NCBI RefSeq assembly: GCF_003725695.1 | Contig: NZ_RJSE01000007.1 | Span: forward strand, 1,130,963-1,194,962 | DNA from: Nocardioides marmoriginsengisoli | GTDB taxonomy: Bacteria > Actinomycetota > Actinomycetes > Propionibacteriales > Nocardioidaceae | DNA: 64,000 bases | Direction: 5' to 3' | Part shown: in pieces, positions 1 to 64,000 of the stretch | How positions within the stretch are numbered: position 1 is the stretch's first letter | Layout of the letters: every line of letters starts with the position of its first letter | The notes under the pieces: model-generated | Told to the model about the DNA's origin: nothing | What the model saw: the letters and a program-made list of their open reading frames with translations, nothing else | Databases searched by the model: none | Program-made: the position numbers and the translations under genes

Positions 1-1
1 G

Positions 2-667
2 ACCAACACCGACGACTTCCTTCCTGCCGGGTCGGGCCTGGCGGCGGGGGACCATCTATGCGGCTTCTACCGCAATGACCACGAACGCGACGCGATTGTG
101 ATCCCCTTCATAGAGGAGGGTCTGGCGGACGGTGCCTCGTGCACGTGTGTAGTAGACAGCTGTACCCCGACACAGGTCCTTGACCGGCTGGCCCAGGATA
201 TTGACCTCGCCCCGCATCTTGACGCACACCGATTGGAGGTGCTCACGGCCGAGGATACGTACCTACGTCGCGGGACGTTCTTGGCCGAGGAGATGCTGCA
301 GTTCTGGGAGTCTAAGGGCCGTGCTTTGTGGGGCGATGTCGTCCCGGAAACTCCAGTTCGCAACCTGGGCGACATGAGCTGGGCGCACCGTGAGTCGGTC
401 CGTTTCGAGTCGCTGATCAGCTACGAGGCCGAAATTAATCGGATCATGCGCGACTTCCCGCAGGTCAATCTGTGCCTTTACGACCTCAACCGATGCTCGG
501 GGGAGGTGGTGCTAGATGTGTTGAAGACACACCCGAAGGTGCTGCTCGGGGGGATGGTGATCGATAACCCTTACTACATCGACGCCGACGAGCGCATTGG
601 CAGCCGGCCAAGCCAAACGGCGGCAGCCCCCGAAATGGCCGATGCTAAGGCCACCGCAGGTGCGTAG
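2..667 (+). CDS. MEDS-domain sensor protein, 5' end cut by the window
   Basis: The reading frame is open from the first complete codon, so the gene begins upstream of the window. The GTG at 98 is internal: the codons before it encode GDHLCGFYRND, the usual opening of a MEDS (DcmR-type sensory) domain. The visible part covers the domain (IPFIEEGLADG, then LDVLKTHPKVLLGGMVIDNPYY) and ends with a short Ala/Ser-rich tail, with no kinase or output domain after it. MEDS domains are known as cytoplasmic sensory modules found alone or with anti-anti-sigma or histidine-kinase partners. What lies N-terminal cannot be seen, so the partner domain and signal are unknown. Confidence 0.75.
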   Translation, partial: TNTDDFLPAGSGLAAGDHLCGFYRNDHERDAIVIPFIEEGLADGASCTCVVDSCTPTQVLDRLAQDIDLAPHLDAHRLEVLTAEDTYLRRGTFLAEEMLQFWESKGRALWGDVVPETPVRNLGDMSWAHRESVRFESLISYEAEINRIMRDFPQVNLCLYDLNRCSGEVVLDVLKTHPKVLLGGMVIDNPYYIDADERIGSRPSQTAAAPEMADAKATAGA

Positions 668-1598
668 CCTCGCCAACCGCGTACCTAGCCGTCCGACACC
701 CGGCTCACCATGGCAACATCAGCAGCGCTCGATCCTCGTAAGCTCGGCACCGAGAGCGTGGGCTCGACCGCTGTCAATCCAGAATTTCAGCGGCGACCAG
801 TCCTTCCAGTCCTTCCAGATCCTGAAAGCGTGATGGAGCGTTGAGCATTCGGGGAGTTCAGCGGCGGAAGGGGTGCGGGAGACCCGATTGCCCGACTGTG
901 ATCGCCCTTGAAAAACGCGTGGTGGTCGTTCTCCTGCGGCGATCGTGGCGACCCGCGACGTTCCGGGCAGCAGTGCGCCGCACCGCGTGGCTGAGCACGC
1001 CGACCGGAGAGAGCAGCTGTCCAGGAGCGCCCGGCTTGGAGCCGCGACGCCCGCGCGGCAGGGCAAGCCGCGGGTCGGGGCGGTGGTCCCTCGCGTCGAA
1101 GCGATCGTGAGCCGTCACGGCACGTGAAGCCCGCACTCGGTCTTCGAGAGTCCTGGCCACCGCCCTGACCGCGGATCCGCGCCGGTGGGCGACGACGTGC
1201 ACGGCTTGCACCCCGTCCCGCGCGTATCGCGCCAATAAGGAGCGGAGCCGGCTGATCTCCTGGGCTGACTTCACCCGGCCGCCCTCCTTATGGTCCTGAG
1301 TCCGCTGGGCTCTGGGCTCCAGCGTCGGACCGGGAGCCGGGTGTCGATGACGTCCTCGGTGATCGAAGTTCGGGCCCGGGTTCGTCCTACCGAGCCGATC
1401 TCCAGCGTGGGTCGGACCCGCACAGTTGCCCTTCGAAGGATGGGCACCGGCCCACGTCGAGGAGTGAACATGCGCGACAGCGTCCGGCGTGCTCAGCGTG
1501 CGAGGCAACCGAACGGGCAGGCCTCGGTGGCAGGGCCCACGTTCCCGCCTCTAGACATGTTCTTGAATTTGATCGTGCGGTTAGGCATGCTCCGCAAT
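668..1598. other. Intergenic stretch without a recognisable gene
   Basis: About 930 bases lie between the MEDS gene and the convergent acyltransferase gene. Open frames exist on both strands (for example minus 858-1508), but their translations are Arg/Pro/His-rich, low in hydrophobic residues, match no family I recognise and lack ribosome binding sites. A short tandem AGTCCTTCC repeat sits near 800-815. I see no transposase, RNA gene or convincing terminator. It may be degenerate DNA. Confidence 0.5.
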
Positions 1599-2993
1599 TC
1601 AGCTCTCCATGAGGAGCTCGTCAAAGGCCGCCTGGACACAGTCAACGAACAGCGCGGTATCGGTCACGGCAGCAGGGTCGAGGGTGAGACCGATCGTGCA
1701 CACACCGTCGTATGAGACAAGGACTGCCATCGCTGGGACGCCCGGTAGCGGTCCGAAGGCATACATTCGCTCGACCTTCTGGCCGGCCAAGTAGAGCGGG
1801 CAAGGCGGACCAACCAAGTTGCTGGCTTGAAGATCCACGCGGCGCGCATGCGCGCCCATGGCCGCGATGGCGACGCGGGCTGGCACTTGACGAAGTGTCG
1901 GAGCGAGGTGATCCAAGGCGCTCAGGCCGGGTTCGGCTCGCCGCGACGCAACCAACTCGTGGACTGAGCGCAGTCGCTCGAACGGGTCTTCGATCGAAGC
2001 AGGACCCGGGATGATCGCTGCGCTGATGTGGTTGCCGGCGACGTGCTCGTTTGCTCCCGCAACGTCGATCGGCAGACTGAGGGCAATGTCGGCGGCGGCA
2101 AGCTCGAATGCCTCTTGGTACTTGCGCAAACCACCCAAGAGACCGGCTAGGAAGACGTCGTTGACCTTAGCAGAATTGGCTTTGGCGGTGGTCTTCATGG
2201 CGTCGAGCTGTACCTCGAGTGTGACGAAGCGCCGAGAGTTGCTTCGTCCGGCCAGCAAGGGCAAGGGTACCGCGGTGCCGCGATCAACGGTTCGAAGTGC
2301 CGAGCGCACATATGACGATGTGTTCGTCAAAGCTCGACGAGGGTGAAGGCTGGCGCCCGAAATCGCGCGCGTGAAGGACGCAGCCCTTAGCGGATTGGTC
2401 ACCCACAGGCGACCGAATGCACGGACTACCTGTGCGGCGTCGGGGGAGAGTTGTGTCAGAGCGACAGCCTCCTCCAACTTTGCGGGTTCCTGGTGACGCG
2501 TGGGCTCGAGACCGAGCAGAGCCGCCATCATGGCGATGGCACGAACACCGTCGGCGATCGCGTGATGTGCGCGGATAATAAGTAGTGCGCGTCCGCCGGT
2601 TAGTCGTTCGACAAGGACGGCGTCCCACAGTGGGCGAGCGGGGTCGAACGGAGCCGTTGCGCTGTCACTCGCCCAACTGAGAGCGGCTTCCAGGCTGCCG
2701 TCTCCGGGCGCACCGATACGGCGTAGGTGGTATGACAGATTGAAAGCTTTGTCATCGACCCATGACGCACGTCCGGCCGTCCACACGGAGCGGGCGACTC
2801 GTTGGTGCATGCGTGGCACACTGCCGACGGCTCGGCTGAAGACGGCCTCCAGTGAGCCGTCTGCTGGTAGACCCTCTAGCACGAGTGCCAGGGTCATGAC
2901 GGGGCGCGCAGTGGGCCAGGCATCGCCTTTGAGAAGCAGTTCATCGAGCGCGGCCAAGTCGTCCGGGAGCGAGAGGCGATTGAACATGGTCAT
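1599..2993 (-). CDS. WS/DGAT family wax ester synthase / diacylglycerol acyltransferase
   Basis: Bacterial WS/DGAT enzymes transfer acyl groups from acyl-CoA to diacylglycerol or fatty alcohols, making triacylglycerol or wax esters at the membrane and lipid droplet. The 464-residue length is typical. The catalytic HHxxxDG motif is present as HHAIADG at residues 143-149, and the C-terminal half has the family's N-E-H-V-A-G-N-H-I-S and VSYDG segments. The ATG at 2993 has a GGAGGA ribosome site about 6 bases upstream. It is the last gene of the minus-strand operon that starts with the phasin and PhaC-like genes, which supports a storage-lipid role. Whether it favours TAG or wax cannot be told. 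Confidence 0.9.
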   Translation of the reverse strand: MTMFNRLSLPDDLAALDELLLKGDAWPTARPVMTLALVLEGLPADGSLEAVFSRAVGSVPRMHQRVARSVWTAGRASWVDDKAFNLSYHLRRIGAPGDGSLEAALSWASDSATAPFDPARPLWDAVLVERLTGGRALLIIRAHHAIADGVRAIAMMAALLGLEPTRHQEPAKLEEAVALTQLSPDAAQVVRAFGRLWVTNPLRAASFTRAISGASLHPRRALTNTSSYVRSALRTVDRGTAVPLPLLAGRSNSRRFVTLEVQLDAMKTTAKANSAKVNDVFLAGLLGGLRKYQEAFELAAADIALSLPIDVAGANEHVAGNHISAAIIPGPASIEDPFERLRSVHELVASRRAEPGLSALDHLAPTLRQVPARVAIAAMGAHARRVDLQASNLVGPPCPLYLAGQKVERMYAFGPLPGVPAMAVLVSYDGVCTIGLTLDPAAVTDTALFVDCVQAAFDELLMES

Positions 2994-3244
2994 GCCTTCC
3001 TCCGGAGTCCTTTTGACCGCGCAGGGCGCCTAGCCTCTGCCATGCTCACAACCACATAGGGGGTCGGCCGACGAGCGGCTATGTCCAGGACGCGGCTCTG
3101 GAACTGCTGCTGGACTTCCACCCAGTTGCGCACCTGCGTGGAGGCGCGGAGCACGGTCTCATCTCGGTCCCCGTAGAACGAACGCAGTCGAACGCCTCTC
3201 CGCATCCTGTTCCTGAGCTGGATCGATGAGACTCCTTTTGTCAC
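2990..3244 (-). CDS. Small hypothetical protein upstream of the WS/DGAT gene
   Basis: An 84-residue frame starting at GTG overlaps the WS/DGAT start by four bases, as expected for translational coupling. The product is basic, with a central amphipathic stretch (RNWVEVQQQFQSRVLDIAARR) and a Lys/Arg-rich tail. It has no signal peptide or membrane segment. No strong ribosome site precedes the GTG; an internal ATG (MRRGV) is an alternative start. I do not recognise a family. The amphipathic helix would suit a granule or lipid-droplet surface protein, but that is inference from context only. Confidence 0.4.
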   Translation of the reverse strand: MTKGVSSIQLRNRMRRGVRLRSFYGDRDETVLRASTQVRNWVEVQQQFQSRVLDIAARRPTPYVVVSMAEARRPARSKGLRRKA

Positions 3245-3364
3245 CTCAGCGATCCTCGCTACTCAGACAGCACACGGTCCAGACCTTAGTCACCGTCGAG
3301 ATCTGGACTTGGTGGATCCTGCCATGACTCGACACGCACACTCCTTCTCGTCGCTCTCGTTGGT

Positions 3365-4402
3365 TCATGACTGGAGGAGGTCCGCTACGAGGTCAGGTGC
3401 CTCGTAAGGAAGGAGGTGCCCTGCGCCGGGCACCTCGACATAGGAAGCGTTTTTGATGAGGCGTGACAGCCGCATGCCGTTACCAACGGGAATGAGCGGG
3501 TCGCGGCTGCCGTGCACGACAACCGTTGGGTGCTGAATGGTCGCCAGGCGTCCTGCGTTGTGCCACGCGAAGATTGCCCGCGACTGAGCAAGGACTCCCG
3601 CTCGTGGTGTCGTTCGATCGAGGATCGACTTGACCAGTTCGCTCATCACCTCCGGGTTCGCCGCGGCGAACCCGGGAGCCGCGAAACCCGCCCACATCCT
3701 GGTGAAGTACTCGTCCAGCGGCTGCCCACGCTCTGGGGGCCGCAATGCCTTAAGAAGGACCGGTAAGTCCGAGCTGATGTGCGCCGGCGTCGGAGGCCGG
3801 GTGCCGACCAGGAAGAGTCGGCCGACTGCGTCGGGGTGACGCAGTGCTAGTTCTTGAGCGATCATGCCGCCCATTGATAGTCCCATGACGGTGGCTCGTT
3901 TGACCCCGCACTCCTGTAGCACCCCGTGGGCGTCGTCTGCGAGTTGCGCCATCGTGAACGGAGCGGGCGCCAAGCGGGACCAGCCGGCCCCCCGATTGTC
4001 TATGCGAATCACCCGAAAGCTCTTCTCGAGGCCGCGAATCCAGTCTGCCGGCCATGCGAGCCCACTGGCCGTCCAGCCGTTCAGCAGGAGAAGGGGTTCC
4101 CCATGGCCACCTTCCCGCCAGTGCACCCACCCCCCGCGGCTCTCAAGGGCTCGGTCGGGGACGACGACGCCGCCTTCGTATGAAGAAGCGAGCTTTCGCT
4201 CACCGAGTCGCTTCGTCTCGAGCTTGGTCGGGCGCCGCGCGAGATGGGAAAGGCACGTTGTCGGCAACGCGAGTGTGCGCCGGTTGGTCGCCTCCAGCAT
4301 GATCCCGAGCCGGGCGTATTCAGCGGCGACAGAGCTTGTCGTGGTGGCGATCGCGACGCGGTCGAGCGCATCTGCGGCGATGAGCGGTACCTGAATTCTC
4401 AT
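3365..4402 (-). CDS. Alpha/beta hydrolase with N-terminal extension
   Basis: This is a serine hydrolase of the alpha/beta fold. The nucleophile elbow GLSMGG, the acid in GSRDPLIP and the catalytic His in GAGHLLPYE are all visible in the expected order, and the oxyanion region is LLLLNGW. About 85 residues precede the fold and match nothing I recognise. The gene overlaps the acyl-CoA ligase reading frame by four bases (ATGA), so it is in the storage-lipid operon. The layout resembles intracellular PHA depolymerases and TAG/ester hydrolases, but the exact substrate cannot be assigned from motifs. Confidence 0.8.
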   Translation of the reverse strand: MRIQVPLIAADALDRVAIATTTSSVAAEYARLGIMLEATNRRTLALPTTCLSHLARRPTKLETKRLGERKLASSYEGGVVVPDRALESRGGWVHWREGGHGEPLLLLNGWTASGLAWPADWIRGLEKSFRVIRIDNRGAGWSRLAPAPFTMAQLADDAHGVLQECGVKRATVMGLSMGGMIAQELALRHPDAVGRLFLVGTRPPTPAHISSDLPVLLKALRPPERGQPLDEYFTRMWAGFAAPGFAAANPEVMSELVKSILDRTTPRAGVLAQSRAIFAWHNAGRLATIQHPTVVVHGSRDPLIPVGNGMRLSRLIKNASYVEVPGAGHLLPYEAPDLVADLLQS

Positions 4403-5962
4403 TTGAGTGTCCTCCGGAGAACCTTGCCTGTGGCGTTGCGGGGAAGCTCGTCCACGTACTCGAAGACCCGCGGGACTTTGAAGATCGCCAACTGCTCCGC
4501 GAGGTATTCCTTGAGGGCCTCAGGCGCTACTGCCTGTCCGGGACGAGCCACGATGAAGGCCTTGAGCGCGCTCCCGAAGCGCTCATCGTCGGTGGGCACA
4601 ACCACTGCTTCGAGGACAGCCTCATGACGATTGAGGACTTCTTCCACTTCTGAGGGGTAGACGTTCTCTCCACCTGAGACGATCATGTCGTCCTCGCGTC
4701 CGACCAAGAAGAGCTGCCGGCGACGGTCGAAATGACCGAGGTCACCGGTGGATACGAGGCCGCTGGCGACTTCTTTGCCACCACCATTGGTGTACCCCTC
4801 GAAGCGCGCACGGTTTCCCACGAAGACCCAGCCGGACTCGTCGACAGGCGCTCGATGTCTGTCCTGGTCGAGGATTTCGACACGTACGCCCGGAGCGGGC
4901 CGGCCGGAGGTTGTGGGCGTACGGCGAAGGGCATGCGGGCCGGCGATCGTGGCTGTTGCGACCTCGGTCGAGCCATACACGTTGTAGAGGACCGGACCGA
5001 AGCGATCCAAGACCTCGATGGCGAGACGACTCGGCAACGCTGAGCCGCTCAGGGCCAAATATCGCAGGGACGCTGTCTCGATGCTTGCGAGAACGTCAGG
5101 TTCGAGCGAGCAGACCGCCTGCAGCATCGACGGCACGGCGATCAGGCCGTCCGCATGGTGATCCGCCACCAAACGCAAAGTTGACTCAGGGGTCGAACTT
5201 CGGATCGCTCACCACGGTGGCACTCAACCCCAGGCCGATCAAAAGATTGGCCAGACCCCAGGCATGAAAGAAGGGCGCAGGAATCACGATAGTGTCGCGT
5301 AGGCGCATCGGTACCCGTCCCAACAAGGCGGCGATCCCGTCTGGGCCGGATCGTGACGACCGGGCCGCACCCTGGGGGCGGCCTGTCGTGCCCGAGGTGA
5401 GAACCACCAGACGACTCGATTTGCTCGGACGGTCAAGAATGCTCGACTTGTCCTTCGCGATCAGGTCTAAGACTTCCGAGCGGCTGAAGTTCAACGTCAC
5501 CGGACCTGCACGAACAAGGCCAGTCGCCTCGTCGTCGTGCACGATGCAGCTGAGTTGTTCTGCGACGGCAACCTCCGCTAGCTGACCCTGCCCGAATCCG
5601 GTGTTCAAGAAGACCAGGTCGGCCCCGAGCATGAGTCCTGCGACGACTGTCTGTACAAAGAACGGGGAGTTTCGACTCAGAATCCCCACGGTGCTGTCAG
5701 GCCCTACTCCGACGTCGGCGAGACCATTAGCTAGCGCTTTAGAGGTTCTCCAAAGTTCGCGGTAGGTGAGGCTCTCGTCCGCGCCGACAACGGCAGTTGC
5801 CTCCGGGTAACGGTGGCACGACGCAGCGACGGCACCTAGGGTGCCTCGTCCGTAGGGAAGGGCAGCCAGCATCGCTCGAGGCAGCCGATCGGGTCGCTCG
5901 GGTAGGGTCGTGTTCGCTCGAGCGACGATAGCTGAGCTGCGAACTTTGTCGGCCAAGCTCAT
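4399..5962 (-). pseudogene. AMP-forming acyl-CoA ligase (FadD-like) split by a single-base frameshift
   Basis: Two adjacent frames encode the two halves of one ANL-family ligase. The N-terminal 258 residues carry the P-loop SGTTGRPQGA and end ATVVSDPKFDP followed by TGA. The next frame continues ESTLRLVADHHADGLIAVP, exactly where family members continue, and includes YGSTE, STGDLG and the catalytic Lys motif NATGKVLRR near the C-terminus. On the coding strand the junction reads GAC CCC TGA GTC. Losing one base of the C4 run gives GAC CCT GAG TCA and one intact protein of about 520 residues. The cause may be a sequencing error, a real mutation or a +1 ribosomal shift. The gene couples to the hydrolase downstream and the GNAT gene upstream by four-base overlaps. 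Confidence 0.85.
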
Positions 5963-6546
5963 GTGCGTTCCTTTAGTCGACAGGTAGTTGGGGTCCAGAT
6001 CACTCTGCTGCTCCGATGGTCTCGAGCAGCGCGGGCGGTCTCCACGACTGGATGACCGAGCACCAACAGGTCGTGTGGTTGCCCCGCGTCGTCGCGCACC
6101 TGGTCAGTGAGTAGGCCTTCCGCGACGAAACCCAACTCTCTGAAGAGATCGACCACGTTCGTCTGCTCGACCAGTACCTCGACGGTGATCTTCAAAAGCC
6201 GGCGCTCGACTGCGAGTCGAACGCCGGCTTCGGCGAGCGCACGTCCGACGCCTTGCCCGCGCTCGGCGGGATCGACCACTAGTCGTAGTTCCGCGACGTG
6301 GTCCGACCAACCCGCACCGGGCACGAGAGCGAGAACCCCCACTGGCTCGCCGGCTGACCGAGCAATCAGCAGTTGAGTGCCACCAGGGTCGCCCAGGAGC
6401 GCGCCCCAATCGGCTTCAACGATCCCGGCCTTGAGGAAGGTGTATTCACCGTGGGGGATACGCCTGAGGAGCCCCGAGAGTGCCGCCGCATCACTCGTCG
6501 TCTTAAGCCCGATGCGCAGTCGCCGCGTCTTTGTCTGATCAGTCAT
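5959..6546 (-). CDS. GNAT family N-acetyltransferase
   Basis: The 195-residue product has the GNAT acetyl-CoA binding motif A (RLVVDPAERGQGVGRALAEA) and a following motif B region (LFRELGFVAEGLLTDQVRD). The ATG at 6546 is preceded by GAGAGG. It overlaps the ligase start by four bases and lies just after the PhaC-like gene. GNAT enzymes acetylate small molecules or protein lysines. The position between a synthase and a CoA ligase suggests post-translational control of the ligase, as known for other acyl-CoA synthetases, but that is inference. Confidence 0.8.
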   Translation of the reverse strand: MTDQTKTRRLRIGLKTTSDAAALSGLLRRIPHGEYTFLKAGIVEADWGALLGDPGGTQLLIARSAGEPVGVLALVPGAGWSDHVAELRLVVDPAERGQGVGRALAEAGVRLAVERRLLKITVEVLVEQTNVVDLFRELGFVAEGLLTDQVRDDAGQPHDLLVLGHPVVETARAARDHRSSRVIWTPTTCRLKERT

Positions 6547-7627
6547 TGCTACCTCTCACGAAGTCGTCACAAGCCAGTCGACGATGGCCGGAGCGCAGTG
6601 TTTTTCGGGCTTGGGAGCCGACAAACAGCCCGGCGTGTCCGGCACGCAGGCTCAGGCTGTCGAGCTGAACGGATCCGAGGGCATCAGCCAGTGGCTCTGT
6701 GCACTCGGGGGGCACAAGTTGGTCGCGCTCGCCCACCACGCTCAGCACGCGGCATTCGAGCATGGAGAGTTCGACCATGCGGCTGCCCAGCGGAACGCGT
6801 CCCGTGATGAGTGCTCCGCCCCGGATGAAGAGGTCGACGATCTGCTGGAAGAGCTTGCCAGGAAGGGGGATGTGGTCGGTTGACCAGCCGATAATTGCCT
6901 GTCTGGCAGAGAGCGCCTCAGCGTTCTCAAGCCCCCGCCATAGTCCGGCGCGCGAGGCGATCGGTGTTGACGGCTGCAGCATCCTGATTGCGTTGAGCAT
7001 CACTGAAGGGGGGACGTTGCCGGTCTCGTCGAGCATCTGGTCAGGATCCATGCGCCCTTCGCGCAGCAGATTCGCGATAGGACCGAACCTCTCGAAGTCG
7101 ATTGGTGTCGCTAGCCCGACCAGGTTTCGCACCGACATTTGCGGGTTGCCCGCAGCCGCGATCAGGCAGAGCACGGCGCCGAGGCAGTAGCCGAACAGGG
7201 TCAGTTGGTCGGCTCCAGCGATACGCCGAACGGCCGCTGCCGCATGGGGGATGTACTCGTCGCAATACGTCTCGAGCGAGTTCTGGGAATCCGACACATC
7301 TGGGACGCCCCAGTCCAGCAAGAACACATCGAAACCGCGCGCGAGCAGATCCTCGACAAGACTTCCGCCTGGGCGGAGGTCGAACACGTAAGGCCGGGTA
7401 ACCAAACTCATGACGAGCAGGATGGGAGTTCCGTGCCTGATGCCCGCGTCGGCATAGCGATACAACGTCACTCTGTCCCGCTGCCACACCGCAGTCTTCG
7501 GTGTCACTCCGACCTTGCCCATCGGAAGACCGCTCAGGTGCTTGAGCCCGTACTGTGCTCGGACGGCAGAGCGGCTCAGCTCACGGTTGACCCGCTCCAG
7601 AAACTCCGAAGGTGCGGCCGGGGGCAT
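6539..7627 (-). CDS. phaC: PhaC-like poly(3-hydroxyalkanoate) synthase with shifted C-terminus
   Basis: Class III-type PHA synthases polymerise hydroxyacyl-CoA on a catalytic cysteine in a lipase-box-like motif. Here the motif is GYCLGA with Cys148 (the usual last residue is Gly), preceded by the family segments PILLVMSLVTRPYVFDL and DVFLLDWG. The Asp (VGERDQLVPP) and His (RAGHAGLFVG) of the triad are present. The last residues (RKTLRSGHRR onward) do not fit the family. Skipping one base near 6593-6597 gives the expected ending APAIVDWLVTTS with a stop at 6556, nine bases before the GNAT ATG. The 3' end is therefore probably frameshifted, and the true gene would end at 6556. The partner phasin lies directly upstream. 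Confidence 0.8.
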   Translation of the reverse strand: MPPAAPSEFLERVNRELSRSAVRAQYGLKHLSGLPMGKVGVTPKTAVWQRDRVTLYRYADAGIRHGTPILLVMSLVTRPYVFDLRPGGSLVEDLLARGFDVFLLDWGVPDVSDSQNSLETYCDEYIPHAAAAVRRIAGADQLTLFGYCLGAVLCLIAAAGNPQMSVRNLVGLATPIDFERFGPIANLLREGRMDPDQMLDETGNVPPSVMLNAIRMLQPSTPIASRAGLWRGLENAEALSARQAIIGWSTDHIPLPGKLFQQIVDLFIRGGALITGRVPLGSRMVELSMLECRVLSVVGERDQLVPPECTEPLADALGSVQLDSLSLRAGHAGLFVGSQARKTLRSGHRRLACDDFVRGSND

Positions 7628-7633
7628 CGGACT

Positions 7634-8050
7634 TCACCCCTCGCGGGTCTGCGCGTCAGAGAGCGCGTTGCTGAGCTCTCGAACTTGCCGCTCGACCGCG
7701 CCGATCTGCGTGAGCAGCCTGTTCACATCCGTGGCTGCAGGCAGGTTCAGCGTGTGCCACAGCTTGCGTGAAAGATGCTGCGCTCTTGCGGCGACGCCAG
7801 TACGGACTCGAGAGGCCAGGGCCACCGCGACCGCGAACTCCTCGCTGCGCACAACCGAGTCCCGGGACGAGCCCAACACGGTGTCGACTGCCCCGAGTCC
7901 CGCTGTCACAAGGGAGGTCTTGTTGTCCGGCACAGGCTTCACCAACTTCCTCGGCACGGTGGCCACACAACTGTCCATGAACGTTCGGCGCAGGTCAGGG
8001 CGTGTAGCAAGCACTGGCCTCTTCGCATCGATTCCCCAGAATAGTCTCAT
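7634..8050 (-). CDS. Phasin-like PHA granule-associated protein
   Basis: A 138-residue protein whose C-terminal third (LWHTLNLPAATDVNRLLTQIGAVERQVRELSNAL) matches the heptad-patterned coiled-coil ending of actinobacterial phasin-like proteins. Such proteins coat PHA or lipid inclusions and modulate the synthase. The N-terminal part is Ala/Val-rich and amphipathic. It is the first gene of the storage operon, seven bases before the synthase. No ribosome site precedes the ATG at 8050 and a -10-like TAGTTT lies five bases upstream on the coding strand, so a leaderless transcript is plausible. An inverted repeat spans the start. Confidence 0.7.
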   Translation of the reverse strand: MRLFWGIDAKRPVLATRPDLRRTFMDSCVATVPRKLVKPVPDNKTSLVTAGLGAVDTVLGSSRDSVVRSEEFAVAVALASRVRTGVAARAQHLSRKLWHTLNLPAATDVNRLLTQIGAVERQVRELSNALSDAQTREG

Positions 8051-8074
8051 GTTTCAAACTAAAAATGAAACATG
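8048..8074. promoter_or_regulatory. Inverted repeat over the phasin start, probable repressor operator
   Basis: Perfect 9-bp arms CATGTTTCA (8048-8056) and TGAAACATG (8066-8074) are separated by nine A/T-rich bases. The palindrome covers the start codon and the likely -10 box of the storage operon, so a bound protein would block transcription. A similar half site, CGAAACATGG, occurs at 9245-9254 in the SDR/thiolase divergent promoter. Confidence 0.6.
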
Positions 8075-8411
8075 GATCTAACGCTGGCCCAGGTGATGGC
8101 CTGCGTCAGCTCCAACACAAGAGCAGATCGCATTCCTCCAGCAGGTCTACGTTGATCGGCGGACGCAGTATCGGTTCCACTCGCAACCCGGACGGAACCG
8201 CTCAGTACGTGATGCGCCGTCTCCGAGGACTTGAGTAGGACGTCCTGTCCGCAGACGCCAGGCACTGCGGAGATCGACAAGGTCTTCGTGCGGCTATGAG
8301 CGCTCACTCCTCTGCAACGGGTCGGTGCGGTGCACACGGTCCGTGCGGATTTGAGGTAGGTCGACCGGTTGGGTTGGGAGGGGCTACGAGCTGCCGCGGG
8401 TCACCCGTGGA
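8075..8411. other. Intergenic region upstream of the storage operon
   Basis: No convincing gene is present in these 337 bases. A minus frame at 8059-8337 overlaps the phasin start and has no family features. The stretch also holds the 3' flank of the SDR gene. Confidence 0.5.
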
Positions 8412-9179
8412 TCAGAAGGTGGAAGTCAACCCGCCATCGACGACCAGCGATGCTCCGGTCATATATGACGAGGCAGGGCTAGCGAGAAACAGCAGGGCCG
8501 AGTCCAGCTCCTGCTGATGGCCGAAGCGGCCCAGAATTGACTCGGCTGCCACCATCGCCCGCAGTGCTTCTGCGCCGTCACCAGCCGTGATCTCGCTCTC
8601 GAAGTAGCCAGGGCAGAGGGCGTTGACGCGGATGCCTCGTCTTGCGGACCACTGCTGAGCGAGATCGCGGGTCAGGCCGACAACTCCAGCCTTGCTGGCG
8701 CAGTAGCCGGCTTGCGGGAATCGTGAGGCGGCGACCCCGAGTACGCTTGCGATGTTGACGATCGCCGATCCAGAGGGCATGTGGGGGACGCAGGCTCGCG
8801 ACACCAGATAGGTTCCCGTCAGGTTGATGTCGACGGTTGTCCGGAAGACCTGCGGGTCCTCTCGTAGCGCTCCTCCCGCTTGTCCGACGCCGGCGTTGTT
8901 GATCAGCACGTCTATGGGCCCGAAGGCATCGGCGGCGGCTTGCGCCAGGGAGGCGCAGTCCTCCTCCACGGCGACGTCCGTGCGATGGGTGATAACTCGA
9001 GCACCGCGCCCACGCAGCTCTTCTGCAACGGCAATCAGTTGTTGCTCGCGACGTGCAGCAAGCACGAGATCAGCGCCGACTCGGGCCAAGGCTTTCGCGA
9101 ACCCGACGCCGAGCCCCGAGCTCGCGCCCGTAACAACAACGACTCTGCCGTCGAGCCGGAAACGATCGAGAGGGTCCAT
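8412..9179 (-). CDS. Short-chain dehydrogenase/reductase
   Basis: A classical NAD(P)-dependent SDR of 255 residues. It has the Rossmann motif TGASSGLG near residue 16, NNAG, the catalytic Ser in NIASVLG, and the YCASK active site, ending in VVDGG. The ATG at 9179 is chosen because it starts the family fold and has GAGG upstream; the frame stays open for 90 more codons toward 9449, but that extension has no SDR features and runs into the divergent thiolase gene. Together with the thiolase it fits a 3-hydroxyacyl oxidation and thiolysis pair, though SDR substrates are not readable from sequence. Confidence 0.85.
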   Translation of the reverse strand: MDPLDRFRLDGRVVVVTGASSGLGVGFAKALARVGADLVLAARREQQLIAVAEELRGRGARVITHRTDVAVEEDCASLAQAAADAFGPIDVLINNAGVGQAGGALREDPQVFRTTVDINLTGTYLVSRACVPHMPSGSAIVNIASVLGVAASRFPQAGYCASKAGVVGLTRDLAQQWSARRGIRVNALCPGYFESEITAGDGAEALRAMVAAESILGRFGHQQELDSALLFLASPASSYMTGASLVVDGGLTSTF

Positions 9180-9368
9180 GCGAATGACCTCTTTCTGTGG
9201 GCGCACCGATGGCGTCGAGAACCTGAGGTCGTTAAAACCTGGTTCGAAACATGGTTGCATTATGATGGTTTTGGGGGCCATGATAGCGATCGTTAGTGGC
9301 GAAGGGAAGCCGGCAGTCCGCCGGTTGGACAAGGCCTCGTTGTGGTTCACCGAGTTCCAGGAGCGCAC
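9180..9368. promoter_or_regulatory. Divergent promoter region between SDR and thiolase
   Basis: About 190 bases, relatively A/T-rich near 9230-9280. They contain AAAACC and GGTTTT arms about 30 bases apart and the CGAAACATGG half site (9245-9254) shared with the phasin operator. I cannot fix -10 and -35 boxes with confidence. Shared control by the nearby TetR (10717-11445) is an inference. Confidence 0.4.
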
Positions 9369-10568
9369 GTGCGCAACGCAGTCATCGTTGATGTTGTTCG
9401 GACCCCTAGCGGTAGAGGCAAGCCAGGGGGGGCGCTGAGCGGCGTCCACGCAGTCGACCTCCTCGCGCTCGTTCTAGATGCGGTAACCAAGCGCAACGCA
9501 CTCGACCCAGCCAAGATTGACGACGTGATCGCTGGCTGCGTGGTCCAAGCGGGCGAGCAGTCACTCAACATTGGACGTGCTGGGGTGCTGGCAGCGGGGT
9601 GGCCGGAAGGTGTCCCCGCAACAACAGTTGACCGCCAGTGTGGGTCGAGCCAGCAAGCTCTCCATTTCGCGGCGCAGGCGATCATGTCAGGCACCCAGGA
9701 CGTGGTGATTGCCTGCGGAGTTGAGTCGATGAGCCGCGTGCCGATGGGTTCCAATGTGCTCGGTGCAGACACGTGGGGTCCTCGAGTACGCGCGCGGTTC
9801 CCCGATGGCTTCGTCAATCAGGGTGTCGCGGCCGAACTGGTCGCGGAGCGCTGGAAGCTATCGCGCACCGACCTCGACGAGTACGCAGCGCGATCCCACC
9901 GGCTCGCCGCGCTAAGCGCTGCGGGCGGTGGTTTCGACGCCGAGACCATTCCAGTTGCTGTGGCGACTGTGACTGGCCTCGAAGTCGACGTGACGACCGA
10001 CGAAACCCTGCGGGCCTCAACTACCGTTGAGACCTTGGCCGCTCTGCACCCGTCATTTCAGAATGAGGAAATGGAATCAAGATTCCCCGACCTCGATTGG
10101 AAGGTCACGCCGGGCAACTCCTCGCCACTGACGGATGGCGCTTCCGCCGCGCTCATGATGGGGGAGGACGTCGCCGCGCGGCTGGGTCTCCGACCCCGCG
10201 CCATAGTTCGTCACATGGCGGTCGCCGGGGGAGACCCATTTCTGATGCTCACCGCACCGGTCGATGCGACTCGGAGGGTGTTGGCCAGGGCCGGGTTGAC
10301 CACCGACGAGATCGACGCTTTCGAAGTCAACGAGGCGTTCGCGTCCGTGCCGCTGATGTGGAGTCGGGAGATGGGCGTTGACGTGGACCGGCTGAACCCA
10401 CGCGGGGGCGCGATCGCCCTCGGCCACCCGCTCGGAGCTTCGGGCCTGCGGGTCCTCGCCACCATGCTCAACCACCTGGAACAGAACGACCTTCGCTATG
10501 GCCTGCAGACCATCTGCGAGGCCGGCGGCCTGGCAAATGCCCTCATCGTTGAGCGCGTCAAGGATTGA
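9369..10568 (+). CDS. Thiolase (acetyl-CoA acyltransferase)
   Basis: The product of 399 residues cleaves 3-ketoacyl-CoA with CoA or condenses acetyl-CoA. The nucleophilic Cys is in DRQCGSSQQAL, and the remaining active-site blocks are NEAFA, GGAIALGHPLGASG (His) and CEAGG (second Cys). The GTG at 9369 is preferred because AGGAG lies about six bases upstream and the protein then begins at the family start; an upstream start at 9342 would add nine residues. It is transcribed divergently from the SDR. Confidence 0.9.
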   Translation: MRNAVIVDVVRTPSGRGKPGGALSGVHAVDLLALVLDAVTKRNALDPAKIDDVIAGCVVQAGEQSLNIGRAGVLAAGWPEGVPATTVDRQCGSSQQALHFAAQAIMSGTQDVVIACGVESMSRVPMGSNVLGADTWGPRVRARFPDGFVNQGVAAELVAERWKLSRTDLDEYAARSHRLAALSAAGGGFDAETIPVAVATVTGLEVDVTTDETLRASTTVETLAALHPSFQNEEMESRFPDLDWKVTPGNSSPLTDGASAALMMGEDVAARLGLRPRAIVRHMAVAGGDPFLMLTAPVDATRRVLARAGLTTDEIDAFEVNEAFASVPLMWSREMGVDVDRLNPRGGAIALGHPLGASGLRVLATMLNHLEQNDLRYGLQTICEAGGLANALIVERVKD

Positions 10569-10716
10569 AGTAACGGACTGGCGCAGGACCACACACGAAG
10601 AACGAATTGATTGGCTCGGCTCACTCCACCGGACCCGAGATCCAGAAGGCTCGGAGCCGACGTGCCCGTGGCACCGAGCGAGGATCAGGTCCGGTGTCGT
10701 CGGCAGTGAGCGGCCG

Positions 10717-11445
10717 TCAACTTGCGGAAGCGGGGGACCCGACGTTCGTGAGCAGGCGCCGCCCAAGGTCGATCGAGTCGTCGATGACCTGGGGGAGGTC
10801 TGCCTGGCCGAAGGCCCATCGGACGGCGCCGGCATAGAAGACCTCGCCGATGAGTCTGATGATGTCGGCGAGATCTGGGATTGTCTGCGATGCCTCATCG
10901 GTACGGATCCAGTACGGCCAGGAGATGTGTCGTTGCGCGCTGACCACGGCTGGATCGTCGGTCATGGTCGACCGCACCCAGAGGTCGAGCATGTTGGTCT
11001 CGTCCAACCAAAGGCTGGCTTGAACGCGGAAGCGCTCGAGTATGTGCTCTGTTGTGCCAAGCGCTGCAGTCGAGTTGACGGCGGCATCCTCGGCGCGGCT
11101 GAGCATCAGCGCTGCCCAGATGATCGCACCGCGATGGGCGAGGTTGTCGCGAGACTGGAAATATGTGTAGACGGTCCCCAACGCGACACCCGAGCGGTCG
11201 GCGACGTCACGCATTTGGACGGCCTCGTATCCGCCCCCACGCGCGAGCGAGATAGTCGCGAGAAGAACGCGCTCGTAGCGGTTCTGTTGGCTCTTCCTGG
11301 GGGCGACCCAGTAGGGGTGCAGATTGTCCGTGGGCGAACCCACCGATTCGACGAACGCCCGCAGCTCGTCGCTGGCTTCCAGCGAGTTCGCCGCCGACCC
11401 GTGCGCCCTGGCCAAGTTCCGCGTCCCGTCATCGTTGCTCAACAC
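10717..11445 (-). CDS. TetR family transcriptional regulator (KstR-like)
   Basis: A TetR repressor whose helix-turn-helix reads ARGGGYEAVQMRDVADRSGVAL then GTVYTYF, closely resembling the DNA-binding region of KstR, the mycobacterial sterol-catabolism regulator. About 50 residues precede the HTH. The GTG at 11445 is chosen because GAGGGAG lies five bases upstream; the frame extends nine codons further. It faces the thiolase gene tail to tail. Likely targets are the flanking SDR/thiolase and P450 operons, which is inference. The ligand is unknown. Confidence 0.85.
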   Translation of the reverse strand: MLSNDDGTRNLARAHGSAANSLEASDELRAFVESVGSPTDNLHPYWVAPRKSQQNRYERVLLATISLARGGGYEAVQMRDVADRSGVALGTVYTYFQSRDNLAHRGAIIWAALMLSRAEDAAVNSTAALGTTEHILERFRVQASLWLDETNMLDLWVRSTMTDDPAVVSAQRHISWPYWIRTDEASQTIPDLADIIRLIGEVFYAGAVRWAFGQADLPQVIDDSIDLGRRLLTNVGSPASAS

Positions 11446-11781
11446 ACGCTTGCTCCCTCGTAAGTACACCACCGTGAAGCCCCCGTTCGGGGCACCAGCG
11501 GCCGTGGCAAAATCCCGGCACCAGTCCCAATTAGAATAGCGGTTGATACCATGTTCCTATTCCTGGGGCGCCACGAGCCCCTAGCCACAGTGTTTCGTCC
11601 GGCTAGGTCAGGCTCCTTGGATGGCGCGTGAGGCCGTTGGCTGGTGCGGCGACGATCTAGTCCTGTGCGAAGCCCTTTACACGCCGGACTCAGCCCCTCC
11701 CAGATGAAAGCGCGAGGTGAGTAGGAGTCAGGCTGCCATCTAGGTGGAGCGGGCGAAGTTCCATGTCCACTCTCGATTCGA
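11446..11781. other. Intergenic region between TetR gene and P450 operon
   Basis: No gene is seen. It holds the regulator's promoter and an imperfect inverted pair GAATAG (11534-11539) and CTATTC (11557-11562), with a small GGT-TGAT-ACC palindrome between them, a possible autoregulatory site. Confidence 0.35.
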
Positions 11782-11817
11782 TTGACGATCGGGTGAGTGT
11801 TGGCTATTGTTTAGAAC
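11782..11817 (+). promoter_or_regulatory. Consensus-like promoter giving a leaderless transcript
   Basis: TTGACG at 11782-11787 and TATTGT at 11805-11810 are separated by exactly 17 bases. The -10 box ends seven bases before the ATG at 11818 and no ribosome binding site is present. Transcription should therefore start at or next to the start codon, the arrangement known for leaderless genes in actinobacteria. Confidence 0.65.
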
Positions 11818-12372
11818 ATGATTCTGAACCAGGATGCAACCGCTCTCCAGGGTGACATCGACTTTGATCCGACACGGTTCGATGGCGTGTGGCGACTGAC
11901 CAAAGCGGATTCCACGATCTTGGATGAGCAGTCTGGCGCGATGGTTCAGGACACTTTGACTGACCAGTGGATCGAGCGCCGAATGGTTGGCGACGTCATC
12001 CACTACAAGATGCATGTCCAGATCGCACCTGACCTGACAACTCACATGGGCTACGAGGCCAAGTTCAACGACAAAACCTGGGTTCCGTACACGGTCGTCT
12101 CGATCGATGGCGACGAGAACGACCAGCGCCTGCAGCCCGGCGCGGAGAAGCTCCTCAAAGCCGGCACGATTGTCGGCAAGCCCATCGCCTGGGTCAAGGT
12201 ACTCTACGTCGACCCGTGGACGCAGATCAGGATCAGCAAGAACATCGACGGGACGCCGCAGTACGTCATGCAGAGTCGGCTCTCGGATGACGGGAACACG
12301 CTGTGCGGCCACGTGCTCACGCCGTCGGGCAAGCTACTGATCGACAAGGCCTTCCAACGTGAATCGGACTGA
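11818..12372 (+). CDS. Conserved-looking protein of unknown function
   Basis: A 184-residue soluble protein with no signal peptide or membrane segment. It is rich in Asp and beta-type alternation (DGVWRLTKADSTILDEQ, PWTQIRISKNIDG). I do not recognise the family; the pattern of repeated beta strands could suit a lipocalin-like or ligand-binding barrel, but this is speculative. It overlaps the HtaA-domain gene by 14 bases and starts the operon that continues with a P450 and ferredoxin. Confidence 0.65.
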   Translation: MILNQDATALQGDIDFDPTRFDGVWRLTKADSTILDEQSGAMVQDTLTDQWIERRMVGDVIHYKMHVQIAPDLTTHMGYEAKFNDKTWVPYTVVSIDGDENDQRLQPGAEKLLKAGTIVGKPIAWVKVLYVDPWTQIRISKNIDGTPQYVMQSRLSDDGNTLCGHVLTPSGKLLIDKAFQRESD

Positions 12373-12904
12373 CGATCCCACGCAGGAGGGTTCACTCACT
12401 TGGGGCATCAAGGAAACCTTCCGACACTATGTTGCTGGGCTGCCTGACGGAACCAGCGAAATCTCGGATGGCGTATGGCTCGCAGGTGCAGGGCGATACG
12501 GGTTTCCCCTCACCGCAGTGAAGGGCTCGCCCGTCGAGAAGCTGGAGTTTGGGGGCACGCTCCTGTTCAGCGGACACGGGGGGTTCCTCAACGTTCTGTT
12601 GGTCGACCCATGCCTGCAGCGCAGCGGGGATGAGTGGGCACTCTCGGTGAATGCCGGTGCCAACCTCCGGCTTGAGATCGCTCGGGGAAAGATCACTGCT
12701 CTCAATCCCGGTGCCAACTCGTTGGGACTCGAGGTGGTGCTGTCGGGGCATGGACCAACGATCTTCGGTGGCAACTATCCCAACGGGACCGAGCTCGACC
12801 CCATCGTGGCTGCACTGCCTCAGGAGTTCTTCAACGACATCGCGGCGGTTGCGTCGCGTGGTCTCCCAGCACCTTTTCCCACTTCTACCCAAGAGAGGTC
12901 GTGA
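12359..12904 (+). CDS. HtaA-domain protein without signal peptide
   Basis: The 181-residue product carries one HtaA domain (LTWGIKETFRHYV at residues 13-25, then FSGHGGFLNVLLVDP), the module known from corynebacterial surface heme-binding proteins. Those proteins have signal peptides and membrane anchors. Here there is neither, so the protein should be cytoplasmic. It starts at GTG inside the preceding gene and overlaps the P450 start by four bases. A role in heme or hydrophobic-ligand handling for the P450 is inferred from position. Confidence 0.75.
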   Translation: MNRTDDPTQEGSLTWGIKETFRHYVAGLPDGTSEISDGVWLAGAGRYGFPLTAVKGSPVEKLEFGGTLLFSGHGGFLNVLLVDPCLQRSGDEWALSVNAGANLRLEIARGKITALNPGANSLGLEVVLSGHGPTIFGGNYPNGTELDPIVAALPQEFFNDIAAVASRGLPAPFPTSTQERS

Positions 12905-14121
12905 TGACCGTGAACACCCCATACAAGATGCAGGCTGCACAGAATGAACTGGTTGCCGAAGACATTAAGGCGGACTACGCAGAACTACGCGAAACGGGTG
13001 CCGAAGTCGTCCGCATCGAGTTCCCGTTCGGCGGCGAGGGCTGGATGACCCTGCGCTACGACCTGACTCGCGAGTTCTACAACGACACTCGCTTTGGCAT
13101 CGAACCGATGGTCTCGATGGATGACTATCCGAGGGTCCGGCAAATCGAGAAGGCGGCCCGCCCCTCCTTCCTTCAGTACGACGGAGAGACGCATCAGAAG
13201 AAGCGGGCCGTCGTCATGAAGCACCTGACAATGAAGAAGGTCCTTGCCCTTGAGGACCGCACTCGCGAGATGGTGTGTGAAGCCCTAGACGAGTTTGAGG
13301 CGATGGGAGAACGCGGCAACATCGCCGACGTATTGGGCCGCCTGCTCCCGGTGCGCGTCCTGTGTGCTCTTCTCGGCTCCCCGAACATTGAGAACAAGGA
13401 GGTGCTTGAGGCGTCGTACTTCCTGGTGGATTCTCGCGCGATGGACATGGACGAGATGATCGCCGCCAACAACTTGATCACCGACTACTTTCGCGAGATG
13501 TACGAGTGGAAGAAGGTCAACCCCGGAGATGACCTGTTCACCGCGCTCATCAACGACACCGAGGCCCAGCTTTGGGATGACGAAGAGCTTGCCAGTTTCG
13601 GCAATGTGCTCCTGGCCGCCGGGCACGATGCGACAGGCACCATGCTGAACGGAATTCTTGAGTGGCTTTCGCATGAGCCTGAGCTCTACGACCGTTTGCG
13701 AGGCGAGCCGGAGTCGCTGCCGCGAGCTCTGGAGGAGTTCTTCCGACTCGTCACCGTCGGCTTTGGCATGGCTCGTGGTCGCATTGCGGTGGACGACATC
13801 GAGGACTTCGGCGGCGTGAGCATCAAGAAGGGCGAGGCGGTCGGTGGCAACATCGTCTCGTCGCACCAGGACGAACGTGTCTACCCGAACCCCAACGAGT
13901 TCGACATGGATCGCGAAAACCCGGCTTCCCACATGGCATTCGGCTACGGATCTCACGCCTGCGTAGGTGCCCAGCTCGCACGGATGGAAATCCGAGTTGC
14001 CCTCGAAGAGCTGTTCAAGCGCTACAAGAAGTTCGACAACGTCGAGCCCCACGAAGGTTGGCGCGCGCGCCGGCGCATTAAGGGGCCCAAGGACTTGTGG
14101 ATCAACTGGGAACGTGTCTGA
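12901..14121 (+). CDS. Cytochrome P450
   Basis: A soluble bacterial class I P450 of 406 residues. The I-helix oxygen-activation motif is AAGHDATG (Asp-Ala-Thr rather than Asp-Thr), the K-helix ExxR is EEFFR, and the heme loop FGYGSHACVG places the thiolate at Cys354. Electrons probably come from the ferredoxin 140 bases downstream. The ATG overlaps the HtaA gene stop by four bases. The CYP family cannot be assigned by eye and the substrate is unknown. Confidence 0.95.
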   Translation: MMTVNTPYKMQAAQNELVAEDIKADYAELRETGAEVVRIEFPFGGEGWMTLRYDLTREFYNDTRFGIEPMVSMDDYPRVRQIEKAARPSFLQYDGETHQKKRAVVMKHLTMKKVLALEDRTREMVCEALDEFEAMGERGNIADVLGRLLPVRVLCALLGSPNIENKEVLEASYFLVDSRAMDMDEMIAANNLITDYFREMYEWKKVNPGDDLFTALINDTEAQLWDDEELASFGNVLLAAGHDATGTMLNGILEWLSHEPELYDRLRGEPESLPRALEEFFRLVTVGFGMARGRIAVDDIEDFGGVSIKKGEAVGGNIVSSHQDERVYPNPNEFDMDRENPASHMAFGYGSHACVGAQLARMEIRVALEELFKRYKKFDNVEPHEGWRARRRIKGPKDLWINWERV

Positions 14122-14261
14122 CCAAGGCGGCAGCGAAATGGGCGAGTTGCCCGTTGGCGCCGCGCCGCTGGCTCCGCGAAACGCACCCCGATTTGGCCAC
14201 TGACGCCGTGGCCGCCGGCTCCAACCCGATTTCTACAAAAAGCAGAGGGCTGTGATGACCC

Positions 14262-14459
14262 ATGAAGATTGAGGTGGACGAGACACGCTGTATTTCCGCT
14301 GGCAACTGCGTGTTTGCGAGCATTGAATTGTTCGACCAGCGTGATGAGGATGGCGTAGTTGTCGTCCTCGACGACCGACCAGAGAGCGAGTCGCTTCAAG
14401 CTGCGGCGCGCAGGGCTGCCGCGGTATGTCCCTCGAACGTGATCACCATTCTGGACTAA
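14262..14459 (+). CDS. 3Fe-4S type ferredoxin
   Basis: A 65-residue ferredoxin of the kind that pairs with P450s. It has Cys in DETRCISAGNC and a last Cys in AAAVCPSNVITI, with the central residue of the cluster motif not a Cys, as in 3Fe-4S P450 ferredoxins. It follows the P450 at 12901-14121 after about 140 bases and should be its electron donor. Confidence 0.9.
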   Translation: MKIEVDETRCISAGNCVFASIELFDQRDEDGVVVVLDDRPESESLQAAARRAAAVCPSNVITILD

Positions 14460-14616
14460 TCATTAGTTTCCGTGGCGGCATGGGCGGACGCCAAGAGCGA
14501 AGGCGCTTGAAGGAGACACCCCAAGTAGGGGCGGGCTCCCACTTGGCTGTCGCTGTCCGACGACAGCAATCGCGCCGCCTACCAAAGGGTGTTGGCCCAC
14601 GCAGCGAGCCGCTGGC

Positions 14617-15237
14617 TTATGCGCGTGACGCGGGCGATACATCGCGGACGAACTCGGCTTCGGCTGCCCCTTCCACCAGTATTTGGAGAGCGTCGATCAC
14701 TGAGGTGATGTCGATGGAGGGATCGTAAAGGAGGCGCATCTGGAGGCCGTCGAGGAGTGACATGAGAATGACCGAGAGCAAATGCGCGTCGATGCCTTGT
14801 GGACAGCGGCCGGCGTCCTGAAGCTGCCGCCAGATCGCTACACCTCGCTCATCGGCTCCTTTGTACCGGAGCGTGAAGAAGTCGTGTGCCGCGGTGCCCG
14901 GTTGGGCGGACTCGGCCAGGAGTCGCACGTATAGCTCGATCAAACCTCTGGCGGCTACGTCGCCAACAAGCGACTCGCGAAGCCGGTCGAAGAAGGTTGC
15001 GGGTTCGTCGAGGCCGGTCTCGTCAGCGCCCCACTCATCGCGGCGAGCCAGAGCTTCGGTGAGCAACTCCTGCTTGCTAGCGAAGTGATGCACCACGCCC
15101 GTCTTACTGAGGCCCGCTTGCTCGGCCACAGTCCGGATGGTGACCGCGTTATAGCCGTGCTGCGCAATCATCTTCAGCGTCGCATCGAGAATTTCCTCTC
15201 GCTTGACAGCACCCTTCGCATACTTGCTCTTTGGCAC
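14617..15237 (-). CDS. TetR family transcriptional regulator
   Basis: A regulator of 206 residues with an N-terminal HTH (ILDATLKMIAQHGYNAVTIRTVAEQAGLSK, then GVVHHFASKQ). The GTG at 15237 begins the family fold (VPKSKYAKG) and has AAAGGCGG upstream; the 61 codons further upstream are not TetR-like. It is divergent from the aldehyde dehydrogenase/P450 operon, and the palindrome at 15438-15454 plus a related sequence near 15268-15284 make it the likely repressor of that operon and of itself. Confidence 0.85.
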   Translation of the reverse strand: MPKSKYAKGAVKREEILDATLKMIAQHGYNAVTIRTVAEQAGLSKTGVVHHFASKQELLTEALARRDEWGADETGLDEPATFFDRLRESLVGDVAARGLIELYVRLLAESAQPGTAAHDFFTLRYKGADERGVAIWRQLQDAGRCPQGIDAHLLSVILMSLLDGLQMRLLYDPSIDITSVIDALQILVEGAAEAEFVRDVSPASRA

Positions 15238-15429
15238 GGCATCCGCCTTTCGCGGTCCAAAACCGAACACTGTACGGTACCTGGTTTTCGTTCCCTCGTG
15301 GCCGCATGCGTAGCGGTGGACGCGGCGAGCCCTCACCCAAGAACAGCCATGGCCGAGTCGCCGGCCTACGACTGGCAAGTTGCAGCTTGCCGTTCCCACT
15401 GAACAGGTATAGGCCGCCAACCGCGAGGC

Positions 15430-15454
15430 TTGACAAAACAGTACACCGTACTGT
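15430..15454. promoter_or_regulatory. TetR-type operator beside a TTGACA box, aldehyde dehydrogenase operon
   Basis: ACAGTAC (15438-15444) and GTACTGT (15448-15454) form a perfect 7-3-7 palindrome directly after TTGACA at 15430-15435. I cannot define a clear -10. A second site sharing GTACGGT lies near 15268-15284 in front of the TetR gene, consistent with control of both divergent units. Confidence 0.65.
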
Positions 15455-15525
15455 GTTGTTGGTCACCTGAATACCGACCGCTGTCCTGTTTTGAGACGCA
15501 TAAGTGATGAGGAAGCGCGATCACG

Positions 15526-16941
15526 ATGACTAGCACGATCACCCCAGACGCCCGCGCGATCACCAGCCAGGTGGATGCCCTGCGCGCCAGCTATGGGTCT
15601 GGCCGTACACGCCCGCTTGCGTGGCGGCGTCAGCAGCTTGCGGCCCTCGACATGCTCCTGGTCGAGAACGGTTCCGACATCGAAGTCGCCATTGGAATCG
15701 ACCTTGGCAAGCATCCGCTGGAGACGCACTTGGCCGAGATCGGCACAGTCCGCGCCGAGATTGAACTGGCGATGCGCAACCTTGAGCAGTGGGCGCGACC
15801 GCGCACGATCGAGGTGGGTGACGCGCTGCAGCCCGCCCAAGGCTTTATCCAGCGCGAGCCCCTCGGCACGGTATTGATCATCTCGCCGTGGAACTATCCC
15901 GTGCACCTGCTCCTGATGCCGTGCGTCGGCGCGATCGCTGCGGGCAACACGGTCGTCCTGAAGCCAAGCGAGCTCGCGCCAGCTACCTCGGAGCTGATGG
16001 CTCGACTCATTCCCCAATATCTGGACGGCAGCGGCGTGCTCGTGGTGGAGGGCGGAGTCGAGGAAACCACCGAGCTGCTTGCTCTCCCCTGGGACCACAT
16101 CTTCTACACGGGCAACGGCGCCGTCGGTCGTATCGTCGCCGCGGCCGCCGCCAAGCACCTTTCGCCGACAACACTCGAACTCGGCGGGAAGTCGCCTGTG
16201 TGGATCGACTCCTCGGCCGACATCGACGAAGCCGCTCACTGGCTGGCTTGGGGCAAGTTCGCGAACGCCGGCCAGACGTGCGTCGCTCCGGACTACGTGA
16301 TGGCTCCGGCCGCCGTGGTCCCTTCGCTTGTGAATGCCCTCCAGCGCGAAATCTCCGCGCTCTACGGGATAAACCCGCGTGAGAGCGCGGACCTCGGACG
16401 AGTAGTGAACCGACGGCACCTAGATCGCCTGGTGGGGCTCCTGGACGGCGCCATCATCGCGATCGGCGGTGACGTGGACCCGGAAGACCGGTACCTAGCG
16501 CCCACCGTGTTGACGGACGTGAAGCCGTCGGACCCGGTGATGGCTCAAGAGATCTTCGGGCCCATCCTGCCCGTCATGTCCGTGCCGACCGCGGATGCCG
16601 CCATCGACTACATCAACGCAGGAGACAAACCCCTAGCCATGTACGTCTTCAGCGGAGATGAGGCAGTCACGAATGCGTTTCTAGCCCGAACTTCCTCAGG
16701 GGGCGTCGCCATCAACTCGGTGATGATCCAAATCGGCGTCCACGATCTGCCCTTCGGCGGTGTCGGCGAAAGCGGCAACGGCGCCTATCACGGCGAGGTC
16801 ACGATGCGTACGTTCAGCCACGATCGATCGGTGCTCGTCAAGGGCGCTGGCCAGAACCTCATGCGGTTCTCAGAGCCTCCTTACACCACGGAGAAGGAGC
16901 AAATGCTCCGTAGCTACGCGGCTCCGCCGACCGAGGCCTAA
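15526..16941 (+). CDS. Aldehyde dehydrogenase
   Basis: An NAD(P)-dependent aldehyde dehydrogenase of 471 residues. The general base Glu is in LELGGKSPVW and the catalytic Cys in NAGQTCVAPDY. The overall layout, with SPWNYPVHL and a C-terminal LPFGGVGESGNGAYHG, resembles class 3 fatty-aldehyde dehydrogenases. The ATG has GAGGAAG upstream. It leads the operon with P450, ferredoxin, reductase and alcohol dehydrogenase, so it should oxidise the aldehyde produced from the P450-derived alcohol to an acid. Confidence 0.93.
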   Translation: MTSTITPDARAITSQVDALRASYGSGRTRPLAWRRQQLAALDMLLVENGSDIEVAIGIDLGKHPLETHLAEIGTVRAEIELAMRNLEQWARPRTIEVGDALQPAQGFIQREPLGTVLIISPWNYPVHLLLMPCVGAIAAGNTVVLKPSELAPATSELMARLIPQYLDGSGVLVVEGGVEETTELLALPWDHIFYTGNGAVGRIVAAAAAKHLSPTTLELGGKSPVWIDSSADIDEAAHWLAWGKFANAGQTCVAPDYVMAPAAVVPSLVNALQREISALYGINPRESADLGRVVNRRHLDRLVGLLDGAIIAIGGDVDPEDRYLAPTVLTDVKPSDPVMAQEIFGPILPVMSVPTADAAIDYINAGDKPLAMYVFSGDEAVTNAFLARTSSGGVAINSVMIQIGVHDLPFGGVGESGNGAYHGEVTMRTFSHDRSVLVKGAGQNLMRFSEPPYTTEKEQMLRSYAAPPTEA

Positions 16942-17000
16942 GTTGCTTGCCCTCTCGGGCACAAGACCAATAACAAGCACTACGGAAGGACGGACGGGTC

Positions 17001-18269
17001 ATGCCGCTGTTCGCTAATCATCACGATTTCACCTCTGACCTCGACATCTCCAGCATCGCCTTTTGGGGTAAGACCTTCGAGGAGCGCGACGAGACCTTCG
17101 CAAAGCTCCGAACCGACCACCCGGTCAGCTGGCACCCAGCCATGGAAGACCTGTATCTCACGCCTGAAGAGCACGGCGAAACGGGTTTCTGGGCCGTCAC
17201 CCGTGCCGAGGACATCTCCTACGTGAGTCAAAACCACGAGCTATTCAGCTCGGAGCTCGGGTACACCGCACTACACCCGTTGCGGGCTGAGATGCGCTCG
17301 CCAGCCGCCTTCCTCGATGCGGACCCGCCCAGGCACACCGAGTACCGGAAACTGGTTTCCTCGAGCTTCACGCCCAAGGCAGTGGCTCGGCTCACCGAGA
17401 AGATCGAGCAGCGCGCGTCCGAGATCGTCGACCGTGTCGTTGGCGCCGGCGAAATCGACTTCGTCGAGGAAGTGGCAGCGCAGTTGCCGATGCTTACGGT
17501 CGGCGACCTCCTCGGTGTGCCCGAGTCTCAGCTTGACGAGTTCCGCGTCAACGGCGACCGGCTCCTCGCCCTCCAGGATCCGGCGATCGGTGACAGCCAG
17601 GAGGAGCGGATGGCCATCTCTGCCGATGCTTTCGCGTTCTTCGGACAGTTGGGTATGGAACTTATTGAGGCTCGTAGGAAGAACCCCCAGGACGACCTCA
17701 TGAGCACGCTGGCCAATGGCACGGTGGGCGGCCAGCCGCTCGACCCCCAACAGATCATGATGATCATGCTGTTGTTCAGCACGGCTGGGAACGACACGAC
17801 GAAACAGACAACTACGCGCACGGTAATGGCTTTCGACCAGCACCCCGACCAGCGTGGCTGGCTTCTCGAGGACTTCGATGGCCGCATCGCCGGCGCTATC
17901 GAAGAGTTCGTCCGTTACTCAACCCCTGTGATCCAGTTCAACCGCACCGCCACACGTGATCTCGAGTTCGCTGGCCAGCAGATCACCGAGGGGGACAAGG
18001 TCGGGATCTTCTACTGCTCTGGCAACCGTGATGACCGCCTGTTCGAGAACCCGGCCGCGTTCGATCTGAGCCGCCCCCGAAACCCGCATGTGGCCTTCGG
18101 CGGTGGCGGCGTTCACTACTGCCTCGGCAACGGAGTCGCTAAAGCCCAACTGCGGGCACTGTTCCGCAACATTCTCGTGAAGCTGCCGAGCATTGAGATT
18201 GGCGAGCCTGTGTTCCTCGTCAGCAACTTCCTCAACGGCGTCCGAAGCCTTCCAGTGATCATCGGCTGA
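17001..18269 (+). CDS. Cytochrome P450
   Basis: The 422-residue P450 has the I-helix motif TAGNDTTKQ, the ExxR as EEFVR, and the heme loop FGGGGVHYCLG with Cys374. The AGNDTT form is characteristic of actinobacterial P450s related to CYP124/CYP125/CYP142, which hydroxylate terminal or branched methyl groups. A GGAAGGA ribosome site lies upstream of the ATG. With its ferredoxin, reductase, ADH and ALDH as neighbours it forms a complete hydroxylation-to-acid pathway; the substrate could be an alkyl, terpenoid or steroid side chain (inference). Confidence 0.95.
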   Translation: MPLFANHHDFTSDLDISSIAFWGKTFEERDETFAKLRTDHPVSWHPAMEDLYLTPEEHGETGFWAVTRAEDISYVSQNHELFSSELGYTALHPLRAEMRSPAAFLDADPPRHTEYRKLVSSSFTPKAVARLTEKIEQRASEIVDRVVGAGEIDFVEEVAAQLPMLTVGDLLGVPESQLDEFRVNGDRLLALQDPAIGDSQEERMAISADAFAFFGQLGMELIEARRKNPQDDLMSTLANGTVGGQPLDPQQIMMIMLLFSTAGNDTTKQTTTRTVMAFDQHPDQRGWLLEDFDGRIAGAIEEFVRYSTPVIQFNRTATRDLEFAGQQITEGDKVGIFYCSGNRDDRLFENPAAFDLSRPRNPHVAFGGGGVHYCLGNGVAKAQLRALFRNILVKLPSIEIGEPVFLVSNFLNGVRSLPVIIG

Positions 18270-18297
18270 TTCCGAAGCCAAGAGAGGCAGAAAAGTC

Positions 18298-18510
18298 ATG
18301 GTTACCTTGAAGCTTGAGGTCGATCGGGGTCGGTGCACGGGTATCGGCATCTGCGAGTCGTTTGCGCCCGATCGGTTCGAGGTTGATGACGACGGCACCC
18401 TGCTCGTCCGTGGCGGCGAACTGGTCGGCGACGCGGAACGCGAGGAGATTGAGCGGGCTGTCGATGGCTGTCCCGCGGCGGCGTTGCGTCTCGTCGAGGG
18501 CGTCTCATGA
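18298..18510 (+). CDS. 3Fe-4S type ferredoxin
   Basis: A 70-residue ferredoxin with the Cys pattern DRGRCTGIGIC and DGCPAAAL, one cluster Cys replaced as usual for P450 ferredoxins. It lies 28 bases after the P450 and overlaps the reductase start by four bases. It carries electrons from the reductase to the P450. Confidence 0.93.
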   Translation: MVTLKLEVDRGRCTGIGICESFAPDRFEVDDDGTLLVRGGELVGDAEREEIERAVDGCPAAALRLVEGVS

Positions 18511-19730
18511 GTCGCCGCCTAGTCATCGTCGGCGCGTCCCTGGCAGGCTTGCGAGCTGCTGAAGGAGCTCGCAAGGCAGGCTTCGACGGAGAGGTCACCC
18601 TCATTGGCGCGGAGCAGCACTTGCCCTACGACCGCCCGCCGCTGTCCAAGAAGTACCTCACGGGTGATGGAGCCGCCGACTTCTACCGGGCCGAGGCTGA
18701 CCTGCGGGCAGAGCTCGACCTGCGGCTGTCTACGACCGCGACCTCGCTTCATCCCGACGAGCACGTCGTGACCACAAGTGAGGGCAACATCTCCTACGAC
18801 GCCCTCGTGATAGCCACCGGCGCCGCGGCGCGCTCGCTTCCGGGAGTTGCCGACTCGAGTCGCGTCCTGACGTTGCGGACCCTCGACGACGCTGATCGCC
18901 TGAGGGCTCACATCAGGCCCGGAGCGCGGGTGGTTGTCGTCGGCGGTGGATTCATCGGCGCTGAGATTGCTTCTTCGGCCCAGCAAATCGGAGCCCAGGC
19001 GACCATCGTCGAGGCTGCGAGGGTGCCGTTGGTACGTGCGGTTGGCGAGATGGTCGGCGAGACCCTGTCTCAACTCCATGCACGCAACGGAGTTCGACTG
19101 CTCACCGAGACCAGCGTCCTGGACTGCATCGAGACTGCGTTTGTCCAAGAGATCCACCTCAGCAGCGGCGAGGTACTGCCAGCCGACGTCGTGGTCATCG
19201 GCGTTGGCGCCGCGCCCGCAACCGAATGGCTGCGCGGTTCTGGCGTCGAACTAGATCCAATCGATGGAGGCGTCGTGTGCGACGCATTCCTGCGCACCTC
19301 GGTTCCCGATGTGTATGCAGCCGGCGACGTGGCACATTGGCCAAACGGGCTCCTCGACGTCACCATGCGGCTCGAAAACTGGACCAACGCGGCCGAACAG
19401 GCCGGCCGCGCTGGCGCGAACGCCGCCGACCCCGAGAACGCAGTGGCATACGAGACCGTGCCCTACTTCTGGAGCGAGTGGTATGGCCAGCGCATTCAGT
19501 TCGTCGGCACTCCAATGGCCGACCGGGTGGAGTTCCTCGAAGGTGAGCGGGAAGAAGACCGCTTCGTCGCCCTTTACACAACCGGCGACCGCGTGGTTGG
19601 AGCCGCCACTCTCAACCAGCCACGCAAGATCATGAAACTTCGGCGCCTGATCTCCGAACGAGGCGGCCCCGCCGCCGCCCAAACCATCATCGATGATGGC
19701 CAGTCGGCAGCGACAGGGGCAACACCATGA
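18507..19730 (+). CDS. FAD-dependent ferredoxin reductase
   Basis: An NAD(P)H:ferredoxin oxidoreductase of 407 residues in the putidaredoxin-reductase style. The FAD-binding motif VGASLAGLRAAEGAR is at the N-terminus, the NAD-binding VVVGGGFIGAEIASS follows around residue 150, and the second FAD contact VYAAGDVAHWPN is near residue 270. It overlaps the ferredoxin and alcohol dehydrogenase genes by four bases each. It is the only dedicated P450 reductase in the window, so it may also serve the other P450/ferredoxin pairs. Confidence 0.93.
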   Translation: MSRRLVIVGASLAGLRAAEGARKAGFDGEVTLIGAEQHLPYDRPPLSKKYLTGDGAADFYRAEADLRAELDLRLSTTATSLHPDEHVVTTSEGNISYDALVIATGAAARSLPGVADSSRVLTLRTLDDADRLRAHIRPGARVVVVGGGFIGAEIASSAQQIGAQATIVEAARVPLVRAVGEMVGETLSQLHARNGVRLLTETSVLDCIETAFVQEIHLSSGEVLPADVVVIGVGAAPATEWLRGSGVELDPIDGGVVCDAFLRTSVPDVYAAGDVAHWPNGLLDVTMRLENWTNAAEQAGRAGANAADPENAVAYETVPYFWSEWYGQRIQFVGTPMADRVEFLEGEREEDRFVALYTTGDRVVGAATLNQPRKIMKLRRLISERGGPAAAQTIIDDGQSAATGATP

Positions 19731-20824
19731 AAACCCTCACCACCGCGGCCGTACTGCGGTCGCCGGAGGCTGGCTTCGCCCTGGAGCAGATCCAGCTCGC
19801 CGACCTCGGGCCAACTGAGGTCCTCGTTCGCATCGCTGGCGTCGGGTTCTGCCACACCGACATGATGGCGCGAAGCGCCATGTCGTGGCTCCTACCAGGA
19901 ATCCTCGGGCACGAAGGATCTGGGATCGTCCAGGAGGTTGGCGCCGGAGTCGACTCAGTAAAGCCCGGGGACGCTGTCGTGCTGAGCTTCGCCTCGTGCG
20001 GAGCCTGCGGTCAATGCGAAAGGGGCAGGCCGTCTTACTGTGCGCAGTTCTTCGAGCTGAACCTGACGGGGCGTGCGCCCGACGGTGGTACTTCCGCTTC
20101 CGATCGCCAGGGTCACGAACTCCTCAACCGATGGTTCGGTCAGTCGTCGTTCGCGGAGCACAGCATCGTTGACCAACGCAACGTCGTTGCTGTGGCCGCT
20201 GACCTGCCACTTCATCTTCTGGCGCCGCTGGGCTGTGGCATTCAGACCGGTGCTGGCACGGTATTGCGTGCACTAAAGCTGCAACCCGGCCAAAGTATCG
20301 TTGTATTTGGGGCCGGCGCGGTGGGCCTGGCAGCAGTGATGGCCGCCAAGATGGCCGGCGCAAAGGACATCGTCGCCGTGGACTTGCACAAGAGCCGGCT
20401 CACGATTGCGAAAGAACTCGGCGCGACTCGTACCATCGTCGGCACCGACGCAGACCTAGTTGCGAAGATCACCGACGGCGGTATTGGGCTCGACTTTGCG
20501 TTCGACACTACGGGTGTCACATCGGTCATGGAGCAAGCGATCGCGGCCGTTGGGCCGGGCGGCGAGATCGCTCTTGTCGCCGCCAGCGAAGCGGCTTTGT
20601 CCTTCCACCCCACGCTGCTGACCGGCAAGCGTCTCAGTTACGTGATGGTGGGTGACGCCGACCCTCAGGAATTCATTCCGTACCTCATTGGGCAGTGGGT
20701 GGCCGGGGAGTTCCCCTTCGACCGCCTGATTACGACGTATGCGTTCGAGGACATCAGTAAAGCTGAGGCCGACTCCCATTCGGGATCCGTCATCAAGCCG
20801 GTTCTTGTGCTAGGTCAGGGTTAG
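19727..20824 (+). CDS. Zinc-dependent alcohol dehydrogenase
   Basis: A medium-chain zinc alcohol dehydrogenase of 365 residues. The catalytic zinc ligands are in GFCHTD and GHEGSG, the structural zinc is held by CGACGQCERGRPSYC, and the coenzyme motif is VFGAGAVGLAAV. It is the last gene of the P450 operon and oxidises the alcohol made by the P450 to the aldehyde used by the ALDH at the operon's start. Confidence 0.93.
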   Translation: MKTLTTAAVLRSPEAGFALEQIQLADLGPTEVLVRIAGVGFCHTDMMARSAMSWLLPGILGHEGSGIVQEVGAGVDSVKPGDAVVLSFASCGACGQCERGRPSYCAQFFELNLTGRAPDGGTSASDRQGHELLNRWFGQSSFAEHSIVDQRNVVAVAADLPLHLLAPLGCGIQTGAGTVLRALKLQPGQSIVVFGAGAVGLAAVMAAKMAGAKDIVAVDLHKSRLTIAKELGATRTIVGTDADLVAKITDGGIGLDFAFDTTGVTSVMEQAIAAVGPGGEIALVAASEAALSFHPTLLTGKRLSYVMVGDADPQEFIPYLIGQWVAGEFPFDRLITTYAFEDISKAEADSHSGSVIKPVLVLGQG

Positions 20825-20864
20825 TGACGAAGACGGCCACTAAGCCCGGATCCACCGATGAAGG

Positions 20865-21923
20865 TTGGTTGATGGTGCTGCTGGCGCCGGAGATGGATCG
20901 GCGGGTGGCGGGCGCAGCGGGTCCGACCTTCCCGTCGAGTTGTTCCACAGAGCTCTTGTTGGGCCATCGCTGAGACCCGCTTCCGGCGACATTGCGCGTA
21001 CCCCTTTCCGGGGTCAGATTCGCCGTGTCTCGGGTCGACGATCGCTTGGCGGCAAGCGCGGCCAACCGGCGATCGACGAGATTGTCTTTGACCTGCCGGA
21101 CGGCCGCGCGGCGGCGTTCGGGCCGCCCGATCGAGGGGAGACGGGCACCCTCGTCTTTCTGAGTCAGATCCCCCGGGGCACCTTCACGAAACCCGGCTCG
21201 GACGAGGACATGTGTCCGATCTGCCTCGCCGTGCCGGCCGCCTTGAAGAAGGAGCACGTGCCGAACGGAAGTTTGGGCGGCTCCCATATGACGTACACCT
21301 GCGAGCCATGCAACAACGGGCTGGGCTCTAAGGTCGAGGCCGCGTTGCAGGACTGGTTCGATCATGCGATCACTGCGAGCTTCGAGCATGACGGCGAGGT
21401 GTTGGGTCGGCGCCGCGTGCTCAAGATCTACTTCCGACGCAACGAGGACACTGGTGCCTTCGCGCTCGTCGTTGACGGCGACGTCACGCCGGACGTGGAA
21501 CAGATCCTGGGGTCGCCCGAGTTCAGGATGCGGTACCAAGAGGCGCAGCAGCGGGCTTGCGGCATCGCGCTGCTCAAGCATGCCTACCTCGCGGCGTGCC
21601 TCTTCCTTCGCTCGGTCCCGGACCATCCCGAGGCGCGCGTCATGCGAGCTGATCTTATCGCCGCTCGTGATGCCCCCAAGGGCCAAGCACCAGCGAGCGA
21701 TGCGGCTGCGGCGCTCAAGGTCTATCGATCCCACGTCGGGAGGCAGGGGCCGCCCCTGGCACTTGTGGCCCAACAAGCTGAGGATGGAGCAGCGCCCACG
21801 TTCCTTATCTCGCTGGCCGGGGTGCTGTTCGTCTCGTGGCCCTTCGCCGATCTCCCGCCCGGTGCATGGCAACGGCTCCGCCAAGACGCGGGCGACGACA
21901 CCGAAGAGGAGGCTTCGGCGTGA
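20865..21923 (+). CDS. HNH-type nuclease domain protein
   Basis: A 352-residue frame with a zinc/HNH-like core: CPIC at 117-120, EH at 130-131 with LGG following, and CEPCNN at 146-151. This is the pattern of HNH nucleases whose metal site uses two CxxC knuckles. The C-terminal 200 residues are unrecognised. The start is uncertain: the frame opens just after an in-frame stop with TTG at 20865 and the first 45 residues are low in complexity. It overlaps the HEPN gene by three bases (GTGA), so the two form one unit, possibly a defence or toxin module. Confidence 0.7.
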   Translation: MVDGAAGAGDGSAGGGRSGSDLPVELFHRALVGPSLRPASGDIARTPFRGQIRRVSGRRSLGGKRGQPAIDEIVFDLPDGRAAAFGPPDRGETGTLVFLSQIPRGTFTKPGSDEDMCPICLAVPAALKKEHVPNGSLGGSHMTYTCEPCNNGLGSKVEAALQDWFDHAITASFEHDGEVLGRRRVLKIYFRRNEDTGAFALVVDGDVTPDVEQILGSPEFRMRYQEAQQRACGIALLKHAYLAACLFLRSVPDHPEARVMRADLIAARDAPKGQAPASDAAAALKVYRSHVGRQGPPLALVAQQAEDGAAPTFLISLAGVLFVSWPFADLPPGAWQRLRQDAGDDTEEEASA

Positions 21924-22888
21924 CTTTCGGCGAGCCCTTCGAGGAGGCAATGCAGCAGGCCGTCCTGCCGACGCCTGCCGACGTGTTCCTGGCACGGACA
22001 TGCATCGTCAGGTGTTTGCAGCGGGCCGGTATAGCAGTCAAGCGATCAGACTTCGTCGATGAGTGGATGGCCGCTCAAGAACAGTACCGACCGCAACAGC
22101 GGACGATCTACCGGGCGCAGCCCTCCGACGTGCCAGGCCGGCTGCAGGACCCGGACCCCTTTGACCCGGACGTGATGGTGTTCCGCGGCCGGCTGGCCGT
22201 CGATCAGGCGATCGCCGAGCTCGTGGGCGAAGGCGTCCTCACTCGCGGCCACGGCAACCACAACGAACCGCAGCCTGAACGCATCGGTGTCGAGTCCCCG
22301 AACTACGGCGGGTCGGTCCCCATCGTTGTGCGCACGCCGTTCGTTGCGGCCGATAACGACGACCCCCGCTTCCAGCTGCTCGCACCGCAGTCGCTGGCCG
22401 ATGGCCTCTTGCCGATCAACGAGATGCTTGCCGACCTGGACGACCTCCTGGGCCCGCGGGGTCTGGTGCTGCTGCGTGAGTCTCGGCGGGCCCTAACGCG
22501 GGGTCTCTACCTGGCGTCGTCCAGTCTGCTCGCAGCCGCGAGCGAGGCTGCCTGGTTCCGGCTCGCCGGCTCAGTCGGGTCCTCGAGGAGCCTGCTCGAT
22601 CTCGTCGCATCCGGGCGTGACGTGGCGAAGATCATCGAGCTCACCACGCAACGTCTCCGCGAGCTGCGCGTGAACGGCACCACAGTCACCGAGGTCGCCG
22701 CACAGGCGCAGCACTTTCGTGACGTCCGCAACTACGCCCTGCATCCCGTCACCGAGCACGACGCTGACCGTGAGGCGTGGCTAGACGAGGCGGGCGCAAC
22801 GCTGCTCGCCGTAGCGGCGCGCCGCTACTTCGTGAAGATGGCGGTCATACTCGAAGAGCAGAGCACATCGACAAACCAGGAGGGCTGA
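21920..22888 (+). CDS. HEPN-like domain protein paired with the HNH nuclease
   Basis: A 322-residue protein starting at the GTG at 21920, seven bases after GAGGAGG and overlapping the HNH gene stop. Near the C-terminus it has RDVRNYALHP, with Arg270 and His275 giving the R-x4-H signature of HEPN domains, set in alpha-helical sequence. HEPN domains are known as RNase or regulatory modules in toxin-antitoxin and phage-defence systems. The N-terminal half is unrecognised. No signal peptide is seen. Function as an RNase or as a partner for the nuclease is inference. Confidence 0.65.
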   Translation: MTFGEPFEEAMQQAVLPTPADVFLARTCIVRCLQRAGIAVKRSDFVDEWMAAQEQYRPQQRTIYRAQPSDVPGRLQDPDPFDPDVMVFRGRLAVDQAIAELVGEGVLTRGHGNHNEPQPERIGVESPNYGGSVPIVVRTPFVAADNDDPRFQLLAPQSLADGLLPINEMLADLDDLLGPRGLVLLRESRRALTRGLYLASSSLLAAASEAAWFRLAGSVGSSRSLLDLVASGRDVAKIIELTTQRLRELRVNGTTVTEVAAQAQHFRDVRNYALHPVTEHDADREAWLDEAGATLLAVAARRYFVKMAVILEEQSTSTNQEG

Positions 22889-23124
22889 CGCATAGCGGCC
22901 CGCACCACCCGTCCTGCTCGTGATGTCGGCGCTCGTCGCCGATCGGTGGTACCACCACGACCATTCGCGGATTCGACAAGTCATCGAAATGTCATCAGAA
23001 ACGACAGGCACCCGCCCCGAGACGTTCCGATAGAGTTGGAGTTGTCCGATGGGGATTCACCTCTAGAACCCGAGGTTTCCCGGAGGGACCCAAGCTCTGT
23101 CGTAGCTCAGGATGAGCCCCCGAT

Positions 23125-23166
23125 CTCATCCAGAGGTCGCAGGTTCAAATCCTGCCCCCGCTACAA
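23125..23166 (+). other. 3' half of an initiator tRNA gene, probable attachment-site remnant
   Basis: The sequence has a perfect T-arm: GCAGG (23139-23143), loop TTCAAAT, CCTGC (23151-23155). It is followed by the acceptor strand CCCCGCTA and preceded by CTCAT and CCAGAGG, which match the anticodon loop and 3' anticodon stem of actinobacterial tRNA-fMet as I remember it. The bases 5' of the anticodon loop do not pair with the 3' half and no 5' acceptor strand AGCGGGG is present. Conservation breaking at the anticodon loop is typical of tyrosine-recombinase attachment sites. Confidence 0.6.
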
Positions 23167-23181
23167 ATGAAATTGCAGGTC

Positions 23182-23217
23182 AGAGGCCCTCTCGCCGTTA
23201 TGGCGAGGGGGCTTCTG
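23182..23217 (+). terminator. Terminator-like hairpin after the tRNA fragment
   Basis: The arms AGAGGCCCTCTCGCC and GGCGAGGGGGCTTCT pair with two mismatches around a GTTAT loop. It sits 16 bases after the tRNA 3' end, where tRNA terminators normally lie, and so was probably inherited with the tRNA fragment. Confidence 0.55.
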
Positions 23218-23286
23218 GTTGCTCCATGGTTACCTGCGCCGGCGACCGTGCTCGCCGCTGCCAGCTGAGCGCTGGATGCAACCGGA

Positions 23287-23360
23287 CAGTCCTGGACGTG
23301 CTCGGACCGAACTGCTGGTGCTTGGGCGCGGAACTCTGGGACGCTGACCCAGAGGTCTGG
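23287..23360. repeat. Left copy of a diverged direct repeat
   Basis: It shares CAGTCCT-GACG-GCTCGGA and, at its end, CCAGAGGTCTG with the copy at 27016-27066. The two have internal length differences of about 20 bases. The copies bracket the GT4, GH57-like and membrane protein genes. Confidence 0.5.
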
Positions 23361-23493
23361 TTGCGAAGATGAGAAGGCGTCTGTGGCCGTCAAGCCGGGT
23401 GCGCGGGGTCAAGTCGCACGATGTCTGAGGACGATTACGAACTGTGACGACGCCCGAACGAGGACCTTCGTTCGACGCAGGCACGCTTCAAGG

Positions 23494-24693
23494 TCACCAG
23501 ACCTTTGCCAGCACTACCTGGACAATCGGAACGACGATGGCAAGCAACCCGAGGATGGCCATCAGATCGTTGAGGAGGTTAGCGCGCATCGCTTCGATGA
23601 CCTTTTCGTTCAGACTCAGAGTTCGTGTCTCGAGCAGGCTTCCGGCTACTTGCCGCATGATCGGGAGGCGGAGCATTTGGAGCGACGTTGTCCTGAAGTA
23701 GGACTGACTCAGTTTACGTGCCTCGGCGACGCCCACGGCGACGCTCGCAGGCCATGGCAATCGTCCGATCTGGTCCAACCTCTTGCGAATCCGCAACTGT
23801 TCAAATTCGGCGTTGCCTAGATACTCCAAGAGAACCAAAGAGCTGTAACGGAGGCACGGGAATTCGGGAGACAAGTCGTAGGGCTCGAAGACCGCTCCTT
23901 GGTCCCTTATCCGGTGAAGGAACTCGCGATCAGCGACCTTGAAGTCGTCGGGGTCCCAGGGGGCAACCTGGGACCACGGACGTGCGTCATGAGGGAACGG
24001 AACGGCGACGCTGAGGAGTCCGTTCGGCTGCGCGAAGCCAGCGAAGAAACTTGTCGTCTGCCAACGCGATGAAGAAAGAGCTGTGATAGCTGCAGTTGAG
24101 TCGACCCCCTCGGTATGGAGGTTGAGGAGCGAGTAAAGGGAGGTGGCATCGGGATGCCAATCGGTCAGACGAGGCTTTTCGCTGGGGGCTAGCACGACAC
24201 TCGTATAGATCTGCCGACTGGCTGAGATCATGGCTGGCCGATCCGCTAGGAGGCTCAGGAAGGGGTCCAGGTCATTGAGCCATGCGGGAAGGGTCCGATG
24301 GTCAAACGGCGCCCAATAGACCGCATGAAGAGTGCGCACGAGGTCTCGCAACGATCCATCGGCGCCCCCGATCTCAGCCAGTTCCTTGAACGCGACGTGT
24401 TGGTGCAACGACCGGGTCCCATGAAAGCCGTCGGTCACAAGCACGTGGTGGACCGTCAGTTCAATGCCTGCAGGGGAGGTCCCGCGCGTGTAGCCGAGCC
24501 ACTCGACGTTGCGGAGTTCAAGAAATTCCGCGGAGAGCGAGAAGTCATCCGCGTGCGTATAGCAGCGTTCGAAATATCTCCGGGCAGCCCCATCAACTTG
24601 TAGCCGCTCCGCAGCGTGCTTGAACTTCTTGGACTTGATAGGTGGAAGAAGTTGAACCACGACGGATAGGACCGTCGCCGGGGTTGCGTTCAT
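23494..24693 (-). CDS. Unknown protein with C-terminal membrane anchor
   Basis: A 399-residue protein I do not recognise. Most of it looks soluble and aromatic-rich. A single strongly hydrophobic segment (LMAILGLLAIVVPIVQVVLA) ends two residues from the C-terminus, so it is probably a tail-anchored membrane protein. Its ATG overlaps the stop of the GH57-like gene by three bases, making it the third gene of the GT4 operon. A role in cell-surface glycan work or in an immunity-like cassette is possible but unsupported. Confidence 0.6.
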   Translation of the reverse strand: MNATPATVLSVVVQLLPPIKSKKFKHAAERLQVDGAARRYFERCYTHADDFSLSAEFLELRNVEWLGYTRGTSPAGIELTVHHVLVTDGFHGTRSLHQHVAFKELAEIGGADGSLRDLVRTLHAVYWAPFDHRTLPAWLNDLDPFLSLLADRPAMISASRQIYTSVVLAPSEKPRLTDWHPDATSLYSLLNLHTEGVDSTAAITALSSSRWQTTSFFAGFAQPNGLLSVAVPFPHDARPWSQVAPWDPDDFKVADREFLHRIRDQGAVFEPYDLSPEFPCLRYSSLVLLEYLGNAEFEQLRIRKRLDQIGRLPWPASVAVGVAEARKLSQSYFRTTSLQMLRLPIMRQVAGSLLETRTLSLNEKVIEAMRANLLNDLMAILGLLAIVVPIVQVVLAKVW

Positions 24694-25781
24694 ACGAGGT
24701 CCCCTTCGCTTAGTGTCCGCTGACTCTCTATGAGGTCTAGCAAAGCCTCGATGTAGTAGCGGCGCCGTGACACATCGGGCCAGAACGCGTAGAAGACATC
24801 GTGGAGCGCCAAGTACTCAGATCGTTGCCCTTGGCTGAGGGCGCCGCCATCGACCTCCCTTAGCAATTTCCAGTACGAGCGCGCGTCAGTGCTGTCGTGC
24901 AAAAAGCTACTTGTGCCAGGAGGCAGGTACGCAGGCAAGCCGGTCAGCGGGGCCACCATTTCGGGCGAAGGTATTGGTGACCAGTCGAATGGTTCTCCAG
25001 CGAGGTCTAGGAGGCGGGCGTATCCCCTTCGCGATTGCCCTCGTACGCGATCGCCGTCGTCGGCAATGATGATCTGACGTTGTTCGCCTTCTAGAGCCGT
25101 CCACGCTGAGTCAACGGCTAGGTCGGGATCGGCATTGTGGATCGCGCCGGTGTTGCCGAATGTGAGTGCTTGAGTGGCTGACCAATCTCGCCAGGCGACG
25201 GTCATCTGGCTGGTGTTTGAAAAATCGACGCGCCCGACGCGCGATGTCTCCCACGACCCCATGCTGGTCGACGTTCGTTTAACCTGCACCTCACCGTCGC
25301 CGCCTGACCAGTGCCAGGAACGTAGCGATGTTGCTTCGTCGAAGTGGCGTGAGTCGAGCAACAGAGCATCCGCGCCGACGGCTTGGCAGTGGCGTTCGGT
25401 GCCCGGTATCCATCCGAAGTTCGCCGGCACGAACCAGCGCGGCGCCATATCGAACAGGCGGGACTTTACGTGGGCGTCTTTATCGATCAAGTCGCGGGCC
25501 CGTTGGTGGCTAATTTCAAATGGATCGGTGTCGTACGCGTAGGTGAGAGCTATCTCAGACAGGCCTGCTTCAGTGCTCTCGCGAAGCAGATCGAGGCTAC
25601 GCGGCGAGTGTTGTTCACACAGCTCGAGAAACGACGCTGTGGCTGCGATAAGCACCTTTCGCTGCGCGTTGGAGTGCATTGACAGGATGAGTTCAAGCGA
25701 CCCGACTGCATGGTCTCGTGTCTCCGTAGGGGTAGACACGACAGGCAGATGGAAGTACCAGCAATATCCGATGGCGGTCAT
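24690..25781 (-). CDS. GH57-like glycoside hydrolase/deacetylase-fold protein
   Basis: The 363-residue product begins with YCWYFHLPVV, like the HxP start of the GH57 and related (beta/alpha)7 barrels, and has the region PANFGWIPGTERHCQAVGADALLLD where GH57 proteins have a PE-type catalytic segment. At that place the usual Glu is Asn, so hydrolase activity is doubtful. It overlaps both neighbours by four or fewer bases and sits between a GT4 glycosyltransferase and a membrane protein. It may bind or trim the glycan made by the transferase. Family assignment is by motif only. Confidence 0.55.
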   Translation of the reverse strand: MTAIGYCWYFHLPVVSTPTETRDHAVGSLELILSMHSNAQRKVLIAATASFLELCEQHSPRSLDLLRESTEAGLSEIALTYAYDTDPFEISHQRARDLIDKDAHVKSRLFDMAPRWFVPANFGWIPGTERHCQAVGADALLLDSRHFDEATSLRSWHWSGGDGEVQVKRTSTSMGSWETSRVGRVDFSNTSQMTVAWRDWSATQALTFGNTGAIHNADPDLAVDSAWTALEGEQRQIIIADDGDRVRGQSRRGYARLLDLAGEPFDWSPIPSPEMVAPLTGLPAYLPPGTSSFLHDSTDARSYWKLLREVDGGALSQGQRSEYLALHDVFYAFWPDVSRRRYYIEALLDLIESQRTLSEGDLV

Positions 25782-26902
25782 TCGGCGAATGCCTCAGCGA
25801 GTCGGCGAAGGTGCTGGTTCCATGTGAACCCAGTCGCCGATAGTTGTGCTGCGTCAGACATTTGCTGGAGGAGCTCACGGTCGAGGTGAAGTTCTAGCAG
25901 CCGCGCAACCATCCGGTCAGGCTGTAGCGGGGCCACGAGCGCGCCATCGATTCCGTCACAGATGAACTCCGAGAGTGCGCCGACATCGAATGCGACTGGA
26001 ACGGCGCCGGCAGCCATTCCCTCGAGAACTGATAGGCCAAAGGTCTCGTGCAATGACGTGGACAAGATGACATCTGCGGTGCTGAGTAGTTCGTCCGTTT
26101 CGGACCGCGAAAGTTGACCCAGAAGTTTGGCGGGACCAGTGGACATCAGATCGGTGTAGCGCATGTCGAGGGCACGCCCGGCGACTACGAACTCGAAGCA
26201 GTTGGACTGAACTGCGTTCGCAACTTCAAGGAACTCGTAGACGCCCTTCTGTTTGGCTATGCGGCCGACGCTGACAACCCGGAGGGGCGATTCCGGCGCA
26301 TTCTGTCGGGAGCGGGGAGTGGGTCTGGAAGCGACGCCGTGCGGTGCGACGACGATTCGGGCGGGGTCGACGTGATGGATTCGACCGATGATGTCGGCCG
26401 CAAACCTCGACGGCGCGACGAGCTTGTTGGACAGTCTGAATAGTCGAGCCTCGTCGTGACGCAGTCGTTCAGCTTCCTCCGGTTGATCGAAGTAGGAGAA
26501 GCCGTCATAGGACGGCAGGTGAAGGATTGTGATGATTGACCTGAACCTGTTGCTAATGGCCAGTGCGATGACCACCTCGACCAAGGTCGGATCTTGTACG
26601 TAGAGGACCGTTCCGGGCTTGACCTGACCCGCTAGGCGGTTTGCAAAATCAACAGCGGACTCGTTCGCGGACCTCTGGATGACACCATCACTAGCGGACT
26701 GTAAGCCAGCCGAATCATTGAGAAGGTGCGTTGGGCTCAGTGCTATCTGCACGTCGATGCCTCTCGCTCGAAGCGCTTGGGTGAGGCCATCCACGTACGT
26801 CGCTAAGCCGCCCCAACGAACCGGACCGCCTTCAGATGTCAGGATCATGACTCGGTCAGGCAGTTGGGTCTGATCATCGGTGATGAGAGTTGTGCAGGTC
26901 AC
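25778..26902 (-). CDS. GT4 family glycosyltransferase
   Basis: A retaining GT-B glycosyltransferase of 374 residues. The N-terminal domain opens MILTSEGGPVRWGGLATYVDGL, and the nucleotide-sugar domain contains VGRIAKQKGVYEFLE and the E-x7-E motif in HETFGLSVLEGMAAG. The GTG at 26902 is chosen because AGGGAG lies seven bases upstream; the ATG 18 codons later has no ribosome site, and the longer frame to 27148 runs through the tRNA-like and repeat sequences. It is first in the three-gene operon. Donor and acceptor are unknown. Confidence 0.85.
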   Translation of the reverse strand: MTCTTLITDDQTQLPDRVMILTSEGGPVRWGGLATYVDGLTQALRARGIDVQIALSPTHLLNDSAGLQSASDGVIQRSANESAVDFANRLAGQVKPGTVLYVQDPTLVEVVIALAISNRFRSIITILHLPSYDGFSYFDQPEEAERLRHDEARLFRLSNKLVAPSRFAADIIGRIHHVDPARIVVAPHGVASRPTPRSRQNAPESPLRVVSVGRIAKQKGVYEFLEVANAVQSNCFEFVVAGRALDMRYTDLMSTGPAKLLGQLSRSETDELLSTADVILSTSLHETFGLSVLEGMAAGAVPVAFDVGALSEFICDGIDGALVAPLQPDRMVARLLELHLDRELLQQMSDAAQLSATGFTWNQHLRRLAEAFAE

Positions 26903-27015
26903 GCCGCGTCTCCCTGTAGAACTCTCCACGTAGGTCGTCCCGAGCCTTGTCAACGACTTTCGATTGCGTTGGCCGAAGACTAGCGGCCCGATGCGCGGCT
27001 CTGGGCGAATCTGGG

Positions 27016-27066
27016 CAGTCCTCGACGCGCTCGGACAGGAAATTGGGGCAGCGATCCAGAGGTCTG
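27016..27066. repeat. Right copy of a diverged direct repeat
   Basis: It matches 23287-23360 at CAGTCCT-GACG-GCTCGGA and at the shared ending CCAGAGGTCTG. It runs directly into the tmRNA/tRNA-like fragment that follows. Confidence 0.5.
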
Positions 27067-27068
27067 AC

Positions 27069-27103
27069 GGCACCTCCGGTTCGAATCCCGGCAACTCCAC
27101 TGG
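27069..27103 (+). other. tmRNA/tRNA 3'-end-like fragment
   Basis: GGTTCGAATCCCGGC followed by AACTCCAC resembles the T-arm and acceptor end of actinobacterial tmRNA or a tRNA. The T-stem is imperfect and no 5' part is present. The 3' ends of ssrA and tRNA genes are common integration targets, so this may be an attachment remnant. It is not a functional RNA. Confidence 0.4.
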
Positions 27104-27137
27104 ATCGAACCTGAAGTTGGCGACCGAACAGCTCGCC

Positions 27138-27773
27138 TCAGCAGACAAGGTTGCTGATCAGTGCCACCAGCAGGAGCACGAGTGCTGCGAAGGTGTCGCG
27201 GACGCTGACGTAGACGAGGTTTTGGAGTTGGATGCCGAGCGGTTCATTCGCGATGACGACTGCGACCATCTCCGTGGCTGCGGTGCCGTCGAGGACGTTC
27301 GACGGCTGTACCGCGTACCGCTTGGTCGGCATCTGCGCCAGACAAGCGGCGACCGCTGCGGAGACTAGGTAGACGATGCACGCAATACAGGCATACATGG
27401 CGAGTCCGTCGGATTTCGTTTGGGTCGCGACGCCGGCTCCGACGAGTGCGTCGGCGGCGAGGACGGCGGCCCCCTTGGTAGCTAGGCCGTTCAAGCGGTC
27501 GGTCTCGAACTGCCAAAGCGCGACCGCTTCGTCGACGTTGATGCTCGGGGCTGCACGCGCTAGGTCCCAGGCCTCCGCGATCTGTTGACGGTAGTTGCGC
27601 CGGACCCGGGCGTTGTACATCAAAGCGTGGAAGACATGTGGCAGCAGGAACTGGATGCGCGCCACCCAACGAGCTGCACGAAGGACGCAACGACCGACGG
27701 TTTTGATGCCTAGAACAAGCTGACTGCCGCCACGCACGATCAGTTGCCAGGTTCGGTCCAGAAGTCCGTTCAC
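27138..27773 (-). CDS. Multi-pass membrane protein in the graspetide operon
   Basis: A 211-residue protein with an amphipathic N-terminal part, a charged central stretch (WQFETDRLNGLATKGAAVLAADAL) and hydrophobic segments around AMYACIACIVYLVSAAVAAC and FAALVLLLVALISNLV, about three membrane spans in total. GTG at 27773 overlaps the ATP-grasp stop (GTGA) after a G-rich ribosome site. I do not recognise the family. The E-T-x-R-L ... T-K-G-A-A pattern before the spans resembles small membrane effectors seen in defence cassettes, but it could equally be an exporter or immunity protein for the peptide. Confidence 0.65.
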   Translation of the reverse strand: MNGLLDRTWQLIVRGGSQLVLGIKTVGRCVLRAARWVARIQFLLPHVFHALMYNARVRRNYRQQIAEAWDLARAAPSINVDEAVALWQFETDRLNGLATKGAAVLAADALVGAGVATQTKSDGLAMYACIACIVYLVSAAVAACLAQMPTKRYAVQPSNVLDGTAATEMVAVVIANEPLGIQLQNLVYVSVRDTFAALVLLLVALISNLVC

Positions 27774-28705
27774 CTCGGCCCCCCGCACAGCCAGGTCGTG
27801 ATGGCCTCAGCGACGCCGAGCTCAAGGGGCCGATCGGCGAACGCGAACTCGCCAGCCTGGTTGCATTCTAGGAACCACCATGTGTCGCCGTCGAACGCAA
27901 AGTCGAAGGCGCCGTAGACGAGGTCGAATGCTGACAGGTAGTTGCGGCATCGCTCGAGGATGTCTTCCGGCGGTTCGCACCGTTCCCACTCGGCTTCACC
28001 CGACCTGGTGCGCCAGTCCACTGCGTCGACCTCGGTTCTGGCGGCGGCGGCGAAGTCGGTGCCGATGATGAATATGCGGATGTCGGTCCGGGGGTGAATG
28101 GCGGCTTGGACGATGACCGGCTGCTGGGTCCAGTTCGTAGCATCTAGTGCCAGGGCTTCGTCGAGTGGACGGGTGAACATGAACCCAGAGTCAGAGAATG
28201 GGAAGAATGCGCTGGCGAGTGCTTTGACGATGGACCTGCCTACCTTCGCCTGATGGGCGGCTGCTTCGTCTCGACTGTTGGTGACGATCGTGGCCGGGAC
28301 CCGAAGGCCGACCGATACGGCTGTGCGGAGCTGTATGAGTTTGTTCTCGGCTCGGCGGGCTGACCACAGGGGGTTCATCCAGCGGGTGGGGGCATGCTCG
28401 GCAAGATCTGTGAGCCAGGTGCGCCACTGTTCGCGAGTGACGAGGAAGTCGTCGACGTCGTTGACGGAGTCCTGGGGGGTCGGGTCGGCGAGGAATTGGC
28501 GGAGCCAGACCGCGGAGTAGCGAGCCGCAAGTGGCGGCTCGTCGGGCCGCCAAACGACCTGGAGGTCGGTCTCGGTGTTCAGGCGCTCCACGGGATAACC
28601 GGATGCCTGCAGGCGAGCGACGACGACGTCTGCGGCAAAATCGCGTTCGTTGGTGACGACGAGAACGGGACCGTCCGGGTTGGCCGTGTGCGCCCGGTTA
28701 GTCAC
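27770..28705 (-). CDS. ATP-grasp ligase of the graspetide (TgmB/MvdD-like) type
   Basis: Graspetide synthetases use ATP to join Ser, Thr or Lys side chains to Asp or Glu in a precursor peptide. The 311-residue product has the family layout: ARRAENKLIQLRTAVSVGLRVPATIVTN before the ATP-grasp fold, KALASAFF, DIRIFIIG, and the metal-binding end FLECNQAGEF followed by a helix ending AITTWL. It starts at GTG overlapping the stop of the small precursor gene (GTGA). Order and coupling (precursor, ligase, membrane protein) support a RiPP operon. Confidence 0.85.
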   Translation of the reverse strand: MTNRAHTANPDGPVLVVTNERDFAADVVVARLQASGYPVERLNTETDLQVVWRPDEPPLAARYSAVWLRQFLADPTPQDSVNDVDDFLVTREQWRTWLTDLAEHAPTRWMNPLWSARRAENKLIQLRTAVSVGLRVPATIVTNSRDEAAAHQAKVGRSIVKALASAFFPFSDSGFMFTRPLDEALALDATNWTQQPVIVQAAIHPRTDIRIFIIGTDFAAAARTEVDAVDWRTRSGEAEWERCEPPEDILERCRNYLSAFDLVYGAFDFAFDGDTWWFLECNQAGEFAFADRPLELGVAEAITTWLCGGPR

Positions 28706-28893
28706 TGACCCTTCTGGTCCTCGCCGGTCTCGAGGTCTGCCTTCTTCGACTGACCGACGGCCGATGACTCGTAGCTCGGCACCCAGACGCCGTTTTCGTG
28801 CACGTAGGCAATCTTCTCGTCAGGGTTGTAGCGGACCTCGACCGGCGTGGTGGCGGTGCGCGTTGTCGACAGTTTCCGCAGGAGCGTCGTCAT
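28702..28893 (-). CDS. Putative graspetide precursor peptide
   Basis: A 63-residue peptide directly before the ATP-grasp gene, with GGAGGG five bases upstream of its ATG. The middle EVRYNPDEKIAYVHENGVWV resembles the leader pattern of actinobacterial ATP-grasp target peptides. The C-terminal part after residue 40 is rich in possible ring-forming residues (Ser43, Ser44, Ser49, Lys50, Lys51, Asp53, Glu55, Thr56, Glu58, Asp59, Lys61). No Cys is present. Which bonds form, and whether the peptide is cleaved, cannot be read from sequence. Confidence 0.75.
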   Translation of the reverse strand: MTTLLRKLSTTRTATTPVEVRYNPDEKIAYVHENGVWVPSYESSAVGQSKKADLETGEDQKGQ

Positions 28894-29046
28894 GCTTGCC
28901 CTCCTTGTTGGGGTCGCGTCCGAGTCAATCGATGCAGTCGACTCATGTCAATCGCGTCGCCCCATGAACGAGGCCGCGTTTCTGTCCTGCACCAGGAGTA
29001 CTCGTGGGTCGCTTGTCGGTTGGAAACCTGCAGGTGAGAGGCATCG

Positions 29047-29147
29047 TTGTATCGTGGAAGTTACATATCAGTTTTGTAGTGTCCAGTTGACATTCCTTAT
29101 TTGTAGCGTACGGTTTACAACAAAGGAATGTATCTTTCACGATACAA
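29047..29147 (+). promoter_or_regulatory. hipBA promoter with nested inverted repeats
   Basis: Outer arms TTGTATCGTG (29047-29056) and CACGATACAA (29138-29147) are perfect inverted copies about 90 bases apart. Inside them are 15-base arms at 29091-29105 and 29116-29130 (CATTCCTT and AAGGAATG ends, 13 of 15 matching). TTGACA at 29087-29092 with TACGGT at 29109-29114 gives a plausible promoter inside the repeats. HipB dimers are known to bind several operators and loop DNA, which fits this layout. Confidence 0.65.
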
Positions 29148-29160
29148 GGAGGTGGGCTTC

Positions 29161-29622
29161 ATGCGTCTGACTAGCGAGCACGCACTGGCTAGCGCGGTAC
29201 GCGCAGCCCGTAAGGAAGCTGGCCTGTCCCAACAGGAAGTCGCTGATCGTGCCGGCATGTCGCGTGTCTGGGTGGCACGACTCGAAGGCGGCGAAGCAAA
29301 CGTCACTTTGGACTCGCTCCTACGAGTAGCAAGCGTCCTCGGCATGAGTCTTGACGCGACTTGGAACCCACAGCAAGCGGCCGACCGCACGCTTCCAAAG
29401 AAGCGCACCCTGAAGCGCCCAAGTACAACCGCTGCCGACTCGAAGACCGTGGTAGCGACAGGCAAGGTCACGCTGACCGAGTCCAAGCCTCATTCTGCCA
29501 AGAGTGGAGCACCGGTCGGCAGCGTCAAGGGCTCCCGCATGCCACAGCCGCGCTCAAGCAAGGCGATGTCAGCGCACCGGGTCAACCTTGATGACGTCCT
29601 ATCGCGGGTAACCAAACAGTGA
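29161..29622 (+). CDS. hipB: HipB-like antitoxin, XRE family regulator
   Basis: A 153-residue protein with an N-terminal XRE helix-turn-helix (AARKEAGLSQQEVADRAGMSRVWVARLEGG) and a long basic, probably disordered tail. The ATG at 29161 has AGGAGGT seven bases upstream and is preferred to the in-frame ATG at 29128, which lies within the operator. It overlaps hipA by four bases. It should repress its own promoter and neutralise HipA. Confidence 0.88.
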   Translation: MRLTSEHALASAVRAARKEAGLSQQEVADRAGMSRVWVARLEGGEANVTLDSLLRVASVLGMSLDATWNPQQAADRTLPKKRTLKRPSTTAADSKTVVATGKVTLTESKPHSAKSGAPVGSVKGSRMPQPRSSKAMSAHRVNLDDVLSRVTKQ

Positions 29623-30968
29623 CTTCACGGACGCTGCGCGTCCTGATGCACAGGGCACCTATTGGACGCGTCGACATGGATCGAAACGGGCGCCTGACCT
29701 TCGCCTATGACTCTGCGTATCGAGATGACCCGGAATCTACGCCGCTGTCGGTCAGCATGCCGCTGGCTCAGACGGAGCATCCCCACAAGGTGATCGGACC
29801 GTGGATGCAGAACCTATTGCCAGACAACGCGCAAGTGCTCGATCGGTGGGCGGCGCAGTTCAAAGTTTCCGCCAATAGTCCATTCGCACTCCTGCGCCAT
29901 GTTGGGCGGGATGTAGCGGGCGCAGCGCAGTTCGTTTCTGACGATGAAGAACACGACCTGGAAGCGGGCGGAGTCGACTGGCTCGACAGCGATGAGCTCA
30001 CCCAGAGACTGAGGGAAGTACGGACAGATCCGGCCGCCTGGACTCCGGACATGGAAGCCGGATTGTTCTCACTGGCTGGTGCCCAGGCCAAGCTCGCACT
30101 GCGCCACGATCCGAAACGTGGCTGGGGGTTGCCCTGGGGCGCCGAGCCAACAACGCACATCCTCAAGCCGTACAACGATCAACTGCCCCACCACGCGATG
30201 AATGAGCACCTATGCCTCGCGTTGTCGTACGAACTTGGTTTGCCGACGGCACCGAGTGAAATCATTGACATAGATGGTTCCCCAGTCCTAGTCGTCGAGC
30301 GCTATGACCGGATTGCCGCAGACAGCACGTACTTCCGCGTCCATCAGGAAGACACCCTCCAGGCATTCGCTAGAGGTCCTGGCGCGAAGTACGAGAAAGA
30401 CGGAGGCCCATCGGCGGCCGACATCGCAGCGCTCCTCACGCGCATCCAAGGTCCGGTCGATTCAGGAAGCGACATTGAGCGATTCGTCCGAGCACTTGCG
30501 TTGATGTGGGGTCTCGGAGCGACCGACGCGCACGCAAAGAACTACAGCCTCCTTCTGATCGGCGCTGATGTCCGGTTGTCGCCCTTGTACGACGTGCAAA
30601 GTGCCGCGCCCTACTTCACCGGTGAAATGCGAGGGCTGCCCAAGGGGCGAGTTTCGATCCACAAGGCCGAAATGGCGATGCGTGTCGGCTCGCACCGGAG
30701 GTTTTCTGAAGTGACGTCTGACGACTGGCGGGCACTGGCAGAGGCTATTGGTCGACAAGACGATGAGGTACTCGACCTGGTCGCGTCCACTGTCGGCGCG
30801 ATCCCAGATGCCCTGCAAAGTGTCGCTGATGCTGAGACGCGCAGGCGGTCTACAAGCGCAGCAGAGCGTGAGTTCCTTGAGCACTTCGTCTCATCGTTGA
30901 CCAAGCACGCGGGCAACATGAAGAACGCGTTAGCTGGGCGCGGGCCCGCCCAGGCACGAAAGCGGTAG
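29619..30968 (+). CDS. hipA: HipA-like Ser/Thr kinase toxin
   Basis: HipA toxins phosphorylate a translation factor, classically glutamyl-tRNA synthetase, causing growth arrest. The 449-residue length is normal. Visible are the autophosphorylation-site region LFSLAGAQAKLAL with Ser151, NEHLCLALSYELGL, VVERYDR, the catalytic loop GATDAHAKNYSLLL and the metal-binding LSPLYDV. All key kinase residues are kept, so it should be active. It is translationally coupled to hipB. Confidence 0.92.
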   Translation: MTSRTLRVLMHRAPIGRVDMDRNGRLTFAYDSAYRDDPESTPLSVSMPLAQTEHPHKVIGPWMQNLLPDNAQVLDRWAAQFKVSANSPFALLRHVGRDVAGAAQFVSDDEEHDLEAGGVDWLDSDELTQRLREVRTDPAAWTPDMEAGLFSLAGAQAKLALRHDPKRGWGLPWGAEPTTHILKPYNDQLPHHAMNEHLCLALSYELGLPTAPSEIIDIDGSPVLVVERYDRIAADSTYFRVHQEDTLQAFARGPGAKYEKDGGPSAADIAALLTRIQGPVDSGSDIERFVRALALMWGLGATDAHAKNYSLLLIGADVRLSPLYDVQSAAPYFTGEMRGLPKGRVSIHKAEMAMRVGSHRRFSEVTSDDWRALAEAIGRQDDEVLDLVASTVGAIPDALQSVADAETRRRSTSAAEREFLEHFVSSLTKHAGNMKNALAGRGPAQARKR

Positions 30969-31049
30969 ATGGAATCTGAGGCTCCGACGTGGTACCTCGT
31001 CCGGCAAGACAGCCTCATTGCGAGCCGTTTGTGACGCGGCCGCATGCAC

Positions 31050-31553
31050 CTACGAACTCGGGTTGTTGTCCATCTGGATGCTGTTGCGGATGGATTGATA
31101 GATGTAGCGCCATCGCTCAGACGTCCTCGGCTGTTCGCCACGGAACTGTATGGACGCAAGCATCGAGATGTCTGCCTGGTTGAGACCTTCTTGCTCCGCA
31201 AAGTCGGCGAGCGATGCGGGAACCTCTGGCGAGGCGGCAGGGAGAAGTTGGCGGCCCATTAGGTCAGACATCGTCACCCCGAGTGTTTGAGCCAGGGCGT
31301 ATAGAACCTCAGCTGACGGGCGTCTCGGTTCGTGATTGTTCTCAAGGCTTGAGAGATAGCCCTTACTCAGTTTGGTTCGCTCCGCCAGCGCCGAGAGTGA
31401 AAGTCCACTTTCTTCGCGGTAGGTACGGAGTCTCGTCCCAAACTCGGACGGTGGCTGACCCTGACCTGAGCTGTCGGGTCGCGGTCGAGCGTTCGAGTCG
31501 CGAGATTGGACTGCGTGGTCTTGGTTCTCTCGTGGTTGGGATGCAGATGGCAC
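31050..31553 (-). CDS. XRE family transcriptional regulator
   Basis: The 167-residue product has a 40-residue polar N-terminus, then an XRE HTH (FGTRLRTYREESGLSLSALAERTKLSKGYLSSLEN), and a C-terminal domain ending IYQSIRNSI. GTG at 31553 is chosen because GAAGGGA lies about seven bases upstream and this start avoids overlap with the ImmA-like gene; the frame itself extends to 31622. Such regulators usually pair with an ImmA/IrrE peptidase that cleaves them, and a truncated relative of that peptidase lies immediately upstream. Confidence 0.8.
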   Translation of the reverse strand: MPSASQPRENQDHAVQSRDSNARPRPDSSGQGQPPSEFGTRLRTYREESGLSLSALAERTKLSKGYLSSLENNHEPRRPSAEVLYALAQTLGVTMSDLMGRQLLPAASPEVPASLADFAEQEGLNQADISMLASIQFRGEQPRTSERWRYIYQSIRNSIQMDNNPSS

Positions 31554-31566
31554 TTTGGTGTCCCTT

Positions 31567-32004
31567 CTATTTCCGAGTTGCGAGGCACAAGACGCGGTGG
31601 TGGAGCTCGCCGTGGTTGTCAAAGTAGGGATAGAGGCGGCAGCTGATGTCTACGTCATCGATCGACGGGCCAGTGAAGCCGATGAGGTCGTTCGTCTCGT
31701 CGACGAGTTCGCCTAGGAATGCGCGCTGGATGGGGCTGTGCTCCGGGATCGACTTGAAGCGGGGGATATACGGCCAGTCGCCGTTCGTTGAGCTCCAACG
31801 AATTCGTGGAACTGGGTCGGCATCGGGTTCGCTCGGCTTGGTGCCAGGTTCGATGCAGATGAGCAGGGAGTCCGTTGGAGCAAGAGACGCGGCCCGGAGT
31901 GCAGTTGCTCCGATGCTGGCGTCGTAGTGCTCGGCGAGCTCCTCTACGAGATCGAAGCCGATTCGGTTGCCTGCGAGATCGGAAAGAAACTGCTGACCGA
32001 GCAA
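31567..32004 (-). pseudogene. Truncated ImmA/IrrE-like metallopeptidase (C-terminal part)
   Basis: The 145-residue frame starts at TTG just after an in-frame TGA. It matches the C-terminal part of ImmA/IrrE-type proteins (QQFLSDLAGNRIGFDLVEELAEHYD, ATALRAASLAP). The N-terminal peptidase region with HExxH is missing and is not found in any upstream frame. The fragment may still be expressed in front of the XRE gene, but it cannot be a zinc protease. Confidence 0.6.
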
Positions 32005-32053
32005 GAAGGATCAGTCGACGTTCCCGCGACCCGCGAGGCGCTGGCCGCCCACT

Positions 32054-32200
32054 TCAAGCCTGCCTGAACTCGATGACCTCGGTGTGCGCCACGTCGACGC
32101 GGGGCACGACGGCCTTCGGCGCGACGTACCGGCGAAGGAGCCGAGCCAAGAGGTGTTCGAGCCGACTGGCGGGTGGGCGTCGGCGGTACTTGCTGTCCAT
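32054..32200 (-). CDS. Small basic protein downstream of the DUF4192 gene
   Basis: A 48-residue frame, MDSKYRRRPPASRLEH onward, ending EVIEFRQA. GAGGAGA lies five bases before its ATG and it follows the DUF4192 gene by ten bases in the same direction. It is Arg-rich at the N-terminus, with a hydrophobic middle (VAPKAVVPRVDVAH). I do not recognise it; the ribosome site and position make it a real gene rather than chance. Confidence 0.6.
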   Translation of the reverse strand: MDSKYRRRPPASRLEHLLARLLRRYVAPKAVVPRVDVAHTEVIEFRQA

Positions 32201-32210
32201 CGAACTCTCC

Positions 32211-33215
32211 TCAGATTCCATGAGCGGGCCGGACGGAGCCGAGATGCGTGCTGGCCGTTCGGGCGAGGCCGGAAACGCGGTCACTGGCGCGCTCGGAGGG
32301 CTGGGACTTGGCTGCTTCCCACTCGCGTGGGTGCAGGCCCGTCTGGACCGCCGCTGCGACGAGGTTGGCCAGCGCGTAGGGCTTTTCGCGGGGCACTTGG
32401 TCGAGGGCGCACCACGCCATCGCGCCGTGGCCGCCGAGCCAGCTCCCGAAGGCGAGAAGCGAAGCCGGGGCGGCGCGGACCTCGGCGGGTGCCCGTTTGG
32501 TGAGGTCGGTCCAGAGCGCGACGTGGGAGGCGGCGTTGCCACGGTTCATGTCGAGCCAGAGCCGGTCTCGGATCGGGATGGACTCAACGGCCACAAGCAG
32601 GCGGGCGGCGTCCTTGTCGTCGAGACGGACGCCGTCGCGGCCGAACCGCTGCACCCGGCCGAGTGCCCAGCGGCCCTCCACCTTGGCTGTGTTCTCCCGC
32701 GCCGTCTCCCGAATCTCTGGCAGCAGCCTCGCCACAGGTTCCCGATCGCCGACGAGCGACTCCGCGAGTGAGTCGCGACTGGCGGCCGGCTGGGGCCGAC
32801 CGGCGAGGACGGTCATCGCGGCAACACGCTCGCGTGCAGCTTCGGTCTGGAGTCCCATGTCGCCGGTGACGAGGTCGGCCCAGCGGGTCTCGTCGGCCCA
32901 CAACAGCAGGTGGGTCTCGATGCCGATGGTGTCGAGTCGCTCGGCGAACTCGCGTCCGATGAGGTCGGCCTGCTGGCGGTCGGCGGCGAAACAGACGATG
33001 CCGACAGCGGAGCCGGGTCGGGCGTAGCGGGAGAGGCCGTCGCGGATCGACCTCCAGGCCTGCGCCTGATCCCTCGGCGTGGTCGGGATGTCGAGGCGGG
33101 CGGTGGGGAGGGTGGAGCCCATCGGCACGAACACGATGGACTCTTGGGGCTTGAAGCCGAGCATGTGCGGGATGATCGCGACGAGCTCGTCGGGGTTCTT
33201 GATCGGGACTGTCAT
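32211..33215 (-). CDS. DUF4192 family protein
   Basis: The product of 334 residues begins MTVPIKNPDELVAIIPHMLGFKPQESIVFVPM, the hallmark opening of the actinobacterial DUF4192 family, whose function is unknown. The rest (ADRQQADLIGREFAERL, WADETRWADLV) follows the family layout. The ATG at 33215 begins the family match; the upstream open frame to 33566 overlaps the divergent integrase and is not family-like. No good ribosome site is seen, so a leaderless start is possible. Confidence 0.85.
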   Translation of the reverse strand: MTVPIKNPDELVAIIPHMLGFKPQESIVFVPMGSTLPTARLDIPTTPRDQAQAWRSIRDGLSRYARPGSAVGIVCFAADRQQADLIGREFAERLDTIGIETHLLLWADETRWADLVTGDMGLQTEAARERVAAMTVLAGRPQPAASRDSLAESLVGDREPVARLLPEIRETARENTAKVEGRWALGRVQRFGRDGVRLDDKDAARLLVAVESIPIRDRLWLDMNRGNAASHVALWTDLTKRAPAEVRAAPASLLAFGSWLGGHGAMAWCALDQVPREKPYALANLVAAAVQTGLHPREWEAAKSQPSERASDRVSGLARTASTHLGSVRPAHGI

Positions 33216-33378
33216 GCCCAGGAGGTGTGCCGCCGAAGTCGGCGACTTCGGGCGTAGACTGAGCAGCGGAGCGTGGCTCCGTAGGGTGGGATTCGACGGG
33301 CGGCCACGAACCGGCCATAGCGTCCCCAAGTCGGACCCGGGCGGGTCATCCGCCGTCGCGGATCGGTAGGACGAGCGC

Positions 33379-34437
33379 ATGAATCTCGCACTCGTCCCCA
33401 CCCGCGTCCCCACCCGCGTCACCGACCACGTCGCCACTCTCGCCACCGCCGGCCCGGTCCCCGGCCGCCGCAGCCTCGGGTGGTCCGACATCCCGCCCGA
33501 GGGACTGACCAACCAGGACCTCACCCGGATCACCGATGCCATCGCGGCTGGCCGTGCGGAGTCCACCCGAAAGACCTACGCCTGGCAGTGGGGACGCTTC
33601 GACCGCTGGTGCGCCGGACGGGGCATCACTGCGATGCCGGCCTCACCGGTCGCTGTCTGCGCCTACCTGACCGACTTCGCCGCCCAGGGCGTCGCCGCTG
33701 GCACGATCGAGTGCGCCTGCGCCGCGATCGCCGCCGCCCACGAGACCGACGGCGAGGTGAACCCGATCGCTGACCAGTCGGTCAAAGCCGTCCGCCGCGG
33801 TCTGCGCCGCACCCTGGGCACCGCACCGCGTCGCCAGTCCCGACCTTTGAGCACCGACGACATCCGCCGCATGCTCGCCAACATCGACCGCACCACCGCC
33901 CGCGGCACCCGGGACGCCGCCCTCATCCTGCTCGGCTTCGCCTCAGCGCTGCGCCGCTCCGAGCTCGCCGGCCTCGAACTCGCCGACATCGAACCCAAGC
34001 CCGAAGGCCTGCTCATCCACGTCCGCAAGTCCAAGACTGACCCCGAAGCCCGCGGCCAACTCGTCGCCGTCGCCCACGGCCAGCACGCCGAGACCGACCC
34101 CGTCACCGCCCTCGACGCCTGGCTCGCGTACCGAGGCACCGGACCAGGCCAGCTCTTCACCGGCTTCCACCACGACCGCATCGGCTCCCGCCCCTTCACC
34201 GGCAGCGGCCTGGCCCGCATGCTCAAGCAACGAGCCGCCGCCGCGGGGATCCCCTCCGAACGCGTCAGCGGACATTCGCTCCGGGCCGGGCACGCCACCA
34301 CCGCAGCCCTGGCCGGCGTCGGCCTGGACCGCATCGCCGCCCAGACCCGCCACTCCCGGATCTCCACGCTCGTCGAGCACTACATCCGCCCACTCGAAGC
34401 CATGCAGGTCACCTCCAGCCGCGACCTTGGCCTTTAG
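33379..34437 (+). CDS. Tyrosine recombinase / phage-type integrase
   Basis: A 352-residue tyrosine recombinase. An N-terminal SAM-like domain (TRKTYAWQWGRFDRWCAGRG) precedes the catalytic domain with Arg in ALRRSELAGL (192-193), Lys in RKSKTD, HSLR at 299-302, His325 and the nucleophile Tyr335 in VEHYIRP. All catalytic residues are present. A duplicated ACCCGCGT unit near the 5' end encodes PTRVPTRV. It may have moved parts of this island, although no clear att site lies beside it. Confidence 0.9.
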   Translation: MNLALVPTRVPTRVTDHVATLATAGPVPGRRSLGWSDIPPEGLTNQDLTRITDAIAAGRAESTRKTYAWQWGRFDRWCAGRGITAMPASPVAVCAYLTDFAAQGVAAGTIECACAAIAAAHETDGEVNPIADQSVKAVRRGLRRTLGTAPRRQSRPLSTDDIRRMLANIDRTTARGTRDAALILLGFASALRRSELAGLELADIEPKPEGLLIHVRKSKTDPEARGQLVAVAHGQHAETDPVTALDAWLAYRGTGPGQLFTGFHHDRIGSRPFTGSGLARMLKQRAAAAGIPSERVSGHSLRAGHATTAALAGVGLDRIAAQTRHSRISTLVEHYIRPLEAMQVTSSRDLGL

Positions 34438-34968
34438 GCCTCGGCCACACCAGACATAGGCTCAGCGAAAGTCTCACGCGCCGAAGCCGAGAGGCTGACG
34501 TGTCCGAGATCCGCGCCCTGTCGCGTCGATCCGTGGTGAGAAAGGCCGTATCGGATCAGATCTCCGATAACTCGCGGACCATCGAGTGGGAGTAAGCCAC
34601 CCGCTCTGACCTGCAGGTTTGCAGCCCGCTTTCGGACGATTGGTTGTAGCGCAATCGTACCTGGAGTGAGCTGACGGGCCACCATGAAGGCTGGAGTCTC
34701 TAAGGGCGGGAGCTTGGTCGAGTGAACAAGCGGCGAGCCGCGTCACGCGACGATGACCTACCTGCTCCGTCGCTCAGGCGACCTCCTCATTCCAAATGAG
34801 GCGGCGATCAACATCCCCGGCGTTCGATCCGTCCGAATGCTCAATCGGGTTCAGCCCTTTGCTCGGAAGACAACGGGCAACGAGGAACAGTGAAAGCTAG
34901 GGCGGCGCAGGGGCACGACGTCTCGCATCGCGCGAGGCGACGCCCCGTGGATTGACCTGCAGATCGCG
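34438..34968. other. Intergenic region after the integrase
   Basis: About 530 bases without a convincing gene. A perfect hairpin, CCTCATT-CCA-AATGAGG, lies at 34785-34801. Frames on the minus strand have no family features. The stretch separates the integrase from a truncated cell-wall gene and is probably the island edge. Confidence 0.45.
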
Positions 34969-35505
34969 ATGGTCGGGCCGGTTGGCGACCCTCCGCGCGC
35001 AATCCGGCTCGGAGGCGCTCGCTCTATCACTGGTCCCTTGGGCGCCGCGGTCCTTCGCTACAACCACAGTCGTGAGTACGTGAACCTCGTGCTGCGAATC
35101 ATGGAGGCGTACTCCGCCGGGTACTACTCTGCCGTGCCATCGGGTACGTACGCGGGCCAGTTCTTCACGCCGGCGTACACGACGGCTGCGGTCACGAAGA
35201 AGACTCGAGGGAAGAGCGGGCACGCGAACGCTGCCGCCGCTGCTCCAGGAGCAGCGGGTGCCGGCGCAGGCGGCGGTGCTGCTGCTGGGACCCCGCCCCC
35301 TGCAGCGGAGAAGCCAGCAAAGGCACCGACATCCGGGCTCCTCGAGTCGGTGGACGGCCTCGTCAAGAGCCCTACCCAGGCACTCCCGAGCCTCGTGCCT
35401 GACGTGCTGTCGAAGCTCGAGGCCACGACGACGTGCATTCAGTCAGGCGTCAACGCCCTTGACCTGCCGGGCCTGGCAGGTTGTGTTCTCAGGCTGCTCG
35501 GCTGA
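34969..35505 (+). pseudogene. Truncated lytic transglycosylase, C-terminal remnant
   Basis: From about 35026 the translation (GPLGAAVLRYNHSREYVNLVLRIMEAY) matches the end of the catalytic domain of actinobacterial lytic murein transglycosylases. It is followed by the usual Ala/Gly/Pro-rich linker and C-terminal tail. The signal peptide and the catalytic-Glu part are absent, and the bases before 35026 are unrelated. It is a scar left by the rearrangement that placed the island here. Confidence 0.65.
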
Positions 35506-35556
35506 ACGGCTAGAGCCGATCAGGTTGGCCGAGCTCGAGTCTTGCCACATTGAAAG

Positions 35557-37061
35557 TTGAACCATATCGTCGCTGGTTGTCGAGATCAGCAACCAAGGGG
35601 CTGGGTGGTTCGCATACAAGACCTGAGTCGGATCGATGCAATCGGGCAAGCGCATTTGGTTCGCAGCGGCCAGGTCGCGCCGCACGACCTGGTGGAGGCG
35701 GCGATCGATCGTATTGCCGCCGTCGACCCTGAGTTGAACTCCATCGTCACGCAGCTGTTTGACAAGGCGCGACGTGAGGCGGGCGCCGTCGACCTCGAAG
35801 CACCGTTTGCCGGTGTTCCTTACGTCCTCAAGGATCACCTGACAGGTTCGGCTGGTGATCCCATGTCCGAAGGACTCGCACCGTTGCGCGAGCAAGGTTG
35901 GGCTCCCGACACGGACAGCTTCTACGTCGAGCGGATGCGTCAAGCGGGCTTTGTCCTGATTGGCAAGAGCAACCTCCCCGAACTTGCCTTGCGAGCAACC
36001 ACGGAGTCGGCGACCCTCGGCCATGCCACAACCCGTGGGATGTCGCCCGATCCCCGGGTGGTTCCAGCGGCGGATCAGGTGCCGCAGTGGCAGCAGGTCT
36101 GGTGCCGGTGGCACACGCGACCGACGCCGGGGGATCGATTCGCATCCCTTCAAGCTTGACCGGGACCGTCGGGTTGAAGCCTTCGCGTGGTCGGGTGTCT
36201 CAAGGTCCCGAGGTCGGGGACGCGTTCCTCAACGGTTCTTGGTACCTGGGGGCGATCACGTCGACTGTCCGTGACGCGGCCGCCGTCCTGGACGCGGTGA
36301 GTGGCTACATGCCCGGCGACCCTTTCTGTGCTCCGCCGCCGGAACGCACCTTCCTGAGCGAGGTGGGTCGTTCATCCGAGCGGCTGCGGATCGGCTTCAT
36401 GCAACGAGCAGCCGATGGCTACGACCCGATTCATTCAGAGGTGCGTGCCGGGACTGTGGCGACCGCCGAACTGCTGGCCGAGATGGGCCACGAGGTCGTC
36501 GAGGCTCATCCGGCCGCGCTCGATCACCAGGACGTTCTCGAAGCATTCATGGCAGTGGTCGGTAGTGGTGTCGGTTGGCTGCTTGATCGCTGGTCCTCAG
36601 TCCTTGGCAGACCCATCGTCGAGAGCGACGTGGAACCCGGGACCTGGATGATGCTGGAGTCCACCCGGTCTGTGACCGGCAGTCAGTTCATCGCGTCAGT
36701 CGAGCGCACGACACGGTTCGGACGCGAAGTCGCCAGTTGGTGGGATGAGTACGACGTGCTCCTGACTCCGACGATGGCTGTGCCGGCGTTCGAGCTCGGA
36801 GCCCTCGACGCTCCGGGCGATCCAGCCGAGGCGACCCGCCGCTCCGTCGCCATCACCGGAGGCTTCACCGTGCCGTTCAACGTGAGTGGCCAACCGGCTA
36901 TCTCGCTTCCGCTCCACCTCACGGCCGCCGGACTGCCGTATGGGTTGCAGTTTGTTGCGCGATACGGCCGCGAAGACGTCCTGTTCCGCCTCGCGGCAGA
37001 ACTCGAGCAGGCGACGCCCTGGGCCCAACGGGTGCCAGCTGTGCACGCTTCACGACGATAG
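35557..37061 (+). pseudogene. Amidase-signature family hydrolase with a single-base frameshift
   Basis: Two overlapping frames together make one amidase of about 490 residues. The first ends its homology at [21 protein letters not shown]. The second resumes at [21 protein letters not shown] with the Gly/Ser-rich amidase signature and the Ser-cisSer-Lys triad region ([11 protein letters not shown]). The break is at about 36018-36030, where one added base (for example a G or C in CGGCC) restores TLGPCHNPWD. The likely start is GTG at 35605 (VVRIQDLSR). Enzymes of this family hydrolyse amides. It lies just before the regulon and carries no operator. Confidence 0.8.
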
Positions 37062-37067
37062 GCCGGC

Positions 37068-37175
37068 GTGCTGGAGTTCCCCCGAGGCTGGAGCCGGAAG
37101 CGCGGCAGCGAGACCGCGTGTCCTTGCGGGTCCGGGAAGTGCGTCAGTCCGTCGTCCCCTGACGATGCCCCTTAG
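37068..37175 (+). CDS. Possible 35-residue SEC-C motif peptide
   Basis: GTG at 37068 opens a short frame whose middle reads ETACPCGSGKC, the core of the SEC-C zinc motif. The motif's last Cys pair is not conserved, and there is no clear ribosome site. It may be a remnant of a longer SEC-C protein. Confidence 0.25.
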   Translation: MLEFPRGWSRKRGSETACPCGSGKCVSPSSPDDAP

Positions 37176-37356
37176 TGGGCGACGCACCTTGCATGGAGCC
37201 AGGCCACTGGTCGTGGCAGCGGTGATGTCGACCCCCTGTCGGCGGCCCGGTCGCCTGTCTCGCGTGATTCGGGCTGCCTGTTCGAAACCCGACAGGTGCA
37301 CTGCGCGGTGGCGATGGACATTGGTGTCTGTCCGCTGAGGGAATCGAGCTCGCCTC

Positions 37357-37386
37357 TTGCGGACTATTTCTAACAACTGTTAGGAT
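37357..37386 (+). promoter_or_regulatory. Promoter and perfect CTAAC-N4-GTTAG operator of the paaA operon
   Basis: CTAAC (37370-37374), AACT, GTTAG (37379-37383) is a perfect 5-4-5 palindrome seven bases inside the promoter end. TAGGAT (37381-37386), within its right half, is a good -10, with TTGCGG 18 bases upstream. The start codon follows seven bases after the -10, so the transcript may be leaderless. Confidence 0.75.
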
Positions 37387-37392
37387 CACGGC

Positions 37393-38346
37393 ATGGCCGA
37401 GAACCCCGATCTGTCCAAGGCGCCTCAGACCGGCGCAGGAGTGAACGCAGAGCACGAAGCAATCGCAGCGCGCGTGGCGGCTGGCGGCAAGTACGAGCCG
37501 TGGCACGACCTGCCGGACGCCTACCGGGCCGAGGCAGCGCGAATGATGGAGTTCCACATGATGAGTGAGCTCGTCGGCCCGGTGCACGAGTACCGCTGGG
37601 TCCCGCGGGCTCCCAGTTTCGAGGCCAAGCTCATCCTCTCTGCCAAGACTCAGGATGAGGTGGGCCATGGCCTTGCCCTCATTCGCGTGTGCGAGGACCT
37701 CACCGGCAAGACTCGCAGTGAGTACATGGAAGAGATCCTTGAGGGCCCGCCCCGCTTCATGAACATCTTCCACTACCCGTGGGACGACTGGGCGGACCCG
37801 GTTGTCGCCGCATGGCTCGCGGATGGTGCTGAGATCACTCGGCAGACGACTCTGCTCAAGAGCAGCTACGGGCCGTACGCCCGGGCGATGAAGAAGATCG
37901 TGAAGGAAGAAGGGTTCCACCACCAGGCGGGGCGCTACCTGATGCACCGCATGGTCGGCGCGGGCCCGAGCCAGAAGCGTATGGCGCAGGAAGCAGTCAA
38001 CCGGTGGTGGCCCCGGATCCTCTCGATGTTCGGGCCGCGAGCGAGCGCGTCAAAGCACGGTGAAGTTCTCCTGTCGTTTCAGCTGAAGATCGCCGAGAAC
38101 GAGGAGCTGCGCCAGAACTTCTTGAGCACCTTCGTTCCGAAGATCAAGCGGATGGGCCTCGAGATCCCGGATGACGCGGTCGTCCTCGACGAGGAGACCG
38201 GCCTGTGGGGATACACGGAGCCTGATTGGGACGAGTTCAAGGGCCTGCTCCGTGGTGGAAGCCCCTACGGCGAGGAACTGCAGCGATCCCTTCGGAATGC
38301 GCGCCGCGGCAGCCAGTGGTTCATGGACGAAGTCTGGGCGGCCTGA
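37393..38346 (+). CDS. PaaA-like ring-1,2-epoxidase large subunit
   Basis: PaaA is the catalytic diiron subunit of the acyl-CoA epoxidase that attacks aromatic CoA thioesters. The 317-residue product carries the ligand motifs AKTQDEVGHG and KEEGFHHQ, so the diiron site looks intact. It heads the first operon of the regulon, with PaaB one base after its stop codon. PaaC- and PaaD-like genes are 10 kb away. Substrate specificity may differ from phenylacetyl-CoA; the surrounding genes are not a standard paa set. Confidence 0.9.
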   Translation: MAENPDLSKAPQTGAGVNAEHEAIAARVAAGGKYEPWHDLPDAYRAEAARMMEFHMMSELVGPVHEYRWVPRAPSFEAKLILSAKTQDEVGHGLALIRVCEDLTGKTRSEYMEEILEGPPRFMNIFHYPWDDWADPVVAAWLADGAEITRQTTLLKSSYGPYARAMKKIVKEEGFHHQAGRYLMHRMVGAGPSQKRMAQEAVNRWWPRILSMFGPRASASKHGEVLLSFQLKIAENEELRQNFLSTFVPKIKRMGLEIPDDAVVLDEETGLWGYTEPDWDEFKGLLRGGSPYGEELQRSLRNARRGSQWFMDEVWAA

Positions 38347-38347
38347 G

Positions 38348-38608
38348 ATGGCTGATCGCGTCTACGAGGTCTTCCTGTGTCTGAAGGAGGGCGGCGAGTT
38401 CGTTCATGTCGGCGAACTCGAAGCCCCGGAGCCGAAAGCCGCACTTCTCTTCGCGAAGGAGCACTGGCTCCGCCGCGATCCTGCCGTAGGGATCTGGGTC
38501 GTTGACCGAGCCGACGTGCACGCGTCGGAATGGCCGTTCGAGGTCATGGCCAGCGGTGCCGAGAAGCGTTACCGAAAGACACCTGGCCGAAGCGCCCGTG
38601 AGAAGTAG
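38348..38608 (+). CDS. PaaB-like epoxidase subunit
   Basis: An 86-residue protein beginning MADRVYEVFLCLKEGGEFVHVGELEAPEPKAALLFAKEHWLRRDP, the PaaB fold that links PaaA-PaaC units in the epoxidase complex. The ATG at 38348 directly follows the paaA stop. Slightly shorter than typical PaaB (about 95 residues). Confidence 0.9.
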   Translation: MADRVYEVFLCLKEGGEFVHVGELEAPEPKAALLFAKEHWLRRDPAVGIWVVDRADVHASEWPFEVMASGAEKRYRKTPGRSAREK

Positions 38609-38673
38609 AAGCCTGCGGCACTAGCCCGCGGTCCAACGAAGTGCGTTCTATTGCAGGAGAGGGCAAGAACCTG

Positions 38674-39057
38674 ATGAGTAGTTCTACGAGTTCAAGTGGC
38701 GCCGTCTGGCGGTACGACGACTCAGCCTTCCGCCCCACTGGGGGCGGCGGCATGAGTCGCAGGATCTTCACCGGAGACGGTATGTCGATGGCGTTCTGGC
38801 GAATCAAGGGCGGTTCGGGACCGACGCCGTACGGCGGTCACCCGAACAACGAGCAGTTCGGACTGATCGTTGCCGGCCAGCTCGACTTCCGCCTCGGCAG
38901 CGACGAACGAGTCACGCTCGGCCCTGGCGACGTCTACTGGGCACCGACGAACCTGCCGCACGGCGACAGCCAGTTCATCGGTGACCCGGCCCGGAACAAC
39001 GAGGTCTGGATCTTGGATGTCTTCCAGCCTGTGCGAGAGGAGTACCGCAATGGCTGA
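38674..39057 (+). CDS. Cupin-domain protein
   Basis: A single-cupin protein of 127 residues with the two cupin motifs (YGGHPNNEQFGLIVAGQLDF and GPGDVYWAPTNLPHGD), keeping His/Glu metal ligands. The ATG at 38674 has GGAGAGG upstream. It overlaps the HyuA-like gene by eight bases. Cupins act as metal isomerases, dioxygenases or ligand binders; here it is probably tied to the hydantoinase-like step. Confidence 0.8.
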   Translation: MSSSTSSSGAVWRYDDSAFRPTGGGGMSRRIFTGDGMSMAFWRIKGGSGPTPYGGHPNNEQFGLIVAGQLDFRLGSDERVTLGPGDVYWAPTNLPHGDSQFIGDPARNNEVWILDVFQPVREEYRNG

Positions 39058-41131
39058 CTGGCGCCTTGCTGTCGACATCGGCGGCACCTTCACCGACTTC
39101 GTTCTGCTCGATGCCTCCACCGGCCGGGTGGTCGTGGAGAAGAGTCTGTCGACTCCGAGCCGGCCCCTCAACGGGGTGCGCACCGGCCTCACGCAACTCC
39201 TCAAGAAGGCTGGCGTGAGTCCTGAGGAGATCACGGCTCCCATCGTTCACGCGACGACCCTCATCACGAACGCTCTGATCGAAGGCAAGACGGGCAAGGC
39301 GGCGATGGTGACGACCGCCGGCTTCGGCGACACCCTCTCCATCCGGACCGAGCACCGGTACGACATGTACGACCTTCAGATCGAGTTCCCGCCGCCGCCG
39401 ATCCCGAGTGAGCTCACCTTCGAGGTCGACGAGCGGCAGACGGTGGACGGGACGATCCTGCGCGAGCCAAGTGCCGCGGAGCTCGACGATCTGATCGCGA
39501 AGCTCCGCGAGGCCGAGGTCGAGGCTGTGGGCATCTGCTTCCTCCACGGCTACGGGAACGGCGCGAACGAGCGCCTCGTCGCCGACCGGATCACGGCCGA
39601 TCTCGGCATTCCGGTCTGCGTCTCGCACGATGTCGCTCCGCAGATCCGCGAGTACCCGCGCATGGTCACGACGGCCTGCAACGCCGCAACCATGCCGATC
39701 ATCGGGCCCTACCTCGATGAGCTTCAGACCTGGCTCGCAGGCGAGGGCTTCGTCGGCAAGGTGCTCATGATGCTGTCCAACGGCGGGGTCATCGCGGCTG
39801 AGGACGCGAAGCGGTTGCCGATCCGTCTGGTCGAGTCGGGCCCGGCGGCAGGTGCCCTGGCCGGGGCTTGGTACGCCGAACGCCTCGGCGAGGAGAAGCT
39901 GTTGTGCTTCGACATGGGCGGAACGACTGCAAAGTCGTGCCTGATCGAAGGCACTGATCCGGCGTTGACCAACGAGTTCGAAGTTGCTCGTGTCTACCGG
40001 CACAAGAAGGGCTCCGGGTTCCCGGTGTCCGTGCCGTCGGTCGACCTGGTCGAGATCGGTGCTGGTGGCGGAAGCCTGGCACGAGTCGACGACCTCGGTC
40101 TCCTCAAGGTGGGTCCGGAGTCCGCGGGTGCTGAGCCCGGCCCGGCGTCGTACGCCCGTGGAGGTGTGCAGCCCGCGACAACGGATGCCGACCTGCTTCT
40201 CGGGTACCTGGACGCGGGCTACTTCCTCGGTGGCGACATGCCTCTCGATCTCGCGGCCGCGAGTGAAGCGGCACGTAAGGTTGCGGATGCGATCGACAGC
40301 TCGGTCGAAGACACTGCTGCGGGTATCCATGCTGTCGTCAACCAGAACATGGCGGCGGCTGCCCGAATGCACGCCGTCGAACGCGGGGTGGACCTGCGAG
40401 GGGTCCCGCTGATCGCATTCGGAGGCGCTGGCCCGGTGCACGCCTGCGGGGTTGCCGAGCTGCTCGAGACCCAGCGGGTGATCTTCCCGGTGAACGCGTC
40501 GGTGCTCTCCGCCTTCGGGACACTCGTCAGTCCGGTCAGGATCGATCTGGCCCGGTCGCTTGTCGCGGAGCTCAGCGATCACGTGACCGCGGAGCGCGAT
40601 CACCTGCTCGAGGAGATGCGCGCCGAGGGTCGCCAGGTCCTGGCGAGTGCCGGCGTCGAATCGTCGGTCCACTTCCGCTACGGCATGGACGCCAGGTATC
40701 GCGGCCAAGGTAACGAGGTCACGGTCTGGCTGGGCGAGGGCGATGGCTGGCCGGCCTCGACCGCCGACACCGCTGAAGCCTTCGCTGTCGAGTACGAGAA
40801 GATCTACGGGATGCGCATCCCGGATGTTGCGGTGGAAGTGGTTACCTGGCGAATCGCGGCGTGGGCACCGGCACCGAGTGTCGAGAGCGCACGCCTGGCG
40901 CCGATGACCGGCACGCCGGAACCGCACCGCACCCGCGCGGCGAGGTTCGACCGCGGCGCCGATGCTCAGGAGGTTCCCGTCTACAGGCGTGACCTCCTCG
41001 GGGCCGGGGCGACGGTTAACGGGCCGGCATTCATCGAGGAACGTGAGACCACTGCTGTCATTCGGCCCGGATGGCAGGCCACGGTTACCGAGGACGGCGC
41101 AGTTGTCGCCGTGAGGGGGAACGACGCATGA
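39050..41131 (+). CDS. HyuA-type hydantoinase/oxoprolinase/acetone-carboxylase-like subunit
   Basis: A 693-residue ATP-binding subunit with the actin-like DIGGTFTDFVLLD, FDMGGTTAKSCL, GAGGGSLA and FGGAGPVHACGVAEL motifs. Enzymes of this family use ATP to open cyclic amides (N-methylhydantoin, 5-oxoproline) or to carboxylate ketones (acetone, acetophenone). HyuB follows with a four-base overlap. The precise reaction cannot be told; a carboxylase or ring-opening step fits an aromatic or alicyclic catabolic operon. Confidence 0.88.
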   Translation: MADWRLAVDIGGTFTDFVLLDASTGRVVVEKSLSTPSRPLNGVRTGLTQLLKKAGVSPEEITAPIVHATTLITNALIEGKTGKAAMVTTAGFGDTLSIRTEHRYDMYDLQIEFPPPPIPSELTFEVDERQTVDGTILREPSAAELDDLIAKLREAEVEAVGICFLHGYGNGANERLVADRITADLGIPVCVSHDVAPQIREYPRMVTTACNAATMPIIGPYLDELQTWLAGEGFVGKVLMMLSNGGVIAAEDAKRLPIRLVESGPAAGALAGAWYAERLGEEKLLCFDMGGTTAKSCLIEGTDPALTNEFEVARVYRHKKGSGFPVSVPSVDLVEIGAGGGSLARVDDLGLLKVGPESAGAEPGPASYARGGVQPATTDADLLLGYLDAGYFLGGDMPLDLAAASEAARKVADAIDSSVEDTAAGIHAVVNQNMAAAARMHAVERGVDLRGVPLIAFGGAGPVHACGVAELLETQRVIFPVNASVLSAFGTLVSPVRIDLARSLVAELSDHVTAERDHLLEEMRAEGRQVLASAGVESSVHFRYGMDARYRGQGNEVTVWLGEGDGWPASTADTAEAFAVEYEKIYGMRIPDVAVEVVTWRIAAWAPAPSVESARLAPMTGTPEPHRTRAARFDRGADAQEVPVYRRDLLGAGATVNGPAFIEERETTAVIRPGWQATVTEDGAVVAVRGNDA

Positions 41132-42714
41132 CCGAGACCATTGACGCCATCGAGCTCGAAGTGTTGTGGGGAAGCCTCATCAGCACTGTGAACGAACAGG
41201 CTCGCGCACTGCAGCGGGCCGCGTTCAGCCCGATCGTGCGCGAAGCGGGAGACCTGGCGAACGCGCTGTTCGATCGGGACGGCCGCATGGTCGCGCAGGC
41301 GGTGACCGGCACCCCCGGGCACATCAACTCGCTCGCCCGGGCGGCGTCTGCCGTCCTCGCGAAGTATCCGGCGGATCAGCTCGAGCCAGGCGATGTACTC
41401 ATCACCAACGACCCTTACCAGACCGCCGGTCAGCTGCTCGACGTGACGGTCATGAACCCGGTCCACCGGAACGGCGAGGTCATCGCCTTCTTCGGTTCGA
41501 CGATCCATCACACGGATGTCGGCGGCTACGGAATCGGTGCTGGCGCTCGGGATGTCTTCGAAGAGGGAATCTGGATCCCGATCCTGAAGCTCATGAAGAA
41601 GGGCGAACGGAACGACGACGTCTGGAACATGATCCTGTCGAACGTCCGTCAGCCCGAGCACATGGCCGGCGACCTTCACGCTCAGATCGCGTCCGGTGAG
41701 GTCGGCGCGCAGCGCTTGCAGCTGCTCTGCGACTCGCGCGGGATGGATGACATCCAGGAACTCGCCGACGAGATCATTCGGCGCTCCGAGGAAGCGACCC
41801 GTCGTTCGATCAGGGCACTGCCGGGCGGGACCTACCGTGCGCACTCGATCTTGGACCTCGCGGACGGTTCGGAGATCGACATCCACGTCGCAATGACCGT
41901 CGATCCCGACAAGGGAGAGATCCTGGTCGACTACGAAGGGTCGAGCGGCGCAAGCCCGGCAGGCATCAACGTGGTGAAGAACTACACCCATGCCTACAGC
42001 ACGTTCACCATCCGAAGCGTTCTCAACCCGGAGATCCCGAACAACCACGGCAGTCTCGCGCCCATCCGGGTGGAAGCACCCGAGGGCTCGATCGTCAATG
42101 CAGTCTCGCCTTCTCCGTGCACGGCCCGGCACGTCGTCGGCATGTTCCTGCCGATGCCGCTCCTCGCCGCGCTCTCCGAGGTCGTTCCCGATGCCGTGCT
42201 GGCCGAAGGTGCCGGTGCGGTGTGGACGATGCAGGTCAGCGGCACTTATGACGACGGGTCGCCGTTCATCACGGCGATGTTCACCTACGCCGGCGGCGTG
42301 GGTGCGCGCGCCACCAAGACGGGCCTGCACGCTACGTCTTACCCGACTGGCGTCTCGGCCGTTCCGCTGGAGGTGGTAGAGTCCTCAGCCCCGATCCGGT
42401 TCCTGCGCAAGGAGCTTCGTCCTGGGTCTGGTGGTTCGGGCAGTGCGGAAGGCGGCATGGGACAGACGATCGAGTTCACCGTCGACACGACGCGGCCGTG
42501 GCAGCTCAACGCCGTGACGAGCCGGATGAAGCACCCGCCCAAGGGCTTGTTCGGCGGCGGATCAGCGGATCCAGGACGATTCCTGGTCAACGGGGAGCCC
42601 GTACGCACGCAGTCCCGAATCACGCTCCAGCCCGGAGACGTCGTTCGCCTCGAGCTTCCTGGCGGAGGCGGGTACGGGGCGAAGGGCACGGTTCCGGAGT
42701 TCGAGCAGGTGTGA
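41128..42714 (+). CDS. HyuB-type hydantoinase/oxoprolinase-like subunit
   Basis: The 528-residue partner of HyuA: ELEVLWGSLISTVNEQARALQRAAFSPIVREAGD at the start, TNDPYQTAGQLLDV, FFGSTIHHTDVGGYG, NVVKNYTHAYSTF and the C-terminal LPGGGGYG are family landmarks. ATG overlaps the hyuA stop (ATGA) and the ligase GTG overlaps its own stop (GTGA), so the three are coupled. A third small acetone-carboxylase gamma subunit is not seen; the cupin may take a helper role (inference). Confidence 0.88.
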   Translation: MTETIDAIELEVLWGSLISTVNEQARALQRAAFSPIVREAGDLANALFDRDGRMVAQAVTGTPGHINSLARAASAVLAKYPADQLEPGDVLITNDPYQTAGQLLDVTVMNPVHRNGEVIAFFGSTIHHTDVGGYGIGAGARDVFEEGIWIPILKLMKKGERNDDVWNMILSNVRQPEHMAGDLHAQIASGEVGAQRLQLLCDSRGMDDIQELADEIIRRSEEATRRSIRALPGGTYRAHSILDLADGSEIDIHVAMTVDPDKGEILVDYEGSSGASPAGINVVKNYTHAYSTFTIRSVLNPEIPNNHGSLAPIRVEAPEGSIVNAVSPSPCTARHVVGMFLPMPLLAALSEVVPDAVLAEGAGAVWTMQVSGTYDDGSPFITAMFTYAGGVGARATKTGLHATSYPTGVSAVPLEVVESSAPIRFLRKELRPGSGGSGSAEGGMGQTIEFTVDTTRPWQLNAVTSRMKHPPKGLFGGGSADPGRFLVNGEPVRTQSRITLQPGDVVRLELPGGGGYGAKGTVPEFEQV

Positions 42715-44216
42715 AGCTCACCCTCGACCTTCGGTGGCGCCAGGCAGTCGCTGCCCGTCCGGACTCTCCCTTCTTGATCTTCGAGGGTCCGGACGGAGCA
42801 GTGTCGACGTGGACGTACGCCGAGTTCGACGACCTGGTCTCCGAGGTCGCAGGCGGTCTGGTCGAACAGGGGTTGCGGCGAGGTTCGTCGGTGCACCTTG
42901 CGTTGAGCAACGGCCCGGCCTTCATTGCCTGCTGGATCGCCACGGCACGGCTCGGAGCCTGGATCGTTCCAGCCGATCCGGAGGTGACGTCCCACGAGCT
43001 GCGAAGCCAGTTCGCCCGGACACGGCCAGCGGTCGGCGTCTGCTCGACCGCGCGTCGCGACGTGTACCTCGCGGCGGACCCGGAGATGCCGGTGCTGTGC
43101 GTCGACGACGCAGACGTGGTTCTTGATGGCTTGCGTGCCGGATCCCCGGATTGGACGCTCCACGAGGTTCCGAACGGGGAGGATCGGGCAGCCCTGATGT
43201 TCACGTCAGGGACGACGTCAGCCCCGAAGGGCGTCGTCATCACCCAGGCGAACTACGCATTCGCCGGGGACGTGATGAGCGCAGCGGCATCGCTTACGCC
43301 CGATGATCGCCAGTTCGTGGTACTTCCGCTGTTCCACGCGAACGCCCAGTACTACTCGTTCGCTGCCGCAATCTCGGTGGGGGCGAGCGTGGCCCTCATG
43401 CACAGGTTCTCGGCCTCCCAGTTCCTCGAGCAGGCAGCACGCCACGCGGTCACTCACGCCAGTCTGTTTGCAGCACCGATGCGCATGATCCTGGCACGGG
43501 CCAATCCAGTTCCTGGACTCCGTCTCCGGCACTGCTGGTACGCGCAGAACCTCACCAGCGCGCAGTACGTCGACTTCGCCGAGCTGGTCGGCTGCTCTCC
43601 CCGTCAGCTGTACGGGATGACGGAGACGATTCCTGCGGTCCTGTCGAACAGGGTCCTTTCGCCGGATCCGATGGCGCTGGGGGAACAGACCCTGGGTTGC
43701 GTCGTCGAGGTCCAGACCGAGAACGGCACACAGGCCGGTCCCGGCGAGGTGGGAGAGCTGGTTGTCGGCGGTGTTCGGGGGGAGACTCTCTTTGCTGAGT
43801 ACCTGGACGATCCCCGCACGACCGAGGAGTCGTTCAGGAACGGGTGGTTCCTCACCGGTGACCTGGCCGCTCGTCGACCCGATGGGCTGATCACGTTCGT
43901 CGGCCGGCGTGGAGATGTGCTCAAGGTCGCCGGTGAGAACGTGTCCGTCGTGGAGGTCGAGACCGTCCTCGCAGAACACCCGTCGGTTCTCGAGGTCGCC
44001 GTCGTGGGGGAGGCCGACCCGATTCGGGACGTAGTCCCCGTCGCACACGTCGTGCGTGCGGGAGACGTCGATGCTGATGAGCTGCTCGCCTGGTGTGCAG
44101 AGCGGCTGGCCAAGTCCAAGCGTCCCCGACGGATCATCTGGGCGGAGTCGCTGCCACGGACGTCAGTGGGCAAGATCCGGCGTTTTGAACTGAACCCACC
44201 GAGGAACGACAACTGA
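42711..44216 (+). CDS. AMP-forming acyl-CoA ligase
   Basis: ANL-superfamily ligase of 501 residues with MFTSGTTSAPKGVV (P-loop), YGMTE, TGDLA and the catalytic Lys motif TSVGKIRR at the end. It starts at GTG overlapping hyuB and ends the paaA operon before a strong terminator. It probably activates a carboxylic acid for the epoxidase or beta-oxidation steps. Confidence 0.9.
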   Translation: MKLTLDLRWRQAVAARPDSPFLIFEGPDGAVSTWTYAEFDDLVSEVAGGLVEQGLRRGSSVHLALSNGPAFIACWIATARLGAWIVPADPEVTSHELRSQFARTRPAVGVCSTARRDVYLAADPEMPVLCVDDADVVLDGLRAGSPDWTLHEVPNGEDRAALMFTSGTTSAPKGVVITQANYAFAGDVMSAAASLTPDDRQFVVLPLFHANAQYYSFAAAISVGASVALMHRFSASQFLEQAARHAVTHASLFAAPMRMILARANPVPGLRLRHCWYAQNLTSAQYVDFAELVGCSPRQLYGMTETIPAVLSNRVLSPDPMALGEQTLGCVVEVQTENGTQAGPGEVGELVVGGVRGETLFAEYLDDPRTTEESFRNGWFLTGDLAARRPDGLITFVGRRGDVLKVAGENVSVVEVETVLAEHPSVLEVAVVGEADPIRDVVPVAHVVRAGDVDADELLAWCAERLAKSKRPRRIIWAESLPRTSVGKIRRFELNPPRNDN

Positions 44217-44295
44217 CTCCTTTCCGCAAGCCCTGCCGTCCCCGGAACGGATGGATGGGCGCAGCTCGTCGAGGGTCTCCCTCCCTCACGAGCAA

Positions 44296-44332
44296 GAAGG
44301 CCTCCGGATCGCCAGGCGATCCGGAGGCCTTC
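44296..44332. terminator. Perfect 18-bp hairpin between convergent operons
   Basis: Arms 44296-44313 and 44315-44332 are exact inverted copies around a single central base (a small loop forms by opening the inner pairs). It lies between the ligase stop and the convergent SDR stop, so it can terminate both operons. Confidence 0.75.
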
Positions 44333-44353
44333 TCTCGTTCGCAGCCGGGGAGG

Positions 44354-45283
44354 TCAGAACCCGAAGGTGTTCCCGAGTTTGAACTCGACGTCAGCGAAGT
44401 GATCTGCATGTGTCGCGAGATCGGCAAGGTTCCACTGACCGTTGCGCTCGATGCCTTCGTGGATGGAGAACGGCTCGAACAGGTGAACCTGACCGCCGAA
44501 GACCAGGAACACCTTTCCGGTGATCCGGCAATCCTTCGATGCGAGGTAGCCGACCATCGGAGACACGTTGGCGGGATCGAGCTCGTCGAACTCGCCCGGC
44601 CGGACATCATCATCCACGCCACTACCGAGACCTTCGGTGAGGCGAGTGCGGGCGGCAGGAGCGATCGCGTTCACCCGGACGCCGTAGCCGGCCAGTTCAT
44701 CGGCGGTGATCATCGTCATCGAGGCGATGCCCATCTTCGCCGCGCCGTAGTTGCTCTGTCCGATCTTGCCGAAGAGCCCGGAGGTGGACGAGGTGTTGAT
44801 GACAGACGCAGCGACGGGACGCCCTGCCTTGGACATGCTGCGCCAGTACTCCGCGGCATGCCGCGTCGGGCAGAAATGTCCCTTGAGATGGACTCGGATG
44901 ACGTCATCCCATTCATCTTCAGACATGTTGGCGAGCATCCGGTCGCGGACGAAGCCCGCGTTGTTCACAAGGATGTCCAGCCCGCCGAACTCGTCGATCG
45001 CCGTCTGCACCATGTCCTTGGCGCCGTCCCAGGAAGCCACGTCATCCGTATTGGCGACTGCTTCGCCACCATTGGCCAGGATCTCGTCGACGACCTGTTG
45101 CGCCGGTGAGCTGTCGTGGCCGCTTCCGTCGCGAGCGCCGCCGAAGTCGTTCACGACGACACGGGCGCCGTGCGCCGCGAGGAACAACGCGTGACAGCGC
45201 CCGATGCCTCGTCCGGCGCCGGTGACGATCGCGGTCCTGCCCAGGAGTCCGAGGTGCGGGCTCGTCTGCTCGTTGATGGTCAT
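44354..45283 (-). CDS. Short-chain dehydrogenase (3-hydroxyacyl-CoA type)
   Basis: A 309-residue SDR with TGAGRGIG, NNAG, Ser in NTSSTSGLFGKIGQ and the NYGAAK active site. Its length, VNDFGG and SGLFGKIGQSNYGAAK are typical of the dehydrogenase domain of multifunctional beta-oxidation enzymes. The ATG at 45283 overlaps the thiolase stop. It probably oxidises a 3-hydroxyacyl-CoA made in this pathway. Confidence 0.88.
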   Translation of the reverse strand: MTINEQTSPHLGLLGRTAIVTGAGRGIGRCHALFLAAHGARVVVNDFGGARDGSGHDSSPAQQVVDEILANGGEAVANTDDVASWDGAKDMVQTAIDEFGGLDILVNNAGFVRDRMLANMSEDEWDDVIRVHLKGHFCPTRHAAEYWRSMSKAGRPVAASVINTSSTSGLFGKIGQSNYGAAKMGIASMTMITADELAGYGVRVNAIAPAARTRLTEGLGSGVDDDVRPGEFDELDPANVSPMVGYLASKDCRITGKVFLVFGGQVHLFEPFSIHEGIERNGQWNLADLATHADHFADVEFKLGNTFGF

Positions 45284-46479
45284 GCGCTCTTCTCCAGGAT
45301 GTGAATGCCGGCCGAAGAACCCAGGCCGATCACGTGTGCGAGGCCGACCCTTGCCCCCTCTATCTGGCGGTCGGCAGCTTCCCCGCGGAGGTGGTGACAG
45401 ATCTCCCAGATGTTGGCGATGCCCGTGGCCGAGATCGGGTGTCCCTTTGACTCCAGGCCGCCAGAGACGTTCACGGGCGTGCTGCCGTCGCGCCAGGTTG
45501 CCCCCGACTCGAAGAACGGGACCGCTTCCCCGGGCGGGCACAGCATCAGGTTCTCGTAGTGGACCAGCTCAGCGGTCGCGAAGCAGTCGTGCAGCTCGAC
45601 CAGATCGAGGTCGCTGGGGGAGACCCCAGCCTGCTCGTAGGCAGTGGCCGCCGCATTGCGCGTGACGGTGCTGATGTCCGGCAGTGCATGGCAGCCTTCG
45701 ACCCAGGGATCCGTGGCCAGCACGGAGGCGCTGATCTTGACCGCCCGGCGCCTCTGGTCCGGGTCGAGCGTGCGAAGGGTTGCGCCGGAGACGACGACCG
45801 CGGCTGCCGCGCCGTCGCAGTTGGCCGAACACATCGACCGCGTGTTGGGGTAGGCCACCATGACGTCGTTCATGATCTCGTCGAGCGTGAACCGCTTGGT
45901 GTAGGCCGCCAGCGGATTCAGGGTGGAATGCGCGTGGTTCTTTTCGCTGATCCGTGCGAACAGCTCGAAGGTGGCACCGGGGTGCCGCGATGTGTACTCC
46001 ATTCCGACCTGGGCGAAGACCCCAGGCATCGTGTCGGTTCCCACCCGACCGTCCAGGCCGGCCACTGCGCCGTGGCGTCCGGACGGAGTCCAGGTGGCGG
46101 GGCCAGCGACGGACTGTCCGCCCACGAGAAGTCCTGCTCCGGCGATCTTCTCGACGCCGACCGCCAGTGCCACGCGGCACTCGCCGGACTTGACAGCCAT
46201 GATGGCGGTCTTCAGAGCAGTTGCGCCCGTCGCGCACGCGTTGGTGACGTTGATGACCGGCACTCCGGTCTGGCCGATCTGCTTCTGCAGGGACTGACCG
46301 AAGTTGTGTTCGCCGAGCATGTTGCCGGCGGCAATGAGTCCGATCTCGCTCAGAGCGATTCCTGCGTCCGACAGGGCCCCGTGCACCGCCTCGGCACCGA
46401 GGTCGCAGACGTCCTTGTCGGGGTGCTTGCCGAACCGCGTCATCGAGATGCCCACGATCCAAGCGTCATCGCTGTTCAT
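45280..46479 (-). CDS. Lipid-transfer type thiolase (SCP-x-like)
   Basis: The 399-residue thiolase-fold protein keeps the nucleophile Cys in VTNACATGATAL, a second Cys in LHDCFATAELVHYENL and His in SKGHPISATG, so real thiolysis is possible. It is paired with an upstream DUF35 protein, the arrangement of side-chain-cleaving Ltp/DUF35 complexes. ATG at 46479 has GGAG six bases upstream. Confidence 0.88.
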   Translation of the reverse strand: MNSDDAWIVGISMTRFGKHPDKDVCDLGAEAVHGALSDAGIALSEIGLIAAGNMLGEHNFGQSLQKQIGQTGVPVINVTNACATGATALKTAIMAVKSGECRVALAVGVEKIAGAGLLVGGQSVAGPATWTPSGRHGAVAGLDGRVGTDTMPGVFAQVGMEYTSRHPGATFELFARISEKNHAHSTLNPLAAYTKRFTLDEIMNDVMVAYPNTRSMCSANCDGAAAAVVVSGATLRTLDPDQRRRAVKISASVLATDPWVEGCHALPDISTVTRNAAATAYEQAGVSPSDLDLVELHDCFATAELVHYENLMLCPPGEAVPFFESGATWRDGSTPVNVSGGLESKGHPISATGIANIWEICHHLRGEAADRQIEGARVGLAHVIGLGSSAGIHILEKSA

Positions 46480-46924
46480 TCGCCACTCCATCCGTCTTGT
46501 AGGGCGCAAAGCCGAAGCCAATGGCGGTCGTGCCTTGGTCATCCGTCCCGACCGGAAAGGTCACCAGCCGGACCGGAGCGCGCAGCTCGATCTGGGTCGG
46601 GTCGAACCCGGCATCGACCAGGTTGGTCCGGACCCAGGTGCCGCCGCAGTCGACGACCGCAGCGACGTAGGGGACCTCAAGACCGGGAGCAGCGACGTGA
46701 ACGACGGTGAACGACACCAGTTCGCCGACATCCGGCAGCGGACTGCGGCGGAACTCCGTAGCACTGCACGCGGCGCAGGCGTTCCTGCGATCGACAAAGC
46801 GAGCGCCACAGTTCGTGCACTCGTTCGCCACGAGTCTCGCCGGCGGCCCGAGTTCGAGGTAATTGACGTATGGGATCGTCTTGCGATCCAGATCTGTGCC
46901 TTCCACGGTGTGTGACGCTAGCAC
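46466..46924 (-). CDS. DUF35 OB-fold zinc-ribbon protein
   Basis: A 152-residue partner protein with a zinc ribbon (Cys36, Cys39, Cys50, Cys53) followed by an OB fold. Such proteins form complexes with thiolase-like enzymes or enoyl-CoA hydratases in steroid side-chain degradation. It starts at GTG (46924, or a later GTG at 46906) close behind a half-conserved operator, with no ribosome site, so it may be leaderless. Confidence 0.85.
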   Translation of the reverse strand: MLASHTVEGTDLDRKTIPYVNYLELGPPARLVANECTNCGARFVDRRNACAACSATEFRRSPLPDVGELVSFTVVHVAAPGLEVPYVAAVVDCGGTWVRTNLVDAGFDPTQIELRAPVRLVTFPVGTDDQGTTAIGFGFAPYKTDGVANEQR

Positions 46925-46927
46925 AGA

Positions 46928-46944
46928 TTTCTAACGATTGGCCG
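46928..46944 (-). promoter_or_regulatory. Degenerate regulon operator before the DUF35/thiolase/SDR operon
   Basis: CTAAC-GATT-GGCCG at 46931-46944 keeps one half of the CTAAC-N4-GTTAG palindrome. Read on the minus strand, GTTAGAAA gives the TAGAAA -10-like box seen in other copies, just before the start codon. Confidence 0.45.
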
Positions 46945-46968
46945 AAAAACTTTGACGCGTAGTTTGAA

Positions 46969-47967
46969 TCAGAGGTCCTGGGCGAGCTTGAGGAAATCGA
47001 GGGGGATCTGCGGATCCCACCATGCAACGAACGGGTCTCTTTCGACCTTCCTGCGATCGTGCTTGAGGATGAGCGCGGTCATCGCGGCAGCCTTGAACTG
47101 ACTGAGGGCTACGAACCACCCCGCATGATCAGTGACTCCGCCGCCACATGCCGCGTAGTGGCGGAGCATCTCGGTTCGCGACGGCATTCCGACGTCCTCT
47201 CGCACGGAATGAGGCTGTTGGCTCGCATCGGAGCTCATCAGCAGCCACCCGAGGTCGATGCGCGGGTCGCCGATAGTCCAGGTCTCCCAATCCAGGAGGG
47301 CGGTCACCCTTCCTCCCTCGCAAAGCATGTTTCCCAGCCGGAAATCGCCGTGCACCAGCGTGGGCTCGATGTCGGCCGGCATCTGGTCAAGCAGGCGATC
47401 AGCCACCTCGACCGACCCATGTGCCAGGTCTGGCGGGGCTGTGGCGAACAGCGCGCGCCACCGGTTGACCTCGGCCGCAAGCGTCTGGACTGGTTCGCTG
47501 CCGAGGGCTGATCGCTTCCAGGGGAACTCGTGCATCTGAGCCAGGAGTTCGATCGCCGCCAGCGTGCGTTGGCGCACGATCCGTTGGCTCGGGACATCGT
47601 CGGCCGCACCGTGAGTCAAGGGCTCGATGCATTCGCCAGACTCCTTCGTGACCACGAGGACTGGTGGCTCGTCCGGAGGTGTGCCCGCGTCCTCGAAAAG
47701 GACTGCGGGCGTCGGCACCGGGCTGGACTCAAGAGCGCGCATTACGCGTCCCTGCCGCAAGACGTCGCGATTCCGCGTCGGGGGCAGGCCCGGCGGGGCG
47801 ATCTTCACGACGACTGGCGTCGAGGTCTGATCCGACAAAGCGAGCTGGGCTGCGTAGGTCAGGCTCGAAGCACCGCCGTGCATCCGGACGACGCCGTCGA
47901 CTCGAGCCGCGGCTCCGGCGGCGCGCTGGACGCGTTCGTGCACCCAGACTTCGTTGACTGTCGCCAC
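46969..47967 (-). CDS. APH/ACAD10-like phosphotransferase
   Basis: A 332-residue kinase-fold protein with the catalytic loop VHGDFRLGNML and the metal-binding DWETWTIGDPRIDLGW. The layout resembles the kinase domain of ACAD10/ACAD11, which phosphorylates 4-hydroxyacyl-CoA in mammals, more than an antibiotic kinase. GTG at 47967 has GAGGAG seven bases upstream. With CoA ligases and an acyl-CoA dehydrogenase in the regulon, a 4-hydroxyacyl-CoA role is an inference worth considering. Confidence 0.8.
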   Translation of the reverse strand: MATVNEVWVHERVQRAAGAAARVDGVVRMHGGASSLTYAAQLALSDQTSTPVVVKIAPPGLPPTRNRDVLRQGRVMRALESSPVPTPAVLFEDAGTPPDEPPVLVVTKESGECIEPLTHGAADDVPSQRIVRQRTLAAIELLAQMHEFPWKRSALGSEPVQTLAAEVNRWRALFATAPPDLAHGSVEVADRLLDQMPADIEPTLVHGDFRLGNMLCEGGRVTALLDWETWTIGDPRIDLGWLLMSSDASQQPHSVREDVGMPSRTEMLRHYAACGGGVTDHAGWFVALSQFKAAAMTALILKHDRRKVERDPFVAWWDPQIPLDFLKLAQDL

Positions 47968-47998
47968 AGATCTGCTCCTCGGTGGGTACGTGCTCGTT

Positions 47999-48012
47999 CT
48001 AACAAGTGTTCG
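47999..48012 (-). promoter_or_regulatory. Near-palindromic regulon operator before the kinase gene
   Basis: CTAAC-AAGT-GTTCG differs at two bases from the palindrome. On the minus strand its GTTAG half continues as TAGAAC, a possible -10, about 30 bases before the kinase GTG. Confidence 0.55.
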
Positions 48013-48086
48013 CACGGTCGTCTGCGTGTACGTCGTGAACGCTACAACGCCGGTTGACTTGCGACTATAGAGACACTACCTTGATT

Positions 48087-48100
48087 CTAACAGTCGTTAT
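48087..48100. promoter_or_regulatory. Regulon operator before the paaC operon
   Basis: CTAAC-AGTC-GTTAT has one mismatch to the palindrome and lies 13 to 31 bases before the alternative starts of the PaaC-like gene. On the minus strand it contains TAGAAT, so it may also serve the divergent kinase gene. Confidence 0.6.
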
Positions 48101-48112
48101 TTTTCTCGATGG

Positions 48113-48841
48113 GTGGGAACGTTGGACTCAATGACATCGGACGGTCGCGCCGGAGCGATCAAGCTGGCGGACGACGAGTTCATGGTCGGGCACATCCTTA
48201 CGTCGCTCGCTGCGTGGGGGCCTGAGCTCGAGGTGAACCTCGTGCTGTCCTCGGTCGGGCAAGAGGAGCTCGGACACGCACGCCTGTTCTACTCGTACGT
48301 GTTCGGCGAGGAAGCCGAAGACACCGACCACGCCCTCTACGATCGGCCTGCAGGCGAGTTCAAGTCCTGCGGCCTGGCTGAGTGGTATGCCGACGGTTGG
48401 GCGGAACTCGTGGTCAAGCAGTTCCTTTACGACACAGGCGACGCAGTGCGGATGCCGATCTTCGCAGACGCAGGACTGGACGCCGGTCTGGTCGGGCGAG
48501 TCGAGGCGGAAGAACTCTTCCAGCGCGACTTCTGGACGTACTGGTGCGAACGGATCGCCCTGGCCGGCGGCCAGTCGCTGAAGCACCTCCAGCGGTCGTT
48601 CGAAGTGCTCTGGCCGCTCGCGCCCGGCATCTTCCAGGTCGACGGATCATCTGTCGAGTTTCGCGCAGCGCTCGAGGCCGGTTACCAGGCCTGGGAATCC
48701 GAAACGCGGACCAAGGCCGCCGGCTGGGGTATCGAGCTTCCCGCGAACCCGCTCGGAGGAGAGGGCGCGGGCCCGGGGCACCGAGCCCGGGTTCTTGACG
48801 AGATCCGATCGGTCCGGGAACTGGCCCCTGGGCGGTGGTGA
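48113..48841 (+). CDS. PaaC-like epoxidase subunit
   Basis: A 242-residue ferritin-fold protein with GQEELGHARLF and DNxxDxx-type helical spacing typical of PaaC, the structural partner of PaaA. GTG at 48113 is the frame start and ATG at 48131 (MTSDGRAG) an alternative; neither has a strong ribosome site. It is coupled to the PaaD-like gene (TGATG) and begins the operon that also encodes the TetR regulator. Confidence 0.88.
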   Translation: MGTLDSMTSDGRAGAIKLADDEFMVGHILTSLAAWGPELEVNLVLSSVGQEELGHARLFYSYVFGEEAEDTDHALYDRPAGEFKSCGLAEWYADGWAELVVKQFLYDTGDAVRMPIFADAGLDAGLVGRVEAEELFQRDFWTYWCERIALAGGQSLKHLQRSFEVLWPLAPGIFQVDGSSVEFRAALEAGYQAWESETRTKAAGWGIELPANPLGGEGAGPGHRARVLDEIRSVRELAPGRW

Positions 48842-49488
48842 TGATGGCCGACTCAGCGCGAGGACATCCCGCATCGTACGGGGCCGCCGATCTAGCGAGG
48901 CTGACCGCGACGGTCGAGGCGGCGGTGCGCGCGGTCGAGGATCCTGAGCTTCCGGTGTCCATCGGTGAGATGGGGATGGTGGGCGAGGTGTCGATCAGCT
49001 CGGCACCGTCGGACAAGTCCGGTCTGGTCTACGACGTGCGCGTCACGCTCAAGCCGACATTCTCTGGATGCCCTGCGCTCTTCCTCATCGAGGCGGACGT
49101 CCGCAGCGCCGTGACCCATGTGGTCGGTTCTGGCGCGAACCTGTCGCTGAGCTGGGACCGGACCACCGTCTGGCAGCCGAAGGAGGTTGCTCCGAGCGGG
49201 CGAGCCAAGCTGAACGCGCACGGCGTCGTTCTGGACGCACCTGGAGAGGCAATGGTCTGCCCGTACTGCGGATCTGCGGACATCGAGATCCTGAGCGAGC
49301 GAGGGGTCGCTCTCTGTCGTCGACTGGCCTTCTGTGCACAGTGCCGGACTTCAGTGGACGTGATGGGCTCAGCGCGCGGCCCGGCCAGCCTTGAACGCTC
49401 CGGGCTCGGGCAAGGCGCGGGCACCGGCAAGGACCTCGGGATGCCCGGTCCGGTACCCCTGCAGCTAACTCAACACCCCCAGTCGTAG
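48841..49488 (+). CDS. PaaD-like MIP18-family protein
   Basis: The product of 215 residues has the MIP18 core (VEDPELPVSIGEMGMVGEV, TFSGCPALFLIEADVR) and a C-terminal Cys set (CPYCGS, LCRR, CAQC) as in PaaD, a factor for iron-sulfur or diiron maturation of the epoxidase system. It is about 50 residues longer than usual, with a Gly/Pro-rich tail. ATG overlaps the paaC stop. Confidence 0.85.
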   Translation: MMADSARGHPASYGAADLARLTATVEAAVRAVEDPELPVSIGEMGMVGEVSISSAPSDKSGLVYDVRVTLKPTFSGCPALFLIEADVRSAVTHVVGSGANLSLSWDRTTVWQPKEVAPSGRAKLNAHGVVLDAPGEAMVCPYCGSADIEILSERGVALCRRLAFCAQCRTSVDVMGSARGPASLERSGLGQGAGTGKDLGMPGPVPLQLTQHPQS

Positions 49489-49571
49489 CCAAACCGAGCC
49501 GAGGGGCCAACAGTGAAACTCCGCGTGGACGTAGGCAGGACTGCACCCAAGGCAATGTCGAGGAGCAGCCG

Positions 49572-50777
49572 GTGACCGCACGCCCGAGGCAGGCAGTTGT
49601 TGCAGGTGTTGCGGAACACGCGCCTGAGCGAAAGTTCGCAGGCCCCGAGCAGTTCACGGTGGAGCAGTGGGCAGATCTTGCTCGAATGGCACTCGATGAT
49701 GCCGGCCTGGAATCCCAGGACGTCGACGGCCTCGTCTGCTCGACCGACGTGTTCGAGGCAGTCCACATGGTGCCGTCGCTCCTGGCTGAGTACTGCGGGT
49801 GGGATCTGGCTTGCGCAGAGCAGGTCGATCTTGGTGGAGCCAGTGCGGTCGGGATGGTCTGGCGCGCGGCGGCGATGGTCGAGTCCGGTGTCTGCCAAAC
49901 GGTCGTCTGCGCCCTCCCGTTTCGGCCGCGGCCGGCTGCACCCGATGGGGTCGTCGACCTAGGGAATGTCCTCGGACGAGCGGACGACGTCTGGGGCGCG
50001 CCCGCTCCCGAGCATGACTACCCGTACGGCAACCGAGGTCCGACCGCGAGCTTCGCACTCGTCAACTCTCGATACGACCAGCTCTTCACCGGTGGGCCGG
50101 AGGCGCGAGCCAAATTGGTCAGCGACCAGCGCCGGTCGGCCGCGATCACGCCGGGTGCCGTGCATTTCGGGAAACCCATCGCACCGGAAGACGTGCTGGC
50201 CTCCCGGGTCATCGCGCCGCCAATCCGTCTGCTGGAGGTCGTCATGCCTTGTACCGGCGGGGCGGCCATCGTCGTGACGATGCGCGAGCGTGCCCGTTCC
50301 GACGTGCGGCCGGTCAGTGTGGCCGGCTTCGGCGAAGCGGTCTCTTACAAGCTCCCGACGTACGCGCAAGGAGACGTGACGGACATGCCGCTGACAGGAG
50401 CTTCGCGTCGCGCGTTCGAGATGGCGAGGATCACGCCGGCGGAGATCGGCACGGCGCAGCTCTACGACGCGTACGCAATTGCCGTCATCATGTCCCTCGA
50501 GAGCGCGGGATTCTGCCCCAGGGGCGCTGGCAACGACTTCGTCAACGAACGTGACCTCTCCTTCGGCGGGGACTTTCCGTGCAACACGAACGGCGGCCAG
50601 CTCGGGTTTGGCCAGGCCGGCAATGCGGGCGGAATGACACATGTCATCGAGGCCGTCCGCCAGATTCAGGGCCGAGCGGGCGACCGGCAGTCAGATGGAG
50701 TGGACAGCGCGTTCGTCAGCGGCTCCGGAGGCAGCATGGCCGCCCAGGGCGCGCTCATCTTGAGGGGGGACGCATGA
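49572..50777 (+). CDS. Ltp-type thiolase-fold protein lacking the nucleophilic Cys
   Basis: The 401-residue protein has the thiolase fold of lipid-transfer/aldolase proteins. Where thiolases have the nucleophile Cys, it reads QVDLGGASAVGMVW, and the C-terminal block is NTNGGQLGFGQAGNAGGM without the GHP His. Relatives such as Ltp2 work as retro-aldolases together with a DUF35 protein. The following DUF35 gene overlaps by four bases, so the pair probably cleaves a 3-hydroxyacyl-CoA or tertiary alcohol adduct (inference). Confidence 0.85.
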   Translation: MTARPRQAVVAGVAEHAPERKFAGPEQFTVEQWADLARMALDDAGLESQDVDGLVCSTDVFEAVHMVPSLLAEYCGWDLACAEQVDLGGASAVGMVWRAAAMVESGVCQTVVCALPFRPRPAAPDGVVDLGNVLGRADDVWGAPAPEHDYPYGNRGPTASFALVNSRYDQLFTGGPEARAKLVSDQRRSAAITPGAVHFGKPIAPEDVLASRVIAPPIRLLEVVMPCTGGAAIVVTMRERARSDVRPVSVAGFGEAVSYKLPTYAQGDVTDMPLTGASRRAFEMARITPAEIGTAQLYDAYAIAVIMSLESAGFCPRGAGNDFVNERDLSFGGDFPCNTNGGQLGFGQAGNAGGMTHVIEAVRQIQGRAGDRQSDGVDSAFVSGSGGSMAAQGALILRGDA

Positions 50778-51154
50778 CCCAGACCCTGAACGATCAGCTC
50801 AACGCTTACCGGGCCGGCCTGGACGCAGGACGCCTTCTGCTGCTGTCGTGCCGATCCTGTGGAAAGCGATTCCACTACCCGCGGCACCGTTGCCCGGGAT
50901 GCTTGGGTGACGGCCTCGAGTACACCGAGGCCAGTGGCCAGGGGTCCGTTCATGCGATCACCCAGATGTCGACGGGTGGCGACGGGAGTCGGCTGGTGGC
51001 GATGGTCGAACTGCTCGAAGGTCCCCGAGTCACCGCGGCGATCGTGTCCGAGGGCGAGGTCTCGGTCGGAGATACCGTCGTCTGGGCGAGTGCTGAGGAC
51101 GTGAATGCGGCAGGCTGTCCCTTAACGTTTCGGCCGGTCCCTTCCGCGCTGTAG
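50774..51154 (+). CDS. DUF35 OB-fold zinc-ribbon protein
   Basis: A 126-residue partner of the preceding Ltp-type protein. It has a zinc ribbon (Cys26, Cys29, Cys40, Cys43) and an OB fold (GSVHAITQM, VTAAIVSEGEVSVGDTV). ATG overlaps the Ltp gene stop. The two probably form an aldolase complex. Confidence 0.85.
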   Translation: MTQTLNDQLNAYRAGLDAGRLLLLSCRSCGKRFHYPRHRCPGCLGDGLEYTEASGQGSVHAITQMSTGGDGSRLVAMVELLEGPRVTAAIVSEGEVSVGDTVVWASAEDVNAAGCPLTFRPVPSAL

Positions 51155-51181
51155 GTTCCCGATAGACAATCGGTAGAAGAG

Positions 51182-51850
51182 GTGGTCCACCTGAATCGGC
51201 AGATTGATGGCGCGACACCAGGTTTCGCACGTCCGTTGAGCAAGTCCGAACGCACACGCCAACGAATCCTGGACTCGGCGGCGCGGGTGTTCGCGAGCAA
51301 GGGATTCGCCGGGGTGAGTCTGCGCGACATCGCGTCCGCCGCCGACACCAAGGCAGGCAGCCTGTACTACCACTTCGCTTCCAAGGACGAGCTCGTCGAG
51401 GCAGTTCTCCGGCATGCGATCGAGGAGATGCACCAGCACGTTCGTGACGCCGTGGATGCTGCCGCAGATGAGGGTGCCGCCGGCCGGCTCAAGGCCGCGA
51501 TCTCTGCTCACACCGAGAGCGTGATGGAGCGAACCGACTACGCGAAGGCGCTGCTTCGGATCAGCAGCCAGATCCCCGATGACGTTCGGGAGCGTCACAA
51601 CAAGCACGCTCGGGCCTACGGTGAGTACTGGGGACAGCTTTTCAACGACGCGCGTGACGAGGGTGCCATTCGCGTGGACCTCGACCTCACCCTGGCTCGA
51701 CTGCTGGTCCTTGGCGCGATGAACTGGACGGTGGAATGGCCAGCTTCGCTCTGGTCTCCTGAATCCATCACAAGCACCTTGAACAAGATCGTCTTCGAGG
51801 GCATCGGCACCGATGACGTCGATGAAGAAGCTGTTCGCGCTTTGCACTAG
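51182..51850 (+). CDS. TetR family regulator, probable repressor of the regulon
   Basis: A 222-residue TetR protein with HTH RTRQRILDSAARVFASKGFAGVSLRDIASAADTKAGSLYYHF. It is the only regulator inside the 37-64 kb catabolic region and lies in one of the operons that carries the CTAAC-N4-GTTAG operator, which would give autoregulation. GTG at 51182 is the frame's first start and lies in a small palindrome AGGTGG-T-CCACCT (51180-51192) that could hide it; a later TTG is possible. The inducer is presumably a CoA thioester or the substrate. Confidence 0.88.
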   Translation: MVHLNRQIDGATPGFARPLSKSERTRQRILDSAARVFASKGFAGVSLRDIASAADTKAGSLYYHFASKDELVEAVLRHAIEEMHQHVRDAVDAAADEGAAGRLKAAISAHTESVMERTDYAKALLRISSQIPDDVRERHNKHARAYGEYWGQLFNDARDEGAIRVDLDLTLARLLVLGAMNWTVEWPASLWSPESITSTLNKIVFEGIGTDDVDEEAVRALH

Positions 51851-51859
51851 CCACAAAAT

Positions 51860-51876
51860 CGAACAAGCGTTAGTAT
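51860..51876 (+). promoter_or_regulatory. Regulon operator before the SDR/acyl-CoA dehydrogenase operon
   Basis: CGAAC-AAGC-GTTAG (51860-51873) has one mismatch to the palindrome. TAGTAT (51871-51876) overlaps its right half as a likely -10. A matching -35 is not clear. Confidence 0.65.
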
Positions 51877-51931
51877 TTGCCCCTGGAACCGGCAACGCCG
51901 TTGCCCCATCCCAGGACGTACGAGAAGGTGC

Positions 51932-52741
51932 ATGAACATCTCCGCTGATGATTTCAAGGGTCGGACCGCGATTGTCACCGGCGGGTCGAGGGGGATCGGC
52001 CGAGCCATCACGTGGGAACTGGCGAGCCGTGGTGCCGATGTTCTCGTCGTATCGCGCAAGCAGGCGACGCTGGACGCGCTCACGGCTGAGGCCGCGGAGG
52101 CGGGGCTCCCCGGTCGGCTCGAAGGGTTCGCGGCCAATGTCGGGGACCCGGATGCCGCCGTTGCAGCGGCGGCCCGCGCGATGGACTCGTTCGGAAGCAT
52201 CGACTTCCTCGTCAACAACGCGGCGACGAACCCGTACTACGGCGACCTGGTCGACCTCGACCACGCCCGCGCCGCCAAGATCGTCCAGGTGAACCAGTTC
52301 GGGCTCGTTGCTTGGGTCAGCGCTGCCTGGAAGGCCTGGATGTCGGACCACGACGGTTCCGTCGTGAATGTCTCGTCCGTCGGCGGGTACGGCGTCGACC
52401 GCGGAATCGGGTACTACAACGCGACCAAGGCCGCAGTGATCCACCTGACTCGCCAGCTCTCCGTTGAGCTTGCTCCCCACGTCCGGGTGAACAGCGTTGC
52501 TCCTGGCGTCGTGCGCACCGAGATGTCTCGCGCGCTGTGGGAGGGGCGTGAGGCTGAGCTTGAGGCTGCGATCCCGCTCCAGCGGTTCGGGGAGCCCGAG
52601 GACATCGCGGACGCTGTCATGTTCATGCTCGGCTCTGGTTCTCAGTGGCTGACGGGCCAGACGCTCGTCGTCGATGGCGGTGCCGCGAATGCACCGAAGA
52701 TGGTCCCGGCGCTGGTAGACCGCGAGCCGAACAGCGGCTGA
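51932..52741 (+). CDS. Short-chain dehydrogenase/reductase
   Basis: A 269-residue classical SDR: TGGSRGIG near residue 17, NNAA, Ser in NVSSVGGYG, the YYNATK active site, and VVDGG near the end. It is first in a two-gene operon with an acyl-CoA dehydrogenase. It probably handles a hydroxyacyl or dihydrodiol intermediate; the substrate is unknown. Confidence 0.9.
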   Translation: MNISADDFKGRTAIVTGGSRGIGRAITWELASRGADVLVVSRKQATLDALTAEAAEAGLPGRLEGFAANVGDPDAAVAAAARAMDSFGSIDFLVNNAATNPYYGDLVDLDHARAAKIVQVNQFGLVAWVSAAWKAWMSDHDGSVVNVSSVGGYGVDRGIGYYNATKAAVIHLTRQLSVELAPHVRVNSVAPGVVRTEMSRALWEGREAELEAAIPLQRFGEPEDIADAVMFMLGSGSQWLTGQTLVVDGGAANAPKMVPALVDREPNSG

Positions 52742-52838
52742 TTCGAGTCGGCGGGCGTCGAGGTCCTAACCCAGCGCCGGCACATGCCACTTGCAGCCCG
52801 CGCGACCGGGTACGTCACGAACGTCGAGAGGAACGCAG

Positions 52839-54128
52839 ATGTGGGGATTCGAGGCAGAGCCTGAGTTCCAGAGGGAGCTGGACTGGATCGATCAGTTCGT
52901 GCGGACTGAGATCGAGCCGCTCGATCTGCTCATCGAGAACCCTTTCGACCTCAATGATCCGCTGCGCCGTCGGCTGATACCTCCACTCCAGCAGGAGGTG
53001 CGCGAGCGCAAGCTGTGGGCATGCCACCTGGGCAGTCATCTCGGTGGACCCGGCTTTGGCCAGCTCAAGCTGGCCCTGATGAACGAGATCATCGGCCGCA
53101 CCCACTGCGGGCCAACGGTCTTCGGTAGTCAGGCGCCGGACTCTGGCAATGCCGAGATCCTCGCGCACTACGGCACTGCGGACCTCAAGGACCGCTACCT
53201 GGGGCCACTGATCGAGAACGAGATCGTCTCCTGCTTCTCGATGACCGAGCCGCAGGGAGGATCGGACCCGACGACTTTCACCACCTCGGCGGAGCTTGAC
53301 GGGGACAGCTGGGTCATCAACGGGGAGAAGTGGTTCTCCTCCCATGCAAGCTTTGCCTCGTTCCTGATCGTGATGGCGGTCACGGATGCGGACGCGCCCC
53401 CGCACGGCCGCCTTTCGGCGTTCGTTGTTCCTGCTGACACCCCAGGCATCGAGATCGTCCGCGACATCGACCTCTACGGTCACTCGCCGGGACAGGGCAC
53501 GCAGTCCTACGTCCGGTACACGAACGCGCGAATTCCGCTCGACCACCTGCTGGGTGAGCGCGGCGGCGGATTCGCGGTTGCTCAGACCCGGTTGGGTGGA
53601 GGGCGCATTCACCACGCAATGCGAACCGCAGGGCTCGCTGGCCGCGCCCTCGAGATGATGTGTGAGCGAGCTGCGTCCCGGTCGATCCAAGGCGAGCCGT
53701 TGGCGCGCAAGCAACTGGTTCAGGAGATGATCGCGGACTCCTGGATCGAACTCGAGCAGTTCAAGCTGCTCGTCCTGCGAACAGCGTGGCGGATCGACCA
53801 GTACAACGACTACCGCCGCGTGCGCCATGACATCGCCGCAGTCAAGGCCGCCACTCCGGGCGTGCTCAATCGAATCGCGTCGCGCGCATTGCAGGTCCAC
53901 GGTTCACTTGGCGTGACGTCTGAGATGCCGTTCGGCCGATGGGTCATGGAGTCCTTCCACATGGCGATCGCCGACGGAGCGACCGAGGTGCACAAGCTGA
54001 ACCTGGCCAAGGGACTGTTGCGGGATGTTCCAGTGCACGACGCCCTGTTCCCCAGTCAACACATCCCGACTCAGCTTCAGGCTGCGCGCGAGCGGTTCGA
54101 GCTGGACAAAGCGAGCGGTGACTCGTGA
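52839..54128 (+). CDS. Acyl-CoA dehydrogenase
   Basis: A flavin acyl-CoA dehydrogenase of 429 residues with the FAD-site segment CFSMTEPQGGSDPT, the C-terminal FAD-contact helices and ATEVHKLNLAKGLLR at the end. It resembles the ACAD10/11-like subgroup in length and sequence. ATG at 52839 has GAGAGG upstream. It should introduce the 2,3-double bond before the enoyl-CoA hydratase. Confidence 0.92.
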   Translation: MWGFEAEPEFQRELDWIDQFVRTEIEPLDLLIENPFDLNDPLRRRLIPPLQQEVRERKLWACHLGSHLGGPGFGQLKLALMNEIIGRTHCGPTVFGSQAPDSGNAEILAHYGTADLKDRYLGPLIENEIVSCFSMTEPQGGSDPTTFTTSAELDGDSWVINGEKWFSSHASFASFLIVMAVTDADAPPHGRLSAFVVPADTPGIEIVRDIDLYGHSPGQGTQSYVRYTNARIPLDHLLGERGGGFAVAQTRLGGGRIHHAMRTAGLAGRALEMMCERAASRSIQGEPLARKQLVQEMIADSWIELEQFKLLVLRTAWRIDQYNDYRRVRHDIAAVKAATPGVLNRIASRALQVHGSLGVTSEMPFGRWVMESFHMAIADGATEVHKLNLAKGLLRDVPVHDALFPSQHIPTQLQAARERFELDKASGDS

Positions 54129-54153
54129 CAAAGAATCTAACAAGCGTTAGTAT
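54125..54153 (+). promoter_or_regulatory. Promoter and perfect operator of the ligase/enoyl-CoA hydratase operon
   Basis: CTAAC (54137-54141), AAGC, GTTAG (54146-54150) is a perfect palindrome. GTGACA (54125-54130) and TAGTAT (54148-54153) are spaced 17 bases apart, so the operator sits between and over the promoter boxes. Confidence 0.78.
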
Positions 54154-54189
54154 CCAAGTCACTGGTGAACTTCCCTGGAGGTTTTGAAC

Positions 54190-55773
54190 GTGTACGAGCG
54201 CTCGTTGCCCGAGGTCCTTCTTGCTCACGCGGAGGAGAACCCGGATCGTCCATTTCTCGAGGACGTCGAGGGGTACTCGGCCAGCTATGGCCAGGTGCTC
54301 GAGAACAGCCTGAGGTGGGCGGACGCGTGGAGGCGCTGCGAGATCGGCCACGGCGACAGGGTTGCGGTGTTCGTTCCACCGTCGCCGCAGTACATCGAGT
54401 GCTGGATCGGCCTCACCTGGCTCGGTGCGATCGAGGTCGGCATCAACCCGGACTACCGAGGCGACATGTTGGCGAGCGTGTTGAGTGACTGCGGCGCCAA
54501 GGCGGTGCTGGTCCACGTCGACTACCTGGACCGCCTGTCGGAGGTACTCGACCGCGTGCCGTCGCTCGAGACCATCGTCGTCTCGGGGGGGCCGATGTCG
54601 GAGACCGTGCTGCCCTGCGAACAGATCTCCTTCGACGCCTTCTGGGATCGAGCGGAGGTCATGTCTCCGCCAGCGCTGCCGAACCCGTGGGACATCGCCA
54701 CGATCTGCTACACCTCTGGGACAACCGGACCCTCCAAGGGCGTTCGCCTCCCGTGGGGCCAGGTCCAGCATCTTGCGAGCGTGAACTTCGAGGGACTCCT
54801 CACCGGCGAGGACGCGTTCTACCTTCCGCTGCCGCTGTTCCACATCGGGGGGAAGGTCTTCCCTCTCCTGATGGCGGAGAGGGGCGGGCGCCTGGTCGTA
54901 CGCGAGCGTTTCAGTGCCACGGCGTTCTGGTCAGACATCAGGAAAACCCGCTCGACGTTCACGGTCCTGGTCGGAACGATGGCCGGCCTGTTGCTCAAGC
55001 AACCGGAGCTCCCCGAGGACTCTGACAATCCGTTGTGGCTGTTGTGGGCCGTGCCCGTTCCGGACCGCATCGAGGAGTTCCAGAAGCGGTTCGGGATTCC
55101 GCGGGTGATGACGTCCTACACGCAGACCGAGATGTGCGCTGCGCTGCGCAACCAGCACGTCAACGAGTCGAATAGGACCTCTGCCGGCCAGATCGTCCCC
55201 GGTGTGGAGCTTGCCATCGTCGACGAGCACGACCTACCCGTGCCCGATGGCGAGATCGGCCAGCTCCTGATCAGGACCCGCGAACCCTGGCGCCTGAATG
55301 CCGGGTACCACGGGCGTCCGGACGCCACGGCCGAGGCCTGGCAGAACGGGTGGTTCCACACCGGCGATGCATTCCGCCGCGACTCGGATGGTTGGTACTA
55401 CTTCATCGACAGGATGAAGGACTGCGTCCGTCGAGGTGGCGAGAACATCTCGTCGCTCGAGGTCGAGCGCATCGTTGATCAGCACCCGGAGGTCGACACG
55501 GCTGCATGCATCGGCGTTAAGTCCGATCTCGGAGATGAGGACGTCAAGATCTGCGTCCAGCTCACGGCCGGATCCACGCTTTCCGAGCGCGAGCTCCTTG
55601 AATGGCTCGTCGCGCACATGCCCCGATTCATGGTTCCTCGTTACATCGAGATCGTCGCCGAGGTGCCGAAGACTCCGAATCAACGGGTCCAGAAGGCCGA
55701 GTTCCGCAAGACGCCCGTCAACGACCGGACCTGGGACCGCCAGGCCCACGACGTCGATGTCCCTCGGCACTAG
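54190..55773 (+). CDS. AMP-forming acyl-CoA ligase
   Basis: A 527-residue ANL ligase with CYTSGTTGPSKGV, SYTQTEM, TGDAF, and RGGENISSLEVE, ending in NQRVQKAEFR where the catalytic Lys region lies. GTG at 54190 is eight bases after GGAGG; the upstream TTG at 54184 is too close to it. The sequence resembles crotonobetaine/carnitine-CoA-ligase-like enzymes. It is the second ligase of the regulon, so two different acids are probably activated. Confidence 0.9.
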   Translation: MYERSLPEVLLAHAEENPDRPFLEDVEGYSASYGQVLENSLRWADAWRRCEIGHGDRVAVFVPPSPQYIECWIGLTWLGAIEVGINPDYRGDMLASVLSDCGAKAVLVHVDYLDRLSEVLDRVPSLETIVVSGGPMSETVLPCEQISFDAFWDRAEVMSPPALPNPWDIATICYTSGTTGPSKGVRLPWGQVQHLASVNFEGLLTGEDAFYLPLPLFHIGGKVFPLLMAERGGRLVVRERFSATAFWSDIRKTRSTFTVLVGTMAGLLLKQPELPEDSDNPLWLLWAVPVPDRIEEFQKRFGIPRVMTSYTQTEMCAALRNQHVNESNRTSAGQIVPGVELAIVDEHDLPVPDGEIGQLLIRTREPWRLNAGYHGRPDATAEAWQNGWFHTGDAFRRDSDGWYYFIDRMKDCVRRGGENISSLEVERIVDQHPEVDTAACIGVKSDLGDEDVKICVQLTAGSTLSERELLEWLVAHMPRFMVPRYIEIVAEVPKTPNQRVQKAEFRKTPVNDRTWDRQAHDVDVPRH

Positions 55774-55803
55774 CCGAGCGAAGTCTCCGAAAGGCATCTC
55801 AGC

Positions 55804-56611
55804 GTGAATGATGCGAACGCCGCCGTCATCACCGAACTCGATGGCCACGTCCTGATCGTGACGTTGAACCGGCCACAGGCGCACAACGCGGTCAACGGCG
55901 ACGTCGCGCTGGGTCTGGGTACCGCACTGGCAGAGGCGGATACGAATCCCGAGGTGCGGGTCGTGATCCTGACTGGTGCTGGCGAGAAGACCTTCTGCGC
56001 CGGTGCAGATCTGAAGGCAATCGCACGGGGAGAGGAAATGAGCCCCCCCGGGAACCGAAGCCTGGGGCTTTGCCGGCATGGTTCAGCACCCAATCAGCAA
56101 GCCGATCATCGCAGCGGTCAATGGGACTGCCCTGGGCGGCGGGACTGAACTCGTGCTCGCGGCGGACTTGGCGATCGCGGCTGAGCACGCGACCTTCGGC
56201 CTGCCTGAGGTGAAGCGAGGGCTGATCGCCGCGGCCGGTGGCGTGGTGCGCCTGCCCGACCAGATGCCGAGGAAGGTCGCGATGCAGCTGATCCTGACCG
56301 GGGAACCGATCGATGCGGTTGCGGCACTGAGATGGGGATTGATCAACGACGTCGCACCCTCGAGCGAGCTGCTCCCGGCAGCGAAGGACCTGGCCAATCG
56401 GATAGCCGCCAACGCGCCGCTGTCGGTCCAGTACAGCAAGCGCGTCGCTGCCGGCATCGTCGGTGAGCCCGGGAGCTTCGCGATCATTCGGGAGGGCGCC
56501 TCCTGGATGGCGAGCAACTCCGCAATGGTTGCGGTGTTCTCCAGCGAGGACGCGATCGAAGGGCCGAAGGCTTTCGCGGAGAAGCGCCAGCCCATGTGGA
56601 AGGCCCGCTGA
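55804..56611 (+). pseudogene. Enoyl-CoA hydratase with a frameshift at a C7 run
   Basis: The crotonase fold is split. The first frame has LNRPQAHNAVNGDV and GEKTFCAGADLKAIA, then loses homology after EEMSPPG. The second resumes at MVQHPISKPIIAAVNGTALGGGTELVLAADLA, with the oxyanion and Glu regions, and ends KRQPMWKAR. The break is at the seven-C run at 56043-56049: with six C the frame reads SPPGTEAWGFAG and runs through as one protein of about 268 residues. This is a typical homopolymer artefact, or a phase-variable tract. The start GTG is 30 bases after the ligase stop. Confidence 0.85.
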
Positions 56612-56625
56612 CACTCTCGTAACGC

Positions 56626-56647
56626 CCCCGCTCGTTCAGCAGCGGGG
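56626..56647. terminator. Hairpin after the enoyl-CoA hydratase gene
   Basis: CCCCGCT (56626-56632) and AGCGGGG (56641-56647) form a 7-bp stem with an 8-base loop, about 15 bases after the stop codon. There is no T-run, as is common in high-GC bacteria. Confidence 0.5.
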
Positions 56648-56958
56648 TGCATGGCCTTGTCGTCGGACCGGCCCTCCGTCCGGCTGCGCGAGCGACTTGC
56701 GCTGCTCGCCCCATGAAGGCGCGAATCAAACGGACCGCAGATTGTCACTCGGGCCCCGCATCAGGACGACGCCATGGCGGGCTGCCTGGTCCGGTGTGTG
56801 TCGCCAAGACGGGCGACTGCAGCCAGCCCTCTCTCGGGCGTGAATAGGGCGTCGCCGCCACGAAATCTCGACGAATCTTCGCGGACATCTTGTGGCGCGG
56901 CTCACAGCCTGTTAGTTTTTCGAACAGTTGGTAGAAAACGTTCCTTCAGGAGGACTCG
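56648..56958. promoter_or_regulatory. Intergenic region and degenerate operator before the P450 operon
   Basis: No gene is seen in this 310-base gap. CGAAC-AGTT-GGTAG at 56921-56934 is a degenerate copy of the regulon palindrome, followed by TAGAAA as a possible -10. A separate CTGTT...AACAG pair spans 56909-56927. AGGAGG before the ATG at 56959 is a strong ribosome site. Confidence 0.5.
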
Positions 56959-58170
56959 ATGGCAGATAGCTTCTTCAATCCGGGGTTCTTCGATGACGTG
57001 GTCGCGCCGGCCATGCGAGGCGCTGCTCCCCAGCAGGCGTACGTCGACTTCGCCGAGCGTTGCCCCGTGGCGCACAACCCGGATGGTTCTGTCACGATCA
57101 CCCGGTTCGACGATGTTCGATTTCTGAACCAGAGCCGGGATGTGCTCGGGAACGGTGCGGATGGGGCGAAGCTCGGTTCGCAGGGCGCGCGTATCCCCCT
57201 GGACCTCGACGGAGACGAGCACCTCCTGTGGCGCCGTCGCCTGAATCCGTTGTTCACCGCGCAGAAGATGGCGCCGTTGGAGGACCGGGTGCGGGCGCGT
57301 TCAATCGAGCTCCTGGATCACTTCGCGGCGCGCGGAGAAGCCGACGTCTACGCCGAGTGGTGCGCGCCCCTGCCCGCGGCCATGTTCCTCTCGATCCTCG
57401 GACTTCCCCAGGAGGATCTGGGCCAGTTCGTCGAGTTCGTCGACATGCAGCTGCACCCGAACGCTGATCTCACTATGGAAGAGAACCTCGCCCGAATGGG
57501 CGAAGGGGCAGCGAAGTGCCGGGAGTACCTCGACGGTGTCTTGGACGACCGCATGAAGGCGGCGCCGAGCGACGACATCCTGAGCTGGCTGGTGAACTAC
57601 CGGGACGCTGACGGGACGGCCATCCAGCGCGAGGAGCTGCACTCGATCCTGTACCTGTTCATCCTCGCCGGTCTGGATACAACCTCGCTCATGCTGGGCA
57701 ACTCGCTGGCGTACCTGGCTCAGCACCCTGATCAGCGACGGAAGCTGGTCGAGAACCCCGAGATGTGGCCTCGAGCGATCGAGGAACTGCTTCGTTTCGA
57801 CTCCTCGGTTCCGCTCGCCGTGCGAACCCCGATTGCCGACATCACGCTGCCGTCCGGAACGACGATCAAGTCGGGGACCCTCGTCAATGTCTCCTGGGCT
57901 GCCGCCAACCTCGATCCCGAGGTCTTCGTCGACCCGCTGACGGTCGACTTCGACCGCCATCCGAACGCTCACATCGCCTTCGCATCCGGCTTCCACCGGT
58001 GCCTCGGGTCGCACCTCGCGCGTCTCGAACTCCGCATCGCGCTGGAGGAATTCCACCGCCGAATCCCGGACTACGAACTTGCGCCTGACGCGGAGTTGGT
58101 CTTCAGCCACTTCCCGCGTGGGCCGCGCGATCTGCACCTGACCTGGAACGTTTTGGAGGAGACGAAGTGA
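56959..58170 (+). CDS. Cytochrome P450
   Basis: A 403-residue class I P450 with I-helix LAGLDTTS, ExxR as EELLR, and heme loop FASGFHRCLG with Cys348. AGGAGG precedes the ATG. It is first in an operon with ALDH, ADH, ferredoxin and an ABC importer, so it probably hydroxylates the imported compound as the first catabolic step. No ferredoxin reductase is encoded nearby; the one at 18507 or a housekeeping reductase must supply electrons. Confidence 0.95.
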   Translation: MADSFFNPGFFDDVVAPAMRGAAPQQAYVDFAERCPVAHNPDGSVTITRFDDVRFLNQSRDVLGNGADGAKLGSQGARIPLDLDGDEHLLWRRRLNPLFTAQKMAPLEDRVRARSIELLDHFAARGEADVYAEWCAPLPAAMFLSILGLPQEDLGQFVEFVDMQLHPNADLTMEENLARMGEGAAKCREYLDGVLDDRMKAAPSDDILSWLVNYRDADGTAIQREELHSILYLFILAGLDTTSLMLGNSLAYLAQHPDQRRKLVENPEMWPRAIEELLRFDSSVPLAVRTPIADITLPSGTTIKSGTLVNVSWAAANLDPEVFVDPLTVDFDRHPNAHIAFASGFHRCLGSHLARLELRIALEEFHRRIPDYELAPDAELVFSHFPRGPRDLHLTWNVLEETK

Positions 58171-59579
58171 CCACCACGCAAATCATCGGCGGCGACGCGG
58201 TCGCCAGCGACAACAGTTACGCGGTCATCGATCCCGTCACCGGCGCTGAGTTTGCGCGCGCTCCCGAATGCTCCCTCGAGCAGCTCGACTCGGCCATGGA
58301 GTCGGCGCACCAGGCTCAGCACGCCTGGGCGAAGGACGAGGACGGACGTCGAGAAGCGATGCGACGCTTCGCTGACGCCATCGATGCCCGTGCCGAGGAA
58401 CTCACCTCGACTCTTGTCCGTGAGACGGGTAAGCCTCATGCCCTTGCGGCGACGGAGCCAGGTACGTGCTCGGCGTGGTTGCGCTACTACGCCGATGTTG
58501 ACATCCCTCGCGAACGGATGCGTGAGGATGCCGACGGCGGTCGTGTGGACGTGATTCACCGTCCCCTCGGTGTCGTCGCAGCCATCACGCCCTGGAATTT
58601 CCCGCTGGTCCTGGGGATGTGGAAGATCGCTCCCGCAGTGCGTGCTGGTAATGCTGTGGTCCTGAAGCCGTCGCCCTACACCCCGCTGTCCACGCTCCTT
58701 CTGGGCGAGATCGCCGCGGAAGTCCTGCCTCCTGGAATCCTGAACGTGGTCAGCGGGGGTGACGACCTCGGGCGCGCCATGACCGCACATCCCCGCCCAC
58801 GCAAGGTCACCTTCACAGGGTCGATCGCCGGTGGAAAGAACGTCGCCGTGAGCGCTGCCGCTGACCTGAAGCGCTACACCCTGGAGCTCGGCGGAAATGA
58901 CGCGGCAATCGTCCTTGACGACGCCGACCTCGCCGCTTCTGCGGCCGGCATCGTCGGAACTGCCTTTCTCAATTCCGGCCAGGCATGTGCCCTCCCGAAG
59001 CGCGTGTTCGTGCCCCGCAACAGGTACGACGACGCCGTCGCTGCGTTCGCGGAGGTGGCGCAGGCCATGGCGTTCGGCATGTCGACCTCGGATGACCGAA
59101 CGTTCGGCCCGCTCTCGACCGGTCCACAGTTCACCCGCGTCAAGTCGCTCCTGGCAGAGGCGCTCGATCGAGGTGCACTGCCCGCTGTTGGCGGAATCGA
59201 GCGCGCTGACCTCGGTGGCTATTTCGTGGAGCCGACCCTGCTCACGAACGTCGACGACACCTTCGCGATCGTGCAGGAGGAGCAGTTCGGCCCGGTTCTG
59301 CCGGTGCTCGCCTACGACACCCTCGACGAGGCGATCGACCGGGCGAACAACACGATGTACGGGCTCGCCGGCTCAGTCTGGGGAGCGGATGTGGAGCGTG
59401 CCGCGGATGTCGCGGAGCGAGTCGAGGCAGGCGCGGTGTGGGTCAACGGTCACGCAGCGCTCGCGATGACGGTTCCCTTCGGCGGAATGAAGTGGAGTGG
59501 TGTCGGGGTGGAGAACGGCGTTGGGGGACTTCTCGAGTACACCGACGCGCAATCGATCTACTTCCCCGCCACCGCCTGA
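58167..59579 (+). CDS. Aldehyde dehydrogenase
   Basis: A 470-residue ALDH: TPWNFPLVLGMWKIAPA, Glu in LELGGNDAAIV, catalytic Cys in NSGQACALPKRV, and the C-terminal VPFGGMKWSGVG. GTG overlaps the P450 stop. It should oxidise the aldehyde formed by P450 and ADH to a carboxylic acid for CoA activation. Confidence 0.93.
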   Translation: MTTTQIIGGDAVASDNSYAVIDPVTGAEFARAPECSLEQLDSAMESAHQAQHAWAKDEDGRREAMRRFADAIDARAEELTSTLVRETGKPHALAATEPGTCSAWLRYYADVDIPRERMREDADGGRVDVIHRPLGVVAAITPWNFPLVLGMWKIAPAVRAGNAVVLKPSPYTPLSTLLLGEIAAEVLPPGILNVVSGGDDLGRAMTAHPRPRKVTFTGSIAGGKNVAVSAAADLKRYTLELGGNDAAIVLDDADLAASAAGIVGTAFLNSGQACALPKRVFVPRNRYDDAVAAFAEVAQAMAFGMSTSDDRTFGPLSTGPQFTRVKSLLAEALDRGALPAVGGIERADLGGYFVEPTLLTNVDDTFAIVQEEQFGPVLPVLAYDTLDEAIDRANNTMYGLAGSVWGADVERAADVAERVEAGAVWVNGHAALAMTVPFGGMKWSGVGVENGVGGLLEYTDAQSIYFPATA

Positions 59580-59627
59580 CCCAACAGCAAGACCCACTGA
59601 TCTTTTTCATACGCGAAAGGAAACGCA

Positions 59628-60704
59628 ATGCGCGCCGCCGTACTTCATGAGCACAACGCCCCGCTCATCATCGAGGAGCTCGAACTCCTTCCCCTCGCAG
59701 CAGACGAGATTCGTGTCGAGGTCACGGCAAGCGGGGTGTGTCACTCGGACGTGATGGTCGCTTCGGGCGGTGTTCCGTTCCCGCTGCCCTTGATCCTGGG
59801 CCACGAGGGCGCCGGTCGAGTGCTCGAAGTCGGCGCGGGAGTCGTGGATCTGCGGCCCGGGGACCACGTCGTGGCTGCATTCACGCCGGTGTGCGGACGA
59901 TGCTTCTTCTGCGTCCGCGGACAGACCAACCTGTGCACATTCGGGCAGGAGCTCGGGATGGTTCCGAAGGGCGTGCTCGCCGATGGGCGTGAGGTCGCGG
60001 CGCTCACCAATCTCGGTACGTTTGCTGACGTGCTGACTGCTCATCGCAGCAGCCTGGTGAAGGTCGAGACCGATCTCCCCGACGAGCAGTTGGCGCTCCT
60101 CGGTTGTGGCGTCACCACGGGAGTCGGAGCGGCCCTCAACACAGCGAACGTGACCGCCGGCTCGACGGTCGTCGTGATCGGTTGCGGCGGCGTCGGTCTG
60201 TCGGTGATCCAGGGCGCTCGCATTGCTGGAGCTGCGCGCATCTTCGCGGTCGATCCGGTCGAGATGAAGCGCAAGTCCGCGCTCGACTTCGGGGCAACCG
60301 ACGTGATTGACCCCACCACCGAGGACGTCATCGATGTGGTGAAGACAGCCACGCGTGGACTCGGCGCTGACTTCACGTTCGAGGTGGTCGGGCGTGCGGA
60401 GACCCTCGTCCAGGCCTTCGATGCTGCGCGCCCCGGTGGCGACGTGGTTCTCGTCGGATTCGCTCCGGTGGGCGCGCAGGTCTCGCTGCCGATCCTGCAG
60501 ATGATGGTGGAAGAGAAGTCGGTGCGCGGGTCCAACTTCGGTAGCGCGCAGTTCCTTCGGGACCTGCCGCGACTGATTGCGCTGGTCGAGGGTGGCCGGC
60601 TCGACGTGGACTCAATGATCTCTCGCCGGATTCGTCTCGATGAGGTCAACGACGCGTTCCGAGCGATGGACGCCGGCGAGGTCATTCGAAGCGTGATCGT
60701 CTAG
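59628..60704 (+). CDS. Zinc-dependent alcohol dehydrogenase
   Basis: A 358-residue medium-chain alcohol dehydrogenase with catalytic zinc ligands in GVCHSD and GHEGAG, structural zinc CGRCFFCVRGQTNLC and coenzyme motif VIGCGGVGLSVI. GAAAGGA precedes the ATG. It links the P450 and ALDH steps in the same operon, mirroring the earlier P450 cluster. Confidence 0.93.
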   Translation: MRAAVLHEHNAPLIIEELELLPLAADEIRVEVTASGVCHSDVMVASGGVPFPLPLILGHEGAGRVLEVGAGVVDLRPGDHVVAAFTPVCGRCFFCVRGQTNLCTFGQELGMVPKGVLADGREVAALTNLGTFADVLTAHRSSLVKVETDLPDEQLALLGCGVTTGVGAALNTANVTAGSTVVVIGCGGVGLSVIQGARIAGAARIFAVDPVEMKRKSALDFGATDVIDPTTEDVIDVVKTATRGLGADFTFEVVGRAETLVQAFDAARPGGDVVLVGFAPVGAQVSLPILQMMVEEKSVRGSNFGSAQFLRDLPRLIALVEGGRLDVDSMISRRIRLDEVNDAFRAMDAGEVIRSVIV

Positions 60705-60754
60705 GGCGTCTCGCCTCACTTCCCCGTAGTGGGCACATTCAGAGGAGATCGACA

Positions 60755-60946
60755 ATGAAACTCGCCATCAACGACCGATGCAGTGGACACGGGCGCTGTT
60801 ACGCGCTCGCGCCCAACCTCATCGCAGCCAATGAGTACGGCGAGGCCGAGATCATCGACTCCGGTGAGGTGCCGCCGGACCAGGAGAGCCAGGCAACGGA
60901 AGCGTTGCACGGATGTCCGGAGAGTGCTGTGGAGCTGCTGTCATGA
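60755..60946 (+). CDS. 3Fe-4S type ferredoxin
   Basis: A 63-residue ferredoxin with Cys in DRCSGHGRC and HGCPESAVELL, the usual P450-partner pattern. AGGAGA lies before the ATG. It overlaps the ABC ATPase start by four bases and should reduce the P450 at 56959-58170. Confidence 0.92.
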   Translation: MKLAINDRCSGHGRCYALAPNLIAANEYGEAEIIDSGEVPPDQESQATEALHGCPESAVELLS

Positions 60947-62520
60947 CTGCGCTGAACGCCTCGCCGGTTCCCTCGGAGTGCCTGGGCGAAGTCGTGCTGG
61001 AGGTTACCGGACTGAGCAAGAGCTTCGTCGGGAACGCCGTGCTGCAGAGCCTCAACCTGGAGTTGCGCAGGGGAGAGGTGCACGCCCTACTGGGGGAGAA
61101 CGGGTCGGGGAAGTCGACCTTCATCAAGATCCTCTCCGGGTTTCACGAGCCAGACCCCGGCGGCCTCGTCAAGATTGCCGGCTCGGACGTCCCGTTCGGC
61201 GACGCCGAGGAATCGGAGCGATCCGGATTCCGGTTCGTCCACCAGGACCTCGGGCTGATCGAGTCGATGAAGGTCGTCGACAACCTCTACCTCAACCGCG
61301 AGTTCAGCACGCGATTCGGAACGCTAGATCTCAAGGCGACTCGACAGCGAGCGCGGGATGACCTGGCTCGAATGGGTCTGGAACGCATCAGTCCTGATGC
61401 GACTGTTCGGGATCTGGCGCCAGCGGACCGAAGCGGAGTCGCGATCACCCGTGCGCTGCGTGCCGGATCGGCCCATCCGGTCAACGTCGTGGTCTTCGAC
61501 GAGCCGACAGCGACCCTTCCTGATGCGGACGTCCAACTCCTGCTCCAGACCATCAGACGTGTCGCATCGTCCGGCGTCGCGGTCCTGTACGTCACGCACC
61601 GCCTCGACGAGGTGTTCGAGATTGCTGACAACGTCACCATCCTGCGCAACGGTCGCAAGGTTGCGTCGCGGCCGGTGCTGGGGCTGACCCGCCGTGACAT
61701 CGTCAAGTTCCTGGTCGGTGACGAGTTCGAGGAGGCAAGGGCGGAGTCCGACGCGATCGAAGAACGTGAGGCTGGAGAGGCCATCCTCGAGGTTGCTGGG
61801 CTGGGCAGCGAGAGTCACCTCGATGTGTCGTTCGGCGTGCGAAGCGGCGAAATCGTGGGCGTTGCGGGCATCGCTGGGTCTGGACGTGAGTCGATCCTGG
61901 GGTGCCTCTTCGGTGCCACCCGCCGCGCGCACGGCGACGTGCTGGTGAAGGGGCGTCCCGTCAAGGCGGGGTCGCCGGGTGACTCGCTCGCGCGCGGCGT
62001 CGCCTACCTTCCGCCGGACCGGAAGGCCAGGGGTGCTGTCGTCTCCTTGAGCGCACGCGAGAACCTCGCGCTCGGCGATCCCATGCGCCACTGGCGGTTC
62101 CCGCGGATCCGACGCAGCAAAGAGCGCGATGACGCGCGGGCATGGTTCAAGGAGTTCGGGGTGCGGCCGCCTGACGCGCTCGAATCGGCGTTCGGCACGT
62201 TCAGCGGCGGCAACCAGCAGCTCATCCTGCTGGCGAAGTGGCTACGTACCGATCCGGCCCTCCTGCTCCTTGACGAACCAACTCAGGGCGTGGACGTCGG
62301 CGCCAAAGCCAGACTCCATCACCATCTGGTCGATGCGGCAGGCGCCGGAGCCGCTGTCGTTGTCGCGTCCTCAGACGCAGACGAGCTCGCAGCTCTCTGT
62401 CACCGCGTGTTGATCTTTTCCGGGGGCCGCATCGTGGCGACGCTCGAAGGTGCGGACATCACGCCGCGAAACATCTCAATCCACTCTCTCGGGTCTGCCA
62501 CGGAGGACACGAACTCATGA
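60943..62520 (+). CDS. CUT2-type ABC importer ATP-binding protein
   Basis: A 525-residue duplicated ABC ATPase of the RbsA/MglA type. The first domain has Walker A GENGSGKST and Walker B VVFDEPTA but a degenerate signature (DLAPADRSGVAITRAL). The second has a degenerate Walker A (GIAGSGRES) with a normal signature FSGGNQQLILLAKW and LLLDEPTQGVD. This split is normal for the family. Being coupled to ferredoxin and permease genes places uptake within the P450 operon. Confidence 0.93.
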   Translation: MTALNASPVPSECLGEVVLEVTGLSKSFVGNAVLQSLNLELRRGEVHALLGENGSGKSTFIKILSGFHEPDPGGLVKIAGSDVPFGDAEESERSGFRFVHQDLGLIESMKVVDNLYLNREFSTRFGTLDLKATRQRARDDLARMGLERISPDATVRDLAPADRSGVAITRALRAGSAHPVNVVVFDEPTATLPDADVQLLLQTIRRVASSGVAVLYVTHRLDEVFEIADNVTILRNGRKVASRPVLGLTRRDIVKFLVGDEFEEARAESDAIEEREAGEAILEVAGLGSESHLDVSFGVRSGEIVGVAGIAGSGRESILGCLFGATRRAHGDVLVKGRPVKAGSPGDSLARGVAYLPPDRKARGAVVSLSARENLALGDPMRHWRFPRIRRSKERDDARAWFKEFGVRPPDALESAFGTFSGGNQQLILLAKWLRTDPALLLLDEPTQGVDVGAKARLHHHLVDAAGAGAAVVVASSDADELAALCHRVLIFSGGRIVATLEGADITPRNISIHSLGSATEDTNS

Positions 62521-63584
62521 CCGCTCGTAAAGGCATCAACCTTGGCCTCGACCGATTCAGTGGCCTCTACATCTGGGCCCTGTTCATCGTGGTGTTCGGA
62601 ATGTGGACACCGAGCCTGTTCCTGACGCAGTCGACCATGCACTCGGTGGCTGCTCAGCAGGCGATCGTCGCGATCTTGGCGCTCGCGCTCCTGGTGCCGA
62701 TGGTTTGTGGAGCTTTCGACCTCTCCGTCGGCGCCACCGTGAACCTGGCGACCGTTGTCACAGTCGTGCTCCAGACCGAGCGAGGGTGGGGTATGTGGCC
62801 ATCCATCATTGCGGCGGTCGCCGTAGGCGCCCTCGTCGGCGCGCTCAACGGCTTCATCGTGGTCGGACTCAAGGTCGACTCCTTCATCGCCACGCTCGGC
62901 ACGGCAACGGTCATCACCGCCGTGCAGACCATTGTCACCGGCGGGCTGCAGCCACTGCCGCCGGCCACCGAGGCCTGGAACAACCTGACGCAGCACAAGA
63001 TCGCCGGGTTTCAGATCGTGGTGCTCTACCTCGTCGTCCTGGCGTTCCTCACCTGGTGGGTCCTCGACCACACGCCGGCCGGGCGCTACCTGTACGCCGC
63101 GGGAGGAAATGCTGAGGCCGCGCGACTCACGGGGGTGCCGGTCGGCCGTTGGACCTGGATGTCGCTGATCTGGTCCGGCGCCCTCTGCGGGTTTGCGGGT
63201 GTCCTTTACGCATCGCTCTCTGGGCCTTCCTTGACCTTCGGCGCAGCGCTCCTGCTCCCTGCGTTCGCCGCAGTGTTCCTCGGCTCCACACAGATCACGC
63301 CGGGACGGTTCAACGTCTGGGGGACTCTGCTTGCGATCTACGTCCTGGCAACCGGCGTCAAGGGCTTGCAGCTCGTGACGGGGGAACAGTGGATCAACGA
63401 CATGTTCAACGGCGTCGCACTGATCGCCGCCGTCGCGTTCGCCGGCTGGCGCCAGCGCGCGCGGCTCCGCAGGCCGGCCATGTTCGATGGGGCGGATGTG
63501 GCCCCGGGGTCGCCCACTGACCCTGGTCCAAGCAACACCGCCCAGGAACTCGCGGCCCCTTCAGGCGCTTCAGCCAGGGCCTGA
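62517..63584 (+). CDS. CUT2-type ABC importer permease
   Basis: The 355-residue RbsC-type permease has about eight to ten membrane spans, GAFDLSVGATVNLATVV and the conserved GGNAEAARLTGVPV loop. It starts with ATG overlapping the ATPase stop. The C-terminal 40 residues are polar and Pro/Ala-rich. In other bacteria this family imports sugars and purines; the catabolic context suggests another ligand. Confidence 0.93.
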   Translation: MTARKGINLGLDRFSGLYIWALFIVVFGMWTPSLFLTQSTMHSVAAQQAIVAILALALLVPMVCGAFDLSVGATVNLATVVTVVLQTERGWGMWPSIIAAVAVGALVGALNGFIVVGLKVDSFIATLGTATVITAVQTIVTGGLQPLPPATEAWNNLTQHKIAGFQIVVLYLVVLAFLTWWVLDHTPAGRYLYAAGGNAEAARLTGVPVGRWTWMSLIWSGALCGFAGVLYASLSGPSLTFGAALLLPAFAAVFLGSTQITPGRFNVWGTLLAIYVLATGVKGLQLVTGEQWINDMFNGVALIAAVAFAGWRQRARLRRPAMFDGADVAPGSPTDPGPSNTAQELAAPSGASARA

Positions 63585-63616
63585 CCGCAGAGACACGATT
63601 TCAACAAGGCACAGCC

Positions 63617-63646
63617 TTGACATCAGTTTCTAACGTTTGTTAGATT
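63617..63646 (+). promoter_or_regulatory. Promoter and perfect operator of the binding-protein gene
   Basis: TTGACA (63617-63622) and TAGATT (63641-63646) are spaced 18 bases apart. CTAAC (63630-63634), GTTT, GTTAG (63639-63643) is a perfect palindrome over the -10 box. It is the clearest repressible promoter in the window and gives the binding protein its own transcript. Confidence 0.8.
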
Positions 63647-63690
63647 TGAAGGAACGTCGGTTTAGGCCGGCTTGAAGAAAGGCACACCCG

Positions 63691-64000
63691 ATGAAGACAA
63701 AGCGACGCTCCGCAGGAATGCTCGTTGCACTAGTGGCGACCGTGGGTCTGACCGCGACCGCATGCGGTGCCAGTGATGAGAGCAGCGGATCTAACGGCGA
63801 CACGACCAGTAGTTCTCAGCTCTCGGCCGCCGACTCGGCGACGGACGACGCGAAGAAGGAACCGACAGCCATCACGGTCACCACTCCGCTCGACAAGGCG
63901 CCGGGCTCTGGCAGTGAGACCATCGTCCTGGCGAAGTGCGACTCACCTCAGTGCCAGCAGATCGAGGAGGAGCTGGTCAAGGCGGCGGACGCCGTTGGCT
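63691..64000 (+). CDS. ABC importer substrate-binding lipoprotein, 3' end beyond the window
   Basis: The ATG at 63691 has GAAAGG upstream. The product starts MKTKRRSAGMLVALVATVGL and has a lipobox ending TATAC before GASDESS, so it is a lipoprotein signal peptide cleaved before the Cys. A Ser/Thr/Asp-rich linker follows, then TIVLAKCDSPQCQQIEEELVKAADAVG, the start of a periplasmic-binding-protein type domain. The frame is open to the window end. It is the extracytoplasmic receptor for the adjacent CUT2 importer. Confidence 0.85.
   Translation, partial: MKTKRRSAGMLVALVATVGLTATACGASDESSGSNGDTTSSSQLSAADSATDDAKKEPTAITVTTPLDKAPGSGSETIVLAKCDSPQCQQIEEELVKAADAVG

Follow-up and report, generated by a model that had tools for sequence, protein, structure and literature searches.

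A second, highly divergent PaaABCD-type gene set split over two operons behind a shared operator in a catabolic island of Nocardioides marmoriginsengisoli

We analyzed a 64,000-nucleotide stretch of the Nocardioides marmoriginsengisoli genome (hereafter the window), which contains a catabolic island with a second, highly divergent PaaA-type gene set spread over two operons. The genes, in window coordinates, are:

33379..34437, + strand: tyrosine recombinase that may mark the island's left edge (NCBIfam tyrosine recombinase models, below cut-off; edge by position only)
35557..37061, + strand: amidase, frameshifted at ~36020 (N-terminal part 35557-36159; C-terminal part 35898-37061, in the other frame)
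37393..38346, + strand: PaaA-like catalytic diiron subunit (TIGR02156, 289.2 bits against a cut-off of 280)
38348..38608, + strand: PaaB-like bridging subunit (Pfam PaaB, 55.9 bits, above cut-off)
38668..39057, + strand: cupin protein (Pfam Cupin_2)
39047..41131, + strand: HyuA, hydantoinase/oxoprolinase family subunit (caprolactamase alpha model, below cut-off; 70% to Embleya)
41128..42714, + strand: HyuB subunit (caprolactamase beta model, below cut-off; 79% to Embleya)
42711..44216, + strand: acyl-CoA ligase 1 (ligase models, each below its cut-off)
44354..45283, - strand: SDR oxidoreductase (PRK07791, above cut-off)
45280..46542, - strand: thiolase-like (lipid-transfer) protein 1 (70% to a Mycobacterium branderi plasmid)
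46466..46924, - strand: OB-fold/DUF35 partner of thiolase 1 (BbsA-like, weak)
46969..48015, - strand: APH-family phosphotransferase (Pfam APH)
48113..48841, + strand: PaaC-like structural subunit (Pfam PaaA_PaaC, 88.5 bits, above cut-off)
48835..49488, + strand: PaaD-like protein with zinc ribbon (Pfam FeS_assembly_P and Zn_ribbon_PaaD, both above cut-off)
49572..50777, + strand: thiolase-like protein 2 (profile matches, Pfam included)
50768..51154, + strand: OB-fold/DUF35 (ChsH2-like) partner (Pfam zf-ChsH2)
51182..51850, + strand: TetR-family regulator, candidate operator reader (Pfam TetR_N)
51932..52741, + strand: SDR oxidoreductase 2 (PRK07231, above cut-off)
52791..54128, + strand: acyl-CoA dehydrogenase
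54184..55773, + strand: acyl-CoA ligase 2
55805..56611, + strand: enoyl-CoA hydratase, frameshifted at ~56070 (assigned by eye; coding sequence spread over two frames)
56959..58170, + strand: cytochrome P450 (tblastn against annotated P450s, best 44%)
58167..59579, + strand: aldehyde dehydrogenase (models below cut-off)
59628..60704, + strand: zinc alcohol dehydrogenase (NDMA-dependent ADH model, below cut-off)
60755..60946, + strand: small [3Fe-4S]-type ferredoxin, 63 aa (Cys motif; reading frame)
60913..63584, + strand: ABC transporter ATPase and permease
Start at 63691: substrate-binding protein gene, followed by KorA and KorB downstream of the window

The original prediction held that the PaaA/PaaB-like and PaaC/PaaD-like genes are split between two operons, and this is borne out: all four proteins have profile matches, and 9.5 kb separate the first pair (37393-38608) from the second (48113-49488). 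This split arrangement is rare, with PaaC lying within 4 kb of PaaA at 136 of 139 comparison loci and paa genes forming an operon in 25 of 25 cases in the accessible part of an older survey (PMC2653477). The PaaA-like protein clears its curated model, though barely, while PaaB (TIGR02157, 54.5 against 85.45 bits), PaaC (TIGR02158, 76.6 against 133.35) and PaaD (TIGR02159, 80.7 against 108.15) fall below their curated cut-offs. The model PF05138 (cut-off 28.5) matches the PaaA-like protein with 212.4 bits, the PaaC-like protein with 88.5 and a third PaaC-like protein, encoded in a separate unit of the same regulon, with 43.3. In an alignment of seven PaaAs, the columns of the lysine bridge, of all six iron ligands and of the Phe that orients the substrate are invariant; the available text on the canonical complex assigns these residues to the diiron site, the bridge and the orientation of the phenyl ring (PMC4498308). 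The PaaC-like protein retains E52 and H55; its single-sequence AlphaFold model had a mean pLDDT of 35.7 and was left out of the analysis. Given the splitting of a normally contiguous operon and the frameshifts in the island's amidase and crotonase genes, one might envisage a non-functional relic of an operon broken up within the island, but we hold this to be very improbable, as all four Paa reading frames are intact, the PaaA active-site residues are conserved and each half retains an operator that begins 23-26 bp before its start codon. The two frameshifts could nonetheless reflect decay or misassembly of some of the pathway.

This operator, the palindrome CTAACAnnTGTTAG, lies directly upstream of both halves, in agreement with the earlier claim that they share one. 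Its sites in the window, none of them assigned a strand, include:

37370..37383: operator CTAACAACTGTTAG, perfect palindrome, beginning 23 bp before the PaaA start
47999..48012: 1 mismatch, within the called reading frame that opens the divergent operon
48087..48100: 2 mismatches, beginning 26 bp before PaaC
51860..51873: 2 mismatches, before SDR 2
54137..54150: 1 mismatch, before CoA ligase 2
56921..56934: 2 mismatches, before the P450
63630..63643: 1 mismatch, 61 bp before the substrate-binding protein gene that precedes KorAB

Another operator starts 60 bp ahead of the gene for the ferredoxin FdxA. With at most one mismatch the pattern, which was derived from the very sites counted, occurs seven times in the 4.46 Mb genome, always within 40.5 kb (C2:1168332-1208822), against zero occurrences of a reversed control pattern. 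Allowing two mismatches yields 11 sites in the window and the 35 kb downstream, nine of them 23-72 bp ahead of a gene start, while the left 33 kb are free of such sites; among 60 Markov-shuffled islands the mean was 0.12 sites and the maximum 1. The nine sites found in the window at three mismatches are not significant, as 12 of 100 shuffles reached that number. The palindrome is island-specific and marks several units. The TetR protein at 51182-51850, the only TetR recognized by eye in the island, would bind it and let go on binding a pathway acyl-CoA.

A genome search for a canonical paa operon and a PaaE, which the original prediction had called for, uncovered a paaABCDE operon on contig C14, with PaaE at C14:328522; the surrounding 19 kb lack the island's operator. 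The island PaaA shares no more than 46% identity with any PaaA found (37-41% with the six in its alignment) and branches outside the 49 bacterial PaaAs compared, on a long branch with support of only 90/80. An approximately unbiased (AU) test disfavored its grouping with the clade that includes Klebsiella PaaA (Klebsiella/Paracoccus/actinobacterial; p = 0.031), a modest p-value for a long branch and a clade named post hoc from the first tree inspected; grouping with haloarchaeal PaaA was not rejected (p = 0.124). Based on this test and on the presence of the C14 operon, we did not find the combination that the original prediction had named as incompatible with it, namely a PaaA inside the phenylacetyl-CoA clade and no second operon.

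Close relatives of the island PaaA did not surface in any sample. A genome contig scan, whose exact 8-residue patterns could miss relatives, gave a best identity of 45% among the 80 of 129 confirmed loci kept. Hits, host included, came from 17 of 396 genomes in a phylum sample (E <= 1e-70; best other PaaA 46%) and 4 of 394 in a class sample (E <= 1e-72; others at most 43%). In the family the host was alone among 341 genomes at E <= 1e-72, the 340 others being without a closer relative, and in the genus 18 of 24 genomes had a match at E <= 1e-40, all except the island protein at 37-41%, like ordinary PaaA. Viral contigs held no close relative, and the best match in 204 plasmid records was 43%. 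For the PaaC-like protein, an order sample of 293 genomes had nothing above 31% bar the host's third PaaC-like protein (34%); a two-row profile reached at best 75.5 bits outside the genome in the phylum sample of 396, against 420 for the island protein; and plasmid matches did not exceed 36% and covered a portion of the protein. A horizontally acquired additional isozyme whose substrate is phenylacetyl-CoA or a closely related arylacetyl-CoA would accord with the above-cut-off PaaA score and the retained phenyl-ring-orienting Phe; however, the low PaaA identities, the AU result and the scores of PaaB, C and D under their curated cut-offs render it improbable, as does the remainder of the island (P450s, KstD-like, HyuAB, DUF35/thiolase), which is not a phenylacetate pathway. 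In light of the C14 operon and the placement of the island PaaA, specialization for another CoA thioester, as originally predicted, appears to be the better-supported reading of the island oxygenase, although no substrate could be assigned. Synteny of HyuB, the thiolase, the KstD-like gene and the P450 led only to clusters on plasmids of Embleya, Rhodococcus and Mycobacterium, none of recognized substrate, and a literature search did not find a description of such a cluster.

PaaE, the reductase, is missing as claimed, with zero TIGR02160 matches in the island. Elsewhere in the genome this model matches C2:1513393 (355 bits), C14:328522 (347, in the canonical operon), C12:30833 (209) and six weaker loci, all of which, including the full-length first two, lie below its cut-off of 420.8; the nearest strong match on the island's contig is ~0.3 Mb off. 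PaaE is also missing at 33 of 87 comparison loci, and PaaE-less PaaABC(D) sets figure as ‘partial multicomponent’ configurations in the accessible portion of a published account (PMC13186573). The absence of PaaE alone is nothing new and, as such loci are common, does not by itself point to a novel electron supply; PaaE could also act in trans. PaaE lies nearby at 0 of 16 loci with an ‘FHY’-type PaaA, the island type, versus 52 of 86 with an ‘FNY’-type, a count that ignores kinship of loci and draws on 106 usable rows, four of them with neither N nor H (two with M, two with the motif not found), after the removal of 65 PaaA reading frames whose flanks were short. A like count for the PaaC helix motif (PaaE at 0 of 2 loci with E and H) had too few rows and was set aside. 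The same type of enzyme, working on a different CoA thioester, might then obtain its reductase from outside the island, from the C14 PaaE or the PaaE-like protein at C2:1513393. This would draw on the TIGR02160 matches above, on PaaE being the weakest binder in the canonical complex (PMC4498308) and on the 4 of 23 cases with paaE at a distance from the remaining paa genes (PMC2653477), as far as the available parts of these two papers go. Yet the island operator is at none of these PaaE-like genes, PaaE is nowhere near the usable FHY-type loci and the island supplies its own ferredoxins and KorAB, leaving this a possible but doubtful arrangement.

FdxA, a bacterial-type ferredoxin, is the first product of the unit that also encodes the third PaaC-like protein. 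A second KorAB (2-oxoacid:ferredoxin oxidoreductase) is encoded in the island as well, its KorA gene being one of two above cut-off in the genome. FdxA and KorAB both stand behind the oxygenase's operator, with KorAB assumed to be on the 63630 transcript despite the transporter gene between. By genomic association only, FdxA and KorAB are thus a named candidate electron source for the island oxygenase. The predicted different electron source hence gains a candidate. FdxA and KorAB could instead serve the island P450s or other enzymes, and the island's [3Fe-4S]-type ferredoxins and FAD ferredoxin reductase could be the real donors. KorAB and FdxA homologs (45-66%) also occur beside an oxygenase on plasmids of Embleya (KorA 62%, KorB 62%, FdxA 66% over 53 residues) and Rhodococcus (KorA 59%, KorB 62%, FdxA 45%), although this oxygenase is of the Rieske type rather than PaaABC. 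The Embleya cluster further shares HyuA (70%), HyuB (79%) and a CoA ligase (55%); the two clusters are not an unbiased sample, as they were found via other island genes.

The reading that we favor, at somewhat better than even confidence, is that the island's genes specify an additional PaaABCD-type diiron oxygenase, whose substrate would be a CoA thioester distinct from phenylacetyl-CoA and whose electrons would come from FdxA/KorAB. The substrate would be oxidized by the P450, alcohol dehydrogenase and aldehyde dehydrogenase and then converted to its CoA thioester, into which the PaaA/B/C complex, matured by PaaD, would insert one oxygen atom. Electrons would run from KorAB via FdxA to the oxygenase in place of the NADPH-flavin-FeS PaaE, and the product would be degraded by the crotonase, MaoC, SDR, acyl-CoA dehydrogenase and thiolase/DUF35 proteins. 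A more speculative version, which we consider rather unlikely, is a 2-oxoacid-driven oxygenase under one TetR switch, in which KorAB reduces FdxA, FdxA feeds PaaA and the third PaaC-like protein acts as an alternative scaffold or as a docking subunit replacing PaaE.

The further claim that paaG/Z/K-like sets are absent holds in part. No gene in the whole genome passes the PaaK or PaaZ models; however, the island contains a pair of CoA ligases, a pair of crotonase-type genes, of which one is frameshifted, a MaoC protein, SDRs, an aldehyde dehydrogenase and a pair of thiolase-like proteins. Candidates to take the places of PaaK, G, Z and J are thus present.

Among known systems, phenylacetyl-CoA 1,2-epoxidase PaaABC(D)E (Klebsiella/E. 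coli; host C14 copy) has the PaaA-D homologs, diiron ligands and lysine bridge in common with the island set, which differs in its two units, lack of PaaE, own operator and sub-cut-off PaaB/C/D. Haloarchaeal PaaABCD (Natribaculum) shares the FHY-type PaaA and the lack of a PaaE-kind flavin reductase (in 8-9 kb), Haloferax having only a 55-residue protein annotated ‘PaaE’; at the helix positions occupied by L and Q in Klebsiella PaaC and the host's own PaaC, haloarchaeal and island PaaC carry E and H. The haloarchaeal genes are nevertheless contiguous and archaeal, with PaaA 37-40% identical. A Rhodococcus ruber Y14 plasmid cluster is likewise PaaE-less (12.4 kb), with a TetR nearby, a CoA ligase behind and a PaaD 39% identical to that of the island, the top of six compared; it differs in being contiguous, its PaaA is a fragment beside an IS3 element, and the annotation of the 12.4 kb stretch names no HyuAB, KorAB or FdxA. 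The benzoyl-CoA epoxidase BoxAB is comparable in principle, combining diiron CoA-thioester ring epoxidation with a separate electron donor, but BoxB does not need a structural subunit, according to the accessible part of PMC4498308.

PaaA and PaaC have been proposed as genome markers for phenylacetate degradation (PMC13186573, in its available part); a second, divergent and PaaE-less set in one genome suggests that a different pathway can also give rise to these markers. Should the proposed ferredoxin supply prove correct, it would suggest an electron route for the many other PaaE-less PaaABC(D) loci.

The PaaA/PaaB- and PaaC/PaaD-like genes of the original prediction are borne out by family-model matches, with PaaA alone passing its NCBI curated cut-off and PaaB, PaaC and PaaD scoring below theirs. 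They belong to a catabolic island that continues into the DNA directly downstream of the window (L007; joined coordinates span the window and its next 35 kb):

37393-38346, PaaA-like gene (TIGR02156 289.2 bits, cut-off 280)
38348-38608, PaaB-like gene, directly after the PaaA-like gene
48113-48841, PaaC-like gene
48835-49488, PaaD-like gene
L007:879-3862, KorAB (2-oxoacid:ferredoxin oxidoreductase)
L007:9825-11645, KstD-like flavoprotein
L007:16302-16622, FdxA (106 residues, Pfam Fer4 match)
L007:17197-18198, third PaaC-like gene (Pfam 43.3 bits), in a unit headed by FdxA

The first unit runs in one direction to 44216: after the PaaA- and PaaB-like genes come those for a cupin, for HyuA and HyuB, and last for an acyl-CoA ligase. 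Downstream of the PaaD-like gene lie a thiolase-like gene with its DUF35 partner and then a TetR regulator gene; the opposite strand between the two units carries genes for an SDR, another thiolase/DUF35 pair and a phosphotransferase. In the FdxA-headed unit, a small gene without a Pfam match (EthD-like by eye) overlaps FdxA by a few bases and an MFS transporter gene follows the third PaaC-like gene, whose product is 30-35% identical to the first PaaC-like protein, varying with the alignment. The island KorA is a second copy, the genome's other being at C2:523334. Two genes appear broken: the amidase at 35557-37061, its N- and C-terminal parts lying in two overlapping frames that join near 36020, is frameshifted or misassembled, and the enoyl-CoA hydratase at 55805-56611 falls into two reading frames with a break near 56070, the second frameshift of the island.

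As to the separation of the two pairs, PaaC lay within 4 kb downstream of PaaA on the same strand in 136 of the 139 PaaA loci with enough flank (nine with short flank were left out), and a published survey places paaA, B, C and D in one operon in 25 of 25 cases (PMC2653477). Across the genome, PF05138 has five matches, three in the island region and two in a canonical operon on contig C14 (L006:8517-11964), where PaaA to PaaE reading frames occur in order, PaaB and PaaD being identified by alignment to annotated ones. The PaaE of this operon scores 347 bits against TIGR02160, under the strict cut-off of 420.8, which was reached in none of 14 control genomes; C2:1513393 and C12:30833 encode further PaaE-like proteins. 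The PaaK and PaaZ models have no passing match genome-wide (best 24 and 112 bits), and the canonical operon is thus likewise without a recognised PaaK and PaaZ.

The operator predicted to be common to both units was recovered as the palindrome CTAACAnnTGTTAG, with a perfect copy at 37370 and imperfect copies at 47999 and 48087. The pattern was derived from the same sites that it scores. With at most one mismatch it occurs seven times in the 4.46-Mb genome, always within C2:1168332-1208822, and a reversed control pattern has no site in the whole genome. With up to two mismatches there are 11 sites in the window and its next 35 kb, all at 37370-80242 (joined), whereas 60 Markov shuffles of a 50-kb island averaged 0.12 sites and never gave more than 1. 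At this tolerance the 19 kb surrounding the canonical operon has no site; with three mismatches allowed, the sites no longer stand out from background. Nine of the 11 begin 23-72 bp upstream of a gene start, and two (47999 and 70994) lie just within reading frames as called. Further sites are associated with the following genes:

51860, operator preceding an SDR
54137, operator preceding an acyl-CoA ligase
56921, operator preceding a P450, aldehyde and alcohol dehydrogenases and a small ferredoxin
63630, operator preceding a transporter binding protein, then KorA and KorB (most of these proteins in L007)
70860 (joined), operator between an SDR and a second P450, the latter followed by an FAD ferredoxin reductase and a small single-cluster ferredoxin
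77847 (joined), operator preceding a VOC protein (named by eye)
80242 (joined), operator preceding FdxA

On this evidence PaaA/B and PaaC/D are most likely members of one regulon. The operator would be of TetR type, and the likely regulator, judged by position only, is the TetR protein encoded at 51182-51850.

The E. coli PaaA metal-site ligands Glu42, Glu72, His75, Asp126, Glu155 and His158, the Lys68/Glu49 bridge and Phe108, as given in PMC4498308, correspond in the window protein to E59, E89, H92, D144, E173 and H176, to K85/E66 and to F126, all nine in invariant columns of an alignment of seven PaaAs. The window PaaA thus keeps these residues and may be catalytic; the door residue Lys103 reads as Arg121 in the alignment. 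The PaaC-like protein has Glu and His (E52, H55) in place of Leu and Gln in the Klebsiella and canonical PaaCs, and Gln at the position of the second His in the other PaaCs counted; fewer of these helix residues remain in the third PaaC-like protein.

In a maximum-likelihood tree of 56 rows rooted on one Thermus and two haloarchaeal paralogues, and in a rerun without a fragmentary Rhodococcus ruber row, the window PaaA fell outside the other bacterial PaaAs, in the second case outside 49 bacterial rows with support 90/80. The first tree placed it next to the R. ruber fragment (87/61), joining two long branches. Grouping with the Klebsiella-containing clade is disfavoured (AU p = 0.031 for a 19-row Klebsiella/Paracoccus/actinobacterial clade, including the organism's own copy, chosen after viewing the first tree), and grouping with haloarchaea is not rejected (p = 0.124). 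Since the branch is long, the placement apart from other bacterial PaaAs is a result of moderate strength. No closer relative emerged from 396 phylum, 394 class, 341 family and 24 genus genomes (the organism's own included each time), from genome contigs (best 45%) or from plasmids (best 43%).

As predicted, no PaaE-type flavin reductase is found in the regulon. For a source of electrons other than PaaE, also part of that prediction, the regulon offers FdxA/KorAB as a candidate; PaaE loss by itself is no sign of such a source. With a profile built from four PaaEs, 33 of 87 usable PaaC loci showed no PaaE-like protein in the surrounding 8 kb or in the shorter flank available (each of the 33 with more than 4 kb downstream; PaaE-less loci with shorter flank were dropped), so that the loss is not very unusual. 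Haloarchaeal operons are without PaaE or have only a 55-residue protein so named, and a recent survey (PMC13186573) describes PaaE-less sets, including all 32 archaeal cases, as "partial multicomponent configurations". Another PaaE-less actinobacterial PaaABCD-like cluster is carried by an R. ruber Y14 plasmid (L182:5998-8241); its PaaA is a fragment adjoining an IS3 element. Across the PaaA loci compared, the Phe that orients the substrate is mostly followed by His or Asn; the motif beginning at this phenyl-orienting Phe reads FHY in the window PaaA versus FNY in Klebsiella and the canonical copy. PaaE was nearby at 0 of 16 FHY-type loci versus 52 of 86 FNY-type loci, 65 reading frames with short flank being left out (Fisher 2.6e-6, overstated since relatives were counted separately).

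KorAB and FdxA are two predicted parts of a low-potential ferredoxin supply within the regulon. On an Embleya plasmid (L150:6351-18396) we observed the order Rieske oxygenase, SnoaL-like protein, aldolase (by eye), KorA, KorB, FdxA, HyuA, HyuB and CoA ligase, with identities to the island proteins of 62% for KorA and KorB, 66% over 53 residues for FdxA, 70% for HyuA, 79% for HyuB and 55% for the CoA ligase; every gene from KorA through the CoA ligase has an island homologue. A Rhodococcus plasmid likewise unites KorA (59%), KorB (62%), FdxA (45%) and a Rieske oxygenase. KorAB/FdxA thus recurs beside oxygenases in both clusters, a biased sample reached via other genes; the oxygenase there is of the Rieske type. 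We propose that FdxA/KorAB would most likely supply electrons to the island oxygenase.

The stretch is bracketed by an integrase (33379-34437) and a candidate IS3-type transposase identified from translation only (L008:1838-2725, in a further fetched stretch), and its GC content is 65.0%, compared with 71.5% in the region of the canonical operon. Window 1-33000, to the left of the integrase, is even lower at 62.7%, so the low-GC block extends beyond the island and this part too is probably foreign. It includes a cluster at 15526-20824 of ALDH, P450, [3Fe-4S]-type ferredoxin, ferredoxin reductase and ADH genes (named by eye), from which the palindrome is absent. The KstD-like protein is 54-56% identical to Rhodococcus megaplasmid proteins, and those megaplasmids also encode a 59% thiolase homologue. 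A literature search, with most subscription journals outside its scope, found no description of such a system.

The best account, in keeping with the original prediction, is a second, PaaE-less PaaABCD-type oxygenase acting on another CoA thioester and encoded in an island that was probably acquired horizontally; the canonical operon elsewhere, the divergent PaaA and the separate operator argue for it. HyuAB and the broken amidase may indicate a lactam or amide step. Going by gene families, the substrate may be alicyclic or terpenoid/steroid-like, as suggested by the P450s, the dehydrogenases for alcohols and aldehydes, the CoA ligases, the KstD-like flavoprotein, the MaoC protein and the thiolase/DUF35 pairs.
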